NCBI RefSeq assembly: GCF_932294415.1
Contig: NC_065545.1
Coordinates: 42,260,327 to 42,324,326, forward strand
DNA from: Quercus robur
Taxonomy: Eukaryota > Streptophyta > Magnoliopsida > Fagales > Fagaceae
Reading direction: 5' to 3'
DNA length: 64,000 nt
Positions 1 to 64,000 of this stretch are shown one piece after another. A model generated the notes under the pieces. The model saw only the letters and a list, made by a program, of their open reading frames with translations, did no database searches and was not told the origin of the DNA. The stretch's first letter is position 1. Every line of letters begins with the position of its first letter. A program made the position numbers and the translations under genes.

Positions 1-57
1 CAGAAACCCAACTGCTCTGTCTGCTAATTCCATCCTGATATTGATGGCTTTCACTAC
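1..57 (-). CDS. Probable internal exon of a host gene cut by the window edge
   Basis: Read on the minus strand, a pyrimidine-rich stretch ends in CATTACAG at about 65-58. It is followed by an open stretch that translates as VVKAINIRMELADRAVGFL up to the window edge. This looks like a splice acceptor followed by a coding exon, with the rest of the gene to the left of the window. I do not recognise the protein. No upstream exon was found further right, so the gene's 5' part may be hidden in the next kilobases or the call may be wrong. Confidence 0.35.
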
Positions 58-590
58 CTGTAATGCAAGTATAAAGAAGACAAATCAGCAACTGCGCACA
101 TAGTAGCTGACACTTTGATCAAACATTAACAAGTATCATAATGTGCATCACATACAAACAAGCTACCATAAACAACCCCCCTCTCCCCCCCAACCCCACT
201 CTCCCTCTTTCCTCTTCTTCACCCACAAAAAGTATAATAACAAGAAGAGAATTCTCAGGGTTGCATGGAATCAAAGCATTGGAATTGGATATCTAGTCCC
301 TCGGTATGTAAATGAGCTTCAAATTGAATCAAATTTGTAAGGTAGTACAAAGAAATTTCACTGCAAATGTCACAGCCCCAAACCCAACTACATGAATTTG
401 GTGTTCAGTACTATTTCTGTCAACTTTAATATGCAAATAAAGCGCTAAAATCTCCACAATATAATCATATAAAGTAAACCCAAAGAATGACATTCACGAG
501 TGAAAATCAAAATCCTTCACAGTTTTCGAATTGCCAGAGCACAAGCCACCTCAAGCTTAGAGCTCAGATCCCTCCACCTCTTCCTTCAAA
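58..590. other. No gene seen; probable intron or intergenic DNA
   Basis: AT-rich, with a C-rich stretch near 176-202. A 65-codon open frame at 143-340 has low-complexity composition and no recognisable domain. About 500-590 looks like the 5' leader of the ribosomal protein retrocopy that follows. Confidence 0.5.
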
Positions 591-1454
591 ATGGTGAAAG
601 TTCGTAGCTGACGGAGTTTTCTACGCCGAGCTGAACAAGGTACAGACCCATGAGCTCACTGAGGACGGTTACTCCGGCGTCGACGTTAGGGTTACCCGAT
701 GCAAACCAAGATCATCATCAGAGCCGCACAAACACCAAACATTCTCAGTGAGAAGGGAAGAAGGATCAGAGCGCTGACCTAGGTGGTACAGAAAAGGTTC
801 AAGTTTCCAGAGAACAGCATAGAGCTTTACGCTGAGAAAGTTAACAACAGAGAGCTTTGCGCTATTGCTCAGGCCAAGTCTCTCTGATACAAGCTTCTCG
901 GAGGTCTCGCTGTAAGGAGGGCTTGCTATGGTGTACTGAGATTTGTCATGGAAAGCGAGGCAAAGGGATGTGAGGTGATTGTTAGTGGAAAGCTTGGGGC
1001 ACATCGTGCAAAGGCCATGAAGTTCAAGGATGGATATGTGATTTCTTCTGGTCAGCCAGTCAATGAATATATTGACTCTGCCGTTAGACATGTTCAAGGT
1101 CAAGATAATGCTTAATTGGGATCCCCACGGCAAGATGGGCCCAAAAGTCCCTTACCTGATCTGGTCACGATCCACACTCCAAAGGAGGAGGATCATTTCC
1201 GGTCGCCTGCAGTGGCAACAGATATTGAAGTCCTCCCTATGGCGTAAAGCTTCATGGTTATTACTCTAATGAACTAGTAATCCAAGCGGTACTTTTGAGT
1301 ATCTGAGTTCTGTAGTTGTTGCTTATTGCCAATATTGGGTACAAGGACTTTTAATGTGTTCTACCTTTTTTATTGTGTGGAAGATTTCAAATTTTGAATT
1401 ATAGTTAATTAATCATTAAATTTGTTTCTTATTTATCCAAAAAAAAAAAAAAAA
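591..1454 (+). pseudogene. RPS3: Processed pseudogene (retrocopy) of 40S ribosomal protein S3
   Basis: Translation in shifting frames follows plant cytosolic ribosomal protein S3 almost throughout. It shows the [10 protein letters not shown] start region, the KH-domain region, [33 protein letters not shown], the [14 protein letters not shown] segment and a C-terminal part ending at the stop at 1245-1247. It has no introns. A 3' untranslated tail of about 190 bases ends in a 16-base poly(A) run at 1439-1454, as expected for LINE-mediated retroposition of an mRNA. It is dead: the N-terminus is out of frame, there are stops at 780-782 (TAG) and 885-887 (TGA, probably from CGA), and about a dozen codons are missing near 1098 with a frame change. 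A flanking target duplication is at best weak (AAAATCA near 502 and again after the poly(A)). Confidence 0.92.
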
Positions 1455-3147
1455 CAATTAAAATCATGTAGCCCTCAAAGGTAGAAAACATAAAGAATAA
1501 AAAAAAAATTATTCAGGAATATTTCTAATTCCAACTGAAATCCTTGGACAAGAAAACTGCCTCCAGCTTCACAAGAGTACCCACAATGTGCTAAACCTCT
1601 ATTGTATCAAACTTGATCTGAAAAAAAAGAAAAATATATATGTGTGTGTGTATGAAAAGGATGAGCTTAACAGCCTAGTAAGTAGAAATACAAAATATTC
1701 ACAAGACTGGGTGTCTAGTAAGGACAGAGATTATACACACACACACACACTCTCGTAAGTGATTTCAGTATAACAATTTATAGTCTCTTTGTAAGAAAAT
1801 AAAACTCACTTAAAAACAGATATGCCTTGAGATGCTCATGAAAAGTGTAAACAGTGATAATGACAAATAGAGATATCATAAGTTAATTAGCTCTAAATAG
1901 TAAGAACATAATTTTCAATCAGTGACATATAGAAAATTTATTATTATTTTTAAGGTAAAACTGATACGTTTAGCTACAGGTATGGGATTGAACCACATGT
2001 GAATCGAACAAATATAGACAATTCATAAGTTTACAAAATCAATATCTCGGGACTGAAGCACATATTTCACACACAGAATTTTGGTTACATTGCATCGGCT
2101 CCATTTATTGGAAACCAAAGGCCAGCAATTTAACCAATGCTGGCTAGTTACTGTCTATTGCCCTTATTCGAAGGGTCTTAAACACTGCATCAATACTAAA
2201 GGCTAACAACTTAACCCCTGTTAGCCATGGCCACACTGCATTGACTCTCTTCAATGAGATCACGAAGGCCAATAACTTAACCCCAATTGGCCAGGGTTCA
2301 CCACTTTACACTATATACCTGATCCAGAGTTTCAAACCCAAAATAAGGTCCACAATATCTTAAGAAATGATTTTACAGTTGCATGATCATCAGAAGAATC
2401 ATATTCATAATTTACAGGAACACTAGCACTCAAGCAAACCAATAAATAAATTTACTCTGAAACATATCAGTATGCTATGAATATCTTGTTTTGCTGCTGT
2501 CCAAGACTTTTATAAGCCTTTTGGATATTAGTTTGATCACCTTGTCACAAAGCACTAAAGTTGCTTGACCCATGTGTGATTTAGGAAAATATCCAGTGGC
2601 ACTTTGAATACTTGGGTATGTAAAATAACTTTCAAAGAAAAACTTTTTTTTCTAGAAAAAGCAGACAGAAAAATCATAATGTCAAAAAATAAATTTTTTT
2701 TGATAAGTTCATTATGTCAAAATAATTTTCTAGAAAGATCATATATATGGTGGAGAACAAAGAGCATAATGTGCATAACCACTTACATTACTTAAGTTCC
2801 TTCAAAAGTCCAACTGTGATGCCTACCAAGAAGTCGAAAAACAATTGCTTAATGATCCACCACAAGAGATATAAATTCTATCGCGCTATCACAAACTAAT
2901 TTAAGAGAATAACCCCATGAAACTACCATAGACTAGCACTCAAAATCAACTAACCTTCCTTACTACTATGTGGGGTTAACTAGATGACCCTTAGCTCACA
3001 GTTTAGAAATTCCTAGGATTCCCAACTTCTAGACATTATCAAATTCTAAGTTAGCTCAACGTCACAAGGACATTACAAATGCTCATACAAGAACCAAACA
3101 AGTTTAAGTGATATTGTGAGATAATGAAACCATAATGTCATAGGACA
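1455..3147. other. Intergenic, no gene seen
   Basis: AT-rich non-coding DNA with short TG and AC microsatellites near 1640-1652 and 1735-1750. The notable structure is the trio of short hairpins at 2120-2292. A 63-codon open frame at 2604-2795 has no domain and is not supported. Confidence 0.6.
2120..2292. repeat. Three tandem hairpin repeats with compensatory stem changes
   Basis: Three related units are spaced 81 and 66 bases apart, each with a 7-8 bp inverted repeat around a loop that keeps a TTAACC core. The stems are GGCCAGCA/TGCTGGC (2120-2127 with 2138-2144), GGCTAACA/TGTTAGCC (2201-2208 with 2219-2226) and GGCCAAT/ATTGGCC (2267-2273 with 2286-2292). The arms differ between units but stay complementary within each unit. 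CACTGCAT-like words precede units two and three, so this looks like an old tandem duplication. Function is unknown. Confidence 0.6.
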
Positions 3148-4745
3148 TTTTTATTTTTTTTTTGATAAGTAATAAAGAATTATTGATATCAAAGAAAGAG
3201 ACACCCAAATACACAGGGAGTATACAAGGGTATACCATCAAATACAGAAATTACATAAATCAAGAATAGAAAAGAAAGAATGGATTCTCAATACTGACAA
3301 CTAATCCATTAAGGTTCTAAAAAAGAATAACTTGAGATCTGGCATAGTTCTCTCATCATCTTCAAAACACCTGCTATTTCTTTTTTTCCAAAGACACTAC
3401 ATCAAACAATGGGGAACTATTCATATGTGACCATTTCGATGACGACCAAACCGACCTAGCCAGCAAGCTAGAAGCTCAACAATAGACTTTGGCATAACCT
3501 AACTTACTCCAAAAAAACCCAAAACCATAGACCACAGATCCGTAGCAACCAGGCAATGAAGTAAGAGATGGTCAACTAATTTACCATTACACTTGCACAT
3601 AAAACACTAATCCATAATCCATACCTTTTTTTCCTTACATTGTCAATTGCCAAACTTTCCCCCAAGGCAGCAGTCCATACAAAAAAAGCCACTCGTGAAG
3701 GGACCTTCTGCTTCCATATACCTTTCCAAGGAAAAATATTATCACTAGGGTCAACTAAAAGATGGTAATAAGAACTAACCAAAAATCCCTTAATCCTATT
3801 TGGTTTCCAACACATCTTATCCTCCCCAATCCCCTTAAAAATGTGCCGTAAATAGTATCCATGAAGCTCAACAATGCCTCCAATTCCCAATCATGAACAA
3901 CCCTTAAAAAATGTACATCCCGATGAAGGACCCCATTGGTGAACTTCATAAGCTTGCAAATCCTAAATAATTTAGGATAGCAAACAACAAGAGAAGTCTC
4001 TCCACACCACTAAATAATTCGGGATAGCAAACAGCAAGAGAAGTCTCTCCACACCACCAATCTTGCCAAAACTTCACTCTCGACCCATCACCAACGTCAT
4101 ACAAAATATAAAGAGACAAAGAAAGCCAACCCCATCTAATATTTTTCCACGAATTCACACCATAGGGACCAGAAACTGAACTAGTACACCAGTCACCCCA
4201 TTCACATCCATACTTCATCTCTATCACTTGTCACCAAAGAGCATCCCTCTCAAGCCCAAATCTCCACAACCACTTCCCTAGTAAGGTTTCATTAAAAAGT
4301 CTCAAATTCCTAATCCCCAAACCACGTGAAGAAAGTGGAGCACAAACAGTAGCCCATTTAACTAGGTGAAATTTGGGCTCATCCCCTAGGCAACCCCATA
4401 AAAGTTCCGTTGAAGTTTTGCAATCTGGTAAGCCACATAAGCAGGGATAGGAAATAAGGAGTGAAAATAAGTAGGTAGATTCAATAGAGTTCTTTTAATT
4501 AAAGTAACTCTACCTCCCTTGGATAAGTACAATTGTTTCCATCCCGCCAATCTCCTTTCCATCTTCTCCAAAATTGGATTCCATATTGTCTTCTCCTTGA
4601 ATTTTGCACCCAAAGGAAGCCCCAAATATTTCATAGGAAGAGAACCTTGCTTATAGACCAGAACATTTACCAATAACTCAATGTTATGAACCGCTCCCAT
4701 AGGCACCATTGTTATGTACACATTATACTCTTGGTTTGCTAACAG
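3148..4745 (-). mobile_element. 5'-truncated LINE (L1-type), C-terminal half of ORF2
   Basis: On the minus strand, broken frames spell the end of a plant L1 reverse-transcriptase polyprotein. There is the post-RT segment with [16 protein letters not shown] and [15 protein letters not shown] (4386-4721), then a tryptophan-rich region (3946-4227), then the zf-RVT region with VPSRVAFFVWTAALGE (3576-3890). The 3' end carries TTGATATCAATAATTC followed by an A-rich tail, seen as the T-rich run at 3148-3163 on the plus strand. Several frameshifts separate the pieces and no RT core or endonuclease remains. No clear target duplication was found. It lies head to head with the LINE that starts at 4978. 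Confidence 0.85.
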
Positions 4746-4977
4746 AAGGCCATGACCATTGTTGATAAGTAACTAGCTCATAATTTTATTTATTTTGGGA
4801 CCTTCAGTAGATGACGAGAATGTGTATTAGGTCACTTTTATCAAACATTGTAATCAAGCACCGATTCTAGTAATCAAACCTTATAAATTTCTAGACCTAA
4901 GATCTTCAAAGAATAATCAATGTAATATACAAGACCACTTAAAATTAAGAGTGCAACCATCAGGTCATAAACCTGAA

Positions 4978-7296
4978 TATCCTACAGGAGGCTAAGGGTG
5001 ATAAGGCTCCCGGTCCAGATGGTTTTACTATGGCTTTCTTTCAAAAATGTTGGTGTGTTCTTGAGAAGGAGATTTTGGCTTTTTTTGCAGACTTTCACAA
5101 AGAATGTATCTTTGAAAAATCACTCAATGCCACCTTTCTATGTTTGATACCCAAGAAGCTTAGTGCAGTCAATATTAGAGATTTCCGCCCAATTAGCCTG
5201 GTGGGTAGTTTGTACAAGCTACTTTCAAAGGTTTTGGCACATAGACTGCGTTGTGTGTTGGATAAACTTATTTCCAACTCCCAAAATTCTTTTGTTGGGG
5301 GAAGACAGATACTTGACTCTGTTCTTATTGCAAATGAATGCTTGGATAGTAGATTGAAGAGTGGTATTTCGGGTGTGATTATTAAATTGGATATTGAGAA
5401 GGCTTATGACCATGTGAGTTGGAGTGTCCTATTTTACCTTATGGAGAGGATGGGTTTTGGGGAGAAGTGGGGGAGATGGATGAAGATGTGTATTTCTACT
5501 GCTCGTTTTTCTGTCCTTATTAATGGGTCTCCTGTTGGTTTCTTTGGTAGCTCTCGTGGTCTTTGCCAAGGGGATCCTTTATCTCCACTCCTATTCTTAT
5601 TGGTAATGGAGGTATTGAGCAGGTTGTTGAAAAGGACAGAAGATGGAGGCTTTATCAGTGGTTTCCAAGCAAATCCCAATACACATGGAGGTTTGCATAT
5701 TTCTCATCTTTTGTTTGCTGATGATACTATTCTCTTTTGTGATGCATCAAAGGAACAATTATTACATATTTGTATGGTTCTAATTTTCTTTGAAGCTATC
5801 ACAAGACTGAAAGTAAATGTTGGCAAGAGTGAGATTGTGCCGGTTGGTGAGGTTGGGAACTTGGATGCTTAGCTCGTATCTTATGTTGTAAGGTAGGCTG
5901 TTTACCCATGTCTTATTTGGGGATGCCTTTGGGGGCACATTATAAGGATTCCTCAATTTGGAACCCTATCATTGAAAGGATGGAAAAAAAGTTTGCAGGT
6001 TGGAAGCAGTTATATTTGTCAAAAGGAGGAAGACTTACTTTATTGAAGAGTACTTTATCAAGTCTCCCTACTTATTATTTATCTTTGTTCACTATCCCAC
6101 AACATGTGGCGGACAGATTAGAGAAAATTCAGAGGGATTTCCTTTGGGGGAGATCTAATGAGGTCTTTAAATTCTCACTTGTTGCTTGGGAGAAAGTTGT
6201 GTGGCCAGTGGAATCTGGTGGCTTGGGCATCCGGAAAATTGGGCTGTTTAACCAAGCTTTGCTTGGGAAGTGGCTCTGGAGATTTGGAAATGAGGTCACA
6301 CGGTTATGGAGGCAGGTTATAGCTTCCAAATATGGGGAGGCCAGTGGGGGATGGTGTACTAGAGTTGTTAGAGGGACTCATGATTGTGGTATGTGGAAGA
6401 ACATTAGGAAGGGGGCTGAGAGTTTCTTTGGTCATGTGTTGTATGCGGCAGGAGAGGGTTTTCGTATCAGATTCTGGCACGACCCTTGGAGTAGCCCTAC
6501 TGCCTTGAAAGATTTAGATTCAGCACTGTTTGCTATTGCGGTGAACAAGGAAGCTATGATATCAGAAATGGTTGATTATGATTCGGATGGGGGTGGTAGA
6601 AGCTGGAACTTATGTTTCCGTCGTGCATTTCAAGACTGGGAGACAGGGATCTTTTATGATTTCTTTGCGTATATCTCTTCTAAGTTACCTAGGGGGGGTG
6701 ATGATACCATGATATGGCAATTGAATCGTAGTGGTGTTTTTGATGTGTGCTCTTTCTGTAATTCATTGCTAGCAGCTCCAGTGGTGTCTTTTCCTTGGAA
6801 GAGCATTTGGTGTGTTAAGGTACCTAAAAGGGTGGCTTTCTTCTTATGGACAGCTGCTAGGGGTGGGCTTCTTACTATAGAAAACCTCGTTAAGAAGACA
6901 TTACCTCTTGTGAATTGGTGCTGCCTTTGTCGAGGTGAAGAGGAAACTGTGGATCATTTATTGATCCATTGTAAGTATGCTTATACTTTGTGGAGTGAAG
7001 TCCTTCGTTTGTTTGGGGTTCAGTGGGTGATGCCGAAGAATGTTGTTTCTCTTCTTACTGCATGGTGGAATTGGTTGGGGAGTCACACTTCAAAAGTGTG
7101 GAATATGGTTCCAACTTGTATTATGTGGTTAATTTGGAAGGAGCGCAATGCCTGTACTTTTGAGGAAACCGAGAGACTTGTAGACTGTGTGAAGTCTTTG
7201 CTACTTAGGACTTTGTTTGAGTGGTCCCGGGTTTGGGGGTTTACGCATTGTCACTCTTTGTTTGATTTCCTTAATTCTGTTAGCCTTTCTGTTTGA
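4978..7296 (+). pseudogene. LINE ORF2 remnant: reverse transcriptase and zf-RVT
   Basis: Reverse-transcriptase motifs are readable up to 5872: [36 protein letters not shown], the QGDPLSP block and the catalytic [13 protein letters not shown] single-base deletion in a short T run at about 5869-5871 shifts the frame and creates the stop at 5870-5872. From 5908 the protein continues for 462 codons: the MSYLGMPLGAHYKDSSIWNP segment, [11 protein letters not shown], and a zf-RVT domain with VPKRVAFFLWTAARGG and CCLCRGEEETVDHLLIHC (about 6800-7000). It ends at 7296. There is no RNase H domain after zf-RVT, unlike the L1 at 13693. Apart from the one frameshift it is fairly well preserved, so the insertion is not very old. 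Confidence 0.88.
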
Positions 7297-7392
7297 TTGG
7301 TTTGTATTCTTTTTAGTGCAGTGAGTTTACTATCGTAAATTCATTGTGCTTTTTTATCAATAAAACTGTTATTATCTATCAAAAAAAAAAAA
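4978..7392 (+). mobile_element. 5'-truncated LINE (L1-type) with RT core and poly(A) tail
   Basis: The element begins abruptly inside the reverse-transcriptase domain, at a segment reading [10 protein letters not shown], and runs through the end of ORF2 to a short 3' untranslated region. It closes with AATAAAACTG and a poly(A) run at about 7381-7392. Endonuclease and ORF1 are missing, which is typical of incomplete target-primed reverse transcription. It lies back to back with the LINE at 3148-4745. No convincing target duplication was seen at the ends. Confidence 0.88.
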
Positions 7393-7751
7393 TTTCATGA
7401 GTGTCCTTGCCTCTCTAAATTCTAAGTTTTTTTTTTTTTTTAAAAAAGGTAAAATGTACTCACCAAATGGGTTTTGAACTCACGACCTTACCCTCGACCC
7501 ATTTGAACAAGAGCCCATTAAAATCCTAAGCACAAACATTATAAATTTTTTTATAAAAAAAATTGAGATTCTGTTAAGAAATAAATTACTTTCAGCAGAG
7601 TCTAGTTTCTGAAGACAAAAAGCCCATAAAATTGAAATATGAGATAGAAAATATTAGGTGCATTATAAGAGTAAAAGACCACCTCAAAACACAATAAACT
7701 ACAATCTTAAATTCTTCAAAGCTTTTATCTATGGTAGAAGAACTTCAACTT
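7393..7751. other. No gene seen; possible SINE-like fragment
   Basis: Contains a poly(T) run near 7425-7441. Read on the minus strand, a stretch at about 7470-7515 has tRNA-like words (GAGTTCAAAACCC resembling a B box, TTGTTCAAATGGG weakly resembling an A box). This may be a decayed tRNA-derived SINE but is not strong. Confidence 0.3.
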
Positions 7752-8418
7752 GCAAATCACAGGGCCGGCCCTTCCCTTAGGCGAGTTAGGCAATTGCCTA
7801 AGGCCCCCAAGTGGAAGGGGGCCCCAAAATTTTAGAAAAGAACCAACCGGGTAGTAGAGGAAAAAAAAAAAATATATATATATATATATATTTAGTTTCA
7901 AATGAATTACAAAAATAATCTGGCACATCCTTTTAACCAAAAAAAACAAAAATTTTGGTAAATCCTATTAAACATTGGTTCTAAACAAAATCATTGACCA
8001 AAAATCAACCAGATAAACTACAAATCCGATCTAAGAGATTAACCACAAAACAATCACAAATCAAAACAAATAAATCCACTCAAAACCCTAAAAATTTTAC
8101 CTTTCTCTCTAGTCTCTGCTCTCCGCCTCTCTCTAGTCTCCAGTCTCCAGCTGAACCGCCTCAGCCTCTCTCTGATTCTCTGCTCTCCGCCTCTCTCAAG
8201 TCTCAACTGCTCACCTCACCTCACCGTATCAGGTTCTGAGGTTCAGGAATCAGGTATAAAATTATAATAAATATTTGGGCTTTTATTTGTTAAGAACTTA
8301 AGATAACTTTGTTTGTTTGGGCCCTCCCTGGCTGGTTTTGTAACTTGTTTATCACTTATCAGTTTATCATTATGGCTGCCTGGACCCTCCCTGGACTGGG
8401 CGTTAAGTTTGGGCCTTC

Positions 8419-8460
<42 letters not shown>

Positions 8461-8805
8461 TTATTAATTTATTATTTTTTAAAGTCTGCATTTTTTTTTT
8501 TTTTTAGTTATAGATAGGATTTGTTTTTTGTTTGTTTGTTTATTTTTTTTATTATTATTTTTTTTTTGGTGGGTGGGCCTTATTAATAAGTCTTGTGTCA
8601 GTGTTATGGCTGTGCTTAAATTTTTGTTATGCTTGTACTTAATTTTTTTTTCAATTTATGTTGGTTGAGATTGCTAAAAACTTGTTATTATTCAGTGAAA
8701 CTACAACAATACTTTTTATATAAATCAAGTTCTATTTCTCATTTGCTCTACACTTGAAAGTTATTTTTTTATTTTAGTCTTTATAAATATATTGTTTGAT
8801 TAGAA

Positions 8806-9097
8806 ATGTCTACTAGAAAATATATATCTGGATATGAAAAACTTAAAAAAAGAAGAAAAATTAATTGAGTCTAAAAAAGGATCAATGGATAAATTTGTTA
8901 TTAATAATAAACAAAATATAACACAAAATTTAGATGAAAATATCACAAATGAGCAAGAAATTCACCAAAATAATTTAGAAGAAGATGATGTTCAATTTTG
9001 CAATACAACAAATCTTGATAATGAATTTCAAAATAATTTAGAAGAAAATGAAAATAATTATGAAAAATATAATATAAAAATATTAAATAAACATTAA
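8806..9097 (+). pseudogene. Remnant of hAT transposase N-terminus
   Basis: A start codon at 8806 opens a frame reading MSTRKYISGYEKLKKRRKI, followed by a stop. The adjacent frame continues with a glutamate- and asparagine-rich stretch through IESKKGSMDKFV to 9097. This matches the usual beginning of plant hAT transposases of the TTF/zf-MYM-like, hAT C-terminal dimerisation group, where a basic GYEK motif precedes a KGSMDKF-type segment. It is frameshifted once and truncated before any catalytic domain. Identification rests on the N-terminal motifs and on its place inside an element with hAT ends. Confidence 0.65.
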
Positions 9098-9120
9098 TTT
9101 AATTAACATATAAGTATAAA

Positions 9121-9176
9121 AAAAGGCCCAATTTTTAGTTCTCACCTTAAGACCCAAAATGTCTAGGGTCACCCCT
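9121..9176. other. Internal copy of an hAT right terminus
   Basis: This stretch contains TCTCACCTTAAGACCCAAAA followed by TGTCTAGGGTCACCCCTA. It closely parallels the true right end at about 10945-10987 (TCTCGCCTTAGGCCCCAAAA, then TGTCTAGGGCCGCCTCTG). The element may therefore be a nested or tandemly joined pair of hAT copies, with 7760-9176 as one unit and later material added before the second terminus. Confidence 0.55.
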
Positions 9177-9909
9177 ATTTCCCTCTCATCCTCTCTCTTA
9201 CTCAACCCACGTCACACCGTGCTCCATGGCTGATCACCAAGCTCTCCTTTTAAACCTCTATGGTCGGAGCTTTTTAAGCTCATCACCTCTAATCATGCAT
9301 CACTACTGAAACCCAGCCAAAATCAAATCACGACCACCACCATGGCCAAAACCCAGAAGCCCACCAAATCACAAATTAAATCACACCCACCGAAATCAAA
9401 ACACAAAACCCACAAAACAACCAAAATCACAAAATGAAAACACTGAAAGTGAACCCACCATTAAAAAAATATATATTGGTTTTGTTATTATATTTTAGAA
9501 GGATAATCATCTTGTTGAACTAATTTTAGATCCAAATTAATCAAACAAATAAATAAATAAACAAAAATCACACACCATAATCTGGTGAAGTCTCGTGAGC
9601 CACAATTTCACCTAAATGGATCGTCTGAGTTGAGAGGAAGAGATTTTCATAGTTTTTTGCTCGGCAGCACAATCTTCGATTTCCTTTCTTAATGTGGCTT
9701 TCGCTCGCTCCTCTCCTGTCAGCCTAGACGACGTATAAAGAGAAATAAAAGGAAGAAGAACAAAGCACCGCATAAAAAAGAAGAAAAGAAAAATAGTGAG
9801 AGAAGAAAGACGAACTGAGATCAGGTGCACTGTCGCAGGTATTTTTTTTATACATTTTTTACTCTTTTTTTTAAAAAAACTTTTTAACTCTCTTTTAATA
9901 TATTTTATT

Positions 9910-9959
9910 TAATGGTTGAGATTGAAAGTTGTTTTTTCAACTTTTAATCTCAGCCATTA
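9910..9959. repeat. 22-bp inverted repeat with 6-base T loop
   Basis: The arms at 9910-9931 and 9938-9959 pair over 22 positions with two G-T type mismatches, around a loop of six T. The sequence would form a strong hairpin in single-stranded form. It sits at the left edge of the ACATA array region inside the hAT element. It could be a small foldback element or the scar of an inverted duplication. Confidence 0.6.
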
Positions 9960-10009
9960 ATTATAATTGCATCAGGGTATTGCACTTGAATCTGAAAAAG
10001 ACAAAGAGA

Positions 10010-10345
10010 TCTACAAATACACATACACATACAAATACACATACACATACATAAGCACGCATAAACACATACATACAAATAAACATACATAAATATAACC
10101 ACGCATAAACACATACACATATACATACATAAGCACACATACACACATAAGCACACATACACACACATACATAAACATACACATACACATATACATACAC
10201 ATACAAATACACATAAACATATACACACATACACATAAATATACATATACATAAACATAAACACACATACACAAAAACACGTATAAACTCAAATAAACGT
10301 AAACATACACACACATAAACTTAAATATAAACATAAACACACATA
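10010..10345. repeat. Degenerate ACATA-type hexanucleotide array
   Basis: About 335 bases made almost wholly of ACATAC, ACATAA and ACAAAT words, giving an alternating purine-pyrimidine strand over long stretches. Translation of the opposite strand gives artefact open frames of V, Y, M and C repeats, which are not genes. A unique spacer of about 100 bases separates it from the next array. Confidence 0.9.
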
Positions 10346-10445
10346 AAAACTCGATTTAGCACACTAAAGTAACTAACGAAATTATTTGAGGATTGGTGTT
10401 AATTTGCAATTTTTTCTAGTCTATATGAAGGTTTAATTTTTTTTC

Positions 10446-10943
10446 AGTCTGTATGTGTGTTTATGTCTATGTATGTTTATGTTTATGTGTGTGTGTTTAT
10501 GTGTATGTGTGTTTATATTTGTTTGTTTTTGTTTATGTTTGTTTATGCGTGTTTATGTGTATGTGTGTTTATGTTTGTTTGTTTTTGTGTATGTTTGTTT
10601 GTGTTTGTGTTTGTGTTCGTGTTCATGTATGTTTATGTAAATACGTGTTTATGTTTATATTTATGTTTATAAATATAAATATATATAAACATACACACAT
10701 ACATAAACATACACACGTACATACACATTCATACACATACACATTCATAAACATACACAAATATATAAACATACATAAATATAAATGAACATAAACATAA
10801 ACACACATACACATAAACATAAACATAAACATACACATACACACACATAAACATACACATATACATACACATACACATACACACTCATACACATACACAT
10901 ACACATACACATACATAAATACACATACACATACACATATATT
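10446..10943. repeat. Giant imperfect palindrome of TATGTG and ACATAC arrays
   Basis: A TG-rich half (10446 to about 10665, words TATGTG and TATGTT) is followed, after an AT-rich centre near 10660-10690, by an AC-rich half (about 10685-10943, words ACATAC and ACATAA). The two halves are reverse-complementary in composition and word content, so the whole can fold into an imperfect cruciform of some 240 bp per arm. Strictly alternating purine-pyrimidine runs are also favourable for left-handed Z-DNA. The open frames through it are low-complexity artefacts. Confidence 0.85.
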
Positions 10944-10995
10944 TCTAATTCTCGCCTTAGGCCCCAAAATGTCTAGGGCCGCCTCTGGCAAATCA

Positions 10996-12899
10996 CAGCT
11001 TAATTGAAAGTGAAAAATACAGTTTCACAACAGCAAATCACAACGAAAGGCACGAGAATTTGAATTCCTGTGAAAGAAAGTCAAATCTAATTACGTGAAT
11101 GAATAACACACTACTTAAAACTCTCAAGACCTAGGCTTTACAGCTATAAAATAAAGAAATTCTTGACAAACAAAATCCTAATTTTATGTAAATCAAATTA
11201 CCAGAAAAGGGAGATGAAGATTACCTGTTAGGCCGGTTCAGCGAAAGTTGATGGAAAAATGTTTATATTTCGTTTACTGGAGGAATTGGTTTGAAGACTT
11301 TAACATGGATTTGGCTTTCCTTTTCCTGTTTCACTATTCCCACTTTCCCGAATAATGATAATTGATAATAAAGATGTTATTCGGGTTAACAATATCAACC
11401 CGAGAACATCGGGTTTGGGCATGAGCTTGGTTTTTTTTTCTAGATTTTTTTTTTTTTTTTAAGAAAATAAAATTTTAAGTTAAGAGCAAAACATTGTAGT
11501 TTTAGTAATTTAACGGGTAACAGTAGATGGCAAGACAACGGAAGTTTGAATTTTGATGTTTTGAAAGTTAAATGACTAAAATGAAATAAGATAAATTTAG
11601 AAGATTGAAATAAAAATTAGTGAAATTTAGAGAATGAATTTAGAAATTTGGCCTATAATCAAAGTGCTTGGTCCTTAAAATATGAGTAATAAACTTTCTA
11701 ATGTAAGAATGTTTAGGTGGGCAATTTTTTTAAAATTTTTTTTTTTAAAGTATTAGAACCTATCTTTTTAAAAAATTCATATAACTATTTAAAAAAAAAA
11801 AACACTCACATCAAATTATTTATTTTAAACTCTATTTCATTTTAATATCAATTTTTTTATTCTTTAATTGTTTCTATTCCATCACACACAACAACCACTA
11901 TCCACTCTCTTCATTTGTCTTTAGAATACATAAAGAAAGAATAAAATATTAAATACAAAATTAATAGTGCTAGTGTAAATTTACACAATTATTATAGTAA
12001 ATTTGCAAATTTACATATCTTTAGCTTGACTGATAGAGTGATTTTGGGGGTAGATGTGTAAAATTAAGCCATTTTTCTATTTTGCATTATATGATACAAA
12101 TGCTCTAAATTAATTAAATAAAATAACATAAATCCTAATAGGTTCTATTCTATTAATTTTTTTGGCCACAAATGAATGAGATATTAAGTTTTAGTCTCTT
12201 AGCTAAAAATTTGGAGTCATCCATAAAAATTGACTCTTAAAAGGATGGAGGATGACAACATGTTTTTTTTTTTTAAAAACCTTAGTTTCAAAATTTAATA
12301 AAATAACTATCACTGCGGGATGTGGTTTAGAGGTAGGAGTCTTTATATCACTTCACATGAAGATTGGCAGGAGGTGAGTGATTTGAGTAATAGCGCTTCA
12401 ACAAATGTGTTATGTCAATGATTAATACATGTGGTATAACTCATTGTTGTCACGTTGTGCGGAGTCGATGAGTTCATAGCGAAGACCCCTGTTTTTTATT
12501 CAAGAAACAATATATATATATATATATATATTAAACTTGATTGATGATGGCAATATGTTTCATTTAGATATATATTTTTAATATCTTGTATGCAATGTTT
12601 GACAGTTTGACGGATTTGGTGCCACCTATACAAATGTGTGAGTCATCTTCCTAATAAGTACAAGAAGGATTAGGGAGGACTACTTCAACAGTCCTCCGAT
12701 GGATCTAATAGTTTCTTGTGTTTTGAATGAATTATACTTTTAATCCTAAAATAAAGCTTTTATTTCCATACAATTGGAAAACAAACCGTGAGATGCAATT
12801 TATTTTTTTAAATACTAGGTACGTATGCAAACTTTATGCATACATTACACATGTATACTAATTATTGGTTAAAATCTTATCTTCTTTTTCTTTTCTTTT
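10996..12899. other. Intergenic, no gene seen; possible SINE trace
   Basis: AT-rich DNA. A stretch at about 12315-12400 reads GCGGGATGTGGTTTAGAGG and later GAGTGATTTGAGTAA. These weakly resemble the A and B boxes of a tRNA-derived SINE, with about 40 bases between them, followed by a TA microsatellite at 12511-12530. Nothing else is recognisable. Confidence 0.45.
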
Positions 12900-13400
12900 T
12901 TGTGGTAAAAATGGGAGTGTTATTTAGTAATAAAGGGTTTATACAACAACAAGCTTATAGGCCTCTAAAGGACACATTCTGCTAGTCCCAAGTTGCTTCA
13001 TATCCCACACAAAAGTTGGATAAACAAAATTTGGGCATAAGTCGTAACTTCCAAAATGCTCTGTTGCTATCGACCCCTTTTTGCTAGTGTATCCGCACAT
13101 CTGTTAGTCTCACAGTATATGTGAAGTAGATAGATGGTCCATGCTCGTGCCATAAAATTCCAGCAATCAAAAATTAAAGGTACAACATCCGGTGGTAATA
13201 CACTATCATTGGTTAGCCAATTTTTAGTATAGTAATAGAATCAATTTCTAAAAAAATAAATTTAAACCCCATATCACATGCAAACGAAAGTCCCTGTTAA
13301 ACTGACCATATCTCATCCATGTTATTAGTAGCTAGTAAAATCTTATCTTAAGGTTGGCTCAAGGCTACTTCATGTTCTTAACGTGAGGATATCTTGAGGA
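12900..13400 (-). pseudogene. LINE fragment: RNase H C-terminal part
   Basis: Minus-strand translation in two shifting frames gives NDSVLPPDVVPLIFDCWNF, then ARAWTIYLLHIYCETNRCAD and TLAKRG. This is the end of the RNase H-like domain (RVT_3 type) of plant LINE polyproteins, where an HxxREaNrCADxLAKxG block is characteristic. Stops and frameshifts are present, and no upstream RT or downstream tail can be delimited. It belongs to a different copy from the full-length L1 that begins at 13693. Confidence 0.65.
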
Positions 13401-13679
13401 TGTTGTATGGCTTCATGTTTAAGAATTTTTTTTTTTAGAATCGTGTTTAAGAATTAAAGGGTTGGCAATGCCTCAAGGACGATACTTTTAGAATCATGTT
13501 TAAGGATTGTAGTTATATAGCAAAAGTGGAATGAAAGAAGGGAAAACTAAAAAAAAAAAAGCTAAGTATCAGTGCTAAAAGATTATGTAATCTATTTCAA
13601 AAAAAAAAAAATTGGTTATCTGGAATTTATTACAGAAAACTAAAGAATTATGGCACTCCTACGGTAGTGCCTACAATAA
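13401..13679. other. Short non-coding gap before the full-length L1
   Basis: AT-rich sequence with two A runs near 13550-13560 and 13600-13610. It may include the 3' end of the older minus-strand LINE whose RNase H part lies at 19092, on the other side of the inserted L1. Confidence 0.35.
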
Positions 13680-13831
13680 GTTGTACGCAAGAAAAAAGTC
13701 GTTTTTTCTCTCCTCTCAGTAGGAGCTTTCTCTCTCGTCTAACAAGCTTTACCTCCCTTAGATTTTTTCTGAGGGTTTGCTTTCTTTTTTGAAGAGTTTT
13801 ACTGGGGATCAATCACTTTCAAAAAGGACGG

Positions 13832-14933
13832 ATGGTAGACGACGTGATAAACGGTTTGGAAAACATGAAATTAACTACAGAAGAGGAAGAAGTGATAGAG
13901 ATTTCAGATGAGGGAATAAAGGACGAGATAGAGAGTTGCACCCAGAGCTTGATAGGAAAATTTCTAACGTGCAAATCCGTTAACAAAAGGGCGGCTATCT
14001 CCATGCTGAAGAAGGCCTGGGGACTTGAGGATCGAGTTCAGTTCGTGGAGGTGGGTTCAAATCTTCTCCAATTCAAATTCCAAGAAAAGTTTGATATGGA
14101 GAGGATACTCAGAAGTGGGCCTTGGACTTTTGATAACCAGGCACTCTTGCTAACTAGATGGAGGAAGGGTATGACGGTGAGGAATGTGAAGTTTGACTCG
14201 ATCTCTATGTGGGTCCAAATATGGGATGCCCCGTTTGATATGACATCTCCCATGGTGGCTAAAGCGGTGGGGAGTAAAATAGGTATAGTGGAAGAGGTTG
14301 AGAAGAAGTTGAAACATGAAGCCTAGAAGTTGTTCATGAAAGTGAGAGTATCTATTCCACTCTCTAAATCGATTCGACAGGGTGGTTTTATTGCAGGTTC
14401 GGATGGAGTGAGGTCTTGGGTAAACTTTAAGTACAAACGAATGCCATTGTTTTGCCATTATTGTGGCTTACTAGGGCACGACACCAAGCACTGCGCAAGC
14501 TTCTACGCTGCGTCGAAGAACGTGGGAGAGGTAGAGTGTCCGTATGGTGAATGGCTGAAGGTCGGGGGACTACGTACAGGTTCTCTAGTAAAACAGGGGT
14601 CGTCGAGCTCTGTTCTGAGTAACAAAAACAGGGGTCCGATAAACTTTCAAGATTGTACCGGTGAGGCGTCACAGTTTTCGGCGGCGCAAGGGATAGTTCC
14701 AGTTTGGGCCGGCAAAGCCCACGGCCAAATGGACCAGAATTCCTCGGATGGACTGTGGGCTAGAAAAGGGAGACGAGGTTAAATCCTTTCCAATTTTGGG
14801 GAAGAGAGGATCGGCCCAGTTGGTGGGAGAGGAAGATGTAGAAAAGAACGTGAAACAGGGGGTGAAACGAGGGAAACTCCAAGATGATAATTTATCAATC
14901 TCAACGGCAGGGGTGCTTGATCACCCTTGCTGA
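13832..14933 (+). pseudogene. L1 ORF1: DUF4283 RNA-binding protein with CCHC knuckle
   Basis: From the start at 13832 the frame covers a DUF4283 domain (about residues 30-150, with SLIGKFLTCKSVNKRAAISM and ILRSGPWTFDNQALLL). An in-frame TAG follows at 14324-14326, where a tryptophan codon is expected. The same frame resumes at 14330 and contains a CX2CX4HX4C zinc knuckle, CHYCGLLGHDTKHC, around 14451-14492. A frameshift near 14700-14780 moves the tail to the frame that ends STAGVLDHPC at 14933, the typical terminus of plant L1 ORF1. ORF1 proteins bind LINE RNA in a ribonucleoprotein particle. Stop and ORF2 start are only five bases apart. Confidence 0.88.
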
Positions 14934-14938
14934 TCACA

Positions 14939-17900
14939 ATGAAGCTGCTGAGCTGGAACTGCCAAGTGCTTGGGAACCCTTGGACAGTTCGAAGCCTTCA
15001 CAAAATAGTGAAGGATCAAGCTCCCAATATTTGTTTCCTCATGGAAACAAGGCTGGACAAGAAAGGTTATAAGAAACACTGTAAGGACCTGCCTTTTCCC
15101 AATCAACTCATAGTGAAAAACCCGAACTCTGGAGGCGGTTTAGTTCTGATCTGGAAGCATGGTGTGGACGTGGATGTTATTAACTTTACACAAAACCATA
15201 TTTTAGCAAGGGTGAGGGAGGAGGACGGTTTTGTGTGGTACATGACTGGATTTTATGGTTGGCCAGAGACTTCGCAGAAATCCAAGTCGTGGGCATTACT
15301 CCATCACTTGATGTCTTTCATGGAGGGTCCTTGGATGTGCATAGGGGATTTTAACGCCATTTTGCATTCTCATGAGAAACAGAGTGCTCGGGCACCTCCA
15401 TACAGCCAAATGGATGAGTTCAAGGCAGCCTTGGAACAGTGCCACCTAACTGATTTAGGGATTGTTAGGTATCCTTTCACTTGGAACAACAAACGTCCAG
15501 GTTTGGCCAACACCAGGCAGTGCTTAGATCGTGCAGTAGCAACAAAGAGTTGGAAAATGAAATTTTCAGCAAGTGTTGTTAATCATCTTCTTTCACATGC
15601 TTTTGACCATGCACCAATACTTTTGCAAATCAGAACCCCTAGAAGCAGATGTGCAAGGGATCCAAGACCTTTCAAGTTTGAAGAGTCGTGGTTACTGTGG
15701 GAGGAATGTGAAGCAATGGTTCATGAGGCTTGGACGAAACCGGTTAGAATGTGCTCGGGTTTGAACTGGATAAAGGAGAGAATCTCAATTTGTGGTATGG
15801 ACTTGCATGCGTGGGGCTCCACTAGAACCCACCTTGATACAAAGAGAATCAAAGCACTCCAAAAACGGGTGGAAGACCTCAACAAGGGAGAGACAACAAA
15901 TGACAGTAAGGCTGAATTCTTAGCAATCAGTAAGGAGCTAGATGATCTGTTAATGAAGCAAGAGATTTACTGGGCACAACGATCAAGGATTTCATGGCTA
16001 AAGCATGGGGATAAGAACATGAAATTTTTTCACTCTAAGGCATCAAATAGAAGAAGGAGAAATTTGATTCAAGGGATAAGAACACAAGACAATAGGTGGG
16101 TGGAGGACATATCAGATATTGGTCAGGTAGCCACCAGTTATTTTGAGAGGATGTTTACAGCAGGTACATGTGACCGGGTGGAGGAGTGTTTGAATGCCGT
16201 TCAACAAAAAGTCACTGATGATATGAAGGAGATTCTGACCAGGGAATACAGTGTGGATGAGATCAAAGCAGCGTTGTTCCAAATGGGACCAACAAAGGCT
16301 CTTGGACCCGACGGTATGGATGCACTTTTTTACCAAAAAATTTGGAATATTGTTGGTGATGAGGTTGTTGTAGCGGTATTATATTTTCTAAATTTTGGAA
16401 ATATGGACCCTGATGTGAATTATACCCATATTATTCTTATCCCAAAAATTAAATCCCTAGAAAAAATGTTTGATTATAGACCTATCAGCCTTGTAATGTC
16501 ATCTATAAAATTATTTCTAAAGTCTTAGCCAACAGACTAAAACAAATACTTTCCCAGATAATCTCTCCTACTCAGAGTGCTTTTGTTCCCAGCCGCCTTA
16601 TAATTGATAATATATTGGTTGCTTATGAATGTTTACATGCCATGCATTGTCGTAAAAAAGGCAAAAAAGGCTCTCTTGCACTGAAACTGGACATTAGTAA
16701 AGCTTATGATAGGGTTGAGTGGGCTTTTCTCAAAGGCATTATGGAGAAGATGGGGTTTCCTAAGATTTGGATTGATCGGGTCATGTCTTGTGTTACCACT
16801 CCTTCTTTTTCTATATGCATTAATGGTAAACCTTTTGGTAATATCTCACCATCTAGGAGGATCCGATAAGAAGACCCATTATCTCCTTATTTGTTTCTCC
16901 TATGTGCAGAGGGTTTTACTTCACTTCTAGCCAAAACTGAGACGGAGGGGCAGATTCATGGGATGTCCATTTGCAGAAGTGCTCCTTGTATTTCTAATCT
17001 TCTATTTGCAGATGATTCTCTAGTATTTTGCCAGGCAAACCAAGGAGAGGTGCAGGTGTTGATGGAGATCTTGGACTTGTATGCTTCGGCTTCAGGGCAA
17101 TGCATAAATTTGGAAAAGTTTTCCATTTATTTTAGCAGCAATACTGAAGCAAGGCATAGGGAAGAGATTAAGACCATTTTAGGGGTACAGGAAGTCGCAA
17201 GATTTGAATCTTATTTGGGGTTACCAACCTTGATTGGTAGATCTAAATACCAAACTTTCTCCTTTCTCAAGGATAGAATTTGGAAAAAGCTTCAGGGTTG
17301 GAAGGGTAAACTGTTGTTGAGGGCGGGAAGGAGGTACTTATAAAAGCTGTAGCTCAATCTATTCCCACATACACTATGGGGGTTTTTCTTTTACCTTTAA
17401 AGCTCTGTAATGAATTCAATGCCATGTGTGCTCGATCTGGTGGGGTCAGGTGGGTAATGAAAGGAAGATCCATTGGAAGAGTTGGGATTCGATGTCTAAG
17501 CCAAAGAGGGAAGGAAGCATGGGATTTAGGGACATTCGGTGCTTTAACTTGGCAATGCTTGCCAAGCAAGGTTGGAGGCTGATCCAGGATACAAGTTCAT
17601 TGGTATATGCTTGCTTCAACGCTAGGTACTTTCCAAGGTGCAGTTTCTTGGAGGCAAAGGATGCCCCCAACAGCTCGTATGTTTGGAAAAGCATTCTAGC
17701 TGCTCAAGAAATCCTAAAACGTGGATGTTGTTGGAGGGTGGGAACTGGAGCTGATATTAGAGTTATGACAGATAAGTGGATACTGAATCACCCTGCTAAC
17801 ATGGTGATTTACCAACCACAGGAGGTAAAATGGGAATAGAGGGTGGTGGAACTTATTGACTGGAATGTTGGTGCTTGGGATAGAAACTTGATAGAGACGA

Positions 17901-19043
17901 AATTCCATAAAGAAGATGCTGATGCAATCCTTAGAATCCCACTTAGTAGAAGATTCGTGGCTGACTCTATCTTTTGGCTCCTCAACAGAGATGGGGACTA
18001 TTCTGTAAGTCAGGTTATAGGGTAGCATGCAAAGTCAGGAAGGAAGCGAGCATGCAGGGGGAAAGCTCAATGGTAGGAGATAGTGAGTTGGTGTGGAAAA
18101 AGATATGGCAGATGCACATTCCAAATAAAATAAAAGTTTTCGTGTGGCGGGCTTGTCATGGTATTCTACCTACCCGTAACAACTTGCTCCGAAAACATGT
18201 AGTTGAAGATAGTACCTGTGTACTCTGTAAACGAACCAGTGAAACAGAGCTGCATGTGTTGTGGGAATGTGGCGTGGCTCAGGACATATGGGCTGGGAGC
18301 ATGAGGAAGTTATAGAAAGGAAAGGGTGGCCAACTCGATTTTTTGCACTTGGTGGAGGAATTAATGGTGAAGCTGTCTTGGGAGGAGTTGGAGTTGTTCT
18401 TCGTACAAGCTTGGCTCATATGGACACAGCGCAATACAGTGACGTTTGATGGAGTGATTTAGGACCCTTCTCGGTTGGTGAAGAGAGCTGGTGAATTCTT
18501 GGAGGAGTTTAAACTGTCCCAAGTCCAGTTGGTTGTGTCGACAGTTGGTGCGAGAAGCTTAAGGTGGAATCCCTCGCCGGGCCTGAGTTACAAACTCAAA
18601 TTTGATGCAGCCATCTTTCAGGACGGTGAGGCGTCGGGTTTCGGGGTGGTGATCCGGAATAATGGTGGAGAGGTTATGGCGACTCTATCTGCAAGAGGAC
18701 CAGCTGTTTTTGACAGCAAGGAAGTGAAGGTGCTGGCTTGCAGGAAGGCGCTGGAGTTTGCTGCCGACTCGGGCTTCGCTGATTTGGTACTTGAAGGAGA
18801 CAACTATGTAGTTATGGACGCCATTTCAAGCTCACGCATGTTTCAGTGCTGGGTCATTTGTACTCAGACATCCACTGCCTGGCTACGGGATTACATGTCC
18901 GTTCGCTGTCCTATGTTGCTCGTTCAACTAATTCTGTTGCCCACTCTCTAGCTTGTTTTGCACATTGTATCAATGATGACATTATTTGGTTAGAGGAATC
19001 CCCTCAACGGGCCTTGGAAGCTCTGTACTTTGATGCACATTAA
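14939..19043 (+). pseudogene. L1 ORF2: endonuclease, reverse transcriptase, zf-RVT, RNase H
   Basis: The start at 14939 opens MKLLSWNCQVLGNP, the N-terminus of the apurinic-like endonuclease. METRL, CIGDFNAI and FDHAPI mark its active-site blocks. RT follows: LGPDGMDALFYQ, DYRPISL, LDISKAYDRVEW and FADDSLVFC (about 17005-17030). Then come zf-RVT with VFVWRACHGILPTRNNL and CVLCKRTSETELHVLWEC (about 18140-18270), and RNase H with KLKFDAAIFQDGEASGFGVV and LVLEGDN (about 18590-18800), ending at 19043. Disablements include a frameshift near 16497, TAA at 16867-16869 in the QGDPLSP block (probably CAA mutated), frameshifts near 17330 and 17430, and further stops at 17837-17839, 18025 and 18315, with another shift near 18850. 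Confidence 0.9.
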
Positions 19044-19091
19044 GCTTTAATACAATGATGCGTTTTCAAAAAAAAAGGTTGTACGCAAGAC

Positions 19092-19990
19092 ATGAAGCCT
19101 AATCTAATTCAAAATACAATCAATGGGCAAATAAAAAGGAACAAAATCACCAAGAAGATCAGCTTTGCTTTTTGCCATAGCATCACCACATCTATTGACC
19201 TCCCTGAAACAGTGCTAAATCTTATGATGAGGAATCTTGTTGAGAAGGACCCTGCTGCCATCAATAAAAGGGGATAAGGATCTGGGAAGGTTATTGCCAT
19301 TGTTCAAAAGGTTAACAAACACAGAGGCATCCAATTCAACAATAAGAGATTGAATATGAAGTTGATTGCAGAGAGTGAGGTCATCTCCAAGAGCCCAAAG
19401 TTTAGCAAAAACACCAGAAGTTGTTCCTGTAACCCAAGCAAAACCTCCCTCCCAATTGCCACGATGGTTTTTGATAATACCACCTCCCCAGCCTTATCGA
19501 GATTACCTATGAAAGATCCATCAGTGTTTAACTTATATACCAATCTAAGGACTGGAGGAGCTGTTATACATACCACCCATTAGCAATGCTATAAATAAGC
19601 ATTTTTAGAGTAAAAAATCTCCACAAGGAGAAGAGGCCCAAATGATAGTGTCTTTATTAGTAGAAGCACATCTGAGAGTAATAGCTTTAATATATTGGAT
19701 AAGCTTCAAGTCTCCAATTTGAGTTTTTCACTTCTTAACATGCATGGCATCATGAAACTTTATCAAAATTAGAAAGACTAATAGAGAGATGAAGCCACCT
19801 ACGTACTGACTCATTGGGGAACGCCCTCCCTAATTATGGAAAATTCAAAGAAAAAGACATATCATATGCTGAAGCAGTTTGTACAGATGAAGAATCGTTA
19901 CAATCAGACATAAGTCGATATATGTAGGATATTAACTGTGACGAGGAGAATGACACCTGGCCTTATGAGCACGTAAAAATCTACTTGAAA
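19092..19990 (-). pseudogene. Older LINE fragment: zf-RVT and RNase H, interrupted by the L1
   Basis: On the minus strand the region reads, from about 19680 down, IKAITLRCASTNKDTIIWAS of the zf-RVT part, then YKLNTDGSFIGNLDKAG opening RNase H near 19540, then a broken run with GVFAKLWALGDDLTL and LIVELDASVFVNLLN, ending in a CREVNRCGDAMAKSKADLL-like block near 19150. Frames change several times. Its 3' continuation should lie left of 13680, because the full-length L1 sits at the point where this copy stops. Confidence 0.75.
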
Positions 19991-20273
19991 AGTCAGAAAT
20001 TTCAAATTTTACCCCAAAACAACATTTTTATGTACCAAAAGAATAATATATGCATGTTAACAAGAACTGGGTGATCTCTGTAAGAAGATGGGAATCAATC
20101 CAGGCTAGCTAATTAAGTAAAATTCAAATCATCAAGTGAACTTTAAAATACGTCCTTGGAAGGAAAAATGGGGTTATATGGTTTTGTTCCATGGTCTTGC
20201 TGCTGTTTTCATTCCAGTATATGGTTGCTAATTAAGAAACAAAATTCATAAAGAGTATTGCCATGTCTTTCGT

Positions 20274-20279
20274 TTTATT
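20274..20279 (-). promoter_or_regulatory. Possible poly(A) signal of the two-exon gene
   Basis: AATAAA on the minus strand, about 250 bases downstream of the stop codon at 20531-20533. Position and motif fit a plant polyadenylation signal, but such motifs are common in AT-rich DNA. Confidence 0.3.
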
Positions 20280-20530
20280 AAATAACAAGAAGCCATCTCT
20301 GATCTCAGGCAACTGCGAGTTCTTAAAAAAAACTACTATACAAAATGCTGGCAGAGAACAAGGGTACCAAAAAAAACAAAAACCTTCATGAGGCAATGAA
20401 CCAAAGCACGTTCAAGCCATCAGTTGCATCTACTGCACTGTTTCCATTCAGTCAATCCTGAAAAACAACCTCTTCCATAGTTCAGTTCCAAAAGTCTTAT
20501 CTCCTGGAAAACCACTAAAGAGCTGCAACT

Positions 20531-23500
20531 TTAGTTGTGTATCATCCACTGCCTTATGTCCGTCCGGAGACCTTCTGTCCAACTTCTCATGTAACTTGAT
20601 CTCAACATTTCTGGCCCAGAGAAATGTCTATACTGGGTCATACTCCCAGCAGTCTTTGGTGATCGCATCATCATTGAAATGGATGTGAAAGGCTTAGGCC
20701 AAATATTTCTCGCTGAGGTAAAAAGATGCCTAGCAGAATCCTGATTTCTGGATATTTGAGAACCCCCAGGAGGTTTCAGATTGGAGGCATTTACCTGCTT
20801 TGTCATGCTCAAGCTTGAGCTAGCACCATTGGGAGGATTTCCAGGAGAGGGACCGCGAATCTGAGCTGATGGTTTCATACGGTCAAGCCATCGCAGAATC
20901 CAGTTACCAAGATTCCGACCAACTTCTATGTCCCTCTCTTGTATGTTATGATGAACCTTGAGTGCTACATCAAATACGGCATGTGTTCGTCTGCAAAACA
21001 GGGGGGGGGGGGATCAGATACTTGTTTTTCGAGAACAAAAATCATAGCAAGTAGTTCAAAACTAGTAACAAATGCCACCACTCTGGTAATATATTTGAAC
21101 ACTTTATGCCAATATAGAATCACAATTATTATAGAATTCTGTTAGCTAGTGACTCTCTGGATGTCCAAAAATTCGCACCTAGAGTATTTTTGTGCAATGC
21201 ATTAGATGGTTAATAGTAGATCATGTATTTAATATTTTCCCAAAATGATAACAAAATGCAAATATCTCCTATCTGAACAAAGGCAATGATATGGAGTTAA
21301 CATATATAGCATGGAAGTAATTGATGAAATTAAGGAACATCTGAGCCGAGTAGTGTTGATCTTAGCAACCCAGAAAGTAAAGTTTCTACTTACTGCCTAA
21401 ACTAAGCATTCAAGAACAAAGAAGCCTCATTCCAGGGCAAGATCAAAGAAAAAATAAATAAACATACCGAATTCCAAAGCTCAAGAGCTTCCAAGTTATT
21501 TATGCGATATCGAAGCTTTCAAGGATAAAGGACAAGCAATTGTAATTATCTTACATTGCCAGCTCAAAAGGGAAAACTAGCTGCTGCTATGAAAAGAGCT
21601 TTTTATGACAGATGTCCTGTACCTTGATATGCTGGACTAGTGGTCAGTGCTAATGTTTTTTTCTAAAATAGATTGCAAATTGGTTTCTGATCTCAGATGA
21701 AAAGGCAGATAAGCAGCTGGCATACCAATTGGGCTTGTTAGATATGTTGCAAAGCAGTATAACATGTCCTCAATGTTTCCATCGGATAGTTTAGTGTTAT
21801 GGAATTACAAATATATCTTAGCTCACAGCCCAGCATGGGACATATATATAAACCTAATTAAGGATCTCTAAATCTATGCAAAACAAATAGTTGTAAGCTA
21901 TCTGATCTGGTTCTATATCTAGGTCTGTTTTCAATTGCAGATGTCCAAGTGGATAAATTAACTACACTTGAGTCCTAGCTGTCATACATTGGGTGACACA
22001 TTGTGTGAAGCTTCAACTTCAATAAGTGGTCATCGCTGTTGGGTGATATATTCATGACTTGAGCAACCTATCCTGTTCCAACTTTTTTTTCCCAGCCTTA
22101 AAGTGTAAATTATTTTATTTATCATGGACATAGGTAAGACAAAGTCAGGGAGCAAGATCTGTGGCTTTCTACAGATAGAATCTCATCTTTATCTCTAATA
22201 AACCAAAAGACATCAAGTTTATGTGGTACTGATAATATCACTTGGTTCATTTAGAAATAACAACAACAACAATAAACGAAATACTTGATGGAGCCAAAAT
22301 TTTCAAGTACATCAAAGTCAAACAAAGATTATTCAGAACAAGCAATCAGGGAACCACTTGGAAAGGTTCACCTTCACAACTTCAAAAAATGTGTATAAAT
22401 GACAAAGTTGTTGATGAGCTGAACTTAAAATTTTCCCACATGCTAGTATTGAGATAGAATCCAACTAGACAATTTCATAGTGCTGTACTAGCTCTAAGTT
22501 CACTATCCCACATTGCAACCAAATCACACTAACCCCATTATTATATTTATTTATAGTAAATTCCATTTTAAAGTACTTGAATTGAGCAGCTCTATGTGTC
22601 CTTAATTGGAGAGAAGTGTTCCAAACTGCATAGTTTAGAAAACTAAAGTGAATCTAAGAGCATGTGGCATTTGTGTGCTAATCCCATTTTCAGACAAGAC
22701 AAGTAAAAAATCACACTCAAAACTGGCACTTGTTCCCTAGTACCGTACACCCCTGCTTTGAAGATCAAAGTACAAAAATCTTGCAAGGTTTCTTAACCTA
22801 AGAATGTGCTCTCATGTTCAGCCTACCCTTCCATCTAGCTTCTGTCTGTTAAACTCCTCAAAATTAATTGCATACTAATTTCTTTGAAGTCATGACAGGA
22901 TTAGGATATAGAATATGGGAAAAAATGATGAGGGTGTGGAAGCATAAAGTTTGTATTGATACTGCAGCAGCATAGGCAGATTGGACAAGGATTTTATTGA
23001 CTGTTGCTACAGTAGATACTAATCTCTGACCTTGCTGTCCAAGAATCCAATCCACTAACAGGAAAAATCAGTTGCAGGGAGAGATATATAATAGTGTGTT
23101 GCATAATGCTAGTTCAAATCTCTATCCCATCAACCTATTCTCTCTATTAAAATCAAAATTGAAAGTCTACCCAATGAGGGGCATAACAAAATCACCCCCA
23201 CTTAATTTATTGACGACAACCCACCGTTCAAACTGCAGGGAGGAAAATAAGAATCTTACAAACTAACATGAATAAAATCTGTGCTTGGGAAACAATTACA
23301 TGCAAGTCATATTCATTAATTCTTCAACAAATTCTTTTGGAACATATTAAATTTATGATGGTTTTTCTTTCTTTTTGGAAATATATCATGCCCAATTTTA
23401 CATTAGTAAAATTACAAAAATTTGTCCCTTTGGGGACACCCAAGTGGTGGCCTCAATGGACTTGAAGGATGTGCCAAAAACCCGGGAGATCCCAAGTTCC

Positions 23501-24394
23501 ATCCACCACACTATCAGTCCATAGGGTTTTCGGGATGTCTCATGATCAGGTAGTCGAACAATTTGACCAAAAGACTAGGACACCACTTCCTTATATCAAA
23601 ATATAGAAATATAAACAAAAATTTAAAATTCCCTTTTAGATGTCTTAAGAGTTAAAAGACCTTCAAAATCATTACCATTAAAAAAAATTTGAAAACAATG
23701 TTGACTAATCCAGCCAATAACATACCAATGGTTTATTAAATCTTCTTGATATTTAAACCATATTTAATCCTTTCTGTCATTTTCATCACACTGATGCCCC
23801 AAAATCATTACCTCAAAGAATGTTTAATTTCTATGGTACCACCTGGGTATAGTAACCACTATGATTAGGACCGTTAATTTGAAGTGTTTTAACCATAACC
23901 CTGTATTTATATTGAAAAAGGAATAATAGACATTAAAACTCCCAAAATTCATTGCTAATATCAACAAAAAACAAAAAGAAAAAAAAATACAAAAGTAGCA
24001 TATATATTTCCATCCCACAAAATATATACTCAAAATCAGCCCCAAAAGCTAACCCAATATATTTTTTCGTGTGAATATATATATAGCTGGCTTTGAGCAT
24101 TATATCACATACCCATTACTTGGGTTGATGACAAGTAATGATCCCATCAACACAGACTTCACTCAAACAACTACATAATCATACAAATGAAACCTAACGA
24201 GTCAATCAACAATGCAAAATAAAAAAAAATTGTTAAGAAAAGTGATGGGAAATAGAATAGTACCTGTGAAGAAATTGGCGGATCTTGGGGTGTTTAGGGC
24301 TAACAACCTTGCGCTGAATCTTGAGAGCGAGCCTGTAGGTTCGCTTGAGTCCCAAGAAATACGCAGTCCCCAACGTGATCTCCCAAAGCACCAT
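20531..24394 (-). CDS. Two-exon gene for a conserved-looking 196-residue protein of unknown function
   Basis: Exon 1 is 24264-24394, with start codon at 24392-24394. Exon 2 is 20531-20990, with stop TAA at 20531-20533. The junction CACAG|GTACT ... TTTTGCAG|AC joins 131 and 460 coding bases in phase 2 into an uninterrupted 196-residue protein. It begins MVLWEITLGTAYFLGLKRTY, a weakly hydrophobic N-terminal stretch that could associate with a membrane, followed by a basic region. Residues around 50-85 (FDVALKVHHNIQERDIEVG, then GNWILRWLDRMKPSAQIRG) look conserved rather than random. The C-terminal half is rich in S, P, N and M and ends RQWMIHN. I do not recognise a named family. The clean splice and absence of stops across two distant exons argue for a real gene. 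Confidence 0.8.
20991..24263 (-). other. 3.27-kb intron of the two-exon gene
   Basis: GT-AG intron bounded by the donor at 24263-24262 and acceptor at 20992-20991. It holds an 11-base G run near 21001-21011 just beside the acceptor and otherwise AT-rich sequence. Open frames of 60-73 codons inside have no recognisable domain. No mobile element with clear ends was seen in it. Confidence 0.75.
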
Positions 24395-24453
24395 TTTTTC
24401 TCTCTGGAACACTCTCTTTGAATACTCTCAGGTTGTTTTTGTATTTGTCTTTG

Positions 24454-24461
24454 TTTTTATA
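24454..24461 (-). promoter_or_regulatory. Candidate TATA box of the two-exon gene
   Basis: TATAAAAA on the minus strand, 60 bases upstream of the start codon at 24394. This would give a 5' leader of roughly 30 bases. Motif and spacing are ordinary for a plant promoter but not proven. Confidence 0.4.
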
Positions 24462-24470
24462 TTATGTTAT

Positions 24471-27188
24471 ATGTTGTCTCCTATTTTGAACTAGTTTACT
24501 ATTATTTGTTTCTCAAAAAAAAAAAGGTTTACTATTCTTTTTTTGACATCTAGTTTACTATTCTTTTCTATTCCTTCACTCTTCTTTTCGTTTCTCCCAA
24601 GTAATATTCGACCTCCCTGACGTTATATATATATATATATATATATCCATATAATAACTTCACCGATACATAAATCATCTTAACCGTTGATTGTTTCGTT
24701 TCTTCTTGATCTGAACCGTTCCTTCTTTTAAGCGGCTAGTAGGACCGGGCTCTTTTTTAGGGGTTTGAAGTTGAACTGTTAAACAGTTGTGCCATCATAA
24801 CTTCGGTTTGGTTTGGGTTAATAAAGAGTTAAAGACACAGGCCCAATTTCTTTCTGGATTACCCACCCAAAATTAGAGAATATGCTATATCAAATTCGGA
24901 TTCAGAATTTTTTTGCAGAAGTTCCTCTTAGATACTTTGTGCTGATATTTGTTGAAAATTTTAGTAAATTACCACTTTTTTCTTCTTATTTCTTTGACAT
25001 TATTGTCTTTTTTTGGGATTTATGCAATCCCTAGATTCCACACTTCTCGTATAATTTATTGATGAGCTCTCGTATTGGTTAAAACCTAATAACACTTTAA
25101 AAACAAATAAACCAATCCCTTGATATTAACAATTACTACTAATTAAGAGCCTTGTAATTCAATTGACATATATTGATCTTTCTAACAAAGATATTCACCG
25201 TTCAAATCCTTCCCTGCATTATTGTAATTTATAATTATCGAATTATCAATGACATGTGTTATGTCATGTGTAATAACTCACTTAGTCTGTTTTATTAAAT
25301 TGAGTGAGTCCTGTCATGTGCATTGCACATAACAAGAACTCATCTTTCTATTGGTGGTTGAAGTCCAAGACTCCAAACTTTGGAGCCAAACTTTGTCATT
25401 GTAATATTTTCACATCAAACAAAACAATATAATATTTAGTAGATAATTTTCCATCAATAGAGTTCGATAAGTTTTAAAACTTAAAAAAAAAAAAATATAT
25501 ATATATATATATATAGTTAGTAAAATACAATACATGTACAATACATTAAGTATAGGAAGGATATAATTCAACATCTTTAACAAAAATATGTTTCAAAAAA
25601 TCGGCCGAAAATTACAAAAACAAAAAAATAATGGCACACATATAGTACATGTGTATAATATGTTTATATTTTAAATTTTCACCACAAACATACGAAAATA
25701 TTTGTCACATACTTTTTAGACTCATAATAGATACACAAAAAAGTACTATAAGTAGAATTAAATATAAATTTAAAAATAGATTATCATTAAATCAAATAAT
25801 ATAATAAACTTGTTTAGTTGTTTAATATATACTCTTTCAGTTGAACCTACATGCTATTTCTCTCTTTAATGTATTAATTCTAATTTTTATAAGACCATTC
25901 CTATTATTTCTATATGTGCCCAAATTTCCACACTGGGCTGGGTCTAGTGGTGGGCTCACAATTTATTTGTATAGTGAGTTATGGGTTTCCTACTACAGGT
26001 AGCCCCCAACCGAACTTCTAAATTACACTCCTTTACTCTTGTGATACTCTCCCCTCTTTCCTTTTAAGTTGCCCTTTGTTGATAGTACACACACTCTCTC
26101 TCTCTCTCTCTCTCTCCAAATGACCAACCACTCTCTCTACTCAAATATTTATAACTTAAGGTTGGTGGGGTGCTCATGATTACCTTCTGGTCTCACTCGT
26201 GTGGGTAGGACCCGATTTGATTATTCCTGACAAGGAATATGCTTCCTTGAAAACAGCGGTAATGGCTTTGGAACTGATTCCAGCCTCCAAAAGGTTACTC
26301 AGCAACGATATTCCTCAAGGCAATACCAAGCTACCAAGGTCGCGGGCTGCCCCTGGTAAGCACAACCCCCAACCAATCCATACATGATCGGTATGAGCCT
26401 GTCTAACTTGCAATCAATGGAACGGGCATACCATTGGTTTTGGGCTTAAGAAAGTCTTAGGGGTGTGTCTGAGTCAAGGCCCAATGGCCCTGAAGCCATA
26501 TGCTGTACAATTTCTATTAAAAAAAATTACTACCATATTAATGGTAAAATTTTTAGCAACTTTAATTTAGTGAGTTTTTGAATTTTTTTTTGTGTTAAAA
26601 TAGCAATTTAGCTCTTTTAAGAGCTTTAATATGAATGCTCTTATAGAGTTACAGTGAACAGTTTGACATTGATAACCGTGAGGACTAGGGTAGTAGAGTG
26701 CAGATGCAACAGGGTGTAGTTTTTTTTTTGGTAGAAAGCAATAGGGTGTTGTTAGTATTTCGGTTTTCAAGATATTTAAGTGATAATAATAACTATTTTT
26801 TGGTTCGAAAGTATATCCTTTAGGAATTGTTTAATCTTTTAACTGTTTTGCCTGCTTTCAACACTTTCTAGGTGTCATAATTTTCTACTGATTTAAACTC
26901 TTTTCCATAATTAATGCATAGTTTACAATACAATTGAGAACCAAACGGTATACATGAGTGTTTTTTATTGTCTTGTACATACGTATACTATGCACGTGTT
27001 ATGCATTTTTACCAAGAAGTATTTAGTAGATAATTTTCAAATTGATAGGGTCCAAAAAGTTTTAAACATCTAAAAAAAAATACCTTCTAGAACTAGAAGT
27101 GGGAAAAAAACAAAATTTGCCGCTTTGTTACCTTTGTAATCGATTATGCAAGTAGTTTCACTTTCCTAAGATGATAAAATCTCATATC
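24471..27188. other. Intergenic, no gene seen
   Basis: AT-rich with TA microsatellites (24626-24645, 25496-25515) and a CT run at 26095-26116. The stretch at about 26160-26520 is less AT-rich and contains a 62-codon open frame at 26199-26387 without a recognisable domain. It looks like a fragment of an old repeat rather than a gene. A SINE-like sequence lies at 25146-25235. Confidence 0.55.
25146..25235 (+). mobile_element. Decayed tRNA-derived SINE
   Basis: The segment reads GAGCCTTGTAATTCAATTGA with an A-box-like TAATTCAATTG at 25155-25165 and a B-box-like CGTTCAAATCC at 25199-25209, the spacing of an internal polymerase III promoter. It resembles the start of the SINE-like copy at 51186 (GCCTTGTAGCTGAATTGAC). 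It is degenerate, with no clear tail. Confidence 0.5.
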
Positions 27189-27948
27189 CAAGGAAATAGG
27201 GGTGTGTAAAAAACACGTCAAACCTGACCTGATCCAACCAAACCCGTCGGGTTGGGTCGGTTTTTAGGATTTGGTGGGTTGGGTTGGGTTACAATTTTTT
27301 TTTATAACGGGTCGGGTTGGGTTGGGGTCATAAAATTACAAACCCGCCAAACCCGACTCGATCCACCCATATTTTAATATATGTTTAAAATATATTATAT
27401 ATTTAATAATTAAAAAAAAACCAGCTGTAGAGCACTTTCTCGGTTCTTATTATCATATATAATATAAAATTCTATTAGTTTTTAATATATATTAAATATA
27501 TTATATAATTTATAAAAAATTTTAAAAATTTTGGATATAGTTTGTTTATAACTGAATTAGGAACTCATATATATTTTATTTATAAATGAATTAGGTTACT
27601 AGTTCATTTATATTTTGTTTATCAACTCAGTTGGATACTTAAATATATTTTATTTACAACTAAGTTAGAATATTAGTTTATATATTAATATATGTTTTGT
27701 TTATCAACTCAGGTAGAAGTGTGATATATTTTTTTCTGCTTAATTTAATAATAATAATAAAAATAGTAATAAAAAAAATTGTCCAATCCATGGGTTCAAC
27801 CCGACCCGACCCAACACACACCCGACCCAACCCAACCCATGTGGGTTGGGTTGGACTTATGTGATGGGTTGAATTTATTTTTACTCACCATGGTGGGTTG
27901 GGTCAAAAAATCTCCTTAACTCGACCTATGCACATCCTTAAAAGGAAA
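27189..27948 (+). mobile_element. Non-autonomous hAT element rich in GGGTTGGG motifs (copy 1)
   Basis: The element spans 27197-27940 (744 bp). Ends are TAGGGGTGTGTA on the left and, read inward, TAAGGATGTGCA on the right. Flanking 8-mers CAAGGAAA (27189-27196) and AAAGGAAA (27941-27948) match at seven of eight positions, as an hAT target duplication should. Both subterminal regions are packed with GGGTTGGGT and CCCGACCCAACC words, likely transposase-binding repeats. The centre is very AT-rich and non-coding. Its sister copy is at 34268-34981. Confidence 0.82.
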
Positions 27949-28639
27949 TTTTCAAATCTTCTTTCAAGAAAACTAGAGTCAAGAGTCCATGAACAGATAA
28001 TGGGTCTATTTCTCTCAAACCAACCTTCTTTAAGACAAAGCCCAAGCAAACACATGAAAGATTCATCTAGCCCATAAGGATTCTTGATAACCTTTTTCGG
28101 CCCTCATAGGACAAACTCATCAACTCAGTTTAATCATTTTTATTTTTATTTTTTGATAAACAAACTCACACACAAGGGAGAGGAAAATGAGTTCTAATTT
28201 AATTAATTTATTTGATTTGGAAGAAAAGCCTAAAATTCACTATATATAAGGAAGTAAAAGGTTATATGCAAGATATTTTGTAAACCATTTTATGGTTAAG
28301 ATCAAGTGTTACAAATTTAAAGGAGTATCCAATATCATATATTAAACATTTTAAATAACATAATACTTTGTACACTGTTAAATCTAAGAAATACAAATTG
28401 AAGCATTAAATGGACTCTCTCCATTTCAAGTGAATTGATCTTATCTTGTATGTATTTTACTATAAATTTGTGAATTTTCCTGCCAACTTTGTTTTAATTT
28501 CGCAAGCATTCCAATAGCGTAAATTGATGCGAGAATTCTTACAAAGAATTGGACTAATGACATATACATTATTTGAATTCTCGATCTATATACTATAACA
28601 TAGTTGATTCTTATCCTTCAAAGAGTATGTGTATTATAA
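27949..28639. other. Intergenic, no gene seen
   Basis: AT-rich DNA without a supported open frame, domain or element boundary. Confidence 0.55.
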
Positions 28640-28930
28640 CATTCGTTGACGTTTCATTTTGGTTAGTGTGGAGCCACAAACTGTTCCTTCAAGGATACTC
28701 TCTTTCTCATGAATCAATATAATCATAATTAGTTTAAGGATTATTTTTAATGAGAGACAGATATATTTTAGTAACTCTAGCATTCTGATCTCTTTGCCAA
28801 AGGACTGCACATCCATTAGCTTCACGGACATGGATGCACCTTCTAGTTCCACTCCAACCGGTTCTTGCAATCCAAAACCAATGTGGAAAAGGTTGGGGAC
28901 AAAGCACCACGACCAATTAGATAAGCAATA
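28640..28930 (-). pseudogene. LINE RNase H fragment, heavily decayed
   Basis: Minus-strand frames give LVLDCKNRLEWN and, in a neighbouring frame, HVREANGCAV. These match the end of a LINE RNase H-like domain (a DC+NLL block followed by an H-x-REAN-x-CAD block). The spacing between the two blocks fits. Stops and frameshifts are frequent, and neither end of the element can be found. Confidence 0.45.
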
Positions 28931-29134
28931 ACCAAAGTGGAGTTAGATTCTAGAATTGCATGTTTATAACTTCATCTACGTAATTGCTCATGAACACATT
29001 TCCAGATGAAATATTTCATCTCATTCGGAATTGGAACTTTCCAAAAGTATAGGATAAATTAAAGTTTTTGCCTCCACCTTTTAAAGTAGGCACCACAGAA
29101 GCAGAATAGCTTGTTAAGATCACATGGTTTGGTT

Positions 29135-29485
29135 TGAAAGAGATCTGTGATTCTTAGAGAGAATGTTCTAGAAGAAGAAGTAATGAAAAACTGAATTTTC
29201 TATTATTCAATAGATTACATGAGATACAACATATATAGGCTCACCAATCATAACAGATTTTAGAGCCAAAACTATTCTAACAATATCGTGTAAAGATTAA
29301 CAGAATACATACATGTGGACAATATGTAACTAACCTATACTCAAAGTTCTCATACTAAACTACATACAAGTTTACAATATCATGGGTAAACTACAAGCCG
29401 TTTATGCAATGTATGCAGTTGTGCTTCTCTATGAACTAAAGCTCTGTTGGCAGATTCACTTGAGGCAGCACCATCATTGTTTACA
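29135..29485 (-). repeat. 3' LTR of the copia element
   Basis: On the minus strand it begins TGTAAA and ends TTTCA, so it has the TG...CA termini of LTRs. It matches the LTR at 33854-34205 over its whole length with scattered substitutions. The TGGTT target duplication lies immediately outside. Confidence 0.95.
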
Positions 29486-32400
29486 TCCTCCCTCAAACGA
29501 AGGGGGGGATTCCCCATGAGTTTGAAAGACAGAGCATGAAAACAAGGGGAAGGCAAGCCCTTAGTGAATATATCAGCTAATTGATCCAAGGTAGAAATAT
29601 ACTTGAGAACCATATCTCTATTCAACACCTTCTCTCGAACAAAGTGGTAATCCACTTCAATATGCTTAGTTATGGCATGAAAAATAGGATTAGAGGCCAA
29701 AGCAAGAACTAAAACATTACCACACCATAAAATAGGAGGGTGATACAAATAAACCCCTAAGTCCTTGAGAAGCATTCTCAACCAATACAATTTAGCAGTG
29801 GTAAGAGCAAGGGACCTGTACTCAGCCTTAGTGGAAGATCTAGACATAATAGACTGCTTCTTAGCAGACTAGGTGATAGAAGAATTCCCTAAGAAAACAA
29901 TCATGCCAGCGATGGACCTCCTATCAATAGGATCCCAGCTCAATCAGCATCACAATAAGCTGAAAGGGTGAGAGAACTAGGCCTAAAATAGATCCCTTTG
30001 TGCAGTGTACCCCTTAAGTATCTTAAGATCCTCTTAGTAGCAACAAGAAGAAGCTGAGAAGGCTTACTCATGAACTGACGTGCTTGCTGGACAGCATAAG
30101 ACAAATCTGGCCTAGTGAAGGTCAAGTACTGCAAAGCACCAACAAGACTTCTATAGGTAGTTGGATCAGAGAAAAGAGGACCGACAGCAAGAGCATGAGA
30201 ATAAGCAGAAGCACACGGATTAGAACAAGACTTATAATCCATCATATGAAACTTAGACAATAAATCCTTGGCATACTTGGTTTGATGCACAAAAATGCCA
30301 TCACCAGAATACTTAATTTACAGACCCAAGAAATAGTGCAAAGGACCTAAATCCTTGAGAGCAAAGGAGACTCCAAGCTAAGTAATTATCTTAGTAACAA
30401 GAGCATTATTATTGCCAATAATGATAATGTCATCCACATACAAGAGTAAGTAAACAACATGTTGTGAATGAATAAGAATAAACAAATTGTTGTTTGCACA
30501 AGAAGCAAGAAATCCCAGATGGAAGAGTTGATTGGTAAAGCTGTTAAACTAGGCCCTAGGGGCCTGTTTCAGACCATAAATGGCTTTGTGCAAGAGACAT
30601 ACATGATGAGGCTTAGAGATATCCTTATACCCAGGTGGCTGACTCATGTAAACCTCCTCTTACAACACTCCATGAAGAAAGGCATTAGAAACATCTAATT
30701 GCCTTAGGGACCAACCAAACTGAACAACCAAAGTAAGAATAATCCTCACAATTGTAGGTTTAACCACTAGACTAAAAGTCTCAGCATAATCCAGACCATG
30801 TTGCTGCAAGTAGCCCTTGGCAACAAGTTTAGCTTTAAGCCTAGCAATGCTACCATCACTATTCCTCTTAACTTTGTACACCCACTAACAGGCTACAACA
30901 TTCTTATCAGGTGGCAAAGGAACTAAGGACCAAATATGCTGCTAACTAGTAAACTCAGAATCCATAGTTTCAACCTAATGAGGATACTTAGATGCAATAG
31001 AATAGGAAGGGGGCTTAGTGCAACTGTAATAAGCCTAAACAGCAAACACTTTAGGCTTGAAAATACCATTCTTGGACCTGGTAAGCATAGGATGTGCATT
31101 TGTATTCACAGGAACATGAGTAGGAACAAAAGCAGAGAGACTAAGAGCATTAGTAGAAACAGGTAAGATAGACTCAATAGAAACAACAGAGGAAGAAGCA
31201 GGTAAGACAGATAAAGCAGAATCAAAACAATAATTCTCAGATGGAATAGAAGAAGGACTCTCAGAACAATGATTAGAATCAGATAAAGCAGAATCAGCAG
31301 AAGGAATAGAATTGAAATGAGGAAAACTCAAAGAAGAAATTGGAAGTAAAGAGGAAAACCACACATCATAGGAAGATGAAGAAGCAGGAAGAGAGGAAGA
31401 TGACCCATCATTAAAAACAAGGAAACTAAGAAAAACAGACTCATAAAAAACACAATGACATGAAATGTAAATTTTGCCATTAAGAACATCTAAGCAAATA
31501 TAACCTTTGTACTGAGGAGGGTAACCAAGAAATATGCATTGCTTAGACTTGGGATCAAATTTACGAGAAGCATAGGGTTTCAACAAAGGATAACAAGCAC
31601 AACCAAAGGTTCTCAAAGCATGAAGTGGAGGTTTGTGACCATACAATTTCTCCCAAGGTGAGACAAAACGTAAAACAGAAGGTGGAAGTCTATTAAGAAG
31701 GTAAACAGCAGCACTAAAGGCATAAGACCAATAAGAAAAGGAGAGATTGGAGTGGTGAAGCATGGATAAAGCACTCTCCATAATCTGCATGTGCTTCCTC
31801 TTAGCAACACCATTCTGTTGAGGGGAATAAGGATAGGAAAATTGATGAAGAATACCATGTTCTAAGCAAAAAGACTTAAAATTGGCATTAACAAATTCGC
31901 CACCACCATCTAACCTCAATGTTTTGATTTTAGCATTAAATTGAGTCTTAATCAATGAATTGAAATGCAAGAAAACCTGAAACACATCAGACTTCCTTTT
32001 CAACAAAAATAGCCAAGTAAAACAAGTAAAGTCATCAACAAAGATCACATAAAACCTATGATCAAGAACAGAAGTCACAGGAACAGGACCCCATACATCA
32101 AAATGCACTAATTGAAATGGATATTCAGTATTTGATACATGATTAGGAAAAGGAGTCTTGTGCATTTTAGCACTTATACAAGAAGTACATTTAGAACAAA
32201 TGTCACTAACACAGGACAACTTGACTGAAGGATAAGAAGACATAACTGAATGTAAGACCTTAGCACAAGGATGACCAAGCCTATTGTGACAAAGTAAAGT
32301 CTGTGGAGACATTGTAGCAAAGCCATTGGAGTTGAGATGAGAAGAAGAGGAGGAAGGCAAAGTAGAAGAGGGTATAGGATAAACTCCATCCTTACTTAAC

Positions 32401-32720
32401 CCTTTGTAAAGAACCTTCCCCGTAGGTAAATCCTGAATTAAGAACAGATATGCATCAAAATAACAAAAGGCATTATTCTGAAGGCATAATTTATGAACAG
32501 ACAGCAAGTTTGAAGCAATTTGAGGAACTCTAAGAATATTGTTCAAACATAAATTATAAGATGAAGTAATGAGCTTACCATTGCCTATATGTGTCACTGG
32601 TAAATCTTGCCCATTACCAACTGTTACAGACTCACTAGTTGCAGGTTATTGAGAAAGAGAAAGCCGAGACAAATCTAGTGTGATGTGATTAGAGGCACCG
32701 ATGTCTGTCAACTAATTTTG
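29380..32720 (-). pseudogene. copia pol: protease, integrase, reverse transcriptase, RNase H
   Basis: Read downward from about 32720, the protease site has DIGAS where copia elements have DTGAS. GAG-pre-integrase follows (LLCHNRLGHP), then the integrase core (VHFDVWGPV, LRLDGGGEF and QQNGVAKRKH, where the expected catalytic E of VAERKH is K). The RT has [29 protein letters not shown] and the catalytic YVDD at 30429-30440. RNase H is at 29380-29850 (SRSSTKAEYRSLA). The 520-codon protease-integrase frame at 31035-32597 is open. About ten premature stops sit elsewhere, for example at 31035, 30549-30551 and near 29940, nearly all at positions where Q or W is conserved. Confidence 0.92.
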
Positions 32721-32858
32721 ATTCTGATTAGCATCTGAAGTTGCAGCCATTGATCTTGCAACCATGGAAGCAAGCTTAGTTGGAGCATGCCTACCTTGTT
32801 AAGCAAAGTTCATACAATGATAACAATCCAAAGTAGAATGGCCATTCTTGCCACAAAT

Positions 32859-33854
32859 CTAACAAGCAACCTTCTGTCCTTGAGAAGAAGAAGAAGAAGA
32901 CTTATTCTGTGGAAAGAATTGAGGATCCAGCACTAGATTATTGGTATTATGAAACTGACCACTACCAGAGACCTGATTATTATGAAACTGACCACCACCA
33001 GAGAACTGATTACCACCTCTGCCATTGCCACAACCTTTATTATTTCCATTCTTGCCTCTTCCTTTTGTAAAGCCTTGATTGAATTGATTGGCTGCCATAG
33101 CAAATGATTTAGAATCTCTAAGATCAGAATGAGTGGACCTCTTCTTGATTGACCTTTCTTCAGCATTCAAGAGTGTATTCAACTCTTCAAGAGTAAGAAT
33201 GTCATTCCTAGTTCTGATCGCAGAACAGAATGCATCATACTCTGGAGGTAGGGCTTCAAGAGCTAAATGGATTAGCTCTTCCTCATCAACATAGACTGAT
33301 ATAGCCCCAAGTTTATCCCTAACCTCTTTGATTCTTTGAAAGAAAGAATCCATTGATTTTAAACCCTTCTTCATACTCATTAGCTCATCCCTCAAATTGA
33401 GCACATGAGATTGTGACACTAATGCAAACCTTTTCTCAAGCACCTTCCAGACTCCTCGTCCAGACCTCTAACCCACAGTAAGAGCAAAGATTGATGGAGA
33501 GAGAGTTGAATTAAGAAAGGTAAACAAGGCTTGCTCGCGACTCTTCCATTGGAAATACTCTGGATTAGCCTCAGTTGTAAAATTCCCTGAGCTATCCTTG
33601 AGAAATGGATTTGGAGCATGATCATCATCACTAATGAAATTGATCATTGAATATGCTACCAAGATCACTTCGATCTGATGTCTCCACACCATATAATTGT
33701 TGTAATCAAGTTTCACAATAGCCATACTTGCCATATTTGACAAGAGTAGCAGTGAAGGATTGACACCATGAGTGATTGAAGAATTCGTGGTTGATCCTGT
33801 TGTTGCAGAGGATGAAGAACTTGTAGAGGACACCATTCTTGGCTCTGATACCAT
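32859..33854 (-). pseudogene. copia gag (UBN2/retrotran_gag type) with one internal stop
   Basis: The frame starts near 33854 with a serine-rich leader, then VKLDYNNYMVWRHQIEVILV, the usual gag N-terminal block. It meets a stop at 33468-33470 and continues in the same frame through RSGRGVWKVLEKRFALVSQS, the DELMSMKKGLKSMDSFFQRI segment and a glycine/asparagine-rich basic tail. The zinc knuckle of CX2CX4HX4C form follows at about 32820-32870, but its second position is itself a stop codon at 32859-32861 where glutamine is usual. Confidence 0.88.
33842..33853 (-). promoter_or_regulatory. Primer-binding site, initiator Met tRNA
   Basis: TGGTATCAGAGC on the minus strand directly adjoins the 5' LTR with no gap. 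It is complementary to the 3' end of initiator methionine tRNA, the standard primer of plant copia elements. Confidence 0.92.
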
Positions 33855-34205
33855 GAAAGAGATCTGCGATTCTTAGAGAGAATGTTCTAGAAGAAGAAGT
33901 AATGAAAAACTGAATCTTCTATTATTCAATAGATTACATGAGATACAACATATGTAGGCTCATCAATCATAACAGATTTTAGAGCCAAAACTATTCTAAC
34001 AATATCATGTAAAGACTAATAGAATACATACACGTGGACAATAGTGTAACTAACCTATACTCAAAGTTCTCATACTAAACTACATACAAGTTTACAATAT
34101 CATGGCTAAACTACAAGCCGTTTATGCAATGTATGCAGTTGTGTTTGTCTATGAACTAAAGCTCTATTGGCAGATTCACTTGAAGCAGCACCATTATCCT
34201 TTACA
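33854..34205 (-). repeat. 5' LTR of the copia element
   Basis: Pairs with the LTR at 29135-29485. TG...CA ends on the minus strand; TGGTT lies outside at 34206-34210. The promoter for the minus-strand transcript is expected here. Confidence 0.94.
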
Positions 34206-34259
34206 TGGTTTAGTGGCATTAGGCATAGCATACCATTTTCCAAAGCTGGATTTGTGTTC

Positions 34260-34989
34260 TCCGTATGTAGGGGTGTGTAGTCAACTCGCCAAACTCGACC
34301 CGACCCAACCTATCGAGTTGGGTCAATTTTTGGGCTTGGTGGGTTGGGTTAGGTTACAAAAAATTTTTTGATAACGGGTCGGGTTGGGTTTAGGTTATGA
34401 AATTTCAAACCCGACCTGACCCACCCATATATTTAATAAATATTTAAAATATATTATATAATTAATAATATAATATATTTTATAAAAGCCAATTAGTTCA
34501 CACAAACCCTAGAACCTTTTCTCTTAATGTGCTGCCTCTCACTCCCCTCTCCCACTTCACTCCCTTTTGAACCCTTACTCTCTCTCCCTCTGTTGAGCCA
34601 CTGCTGTCCATCAGCTATCATCACCGCCTCGATGGTGGTTATATCTTTCTGGTGGTAGCTCTCTCTTTCGGTGTTAGGTAAATTTTCTCAATGTTTTCTC
34701 TCTCTCACTCTATTTCTCTTTCTCTCTTTCTCTCTTTCTCTCTCTTACTCACTTTATTTGTTTATCTCTCTTACCGTGGTAGATCAGTATTTATTTGTTC
34801 TCTATCTTTTTCTTAGTTTTCTATTCAATCCATGGGTTTAACCCGACCCAACCTGACCTATGTGGGCTAGGTTGGACATATGTGAAGGGTTGAGTTAGGT
34901 TGAATTTTTTTTAACCCACCATGGTGGGTTGGGTCAAAAAATCCCCTTAATTCGAGCTAACCTAACCCATACACACCCCTATCCATATG
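34260..34989 (+). mobile_element. Non-autonomous hAT element rich in GGGTTGGG motifs (copy 2)
   Basis: The element spans 34268-34981 (714 bp), with ends TAGGGGTGTGTA and, read inward on the right, TAGGGGTGTGTA. Flanking 8-mers TCCGTATG (34260-34267) and TCCATATG (34982-34989) agree at seven of eight bases. Subterminal GGGTTGGG arrays match copy 1 at 27197. Unlike copy 1 its centre holds a C/T-rich, leader-like stretch (34500-34780) with CTCTCTCT runs, possibly captured host DNA or the leader of the autonomous parent. Confidence 0.85.
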
Positions 34990-35932
34990 TATCACCTCAT
35001 ATTGTTGGAATAAAAATGGAAACTATTACTTGAACCTTCTTATTATTTGTACCAAATAAATTTATCAATTAGAGGTAGTCCTAATTCATTAAAATTTTAA
35101 AATCACTTAATGCACGCTATATTGAAATAAAATACCAATATATATATATATATATATAAGGTTTAAAATTTTGATAATAGATTTTTAGTTGGTGTAGGAT
35201 TTAAATTTCTGAAACTTAGATGCATGTTGTATATTTTGTTAAAACACTTATTATTACTTTATCTAAATAAATCGATAAGAATAAATAAGTTGTTAGGTAA
35301 ATAAATTGATATAGAAATAAATAAGTTGTTGTCCATATCAACTGAAATTTAAATGCATGCTGCATGTTTTATTAAAACACTTATTTTTACTTTGTCTAAA
35401 GAATTTGATAAAAACAAATGAATTGTTGTCTCTATCAACTGAAATTTAAATACATGTTCTATTAAAATATTTATTGTTATCTTATCTAAAAAAATGGATA
35501 AAAACTAATAAATGAAACCTTTTGACGCAGCTACAATTTTTTTTTAAAAAAATTGCAATTTGGTGAATCAACTTGACACAATTATTGGCAACCACAATTT
35601 TTAAGCCCAATTACTTTTATTTTATTATATAATATATGTGATATGATACGATTCTACTTCATACTTCAAATCAATTTGTGTATAAATTTAAGGATGTAAT
35701 CAAGTTGTGAAAGAATAAAATAATGCAAATAATTGTAGCTTTCTGTTCATTTCAACAATAGCGTGCTTTAACATGGCTTGTCCGGTTGTCCACGAGTCAT
35801 ACTTATCGGCTTTGATTTAAAAAAAAAAAAAAATTATTATCAAGCTCGAGATCAAAGATAAAAGATATTTCATCTTTTATCAATGAAGTTTCCCTTTGGT
35901 ATAAAAAAAAAACCTCGAGATCTCTTCCAAAA
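34990..35932. other. Intergenic, upstream of the BAHD gene
   Basis: AT-rich DNA with internally repeated blocks: three related copies of a segment containing ACTGAAATTTAAAT and TATTAAAACACTTATT-like words occur between about 35200 and 35500, suggesting a decayed tandem duplication of roughly 110 bp. No gene is seen. Promoter elements for the gene at 35933 must lie here but none is distinctive. Confidence 0.5.
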
Positions 35933-37345
35933 ATGGCTCAACCCAACAGTGTAAAGGTCTTAGAGATATGCCAGATTGGTCCACCACCCAAATCAGTGCC
36001 TACCACCTATCTTCCGCTCACTTTCTTCGACATACCATGGCTTCTCTGCCGCCCCATGCAGCGCCTTTTCTTCTATGAACTCCCTTACCCTACCGACCAT
36101 TTCAAACAGACCATCCTTCCCATTCTCAAACACTCTCTCTCCCTCACTTTCCAACACTTCTTTCCCTTGGCTTCCAATCTTATATGCCCCCCACAACCCC
36201 TCAAACCCCATATCCTCTACACCGATGGAGACTCAGCCCTGTTGACCATCACCGAGTGTTTGGGCGATTTCGACCACATCGTAGCTAATTATCCACGAGA
36301 TGCCAGAGATTTACACCCCTTTGTGCCACAATTGAACCCAGCACGTGTGTTGCCTGATAACACACGTGTGGTCCCTCTCATGGCCTTGCAACTCACTGTT
36401 TATCCAAATTCAGGCATTTGTATTGGTCTCACGTTTTGCCACGTGGCAGCTGATGGAAGAGCATTCCACCATTTCATGAAATCATGGGCGTCCATTTGCA
36501 GGAAGATAATTATGGGAGACTTGGATTGCACTGACAGCAACAGCACGTTACTCCCATTTCACAATAGGGAGGTAATCAAAGACCCGAATGGACTTGAGCC
36601 CAATTTCTTAGAGGAGTGGTGGAATTGGGCTTCAACATGGAAAGAGGATACACGTCTCATCAATGACGTTCTTGCTGATAAAGTCCGGGCCACATTTGTT
36701 TTGGGTCAAGCCCATATTAAGAGACTAAAGCACATGATCACAAGTCAATGCATGGAGAAGGAGTTAGAGCCATTGCACATATCAACATTTGTGGTAACAT
36801 GTGCTCTCATTTGGGTGTATTTGATCAAATCTCAAGACAGTCCGGTAAGTAAATTTTCGGATATTGATAATGATGAGCTCTACTACTTTAATTTTGTAGC
36901 AGATTGTCGTAACCGGCTTGAATTTCCAGTACCTTCCACATATTTTGGAAATTGCCTAGCAATATGTTTTGTATCGCTTAAGAGGTGCGAGCTAGTTGGA
37001 GAAAATGGGATTTTCTCTGCTGTGAAAGCTATTGGAAACAAAGTTCGGGAATTGGAGAGTGGAGCTTTGGAAGGGGCTGAGAAATGGTTGTTAGATTGGA
37101 AAGAAATATCGGAATTGGGTCATTTTGTCACAGTTGCAGGCTCACCAAGATTAGGTGTTTATGAGACAGATTTTGGGTGGGGGAGACCCAAAAAGAGTGA
37201 AGTGGTACAAATTGATGTTTCGGGGGCTATATCTCTTGCTGAATGTGGTGATGAGGATGGTGCGATTGAGGTTGGTTTGGCACTTAGTAGGGAAAATATG
37301 GATAATTTCAATGCCATCTTTCAACATAACTTGAATCTATTATGA
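35933..37345 (+). CDS. BAHD acyltransferase, phenolic/flavonoid glucoside malonyltransferase-like
   Basis: Intronless 470-residue protein, the normal length for the family. The catalytic HXXXD motif is HVAAD at residues 170-174 and the structural DFGWG motif is intact at 413-417. YFGNC at 337-341 marks the anthocyanin/phenolic glycoside acyltransferase clade. The N-terminal MAQPNSVKVLEICQIGPPP and the LPLTFFDIPWL segment also fit that clade. These cytosolic enzymes move an acyl group, often malonyl, from CoA to a sugar hydroxyl of a glucoside; His170 is the general base. Substrate cannot be fixed from sequence. No stops or frameshifts, so it is probably functional. The next elements on either side are transposons, with no sister copy in the window. 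Confidence 0.95.
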   Translation: MAQPNSVKVLEICQIGPPPKSVPTTYLPLTFFDIPWLLCRPMQRLFFYELPYPTDHFKQTILPILKHSLSLTFQHFFPLASNLICPPQPLKPHILYTDGDSALLTITECLGDFDHIVANYPRDARDLHPFVPQLNPARVLPDNTRVVPLMALQLTVYPNSGICIGLTFCHVAADGRAFHHFMKSWASICRKIIMGDLDCTDSNSTLLPFHNREVIKDPNGLEPNFLEEWWNWASTWKEDTRLINDVLADKVRATFVLGQAHIKRLKHMITSQCMEKELEPLHISTFVVTCALIWVYLIKSQDSPVSKFSDIDNDELYYFNFVADCRNRLEFPVPSTYFGNCLAICFVSLKRCELVGENGIFSAVKAIGNKVRELESGALEGAEKWLLDWKEISELGHFVTVAGSPRLGVYETDFGWGRPKKSEVVQIDVSGAISLAECGDEDGAIEVGLALSRENMDNFNAIFQHNLNLL

Positions 37346-38129
37346 GTTTTGTTAAGCTCTAGTCCACAAAATGGATAAGATTCAAATTACTTTCATCCTA
37401 AATTTCCTTGATCAATGTTGGAAAAAAAAATCTAATTATTAGTCTCTTTTCATTGTATATATTGTTAGTGATAAAAAGGAGAAAAAATTACATTGAAAAG
37501 AAAAAAAAGTACAAAACTATCCCCACTTTTTCATGCTTATACTTTTAATAATGAGAATATAATAGAATTTTACTCTTTATCCTTCCATTTCTCCATCATC
37601 TCAACCAAAAACACATAGTAATTTCTATAATCCTACTTTTCTATCGTCAACATTTTCCATCTTTTCATTCTCTCAACCAAACAAAGTCTTAGGCTTGGCC
37701 AGCTTAATATCATTTCACCCCATGGCACATCTTCATCATCCATGTTATAGGCTGATACGAAATGAGATATCTACAATTGCCATTAGAGATGTCAACCACA
37801 ATGGCAGGATTCAAAACCAACCAAGTTGGTTCAAATGTCCATGTAACTTTTAGAAAACTGACAATAACCTAACTAACCAAAATATATAGAAATATATACA
37901 CACGTATATATGTTTAATATAAATATAAAAATAAAGGGTAAATTACGTATTTGGTTCCTATTTTTCTACACTATATTTCAATTTGGTCCATAATCTTTCA
38001 ATTGTATCAATTTGGTCTCTAACTTTTTAGTATAGTGTTAATTTAATATTTGTTGTTATCTCTTAAATGAAAATTATTGATGTGAAAAATGACCAAAATA
38101 AAAAATTAGTTTCCGTTGATATAACAATA
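37346..38129. other. Intergenic, no gene seen
   Basis: The 3' flank of the BAHD gene. Around 37935-38040, words such as GGGTAAATTACG and AATTTGGTC resemble the end of a plant DNA transposon, but no inverted partner was found nearby. Confidence 0.5.
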
Positions 38130-38430
38130 AACTAATTTTCCATGCATATGTTTCCATGGTGGTAGGCGTTGACGTGGTTTTTCTGGGGAAAAAAAAAAAG
38201 TCATGTAAAACTCGATATTAGAAAAATCGAGTTCTATACAATTTTTTTTAAAACTAAAACTCACTATTATTAGTATCGAGATCTTTGCAAATTTTTTTGT
38301 TAAAATAAAATTATGAAACTCGATATTTGTAATAGCCAATTTTTTTTTTATTGCTAAATGTAATATCGAGTTCCATGTAAACAAAAATGAGACTAACATC
38401 CCAGTTAGTTTTATTTTACCTAAAAGAGCT
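38130..38430 (-). repeat. Dispersed repeat family, copy A
   Basis: Contains repeated ATCGAGTTC/GAACTCGAT words and, on the minus strand, CGTCAACGCCTACCACCATGG. This parallels CATTGACGCCTGCCATCACGG in copy B (40062) and the matching segment of copy C (62985). The opposite orientation and low identity suggest an old family. No coding content. Confidence 0.5.
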
Positions 38431-38909
38431 GCGTGAAAACAACTTGGCAACATGATAGTAGAGATTTTTAGAGAAATTTTGTTTGACTTGAGGATTCAGA
38501 GTTAGATTTCTATCGTTTCCACGGTAATATATGTGATATTTCAAAAGATGGCTTGACTTTTTTCCAAGCCTTAATTGCATATCCCTGCAATTTCAACACA
38601 AGTTGATTCTCTTGTATCAATGTATCATACCTACATAGTCTCTTTTGCTGTTAATGTACTGTGCAAGTTTTCCTTGATTTCCACAATAAATTCAGTTTCA
38701 ATTTTCTTGGCCCTACTCTTATTGTATCATTTTTTTTCCTGCTTTCTGACTTGTAATCTTGTCTCATAGGAGCTGCATCAACAAGTCCTCTTCTCTTATA
38801 GTCTTTTTCTTCTGGGCTTAGTCGCACTGCAACTCAATATTACAGATATCAAATTCCACTTTATTATTTATTTTTTTTTTTAAATTGTAAAGAACTCGAT
38901 TATAGTACA

Positions 38910-40061
38910 CTAGTCGCTAACCCGTGCGATGCACGGGATAATTAAACAAAATTTATACATATTCACTTTTATTGGTACAATCATTTGAAAATAATTCTAA
39001 CTAATACCCAAATGTAAGAGACACATTGACTTACTATTTAAAGTAGACTTTTGAAGAATTTACACATATTGTGCAACTGAACCTTAATTTCTCATCACAA
39101 TAAAAGCATGGAAATTCAAAACATGGAAAGAAAATAAAAATTACAACAATTAATTCCATTATCTTTCATGCTATACTTTGTAATTGTACGGAATTAAGTC
39201 AACTCAATTTAAGTAGTTGTAATAAAATTGGCTTCTACTATTCTCTATTCTATAGAGATCTGAACATATTGGATTTTTCAAACAATTACCGGTATTGCAA
39301 TAAAATGATTTATTATTGAAAATAAGAAACAAAGAAAATCTGTCTATAGTTTAAGAAACACAATATACTAAAATTAAAGAGATAAAATTTTCGGAGGACA
39401 AAATATTATAGATAATTTTAGAAACAGATTATACACTTAAAATGGTTAATAATTTATAGCACTTACCCCTCACTATTAGTATACAGACACCAAGTGCGGT
39501 CGTCGTAACCCTTTGAAAAAACCTTCCCCAATTGGACCCTATCAAAAAAAAAAAAAAAAAAAACACCCAATTAACAAAATTGATCCAAAAGGGTCTAAAA
39601 AGCACACAAAATCAATTCACAAAACAAAAATATGAGACAAAGTAATTACTTTCCGCTGCCAATGAAATCGTCTTTTGTATTGATGTTCCAAACTGCAACA
39701 CTTATCTCTCTAAGGCCTTCAATTAACGAAAACACAAACTTCTCTTGGAATATCGGAGTATTATGACCATCTATACACACACACACACAAAAAACAAAAT
39801 CAGTATAACTCACTATTACTCTATAGAAGCCTAAAAAATATAAAGAGAAATTAAAGGGGTTGAATTTGATATTTACGTTTGGAGAGAGAGAGTTTGCAGA
39901 AACTGTGGCTTTATATTTCTTAACTTGAGAGAGGGGTAAGGTTGCTAGGGTTTTGAGGTGTTATAATATTTTTATTTTTATTTTTTATTTTTTAAATATT
40001 GTGCTGACGTGGAAAATTATGGTGCCAGCAGAGGTTTCGGTTTTATATATATATATATAGA
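38910..40061 (-). mobile_element. Non-autonomous Helitron
   Basis: Read on the minus strand the element begins TCTATATATATATATATAAA at 40061 and ends at CTAG (38910-38913). A perfect 7-bp hairpin, CCCGTGC-ATC-GCACGGG (38921-38937), lies 7 bases before the CTAG. The flanking bases are A and T (38909 and 40062), so it sits between A and T as Helitrons do, without a target duplication. All four diagnostics (5' TC, 3' hairpin, CTRR end, A/T insertion) are present. The 1152-bp interior is AT-rich and has no RepHel reading frame. It has split a copy of the dispersed repeat whose right part continues at 40062. Confidence 0.85.
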
Positions 40062-40300
40062 TTAGCGAGTTCCACTTAAAATAAAAATAAAAAAAATAAA
40101 AAAACTAGATTTTATTAAGTTTGAGTTCTACGTGGCATTTTTTATTTAGAAAAATCACATTGACGCCTGCCATCACGGCAAAACACGCACGGAACTCAAT
40201 ATTGCCAAATAGTTTGGAAACAATGCTAGTTTACTAAATATTTTGAAAATAAGTGGTATTTTGAAAATAGTTTGGAAACAATGCTAGTGTTTAAAATGCC
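40062..40300 (+). repeat. Dispersed repeat family, copy B (split by the Helitron)
   Basis: Shares with copy C (62985-63240) the series TAGCGAGTTCCACTT, a TGACGCCTGCCATCA-like word, AATAGTTTGGAAACAATG and GAAAATAAGTGGTATTTTG, in the same order and orientation. The left end abuts the Helitron boundary. A short internal duplication repeats the TAGTTTGGAAACAATGCTAG word at about 40209 and 40268. Confidence 0.7.
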
Positions 40301-40429
40301 TTTATTTCTCTTCGAAGTGCCTTATTCTTGATTCACTCTGCTCTGGCAGTTCCACGAATCTCAGGTCCTTCAACAGTTTCTTAAATATGGTTATAGAGCG
40401 GTGCTTAGCTGGATAGATTATTATGAGTT

Positions 40430-40666
<237 letters not shown>

Positions 40667-40890
40667 CCAATGTTATATACATTCCAAGCTCAAATTCTCA
40701 CATCTAAACTGAATCAACAATTAGGATAAGCACAAAAATAAAAGCTTCTATAAATACAGATATACCTAATACATCAAAACTCATTACTCGTAGATAAAGA
40801 AAAACTGTTTCAACATTAAAAAATAAAAAATAGCTGGAGCAAACATATAATACTGAATTTGAAATTGGAGCCAAGAATTGCCCATTAATT

Positions 40891-41112
40891 CTATTTTTGT
40901 TTCAGAACTAGAAAGATTCGGCGGGGGAAGGAGGAGGACATTGGGCGGGATCTATCAGCAGCGAATTCCCCATACAAATAAGGGCGCTTATCAATGATAC
41001 ACTCGGAAGGCTGCGAGATCGAGGTATCATTAGCTAAGAAGACTTGGCCAATCCACATGGCTGCTTGATGAACATCAGTGACGAGGACATCGTAAATTGG
41101 TCCGGGATGAAT
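40891..41112 (-). pseudogene. Unrecognised GC-rich coding-like fragment
   Basis: An island of balanced base composition in AT-rich surroundings. On the minus strand one frame is open for 73 codons between a stop at 41113-41115 and a stop at 40891-40893. It includes PIYDVLVTDVHQAAMWIG and QPSECIIDKRPYLYGEFAAD, which read like real protein. There is no start codon or good acceptor at its upstream edge. It could be the terminal exon remnant of a host gene. I do not recognise the family. Confidence 0.35.
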
Positions 41113-42448
41113 TTATTTATTAATTAATTAGTTATGTAGCAGTTTGATTTTTCTTATATCATTAATAAAATACAATTTTCTATTCAAATGAATCAAACTT
41201 GGGAATCATTCTTAAATTTAAATTCACATTTAATATTTAATGATTCAAATTTGTTATGAAGATTGGTTTTTTGACTGAAAATCCACAATTGGTTTTTCAA
41301 TAGAAAAAGGGAAGGAGTGTTTTTCAATATTTGTCATTTATGATTTTCCACTAAACAAAATAGGATCAAGTTACCATGGTATTATTTTCACTAATGTTAT
41401 ACCATTTTAACCATTTTTTTCAAACCAAAAATTTGTCAAATCCACCATCCCCACCCAATGGCGAAGCCACTTGTCCCCCAATTGTTTTTTTTAAGTGTTA
41501 AATAGATATTGTTTTTGTGAGTGGGTGTGGATGGTCCCAATTTTATTTTTTATTTTTATAAAAAAATAAGTATATATACTTAGACCTCCAAATCCTAATT
41601 AAAATTGTCATATATCTATAAATAAAATTAATTTTAAATTATATAATTTTTAAAAGAAAGTATGAGGTTCCTTATATTCATTAGAATGTAGTAATAATCC
41701 TATTAGTTGTATTATGTATATACCAATCATTTAAATTAATTAATTTTTATCAAATAAAAATATAATACATATATCTTAAAAATTAAAGGAAAAATAAAAA
41801 AAGTTTTTATTCTCCCTAATCTTAAAATGATAGGTTTTTTTTTTTAATTTATTTTATTTTATTTTATTTTATTTTTTAAGTTATTGAATCTTTTTGTCAA
41901 TTTTTGACTCAGTCACCCTTAAAAAAAAATTGACTCAATCCGTTCAACTTCAATAGGTATATTTTTTTTAGTTCAAATAAGGTTATAAAATATTTAATTT
42001 ATATCTTGAGTTCTTTATTTTATACTACTAGAATGGACTGGAATAGATAAATTCTCAACCTACCACTAAACAACACGTTATATTGAAGTTTAAAAGAAGA
42101 AAAATGAATACACAATAATTGTGTTGAAGTTTGAAAAAAAAGAATTGGTTTAAGTTCCGTGCACTGAAACCAGTCAAATGGCAACACTATCTAAAAGTAG
42201 ACACATATCACCATCTAAACGGATCTAGTACCACTGAACATTGGAACTAAGCCCGACCCCCTAAAAAATAGTAGTTATTGCATTGAAGTTAGAAAGAAAA
42301 CAATCATTAATCTATTGATGTTTTAAGTGTGTTGTGTATAGTGAAGAAAAACTAGTGGATCCACATCTTCAACACTCACAACTCGCCACGATACAAGTTG
42401 GGAAAGTTTCTGCATTACTAACCTTTCTCTTATATAATCAAACATATA
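41113..42448. other. Intergenic, no gene seen
   Basis: AT-rich, with a TTTTA repeat near 41845-41878. No supported reading frame or element boundary. Confidence 0.55.
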
Positions 42449-42453
42449 TGAAC

Positions 42454-43195
42454 TGTTGGGAAAAATTCTATATTACTGTGAATAAATTTTAGCAAGCACA
42501 GTGGAAGCACAACCACACAAAAACACAAAGATTTACGTGGAAACCCTTTTTCCTTGAAGGGAAAAATCACGGGACAAACTCCGAATAATTTCACTATATT
42601 AAATAGAGATTACAACATGTAGAGATACAACTTGAGTAAAAAAAAAACTCTCTTTTTCTTTTCACTCACTGCTCTCTTTCTCACTGTGTATTTTCTCTTA
42701 CTCTCTCTATTTTTCTTTTCTCTTTTGCTTGCTCTCACTCACGCAGCTCTTCAAGACTGCACTAGTCCTCACACTTTGGGACTTCACTTCTTTTGTTTTT
42801 TTCTCTGCACTAGCCGAATCCTCTCTATTTATTTCTTCATCTTTTCCTTCTTTTCTTCCTTTCACACTCTCCACATCAAGTCACAATAAGTGCAAGCCAC
42901 TTACTTTGACTTTGCTTCAACCAAAATCCCTTTCTTTAGCTCTCATTGGCCGAATGGCCTTGCTTGTTTTTTTCCTTTTTTCCTTTCAGCTCTGCCATAG
43001 CAGAATAACTCTTGCTTTTGCTTCTTTCTTTTCTTTCCTCCTTCAGCATTTTGGACACGCCTAAGCCAACCAACCCAATTACTAATGCTGACTTTTGTAC
43101 ATGATGAAGAAAAGATAAGAAACATTAAAGACAAGCTCATTAAATTAGCATGTCTATTACAAGTGGGCTGAACTCATGGTGCAATGCACCCAACA
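42454..43195 (-). repeat. 3' LTR of the gag-protease copia element
   Basis: Begins TGTTGGGTGCA and ends CCCAACA on the minus strand; pairs with 44861-45600. Contains long CT-rich stretches. Confidence 0.95.
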
Positions 43196-43240
43196 ATCTC
43201 CCCCTTCAGCTCACTAAGGGAGCAGATTCAACTCAATTCT

Positions 43241-44836
43241 TCAATTAGAATTTATTCCGGTCAAGCCAGCACCAAGCTCGACCTTTTTCATTATCTTCAC
43301 CAACACTGAAAAAATATCATCAAAATTAATACCTTTCATTTTCAAATAATTTATTTCATCTTGGATATCCTTAATCCAATTTCTTGGCTCCCCCTGCTCA
43401 AGAACTTCACGATCTTTCATTTCATCATTCTTCCTTGCATCATGATATTTTTCATCAAATATCACTTTTAAATCACTTTCAGGTTGAGAGAATTTTACTC
43501 TCTTGGCTGCAACACCATTACTATCAACTCTCAACTGTTGAGTTTTCTCAAAATCTTTGGCTGCATTGGACTTTTTCTTACAAGCCCTCACATGAGTCCT
43601 GTACATACCGCAACAAGCACATCCTCTTGCAATAACCAATAATCCTTTAGAAAGTTTCCATCTTCCATTGCCAAGATGGTTACTATAACCCGCTCGATCC
43701 AAAGCCAAAGTAGACAACACATTCATCCTTAAATCTGGAACATGCCGCACATCCTTCAATATCAACGTGCAACCAACATTTGTCTTGATGCATACATCAC
43801 CAATTCCCACAATTTTTGAATAACTGGAGTTACCCATTTTCACAACACCAAAGTCGCCTGCTTTGTATGTGGTGAACAACCTTTTTGTGGGGATAACATG
43901 GTGGGAAGCTGCTGAATCAACAACCCACTCAACATCATTCTTAGCAACATGCTTACATTTTTGCTCTTCAAGAGAGAGCATCAAAACATCCTCATGAAAC
44001 ACAACTGCTGCAGTATTCTTCTCATCATCATTCTTTTCATCTTTCTCTTCAGTTTGTTCTTTATTCCAATGCCAGCAGTTTCTTTTTATGTGACCCTTTT
44101 TCCCACAATGGAAACATTCTCTCATCTCTTTAAACTGAGATCTACCTTTTGACTGTGACCTGTCATTAGATTTGGCCCGATCATCAAGCCCTCTGCTTCT
44201 ATTTCTGCCCCTGTTCTCCATGACAAGAGCTTGATCTTGTGCATTGTTTAAACCAGCATCTCTTCTGCGAACCTCCTCACTTAGAATCAAATCTCAAATA
44301 TCATCATATTTGAGTTTGCTTTTTCCTGCAAAATTGCTCACTACCATTCTCATGGCCTCCCAACTGTTTGGCAAAGAAGCCAAAACAATTAATGCACAGA
44401 TCTCATCGTCAAAATCAATCTCCACAGAGGACAATTGATTTGTGATGGTGTTAAACTCATTCAGATGCTGAGCCACAGGAGTACCATCCACCATCTTCAG
44501 ATTAAATAACTTCTTCATCAGATGCACCTTATTGTTAGCTGAAGGCTTTTCATACATACTAGACAAGGCCTTCATCAGATCCACTGTAGTCTTTTCCTTC
44601 ATAACGTTGTGTGCAACTGATCTTGTTAGATTTAATCGTATAACTCTTAGCATCTGTCTATCAAGAAGACTCCATTCTTCTTCTTCCATACTATCTAGTT
44701 TCCTTCCCGAAAGAGGAAGATGTAATTTCTTCCCATACAAATAATCTTCGATTTGCATCTTCCAATAGCCAAAGTCTGTGCCGTCAAACTTCTCGATTCC
44801 TGACGTCTTTCCTTCTTCTCCGGCCATTGCTCCCAA
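43241..44836 (-). pseudogene. gag-protease polyprotein with a single nonsense codon
   Basis: One frame of 531 sense positions runs from 44836 to 43241, broken only by TGA at 44294-44296, where the YDDI-DLILSEEVRRR context shows a CGA arginine has probably become TGA. N-terminal gag (UBN2-like) reads IEKFDGTDFGYWKMQIEDYL and LMKKLFNLKM. A zinc knuckle of CX2CX4HX4C form, CFHCGKKGHIKRNC, lies at about 44078-44119. A retropepsin-like segment follows, WVVDSAASHHVIPTKRLF, with DSA where DSG is usual. After a short GAG-pre-integrase-like piece, the frame jumps to a lysine/glutamate-rich tail ending VELGAGLTGINSN. The deletion therefore removed all of integrase, RT and RNase H while keeping the frame. 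Confidence 0.9.
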
Positions 44837-44846
44837 TCGAACCTAC

Positions 44847-44858
44847 GCTCTAATACCA
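44847..44858 (-). promoter_or_regulatory. Primer-binding site of the gag-protease element
   Basis: TGGTATTAGAGC on the minus strand, two bases from the 5' LTR. It differs at one position from the usual initiator methionine tRNA complement TGGTATCAGAGC. Confidence 0.85.
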
Positions 44859-44860
44859 CT

Positions 44861-45600
44861 TGTTGGGAAAAATTCTATATTACTGTGAATAAATTTTAAC
44901 AAGCACAGTGGAAGCACAACCACACAAAAACACAAAAATTTACGTGGAAACCCTTTCTCCTTGAAGGGAAAAACCACGGGACAAACTCTGAATAATTTCA
45001 CTATATTAAATAGAGATTACAACATGTAGAGATACAACTTGAGTAAAAAAAATCTCTCTTTTTCTTTTCACTCACTGCTCTCTTTCTCACTGTGTATTTT
45101 CTCTTACTCTCTCTATTTTTCTTTTCTCTTTTGCTTGCTCTCACTCACGTAGCTCTTCAAGACTGCACTAGTCCTCACACTTTGGGACTTCACTTTTTTT
45201 TTTTTTTCTCTCTGCACTAGCCGAATCCTCTCTATTTATTTCTTCATCTTTTCCTTCTTTTCTTCCTTTCACACTCTCCACGTCAAGTCACAATAAGTGC
45301 AAGCCACTTACTTTGACTTTGCTTCAACCAAAATCTCTTTCTTTAGCTCTCATTGGCCGAATGGCCTTGCTTGTTTTTTTCCTTTTTCCTTTCAGCTCTG
45401 CCATAGCAGAATAACTCTTGCTTTTGCTTCTTTCTTTTCTTTCCTCCTTCAGCATGTTGGACGCGCCTAAGCCAACCAACCCAATTACTAATGCTGACTT
45501 TTGTACATGATGAAGAAAAGATAAGAAACATTAAAGACAAGCTCATTAAATGAGCATGTCTATTACAAGTGGGCTGAATCATGGTGCAATGCACCCAACA
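44861..45600 (-). repeat. 5' LTR of the gag-protease copia element
   Basis: Pairs with 42454-43195; TGAAC lies outside. As the LTR nearest the receptor kinase gene, its regulatory sequences are the ones most likely to influence that promoter. Confidence 0.95.
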
Positions 45601-45810
45601 TGAACAACTCACACACACACACAATGTTTGATCCAATCAACCAAAAGCTATAAGCCAAATGAAATACGTAAGTCATCCTTTATTATTCAATTCCTGGTAG
45701 TCGAAAGTTGAATTCCATTCTTCTTTTTTATTGCCGAATTGTTGAAACCCAGTCTAAGCAAGCCAAGGAGGTTATCTGCATTCTTCCGTAATGTTAGTTA
45801 AAGTGATCCC

Positions 45811-45817
45811 TATATAT
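45811..45817 (+). promoter_or_regulatory. Candidate TATA box of the LysM receptor kinase gene
   Basis: TATATAT, 67 bases upstream of the start codon at 45878. It would place transcription start near 45842 with a leader of about 35 bases. It lies only about 210 bases from the LTR boundary. Confidence 0.45.
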
Positions 45818-45877
45818 TGTAATAAGAAATAAGAAAAGCAAGCCAAACTCATTTCTGTCTTGAAACTCAAATAATCA

Positions 45878-48349
45878 ATGGAGAGCTTTTCGTTCTACAC
45901 TCTCTCAATAGTCCTGTTTCTTTGTATGTTTTATCAATCATCACATTGCCAACAAACTTACCCTAAAGATTTAGACATCAGCTGCACGGGAAATCCTTCT
46001 TTATCAAGAGGGTACTTTTGCAATGGCACTCTACAGTCATGCAAATCCTATGTAACCTACAGGTCCCAACCATATTATAACACTTTTGACAGAATCGCCT
46101 CTTTGCTTGGCTCTGAAGCCTCCACCATAGCTTCAATAAACAAACTCTCAAATATTGCTGACGAAATTCCCTCCGATAAGTTGATTATAGCTCCAATTTC
46201 TTGCTCATGTACTGCTGCTGTGTACCAGCACTTTGCTCCTTACCGTCCCGTGTCAGGAGATACATTTCTTCAAATAGTCAATAGGACTTATCAAGGCCTT
46301 TCCGCTTGCCAGGCAATGATGGGCCTGAACTACTACGATGCAAATAATATTCCGGACGACGTGGAGCTGATGGTTCCAGTGAGATGTGCATGTCCAAGTG
46401 AGACTCAGACTTCGAATGGGGTCATCTCTTTGCTGGCTTATATGGTGACAACGGGTGATTCAGTTTCATCAATCGCAGAGCTTTTTGGGGTGAATGTGCA
46501 GAGCATATTACAGGCAAACATGTTGTCACAGGATAGCCGTATCTATCCATTTACACCCATTCTGGTTCCTCTAGAAAGCAAAACTTGCGCTACAGATCCG
46601 GCTAGTTTCTTTTGTGACTGTCCTAATGGCTATGCTGCAGATCGTGTCAGCTGCAAGCCTGATCCTAAAAAGTTTCCGGTCAAATGGATTGCTCTGTTAG
46701 GTATCTCTCTCTCAAATGGATTGCTCTGTCTCTATTTCTCTCATTAAAACAAAAAAACAAAAATCTTAAAGAAACGAACACGTTTGGTTGAAGTAATTAA
46801 GTAGTCACATCTCATATCAAATAGTAGTAACTAATAATGATTGATTAATCTGACAATGATGGCACTCTAGGATAGGCAATATCCTTATATCTACCATCTA
46901 GTATAAAAACCTGCCAGAAAGAAATTAAAATTGAGTTCTCTATGTGTCTGTGCATGTACACCGAATCTACTAACTTCGTACACATGGGAATCAAGACTTT
47001 AAATCCCAAGGTTGTCTTGGAGATTGGATTTTAATAAAATATTAGAGACCCTCCCCAAGGCTATCTGCATATTCTCCCCGGACAACCAAAATCACAACAA
47101 TTACTAGTTAAATTTTATAGACTTTTCATATTTTGATTGATTTTGTTTCTTTACTTCAGGTATTGGGATTGGCATGGGATTCTTGTGCCTGTTTCTCTTG
47201 GGCTACAAGTTATATCAGTTCCTAAAGAAAAAAAAATATAGAATCCATAAGGAAAAACTGTTCAATCAAAACGGTGGCCTCTTGTTACAAGAAAAATTGT
47301 CATCTTATGGAGGTAGTGAGAAAGCAAAGATATTCACTGCAGAGGAACTGCAAAGAGCAACAGACAACTACAATGAAAGCAGATTTCTTGGTCAGGGAGG
47401 CTTTGGAACAGTTTATAAAGGAATGTTACCTGATGGCAACATAGTTGCAGTTAAAAAGTCGAAAGCAATCAATGAAAGTCACATTGAGCAATTCATTAAT
47501 GAAGTTGTCATTCTTTCCCAAATCAATCATAGAAACATTGTCAAATTAATAGGTTGTTGTTTGGAGACCGAGTATCCACTACTTGTTTATGAATTTATTC
47601 CTAATGGAACCCTTTCCCAACATATCCATCAACGAGACCTTGAATTATCACTTTCATGGGAGCACCTCATTAGAATTGCATGTGAAGTTGCTGGAGCAGT
47701 AGCATATATGCATTGTGCAACTTCAATCCCCATCCTTCATAGAGACATCAAATCATCCAACATTCTCTTGGATGATAAGTATGCTGCCAAAGTGTCTGAC
47801 TTTGGCACATCAAAGGTGGTCCCAGATGATAAAACTCACTTTACTACAGAAGTAAAAGGAACCTTTGGCTACTTGGACCCAGAGTACTTCCAATCAAGTC
47901 AATTCAATGAGAAGAGTGATGTATATAGCTTTGGAGTTGTGCTTGTAGAGCTCCTCACTGGAGAAAAGCCAATTTCTTTTGAGAGAGATGAAGAAGAGAG
48001 AAATCTGGTTGCACACTTCATTGCATTGACAAAGGAGAATAGACTGCATCAGATTTTACAACCTCAAGTCGCTAGAGAAGCAAGTAGAGAGGATATTGAT
48101 GCTATTGCATATCTGTCAGTGAAGTGTTTGAGATTAAATGGGAAAAAGCGGCCTACAATGAAAGAGGTTTCGATGGAGTTGGAAGCTTTGAGAAAATCTC
48201 AAAAATGCATAGAGATTTTCCAAGAGCCTCATTTATTGAGAGATAAAGAGTCATTCATGGACATCACAAGGGAAAGCCAAGACTCTGTGGAGGAAACGAT
48301 CATCTCTTCCCTGGAAATGAAGTCTGCATCAATCTTAACATCAGCTTGA
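45878..48349 (+). CDS. LysM-ectodomain receptor kinase with WAK-type kinase domain
   Basis: Two exons, 45878-46700 and 47160-48349, with a phase-1 GT-AG intron (46701-47159), give 670 residues. A signal peptide (residues 1-24) precedes an LYK4/LYK5/NFR5-like ectodomain: three LysM regions (about 58-105, 122-166, 186-231) separated by CSC (109-111) and CAC (170-172). LysM domains of this type bind chitin or lipo-chitin oligosaccharides outside the cell. A cysteine-rich stretch (237-259) like half an EGF repeat follows. The transmembrane segment (about 270-290) spans the splice junction. The juxtamembrane FNQNGGLLLQ block and the kinase match wall-associated kinases, not LYKs. The kinase looks active: GQGGFG 352-357, K373, E389, HRD 468-470, DFG 488-490 and DPEY 514-517. 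No stops. An LTR element ends 272 bp upstream. Confidence 0.93.
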
Positions 48350-48712
48350 TAGAGGAAATTTTTTCTTTCTGTATTCTTAACATTTCCTATTTTGTTTACC
48401 ATAGAGGTAATTGATCACTTATCAAAGAGTTGTAGAAGCATTTCGATTTTTCAAGTAGATGTACTGGTAATTTTATTAGCTCCCAAGCGGCAACATAGTA
48501 CCATTGTCTTTAACTTGAATGATACCAATATTATAAATCCCTTTTTATCTTTGGAATCAACAATGTTGTTTTTTAGCTTCCAATTCAATGCAAACCCTGA
48601 ATCAATACCCAAAGTTGGGACATAACAATCACATCAGAATACAAAGAAATATAAATCATCCAGAATTTTTCCAAATTAGACTCATGTTTTGGTTAAATTA
48701 CCATTTTGCTTA
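48350..48712. other. 3' flank of the receptor kinase gene
   Basis: Contains the probable 3' untranslated region. A 77-codon open frame at 48392-48625 has no recognisable domain and is probably chance. Confidence 0.5.
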
Positions 48713-49905
48713 TTAATTTATGGAGAAATTACACTTTACCACCCTAAACTATGCTCTAAATTATACTTTACACCTTAAACTATTCAATTGCACGGTTTCC
48801 ATCCTAAACTATGATCCTTGTTATACTTTACACCCTAAGGTTAGTTTTACTGTTAAGTTGGATGGAAATATGAAGCATGTGACTTGCATGTGTGTATTGC
48901 TTATGTGGTGCAAACTTATAAGACTAAAAACCCCTCTTTCAAATCAATTAAAAACAAACTTTTTTTTAATCTCTCTCTCGTGCGTATCATCCCCTCCCCT
49001 AATCAAAATCCCTACAACCCTAAATTCCCAAATCAAAATCATCTTCAACACCACCACTACTCCACCACCGCAACAAGTAGCTTGACAAGTTTGGTAAGAG
49101 GCATGATCTTTGTCTCCTAGACGATGTAAGAAATTTGGCTTCTTTACTGGCCATCTGTTGATTGATGTTGAAATTTCTGCAATATAGAATAGGTGTTGCA
49201 AAAATATATAGGTTGTTTCAAAGAACACTAATCCATACTTTGACCAAATAGTAAAATTTTATTGTCCAAAATTTTTAGGGCCCATTTGGTACATGTGTTT
49301 AAACAACAGATTTCAGTTTTTTTGGAAGTGTGGGTGAAAAAGTCTGTAGAAATACGTGTAATGTTGTTTAAAAATTGAAAACATGTGTTTAAACACATGT
49401 ACCAAATGAGACCTCAGTGCTTTGTCTTTTGTTCTATATTAATTATATACCATGCTTCATAGAACCTACCTCGTAGAATAGGTAAAAGGCCAATAACTTA
49501 GCTTTTGACTTTGACGATTTCTTTTAGGGATTTAGGGCTTCTTTTGAGTAGTGGTTTCATAGTGGTGGAGAAGTGGTGGTGTTGAAGATGATTTTGATTT
49601 AGGAATTTTTAATTTGGAGAGAGGAGCTAGTGCAAGAGAGAGAGGTGGATAAAAAAAACCATTGTTTTTAACTTATTAGAAAGAGGGGGTTTTGTGTTTT
49701 AAGTTTGTACTATTTAAGAAATACACACATGTAAGTCACATACTTCAAATTTCCATCCAACTTAATGGTAAAACTAACATCAGGGTGCAAAGTGTAACAA
49801 GAATCATAGTTTAGGGTACAAACTGTATATTCGAATAGTTTAAGGTGCAAAGTGTAATTTAGGGCATAGTTTATAGTGATAAAGTGTAATTTACCCTGAA
49901 TTTAT
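48713..49905. mobile_element. Mutator-like element (MULE) with long terminal inverted repeats
   Basis: The body is 48722-49896 (1175 bp). The first and last roughly 180 bases are inverted copies, with words such as AAATTACACTTTA, CCTAAACTATG and GTTAAGTTGGATGGAAAT in both arms. Weaker inversion extends further in (about 48990-49075 against 49500-49640, including CATCTTCAACACCACCAC). Flanking 9-mers TTAATTTAT (48713-48721) and TGAATTTAT (49897-49905) match at eight of nine, the duplication length of MULEs. There is no transposase, so the element is non-autonomous. A smaller inverted-repeat element lies inside at 49278-49414. Confidence 0.8.
49278..49414. mobile_element. Small MITE nested in the MULE
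   Basis: The left end GGGCCCATTTGGTACATGTG and the right end, read inward, GGTCTCATTTGGTACATGTG are inverted over roughly 27 bases around a centre of about 80 bases. The GGNCNCATTTGGTAC type of terminus is common in plant MITEs. No clear target duplication was seen. Confidence 0.65.
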
Positions 49906-50930
49906 TAGAAAATTTAATTTAGTTTTTAGGCAAACCTTAAATAAAGTACCTTGTGTACTGTGCATTAGGTTCCTCCCTAAAAATTAGACATGCGGATATT
50001 TAACGATTTTATTAAACGGGCGTTAAAGTCAAACAAAATTCAGCTAGTCCTCTTTTCTCTCAATTTAGTCCCTCTTTCTCTCTTTTCTTGGTAATTACGC
50101 ACCCATGTCTTTTTGAATAGAGTTTATGCACTTTTGGTGGGATTACTCTAATAGGAGAAGTGGTGGACTTGGAATTCGAATGGGAGGTGGAACTCCAAGG
50201 CTTTCGTTGATGGATCTGGGATTTATGTGGGTATGAAGGGCGAGGATGGGTTTAGGGACTTTGCTATGAAGAGACTCAAATTTGCTGAATTTACTAGTTG
50301 TGAGAATTTCAAAGGATATTGTGGACCTATACTACATGGTGTGAAGGGGATGGGAAAAAAAATCTGGTCATCGCTTTTTATTTTTGGGTTTTTTCTAATA
50401 TTGGTTGTTGAATAAGTTAATGTACAGAGAGAGATTGAGGCTAAATAAAATTTTTTGTTTTGGAACTTTTTTTCCATCAATTTCTAGTTTATTTTTTCCC
50501 CTAGTTTCCTCTTCTTCTTCCATTTTTTTTTTTAATAAAAATAATCTTGAGTGTGGATCTGGAAAATTCTACAAGAAGTATTTAATATAAATAAAAGGCA
50601 AAGACAGTGAATAATGGATTGAGTTTTTGTCAAGGCATGATACATCTGGGTTAGTGAATGTGATGCTACAGCCTTCATCCTCTCCTAATTTGGATCCGTC
50701 AATGAAAGCCTTGGAGTTCCACTAGAGAAAAGGGGGAATGAACAAGACAGAAAGCGTTGATTTTTCTAAGGGAAAGAAGAAGTTTTAATGCCTGTTTATT
50801 GATATTGTGAAATAGCCACATGGCAAATTTTTAAGGAGGGAACCTAACGCACTGTACTCAAGGTCCTATATTTAAGTTTTACCCTTAGTTTTTCACTTAT
50901 TAATTATGTCAATTCAATCGTTTACTTTTT
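49906..50930. other. No gene; inverted pair of RNase H-like coding scraps
   Basis: Two segments are inverted copies: about 50183-50222 on the plus strand (GTGGAACTCCAAGGCTTTCG) and about 50689-50727 on the minus strand (GTGGAACTCCAAGGCTTTCA). Both translate as WNSKAFVDGS or WNSKAFIDGS followed by G-rich sequence. This resembles the FxDGSxxG opening of a retroelement RNase H. The minus copy continues EDEGCSITFTNPDVSCLDKN. No intact domain or element boundary can be drawn. Confidence 0.45.
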
Positions 50931-51185
50931 AAAAGGTAAATTACAAATTACACTCCTAAAATTTGAAGTTGTTTGGATTTTACATCCCAAAGTTTGGTTC
51001 TGTTAGCAATTCTCTCTCCATGGCTAGTTTCTGCTTTTAAGTGACACGTGCATACTGGTGTATTTTATTTTTGCCAAATCAACTCCAAAACTACGTTGTT
51101 TCAATAAGAAATAAAAGCTTAGCTGGCAAATCGTAGAACAAGTCTTGATGTAAACCCATCCACTTGAAAATTATCAGCCAAAGGC

Positions 51186-51297
51186 CTTGTAGCTGAATTG
51201 ACACCTCCCTATGCACAAAGTACTTGGGGGTCTAAGGGGGAAAGGGTTCAAGCTGCAGGGTTAGCAACATGTTGTAATTATTTCTCAAAAAAAAAAA
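51186..51297 (+). mobile_element. tRNA-derived SINE with poly(A) tail
   Basis: Starts CTTGTAGCTGAATTGACACC with an A box TAGCTGAATTG at 51190-51200. It has a B box GGTTCAAGCTG at 51245-51255 and ends in an 11-base A run at 51287-51297. Box order, spacing and tail are those of a plant SINE transcribed by polymerase III. The head resembles the decayed copy at 25146. Confidence 0.65.
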
Positions 51298-51609
51298 TTA
51301 CCAAATGGAACCAATGCAAGGCTTCGATCTGGGTTTTATTATGTGAGTTTTTGTGTCTCTTAGGAGCAGAATTGAACATTGGTGGGAGTTTATTATGTGT
51401 GGTTTTTGTCTGTTAGGAGTAGATTCGAAGCTTGGGGTGTTTTATTTGGAGAAGAAATCTATTGATTTTTAACCAATAATAATAATAATAAAAGAAAAGA
51501 AATCTATTGATTTGGGGAGGATGAAAAACCTATTAGGTTTTGGCTGGAGTTCTGTTAGATTGTGCTTGTTATTTCATTTCCTTCAATTGAATATTTTCGG
51601 TGCTAGGTA

Positions 51610-52663
51610 ATGGCTTTCTCTGCTGTAACAAAGCTTTCTGGTTCTCTTGGTACAATCCTCTACAATAGTATGCTGAATAGTGGTTGTGCCACCCGATCCC
51701 AAAGATCATGTGGCCATGTGAATGCTATATCTTCTATAGGAACTGTTTCTAATATTGGCCTTCGGCTCCTTCCAAATTTATTGATTGGTTTCACAATAAC
51801 ATATATATATATATATATATATTTTGCGGCTATTCAAATTCAAAGGCAAGGCGTCATTATTTTTCTCCCAACCGTTTGTAGGGAGGGACAGACCTAGGAT
51901 TTTAATGTAGTGGGAGCCAGAGTATAAAGAAAAAAAATCATCCAAATATGCATCCATATATTAAGATGCAATCATTTACTAATAAAGACAAACAAAAACA
52001 AAATAATATCTTTTTTTAATGCTAGCTAGGCTGTCTAGGATTTTTTATTTTTTATTTTTTTGTTGAAGTTAGAGCATTCACATTGATAGTGCTAAAAATT
52101 TTAGTTTTTAACACCTCAAAAAGTTACTTTATCTATTTTACCACCTCACTCTACAATACACCTAATATCAAATGTTCTATTTTTTTTATAACTTCATTTA
52201 AAATAATAAAAACAACTCATTAAAATAATAAAGGAAGCGAGAGAATTAGAGTTTTTTATTGAAAGAAGATATATAATCTTAATAAAATATTGTATTTTAT
52301 TATTAACAACTTGCTACAGTCAATTGGTATTTATACCAGTTTACTGTAGTTGCAAAAAAATTAGCTTTAACTTCTCCAATAACACATAACTTTTTGGTTT
52401 TTTGATGGTAAAAAAGTTTTTTTTTGCTAAAATACAGTCACCATTGTGAATATTTTTATTGTTTTTGTTAAGTTTTTGGGTTGGATAGTTGCTATTTGGA
52501 TGAGGCTAGTTAGGCTTATTGTGAAAAATGGGGCTTAAGGTTTTGGAAGGGGGCCTAACTACAAAAATTAAAAATATTATAACCAAAAAAAAAAAAAAAT
52601 TTGGACCCAAAGGGGCCCAAGCCCCTACCTAGGTCCGTCCCTGTTTGTAGGAAGCATATCTGA
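51610..52663 (+). pseudogene. Small open frame of unknown origin split by an hAT insertion
   Basis: The frame opens MAFSAVTKLSGSLGTILYNS at 51610, followed by serine/threonine-rich, acidic-poor sequence that looks somewhat like an organelle transit peptide, then a TA microsatellite coding for IY repeats. The hAT at 51883-52643 enters at codon 91. With it ignored, the frame would close three codons later at 52661-52663. I recognise no family. It may be a captured piece of a host gene inside the MULE-like composite, or chance. Confidence 0.3.
51875..52651. mobile_element. Non-autonomous hAT element with perfect 8-bp duplication
   Basis: The body is 51883-52643 (761 bp), flanked by identical TTTGTAGG at 51875-51882 and 52644-52651. 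Ends are GAGGGACAGACCTAGG on the left and CAGGGACGGACCTAGG read inward on the right, a typical plant hAT terminus. The interior is AT-rich without coding capacity. The intact duplication marks it as a later insertion into the surrounding composite. Confidence 0.88.
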
Positions 52664-52841
52664 TCAACTAGAGGAGTAAGCAAACACAAATCTAAGCCTT
52701 GCATTGGTTCCATTTGGTAGTTTTTAGGTGGATGGGTTAACGATGAGGTCTGCTCTGCGATTTGGGAGATTTGGAAGAGTAGCTGATATGATGATATGAG
52801 TGATTTGGGATTTTAGAATTTGGTTGAAACGGTGTAGATTA

Positions 52842-53960
52842 GGATTTGAAAGTTCAAAAACGTGTACAAAACACCTTTGAACGTTTAGACCCCCAAATTA
52901 CAACTTAACCAATACAAGCAATATGTCAAACAACTAGTGTGCGGAAACTTAACACATGCTATAATATGAAATTGGTTAAAAACTATCTAAGTCATAATAA
53001 TATAAAACCACAGCAGATAATATAAAGGCAAATATAGAGAGGAAGGAAGATGCAAACACAAAGACAACACGCGATGTGTTATCGAAGAGGAAACCGAAGA
53101 CCTCGGCGAAAAACCTTTCTGCCGCCCTCCAAGCGGTAATCAATCCACTAGAAAATATAGTTGGGATACAAGGACAGCAATAGACCCTCCAAGCCTAATC
53201 TACCCAGTGTACCTAAGCCCTTCAAGCTTCTTGCTCCAACGAGGTTGCGCCGAACCTTTTTCTTTTCTAGCTTCCCGGATTCCGCTACTATACCATAGCA
53301 TCAACCAATGAAGATTGGTTCCTTCCTAACTGCTTTCCAGAAATCCAAACAACTGTCTCACAGAGATGATAATGGTGAGAACCAGGTTTGGTATAATGCC
53401 TCTCAAGGATTTGACAATGGAGAGGAAGAGAGTTGAGGAATTTGAAGAGACTCTAAGGTAGAGATTGTGGGTGAAGCAATCTGGTTTTTCTTTAGGGTTT
53501 CTCTCTCAAAATTCTCTCTAGAAGCTTTCTTTCAATCGTGGATTAAAGGGGTATTTATACTGGAGTGAGAGAGGAATGTGAAACGTCAGGTTTTACAAAA
53601 CAGGGGTGGCTCGCGGCTTGACCTCGCGGCTTGACCAAGTCGCGAGATCCAGTCGCGAGTTAACCGTATGGCCAGTTGTCCTGTTTTGTCCTGTAGTGCT
53701 CCAGCTAGCATTACTGTTCATCTTCCAGCATGCTTGGCACGTGTGCAGCTTCTGGCGGCTTGCAGCCGCGAGTCCACCCGCGAGTCCCAGCCGCGAGTCT
53801 CTGTTTTCTTGCACACTCTTGAGCAAACTTCACTCTATCTCACTCACTACCCTTACAACAAACCCACCTAAATACAGGGTTACTAAATGCTGAATTACAA
53901 GCAAATTTGGCACGGAATAAAGCCAATTAGATGGTTGAATAAATTCAACCTTACAGGATT
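52842..53960 (-). mobile_element. Solo LTR of a large LTR retrotransposon
   Basis: The body is 52847-53955 (1109 bp), bordered by the 5-bp duplication GGATT at 52842-52846 and 53956-53960. On the minus strand it starts TGTAAGG and ends CTTTCA, giving TG...CA termini. It contains TATAAATA (53552-53559, minus) followed by a leader-like region and several CGCGA/TCGCG words (GTCGCGAG, CCGCGAG) clustered at 53610-53795. No internal domains or partner LTR are present, so unequal recombination has removed the rest. A 77-95 codon frame in either direction over 53593-53893 is not a gene. Confidence 0.85.
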
Positions 53961-54237
53961 GAAGTCTTGAGATTTAGTCTGGGAAAAAGGGTACCGTTTG
54001 GATACTACCAGGTAAACTTTTATTTTTCAATGAAACGAAGTAGTTTTGGGGTTGATTTGGCAAAAATAAATCATGTTAGAATGCATGTGTCATTTAATGG
54101 CAGAAACTAATCATAAGGGTGAATTGCTAACGGAACCAAACTTCAAGGTATAAAATTAAAATTTTGAAACTTGAGGGTGTAAAATCCAAGTAATCCCAAA
54201 CTTCAGGAGTGTAATTTGCAATTTACCCCCTTTTAAA

Positions 54238-54870
54238 TTTAAGTTAATTTATTATTCTCAATGGCTTAATGTCTTATTATTCACTTTGATCAAGCAAAAT
54301 TAGACATATATGATTTAAATTGATTTTATAGATTAAAAAGAAATTAAATTGACATAATTAATAGCTAGAAACCAAATTGAACTTTACACAATAATTGGAA
54401 GTTTTGAACTTTATCTCCATCTTTCATGTCAACCACCAATACTTCAACATCCACCTCCACCATTATCACCTCCACAATATTCACACCACACATCTAGTCC
54501 TCAATTCTCAGTACAACTCAACTCACCATGTTTTTTTGGGGGGGCTTGGGTGGAGGTATGATGTCCTGGGGGTATCATCATGTGTGCAAGAAAATATGAT
54601 CATTGATATATTTGTGAGGGACATGATAACCATGCCTAATAAAAATAGGCCAACTGAGCACTCTAACATAATACCCACATCATCTGCATGGACGCTAACT
54701 AGAGCAACAAAATCTCTCACCATTTTGGGACTTTTTTCTCTCTTACTTGGCTTTCGTCGAACTTCGAAGGGGGCAAAATCCACCCAAACTCATATATCCA
54801 CCCACTAAACTAAGACTCAAATCCACCCATTTATTAATCTGATCAAATGGATCAAGAATATCCTTGAAAC
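54238..54870. other. No recognisable gene
   Basis: Two overlapping open frames (54395-54808 on plus, 54523-54783 on minus) have no domain I know. The sequence is of mixed composition and may be an old gene or repeat fragment. Confidence 0.4.
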
Positions 54871-54871
54871 T

Positions 54872-55251
54872 TCTAAAAAGGCCAAAAAATACCCCCAAAA
54901 CCTCTATGTTGATCAAAGAAAATCCAAAAAAAAGAAAGAAAAAAAGACCAATATACCCCTAGAAAAATGACTTAAATACCCTCAAAACCTCCAAAATGGC
55001 CAAAATACCCCCTCAAAACCTCTAAAATTACTAGAATACTCTCCAAAATCTAAAAAAATGAACAAAATACCTTCAAAACCACTATAATGACCAAAAAACT
55101 CAAACCTCTTAAAAGACCAAAACACCCCCAAAATCTCTAAGATGACCAAAATAAACCCGAAACCTATTAAATGACCAAAATACACCAAAAACCACTAGAA
55201 TGACCAAAATACCCCCGAAACATCTAAAATGAACAAAATACCCTTAATTAG
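54872..55251. repeat. Degenerate 29-bp minisatellite, about 12 copies
   Basis: Tandem units of about 29 bases with the core ACCAAAATACCCCCAAAACC followed by TCTAAAATG. Successive units begin near 55002, 55033, 55064, 55094, 55120, 55149, 55178, 55207 and 55236, with more decayed units to the left. Units vary by substitution and small indels. The opposite-strand open frame at 54982-55188 is an artefact of the repeat. Confidence 0.85.
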
Positions 55252-55981
55252 TTTTTGGAAGACAAAGGGTCATGGCATGGATTAGATAGATACTTAAAAC
55301 AAGCTACTATGTCTATGTCTATGGATGGAGGAGAAGATAAGAAAGATGACTGCCCAGTGATTTTTATTTTTTGAATAAAAAAAGGGGGTCTCCGGTGTGG
55401 GCTCATCAACTCCACACCACGTGATAGTAATGAGTAATACTACGTGTACCATACAAGCCTTACTGGACTATTGCTCGAGCCATTCCTTTCTAGGTGCTGG
55501 GACAAAAACTCATACCATCAAGCCACACCCATGTGGTGACTACCCAGTGCAGTGGTGGCTCCAAGAATTTTCTTGAGGGGGGTCATTAAGAAACTTAAAT
55601 TAAACAAATTTTAATAAAAAGATAACTTGAATATATTGTGTTATTGAAAAGAAAAAAAAAAAAAACACACATACATGAAATTTTACATTTTCTTTTTACG
55701 AGTTTTCATATTTTGAAATCATCACATGGTAGTTTATTATCAATTGTCATTATCTATTGTCAATGTAGATGTAACCATTTTATTTTGTTAAGTTTGTATA
55801 ACATTTTTATTTTTGTGTAGTTGTCATTATTTATTAGTTATTTCATAAATTGTTGACCTTATATTAATTATTGACCCACATAATCACACTCATCGATACA
55901 TAAATAATACATTTAACAATCACTAACTTTATTTTTTTTTTCTTGAATCACTAGTTATATAAAAAAAGTTATTATAACATG
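55252..55981. other. Intergenic, possible element edge
   Basis: A segment at 55549-55590 reads CAGTGGTGGCTCCAAGAA followed by CTTGAGGGGGGTCATTAAG. It resembles the outer end of a plant DNA transposon, but no partner end was found, so it is not called. The rest is AT-rich. Confidence 0.4.
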
Positions 55982-55986
55982 ATAAC

Positions 55987-56722
55987 TGTAAGGACACAAT
56001 TCGTAACGAACCGTAACAGTATTGGGTTCGCACGTAAAAAGGCCCAAACAATATCATTTGTAGAGCGTGGGTTTGAAAGGCTAGGCCTTAGTCACCAGAC
56101 GGTGAGTCTTTTCGTGGTGTTCATACATGGCTAAGTCATTTTCGCCCTAGGAGTCTTTCTCCTGGAGGCGGAATGGGGGGCTCTGGTTTTTGGCCATTTT
56201 TCTCAGCCTCCTTTTTTGGCACACTCACCTTTACATTATATGGTCCTTCTTGGTTGATCTTAGCCCTCCATTTGTTGGCTAGGCAGGTGCTTACTTCTGT
56301 ACCCATCCCATCAACCGTCCCCTCTTACTTTCTGTTAGTTGCGAAGATCGAAGTTACACCGTCCAAGCGTCTTTTCTCATTAACCGGATCTGGACGTTGG
56401 CAGGTGCATTTAATGTGGAGGGGACGCATTTTCCTTGATCCAATTTTGCACCCTACTTCCCTGTGGGCCCCATTCCACTCACATCCCTTTTAGGTGGCTG
56501 TTTGGGGATAGCCTTCACCGAGACGTTGATCTTCCCATTGAAGTCCTGGAGTGCCGATGACAGGGTAGTCCTCAGCCGTTCCCCTTGACACCCCGGCCTT
56601 CGATCATTCGTCCTCGGCACCCGACCTCATCGGCACCCGACCTTCTCGGCACCCGACCTCCTCGGCACGGGCCTTGGGCCCAGATAGAGTTTGGGCTGGA
56701 TTGTAAACTTCCCGGACCCACA
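55987..56722 (-). repeat. 3' LTR of the gypsy-like element (736 bp)
   Basis: TG...CA ends. It contains three full copies of a 16-base CTCGGCACCCGACCTC-type unit at about 56603-56660, against one in the partner LTR at 60974, which explains the 32-base length difference. Confidence 0.95.
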
Positions 56723-57000
56723 ATAGCCCCTCAAAATCCTGCTATTCGTCTCCTCGAACGGATAGGAGGGTTTTGATGACATCAGATATCTGCCAATGCC
56801 TGTCAATCCTTGTCACCTATCGGTTCCTGAGATTTTTCATCTGCCCGAGACACGTTCCTAAAGCCCTTAGAAGGCGAAACGTGGCCTCATTAAATACGGG
56901 CGGCTTTGTGCTCCCCACGTTCTACGGTATGATGGAAATCGAACGGTGGTGATCCCTTGGTCTTTATGGGCGGGAAAAGGTGTGTAGTTACCCTAGAAAG

Positions 57001-57008
57001 TATAAAAG
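57001..57008 (+). promoter_or_regulatory. TATA box for the antisense gene
   Basis: TATAAAAG, followed by a leader with a plausible intron (GTAAGT donor at 57149, CACAG acceptor ending 57255) and the start codon at 57258. The antisense gene therefore seems to have its own promoter inside the element rather than using an LTR. Confidence 0.5.
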
Positions 57009-57257
57009 ATTTTTTGGGATGGATCCGTCTCTTCAGTTCTGCACTTAAGAGTTCTAGCGCGTATATTTAGAGTTCATCTGAACTTTCGCCCAAATTCAAG
57101 TCTATCTCAAGCACATAAAGCCTGTCCGAAGCGTAATTCTTCTCTTATGTAAGTTCCCTACCCCCATTAACTCGTACTTTTTCTTTTCTGGGTTTATTTC
57201 TCTTTGGTTCCCCTTCTTCTCCCGTCGTTGGTTGGGTTTGTTTAGTAAATCACAGAG

Positions 57258-59812
57258 ATGACTAAATTGAGGCTGAGGAAATTAGTCGATACTGAAGAGG
57301 CGATGAACAAGTTCATCGTTGATTATAGGATTCCCCCCAACGTAAGTCTGAAGCACTGTAAGATGGGGAATGGCACTATAAGAAGGAAATGGGCGCGGTA
57401 GTAATTCCCGTCCTCGCCTTTGTAGAGGGGGGTATGAGAATCCCTATGGGGCTAGTGACGAGGGGTTACCTCAGGCACTTCCGTTTAGCCCCCACCCAGT
57501 GCGCCGGCAACGTTTTTAGGATTCTGGGTTGCGTGGACGCTTTAAACGAGAAGATGGGGTTAAGACTGACCCACCATGATGTGAACTGGTGCTATAACCT
57601 CCAAAAATTGAAGGGGAAAACCTACTACATGAAGTCGAGGGACGAAAGGGTTCGGTTAATCCAGTGCCTCCTTGACTCCAACAAGGGATTGAACAAGGAT
57701 TTCCTTATCGTCTCTAGTGAATGGCACGATGGAGATCCGTGCCCCATAGTAGAAGGAGAACCAGGTGGGGTACTGGGAACAGAAGGGGGATGACCCTTTA
57801 CGCCATTCTAATCTAATGTTGTTCGGTAACTAACCATGCATACGTGTTTGTCTTTTTGTAGATTCGCACGCCTACACACGGCATTTTCACTTAGTCAATC
57901 GGGCGAACTTGGAGACTGTCTTGCAAGCAGCAGTGTTTGTAAATGACGGAGATGGTCAAGTCCGAGCTGCTCACAAGATATTAGGGTACCCCCCTGTTCC
58001 GAAGTCATTTGCGGACGCAAGGTACGTGATCAGCGCCAGCCGTCCTTGGCTTCCAAGAATTATAGTAGTTGAGACAGGATTCCTTATTTCCCAGGAACCA
58101 TCTGTTCCTGTGAACGTCCCACCGGTGGGCCCCTCCTCGTCTCATCAAGTAGCAGAGGACGAAGGCGAGCTAGACCGGCCCGAGGAAGGGTTTGGGGTTT
58201 TTGACCTAGTCTACCAATCCGAGGATCCTTCTGGTGATTTAGGTGACCCAGCCTTTTCCGAGGCGGAATTGTCATCAGTTGGCACCTCTTCTCAAGCCGA
58301 AATGGGACTCAAGAGAAAGCCCCTGACCCCCTTTCTCTAACTCCTCGAGGGCCAACCTGGGAAGGATACACAGGGAACGCCACAACCCGATGCTCCTTCC
58401 CCACCACCTCGGCCTCCGATTATCCAGACCAGGTCATCTTCCACCAAGTCACAGCCACAATCCCCCCGCCCCGAACTTCCTGCTTCCTCCCTACCAGCTC
58501 GGCCTCCTCGACCTGAAGGCACTAATTCAAAGAGAAAGAGGAGCCCCAAAGGCAAGGAAGTCATGGACGGGGGAAAATCCCAACCTTCTAAGGAGAGCGA
58601 TGAGGCTCCGCGCACTAAACAACTGAAGATTGGACACCAGGGCAAGGGCAAAGAAACTGAAGTCCAATCTTCTCAAGGCAAGGGAAAGGGGATTGAGGCC
58701 CAGTCCTTATCGAGTGCCTGGCTTCCTGCCCCAATGCTTTACAGGGGTCCACTACTGGAAACTACATCCATGAGGGACCTTGGAGATAGCGAGGGTGGCT
58801 ACGTGGCAGACGCATTAGGGAGAACCATGTTACTCCCTACTGACATGGATGGACTGAGGAAAATGAGGATGCAGGAGGTCTTCCTCAGTACTAAGAGGTA
58901 CTTGGGCATGGTAAGATTTCTTGAAACCTAAAACCTTATTAACTCTTGCCACTGGTTTGTCACTAACTACACACTCATTTCCCTTGCTAGGCTCTCCAGG
59001 CAACCTATAGGATGGAGGAAGAAGTGAATAACAGGAGTAAGGCGGCCGAGATCGAACGCAACAAGCGCATGACGGCCTCGAAGACACTCCAAGCCTCTGA
59101 GGATGAACTTACCAAGGCCAAGGCTGACTTAACGATTGCTATCCATGAGAGGGATAGCGCCTCGGCGGGCCTAGCTAGCGCCCAAAAACAGGCCGCGGAC
59201 CAAACAAAGCGTGTACTTGAAGCCGAGGATCAGTTGCAAATAGCCAAAGCTCTGATCGATGGTTTAAACAAGAAGCTAGTCGCGGCCGAGCATGATAAAG
59301 GGGTGGCAGAATATGCCCGTGATGAAGCCTTAAGGGCCAAGCAGGAGGCCGAGTTTGCCAGAAACGAGGCAGAGGTTGCCAAGGAAACGGCCGAGGATGA
59401 TGGTTATAATGCGGGGGTGACCGAAACCCAAGCCATCCTTAAAGCCCAGATTCCTGGAGTGTGCAGGTTTTATTGCTCCCAGGTTTGGGAAGAGGCATTA
59501 AAGCGAGCTGGGGTGGATGCTTCATTTGATTTGTGGAAGGCGGAGAACATATTCTACCCTATTGCCATCCGCGAGGCCACTTCCTCCAGCTTCGTGACTA
59601 TGGATGACCAACCCGAGGAAGGGGTCACCCAGTTGGAAGACTTACAGGTCAGCGGCTCTTCTGGCAAGATGCTCAAAGAGGGAGAATTTCAGGATGTGAT
59701 AGATATATCTCAGCATACGGATCCTGAGGCACCTAAAGAGGTTACTGAGCCCGTGGTTGGTATTCAGGTGTCTAGTGCTGAGGAGCCAGCCACACTTGCC
59801 CAGCCGCCATAA
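57258..59812 (+). pseudogene. Antisense spliced gene with Transposase_28-like domain and coiled coil
   Basis: Exons 57258-57764, 57862-58910 and 58991-59812 join with GT-AG introns in consistent frame. Exon 1 encodes NKFIVDYRIPPNVSLKHC, then VIPVLAFVEGGMRIPMGLVT and VDALNEKMGLRLTHHDVNW. Exon 2 starts at HAYTRHFHLVNRANLETVLQ. This matches the plant family annotated as putative gypsy-type transposon protein (Pfam Transposase_28). A proline/serine-rich, basic middle part follows. Exon 3 is a long heptad-rich coiled coil (about 59012-59400) with many AE and AK repeats, ending in an acidic tail. A one-base deletion near 57366 shifts the frame, and an in-frame TAA at 58338-58340 (probably from CAA) breaks exon 2. 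The function of the family is unknown. Confidence 0.78.
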
Positions 59813-60340
59813 GCAATTCCCCTTGCTGTGGTCCCCCAGAGTACCGATGCTGACCATGTTCAGCCTTCCCCAAAAGGGACTATCCTCCAGGGCGTCGAAG
59901 CTGATCCCGTTCCTTCTTCCTAGGACGTGGCCGACGCAAAACTAAAAAAGTAGAAATCCTGGCTAGGCTTTTGTATTTGTTTTTAGTTCAACGATTAACT
60001 TGTTTCTTTTTATTTTGAAAACTTTCTAATCTGTTAATAATTTGAAACCGTTTGAACATGTATATATGAAATCTTGTTCTTCCTTTTTCCTTCTGGTTAC
60101 TTGTTAGATGTCCTCGTTGATACTTAATATTGTTTATGAATTCTGCACTAATTCATCTTAACATGTACGAATATTTGTGCATGCGATACATTTAACATCA
60201 TGTTTCAAAACCCTAGCTTACTTGCACCCGCAGAGCCTTTAGACTCATTTCTAACCCTCATTCAACTAAGATATAGGCATCATTTTAGATATCATGTGTA
60301 GCTGCCAAGTCCTGCTTAGTGCCTAGGTTTCATGAAAGTG

Positions 60341-60720
60341 GTTGGTTTCCCGATAGGTTTGAGTCCGAGGACCATACAATACCTTGGTTCTGTCCAAAAC
60401 TCAGTTTTCTCACCCAAGTAGTTGGTTTCCCCATAGGTTTGAGTCCGAGGACCATACAATACCTTGGTTCTGTCCAAAACTCAGTTTTCTCATCCAAGTA
60501 GTTGGTTTCCCTATAGGTTTGAGTCCGAGGACCATACAATACCTTGGTTCTGTCCAAAACTCAGTTTTCTCATCCAAGTAGTTGGTTTCCCCATAGGTTT
60601 GAGTCCGAGGACCATACAATACCTTGCCAAAACTCAGTTTTCTCATCCAAGTAGTTGGTTTCCCCATAGGTTTGAGTCCGAGGACCATACAATACCTTGG
60701 TTCTGTCCAAAACTCAGTTT
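60341..60720. repeat. 80-bp tandem repeat, five copies
   Basis: Units start at GTTGGTTTCC, positions 60341, 60421, 60501, 60581 and 60654. The first three intervals are exactly 80 bases and the fourth is 73 because of a short deletion. Copies are nearly identical, with only a variable base after GTTGGTTTCC. The array lies between the antisense gene and the 5' LTR. Reading frames through it in both directions are artefacts. Confidence 0.95.
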
Positions 60721-60955
60721 TGATAAGTAATTGGGGGAATTATCCCCTCGGTTATGGCGTGGGACCTTGGTTTAAAGGGACCAGCTCCTCGGCTAAGCCC
60801 CTAGAACCATCCGTGCTATTGACGCTACAAAGCGCAGCCCCTAGTAAAGAAACGTAGCCCCTAGTGGGACTTTACTCTAAAACACTATATCCAGCTACTG
60901 AAAATGATGTGAAGGATGGTATCAACCCACCACCAGTGCCAAGACACAAGCCTTT

Positions 60956-60972
60956 CCCACAGACGGCGCCAA
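60956..60972 (-). promoter_or_regulatory. Primer-binding site of the gypsy-like element
   Basis: TTGGCGCCGTCTGTGGG on the minus strand, one base from the 5' LTR. TTGGCGCC-type primer sites are characteristic of plant Ty3/gypsy elements. This fixes the direction of transcription. Confidence 0.82.
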
Positions 60973-60973
60973 T

Positions 60974-61677
60974 TGTAAGGACACAATTCGTAACGAACCG
61001 TAACAGTATTGGGTTCGCACTTAAAAAGGCCCAAACAATATCATTTGTAGAGCGTGGCTTTGAAAGGCTAGGCCTTAGTCACCAGGCGGTGAGTCTTTTC
61101 GTGGTGTTCATACATGGCTAAGTCATTTTCGCCCTAGGAGTCTTTCTCCTGGAGGCGGGCCGGGAGGCTCTGGTTTTTGGCCATTTTTCCCAGCCTCCTT
61201 TTTTGGCACACTCACCTTTACATTATATGGTCCTTCTTGGTTGATCTTAGCCCTCCACTTGTTGGCCAGGCAGGTGCTTACTTCTGTACCCATCCCATCA
61301 ACCGTCCCATCTTACTTTCTGTTAGTTGCGAAGATCGAAGTTACACCGTCCAAGCGTCTTTTCTCATTAACCGGATCTGGACGTTGGCAGGTGCATTTAA
61401 TGTGGAGGGGACGCATTTTCCTTGATCCAATTTTGCACCCTACTTCCCTGTGGGCCCCATTCCACTCACATCCCTTTTAGGGGACTGTTTGGGGATAGCC
61501 TTCACCGAGACGTTGATCTTCCCATTGAAGTCCTGGATTGCCGAGGACAGGGTAGTCCTCAGCCGTTCCCCTTGACACCCTGGCCTTCGATCATTCGTCC
61601 TCGGCACCCGACCTCCTCGGCACGGGCCCTGGGCCCAGATAGAGTTTGGGCCGGATTGTAAACTTCCTGGACCCACA
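60974..61677 (-). repeat. 5' LTR of the gypsy-like element (704 bp)
   Basis: Pairs with 55987-56722 with few substitutions, apart from the missing two 16-base units. The high similarity indicates a recent insertion. Confidence 0.95.
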
Positions 61678-61682
61678 ATAAC

Positions 61683-62984
61683 AATATACACATGTAACAA
61701 ATATTTCTTGGTTATTAAATTATATAAAGTTATAGTATATTTATTCTATACATATAAACATTCACACACATCACAATTCACACAAATAACATTATATCAA
61801 AAAACAAATAAATAAATAAATAAATAATGCACAAAATTAGTATCAAACACACACACACACACTCACATATATATAATATAAATTTATAATAAAGAGAGAC
61901 ATTCAGAACTCACAAACACTAACATTTTACTCTTAGACTCAAAGATATATAGAAAGTCAGATAAAGAATAAAGATGAGATGAGATTCATAAGAGAAAGGG
62001 AGAGTGATTTGTATTGTTGATTAGTTTTGGGATAAACTGATCTATGTTGTTTGATTTTTGTGCTAAATTGATTTGTCATCAGGGTGTGCAAGATTTAAGC
62101 CAAGTTGTGCAAAAATATTTTTAAGGGTAATTAAATTAATAAAAACCAATTGAGCAGGTTCGAACCCTCGTTTTATTCGAAGATAAAAACCAATTGAGCT
62201 AACTGAAACTCAAAACTTAATTTGATAATTTTTTGGTTAAGTTGCAATCTTTGCAAAATCAAATTAAGCATCTGTTTGGGATGAGCTGAAAAATTCAGCT
62301 TATCTACACTTTTATCTTATTTTTAATATTATTCATGAGTCCCATTGTACTATTCAGCTTATTTTTTAACCTATTTTTTATACTTTCAGCAAAAAGTTTT
62401 TAGGTTCAACTAAATAAGTTGTTCCTAAATGAACACTAATACTAACTTGATGCCAAGGAAAAATAAGACTTATTGTGAAATTTTTTTTTTGTAGTAGCTG
62501 TTAATCATCTTTAAAAATCCGTAGTACCGCCATGAGAGATTAGGACATTGGGTTGTAGGATTGTTTGCTTCCCATATATACATACAAATGACATCTAAGC
62601 TATAATCAGACATAACATAAAATCTGATTTTGAATTTTAAGGTTGCTGGGTATATAGAGTGGCTACGTTGGGTTTAGGTTGTAGGGATTTCAACCCAACT
62701 TCAGTCAAAATTTATCTAGGCTTGACTTTTTCTATACAAGCCCGACCCGAGCCCAAGGCAAGTTAGAAAATTCCCATCTTAAGTTAGAATTGGGTTTAGG
62801 TTTATTTGAACTAGCTTGCCCTAAGTAGGCTGAGTTTACACCCCTATCAATTATCCCAATTCTCACTTGTAAAGATTGTGCATCCAATTCTTCTCAAAAA
62901 ATAAAAAAATAAAAAAATAATTGTGAATCCAACTCATTAACATGACAAACTCAACTCAACCCGATATCTTTGGTTCATTTTTCG
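61683..62984. other. Intergenic with microsatellites and decayed repeats
   Basis: Contains an AAAT array (61805-61827) and an AC run (61848-61862). A decayed GGGTT/CCCGACCC-containing stretch at about 62640-62850 probably derives from the same hAT family as 27197 and 34268. No gene is seen. Confidence 0.55.
62150..62205 (-). mobile_element. tRNA-like SINE promoter region
   Basis: On the minus strand TAGCTCAATTGG (62190-62201) is a near-perfect A box, and GGTTCGAACCT (62156-62166) a near-perfect B box about 25 bases further on. The rest of the sequence does not fold into a tRNA, and the end of the element is not clear, so a SINE or old tRNA-derived repeat is more likely than a tRNA gene. Confidence 0.5.
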
Positions 62985-63240
62985 TATAAGCGAGTTCCAC
63001 TTTGAAAAAATAAAAATTATAAAATTGAGTTCCGTATGACATTTTTTTATTTAAAAAAGTCATATCTACACCTGCCATCATGATAAAACACTCATGAAAC
63101 TTGATATTGGTAGTACTAAGTTCTACACAAAAATCGATTTTCATAATATTGAGTTTCAAAAAAATGGTATTTTGCCAAATAGTTTGGAAACAATGTTATT
63201 TTGCTAAATATTTCGAAAATAAGTGGTATTTTGCTATTGA
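62985..63240 (+). repeat. Dispersed repeat family, copy C
   Basis: Matches copy B at 40062 in order and orientation: AAGCGAGTTCCACTT, ACACCTGCCATCATG, AATAGTTTGGAAACAATG, GAAAATAAGTGGTATTTTG. Uninterrupted here, so it shows what copy B looked like to the right of the Helitron. Confidence 0.7.
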
Positions 63241-63379
63241 ATAACACCAATATAAATAAGAGCAAATTAATAACCTAATAAACATGAGTATAGCATTAAA
63301 TCAACACAAACTATTTTATTAGTATTTCAAAGTTATAATATAATTCTATACCAACTCAATTGATAAACAAAAAAGTAAA

Positions 63380-63592
63380 TAATAAAATTATATAATATAT
63401 ATTAAATATAGGTGAATCGGGTTGGGTTAGGTGGATTCCGCACCCAACCCTACCCATTGTTTAAAAAATAAATAAATAAATAACAATCTAATCCAACTCA
63501 CCAACTCTTAAAAATTGACCCAACTTGATAGGTTGAGTTAGATTATGTCGATTTTGGTGGATCCAAAGGTTAATTGCACACTCTTAACTTCC
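63380..63592 (-). mobile_element. Truncated GGGTTGGG-type hAT fragment
   Basis: Read on the minus strand from about 63592 it starts TAAGAGTGTGCAATTAAC and goes through CAAGTTGGGTCAATTTTTAA, GGTTGGGTGCGG and CCTAACCCAACCCG words in the same order as the left part of copy 2 at 34268. The other terminus was not found, so this is probably a partial or decayed copy. Confidence 0.5.
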
Positions 63593-63858
63593 AAATATAA
63601 TGAACTAAAACAACAAAGCTAGCAAGTAGTAATACCTAATTCGTTTACTCAAAACTAGAGAATCAACTTGTTTAAACATAACTTTAGCACCCCCAAAAAA
63701 AAAAAAAAAAAACTTGTTTAAACATAAATAATCATGATCAGCAAAAACGTAAAATTCCCTAAATTATATAATTGCGTATTTAAAGAAAATGTTATGCTAA
63801 AATCATTTTATAGACCACAAGTACTTCAAAAGAAATTTACAGGAGAGAAGAGGAAGAA

Positions 63859-64000
63859 TTACGAGGGTCTTTTCTGGTTGAGCACCTTCTTCAACAGAGC
63901 TTCACGACCAGGAAATGGATTATAAAACTCCATCTTCTGTTCTTGACCATTCTTTGTATCCCTTTGAAATCTAATCACATCATCCCTACAACCTGCATTC
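63859..64000 (-). CDS. Probable terminal exon of a host gene cut by the window edge
   Basis: On the minus strand an open frame enters from the window edge, reads DDVIRFQRDTKNGQEQKMEF then YNPFPGREALLKKVLNQKRP, and ends with S and TAA at 63859-63861. The composition is protein-like and less AT-rich than its surroundings. It may start within the window, since CTGCATTC at the edge is GAATGCAG on the minus strand, a possible acceptor. I do not recognise the protein. Downstream (63600-63858) is A-rich and probably holds the 3' untranslated region. Confidence 0.5.
   Translation of the reverse strand, partial: NAGCRDDVIRFQRDTKNGQEQKMEFYNPFPGREALLKKVLNQKRPS

Follow-up and report, generated by a model that had tools for sequence, protein, structure and literature searches.

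A probable LysM-III receptor kinase gene of Quercus robur with a LYK4/5-type LysM head and a WAK-type signalling half

Does a LysM-type sensor head joined to a WAK-type kinase in the oak Quercus robur represent one genuine receptor gene, and if so, where were the two parts joined and what might the product do? The question was raised by a gene found at 45878..48349 of a window of 64,000 nucleotides, i.e., the whole stretch of DNA analysed here (C41:42260327-42324326). All genome searches were made against the window's own assembly, which comprises 785,749,727 bases in 42 contigs.

The gene is predicted to consist of two exons on the plus strand. Exon 1 (45878..46700), an open frame, encodes a signal peptide, three LysMs, an apparent EGF-like half module and the start of a membrane helix, and exon 2 (47160..48349), also an open frame, encodes the remainder of the helix (a hydrophobic stretch recognised by eye), the juxtamembrane part, the kinase and the stop codon. 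The intron in between (46701..47159, plus strand) was read from consensus splice sites, with TTAG/GTATCT as the donor and TTCAG/GTATTG as the acceptor; it interrupts a Gly codon in phase 1 (G/GT). Joined at these predicted sites, the two exons yield 2013 nt and 670 amino acids with a single terminal stop, and no other stop or frameshift was found across the 670 codons.

All three Pfam LysM models were matched well over their cut-offs, namely LysM1_NFP_LYK (PF23446; aa 54-112, 46037..46213, plus strand; 102.7 bits, cut-off 36), LysM2_CERK1_LYK3_4_5 (PF23472; aa 116-169, 46223..46384, plus strand; 58.3 bits, cut-off 27.4) and LysM3_LYK4_5 (PF23473; aa 185-232, 46430..46573, plus strand; 82.9 bits, cut-off 29.3), which bears out the proposal of a first-pass annotation that the ectodomain is of the LYK4/LYK5 type. 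The same annotation had noted CxC spacers; CSC and CAC indeed lie between the LysMs, but a third CxC (CDC, aa 246-248) belongs to the putative EGF-like half module. The closest solved structures to the ectodomain were those of LysM receptor kinase ectodomains (168.8 bits), an NFP chain scoring 60.2 and the best CERK1 chain 38.2. Exon 2 carries an RD protein kinase domain of the WAK type, as judged from its Pfam match, motifs and tree position (47369..48169, plus strand; PF00069, 180.9 bits, cut-off 31.7), in which the motifs GQGGFGTV (Gly loop), VAVK, HRDIKSSN, DFG and PEY are intact. Its closest solved structures were FERONIA (225.5 bits) and SymRK (217.9), with CERK1 at 175.9, LYK3 at 165.5 and an LYR-type kinase at 124.1; no WAK was present among the 60 chains listed.

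Searching the genome with exon 1 gave 28 matches in total, five of which, including the window gene, showed at least 59% identity. Of the four others, one is a paralogue on C38 (C38:18333, 95% identity) and two are paralogues on C4 (C4:73541663 and C4:73557745, both at 66%); the last, at C4:73550654, is a fragment matching at 59% over 137 residues. Both C4 paralogues carry an open exon 2, at 85% and 88% identity. In the C38 copy, exon 2 is represented by its first 139 residues, split over two frames and followed by a run of N, and this copy is incomplete in the assembly. Thus, besides the window gene, the genome has two copies with open frames, a third that is incomplete, and a fragment. The tandem pair at C4:73539000-73565000, with the exon 1 fragment lying in between, forms a small local array. 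The C38 region (C38:14000-23000) duplicates the start of the gene together with the flank upstream of it at 97% identity; it is interrupted by the run of N and located 18 kb from the contig end. The distance of the window from the end of C41 is 1.3 Mb. A subtelomeric duplication or an assembly effect possibly lies behind this arrangement.

These copies bear on whether the two exons might be neighbouring genes, or fragments, that are never spliced together. The splice does rest on consensus sites; nevertheless, we regard two separate genes as highly improbable, as (i) the GT-AG splice is in frame and needs no further exon, (ii) the exon pair is repeated in the two open-frame C4 paralogues and partly on C38, (iii) dS is similar in both exons, which suggests that they were duplicated together, and (iv) the two-exon plan is common to a published class of receptors described below. 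Since the two exons also follow each other as open frames in two copies on C4, another contig of chromosome size, the window gene is neither a chance arrangement nor an assembly accident. Judged from its sequence, it reads as a real chimera of a LysM sensor head and a WAK-type signalling half.

The kinase half resembles the WAKs of the same genome. When exon 2 was used as the query (105 of 3748 candidates were scored), the best 20 matches outside the LysM-III copies, i.e., outside the window gene and the paralogues above, were WAK-type and 56-62% identical over 342-379 residues. Several of these matches are preceded at a short distance, on their own strand, by a GUB_WAK_bind match, as in the case of C38:31823775 (GUB) and C38:31825123 (kinase). 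The three WAK genes that we read in the genome are composed of three exons, coding for GUB_WAK, EGF, and the helix plus kinase, respectively, and the GUB_WAK domain of one of them was confirmed on its own protein. In comparison with exon 2, five LYR-type kinases of this genome were 28-33% identical over 291-308 residues and a sixth 30% over 177. In a kinase tree of 23 hand-chosen rows, three LysM-III kinases grouped with seven WAK rows and one WAKL row with 98/98 support; three of the seven WAK rows had been read to their GUB_WAK and EGF exons, and the other four were labelled by kinase similarity. Several branches of this tree are long, and two of its joins are untrustworthy, namely that between WAKL_C35 and RLK_C2 and that at the base of the LYR rows. 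A tree constrained to place the LysM-III kinases with the LYR, CERK1 and LYK3 kinases was 18.4 log units worse and was rejected (AU test, p 0.0056). The complete motifs, the tree and the AU test agree with the earlier reading of a WAK-type kinase with intact catalytic residues, and clustering of the kinase with LYKs, which had been set beforehand as the result that would overturn that reading, was looked for in the tree; the kinase sided with the WAKs, and a clade with the LysM-receptor kinases was rejected. No relatives were found when viral contigs were searched with the kinase exon.

The combination of LysMs with a WAK kinase, whose novelty the first-pass annotation had left undecided, is already published as LysM-III, also named Group III or LYRIV. 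The main text of PMC6625017 describes Group III/LysM-III as having two exons, classically conserved kinase residues, LysMs near those of Group II and a kinase outside Groups I and II. According to the same text, 117 LysM-III candidates were found in 250 BLAST hits, none of them beyond the rosids, the fusion is dated earlier than the split of Eucalyptus from other rosids, and MtLYR5, MtLYR6, LjLYS20 and LjLYS21 are members. The group is named LYRIV in PMC6207691, where its kinases are described as closely related to WAKs; the founding papers, as cited through PMC6625017 and PMC6207691, are Arrighi 2006 and Lohmann 2010. The window gene shares with this class the LYR-type three-LysM head with CxC spacers, the two exons (from open frames and consensus splice sites) and the canonical residues of a WAK-related kinase lying outside the LYK and LYR kinases, and it is a probable member of the class, an assignment made by published description. 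It shares the LysM1-LysM2-LysM3 models and CxC spacers with LYRs of the LYK4/LYK5 type; unlike it, the LYRs of this genome carry a linker that is Pro-rich or short, and their kinase is degenerate and about 30% identical to that of the window gene. With WAKs, it has in common the kinase, the juxtamembrane part, the membrane helix, the last intron and apparently half of the EGF module, but LysMs stand in place of their GUB_WAK domain and complete EGF. In PMC7487666, 11 LysM genes of Rosaceae are listed as ‘WAKL’, mostly with two exons among the rows consulted, their best Arabidopsis hits being WAKL genes. PbrWAKL1 of pear, which is reported there to be upregulated after Botryosphaeria infection, and MdWAKL1 have two exons each and, at 646 aa, are slightly shorter than the window gene product (670 aa). 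This Rosaceae group, including PbrWAKL1, probably equals LysM-III. Neither of the two titles retrieved by oak-directed literature searches concerned the class, although a survey of titles says little. Passages of PMC9603095 likewise did not bear on it.

On the ectodomain side, the LysM-III rows formed a single clade (97/94) in a tree of 25 rows, from which identical rows and rows matching 120 query residues or fewer had been dropped. This tree does not single out the LYR donor of the LysM head, and its CERK1-like rows sit on a branch of 2.62.

Where, then, were the head and the kinase joined? The phase-1 intron that splits Gly as G/GT was found in all four LysM-III copies as well as at the donor sites read in three WAK genes (consensus sites in each case), and a fourth WAK gene has an acceptor matching the LysM-III intron. 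The intron of the window gene thus agrees in position and phase with the last WAK intron in this genome, in line with the earlier remark that the splice is in phase 1 and falls inside the membrane helix, a place where WAK genes tend to be interrupted too. From these features the first-pass annotation had derived an origin by exon shuffling, in which the phase-1 intron would have served to bring a LysM exon together with a kinase exon from a WAK. Beyond LysM3, however, exon 1 runs into what appears to be the C-terminal half of a WAK-type EGF module (putative; aa 236-260, 46583..46657, plus strand) before the intron is reached. WAK exon 2 in this genome ends in ...CTNLPGTYNCSCQLPGYDGDGKWDGTGCKLIPSPERFPLINRISLG and exon 1 of the C4 LysM-III copies in ...CTTNPGSFFCDCPNGYAADGVSCKTDPRKLPVKWIALLG, the window copy being similar. 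Pfam matches on the C4 exon 1 tails stayed below the cut-offs (EGF_3, E 0.0003-0.0004; EGF_CA, E about 0.01, at positions 15-43 of 43), as did an EGF-family trace on the window tail (E 0.012). No GUB_WAK match was found in exon 1, and the EGF profiles were matched weakly, at their ends. Scores against a profile of three WAK EGF exons ranged from 7.8 to 15.4 bits for the four LysM-III tails, compared with -0.6 to -5.3 for five LYR linkers, and shuffled tails equalled the real score in 4/2000 cases for the window copy, 1/2000 for C38 and 0/2000 for each of the two C4 copies. Taken by itself, the window copy gives a weak signal, and the EGF-half reading rests on Pfam profiles below threshold together with the alignment with three WAK genes. 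Searched against the genome, the 43-residue tail of exon 1 retrieved the four LysM-III copies only, apart from one match at E 1.65 that was not counted.

Most likely, then, sequence of WAK origin begins near 46583, still within exon 1, and the intron was inherited from a WAK, the sequence comparisons placing the join near 46574-46583, apparently within the EGF module. A join at the intron itself is disfavoured because exon 1 apparently holds the WAK EGF half and the intron matches that of the WAK parent; with nothing EGF-like in the five LYR linkers, we consider exon shuffling at the splice site improbable. In a possible variant, the first join took place at the upstream WAK intron, and that intron and the N-terminal half of the EGF module were lost later. 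The main texts of PMC6625017, PMC6207691 and PMC7487666, searched for the term EGF, do not contain it, nor do these texts mention a half EGF module or an intron inherited from WAKs; we do not present this detail as new. Together, the putative EGF half and the intron of WAK origin would confine the join to a few residues and hint that stalk, helix and kinase travelled together.

The two halves differ in their rates of evolution. Between the window gene and the C4 copies, dN/dS (omega) was 0.74-0.79 in exon 1 (dS 0.26-0.29) and 0.18-0.23 in exon 2 (dS 0.23-0.27), and a codon bootstrap of one pair, the window gene and the second C4 copy, gave 0.77 (0.52-1.09) and 0.17 (0.11-0.26), respectively. 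The kinase exon is under purifying selection. LysM2 was fastest in the window-C4 pairs (omega about 1.0; 0.98 in the bootstrapped pair, 0.52-1.90), LysM3 was fastest between the two C4 copies (1.35), and exon 1 reached 1.01 between the window and C38 copies. As controls, an LYR tandem pair on C6 gave 0.56 for the ectodomain and 0.35 for the kinase, and in WAK pairs on C38 exon 1 reached 0.46 and 1.20, with 0.22 for the kinase exon. Fast heads are thus usual in these families, and we do not argue for positive selection; the contrast is a lead for diversifying selection, not proof, and the fast head beside a constrained kinase offers a concrete selection test.

The same values may be read as a head without a glycan ligand, decaying or repurposed, with the kinase working in another complex. 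Omega near 1.0 in LysM2 and 1.01 in exon 1, as well as the incomplete C38 copy, would fit such decay. Nevertheless, the 670 codons are free of stops and frameshifts, the three LysM models score well over their cut-offs, fast ectodomains also occur in the WAK and LYR pairs of this genome, and the bootstrap interval for LysM2 is wide; we therefore judge a decaying head unlikely, if somewhat less so than shuffling at the splice site.

The best joint explanation, which we hold with good confidence, is that the window gene encodes a LysM-III receptor kinase with a LYK4/5 head on a WAK stalk, which would sense GlcNAc-containing glycans and signal through its own kinase. The sequence supports a three-LysM head of the LYK4/5 type standing where a WAK has its galacturonan-binding domain and the N-terminal part of its EGF module, with the stalk, membrane helix and kinase of the WAK retained along with its last intron. 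The LysMs may bind a GlcNAc-containing glycan (a chito-oligosaccharide or a relative), probably jointly with a LysM co-receptor, and the signal would be passed on by the receptor's own kinase, unlike in the pseudokinase LYK4/5 proteins. The receptor may have a role in defence against fungi, a role in symbiosis being equally possible. The earlier suggestion that such a fusion rewires perception to cell-wall signalling exceeds the evidence, since the substrates of the WAK kinase are unreadable from sequence and the missing part is the WAK head thought to contact the wall. It is attractive to speculate that LysM-III proteins in general are WAKs with a head swapped mid-EGF, in which the native stalk, helix and kinase of the WAK read out a LysM glycan sensor, and that in this genome the new head diversifies over a constant signalling half as in a pathogen-tracking receptor; we offer this tentatively, the balance being somewhat against it. 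A natural chimera with an active-looking kinase on a LYK4/5-type head would allow that head to be tested apart from its pseudokinase tail. To the architecture already catalogued, the oak locus adds a probable new member with paralogues, a join that apparently falls within the EGF module, an intron of WAK origin, and a kinase that evolves more slowly than the head.

A non-autonomous LTR retrotransposon (42454-45600, minus strand; gag-like frame 43241-44842) lies upstream of the gene, about 280 bases from its start codon; the LTRs of the element (42454-43195 and 44861-45600) are identical at 96-98% in blocks, and it is flanked by a 5-base target duplication, TGAAC. As the C38 copy has the empty site, the element was inserted after the gene duplication, and it may affect the promoter of the gene. 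Directly downstream, at 48711-49907, there is a long inverted repeat, possibly a MITE-like element, with 258-nt arms that are 78% complementary and 47-nt inner arms at 96%. Elsewhere in the window, a 509-codon open frame at 35816-37345 resembles a BAHD-type acyltransferase by eye, and open frames like those of LINE reverse transcriptases and copia-type retrotransposons were recognised, also by eye, at 4949-7296, 13793-18951 and 29380-33872 (minus strand).
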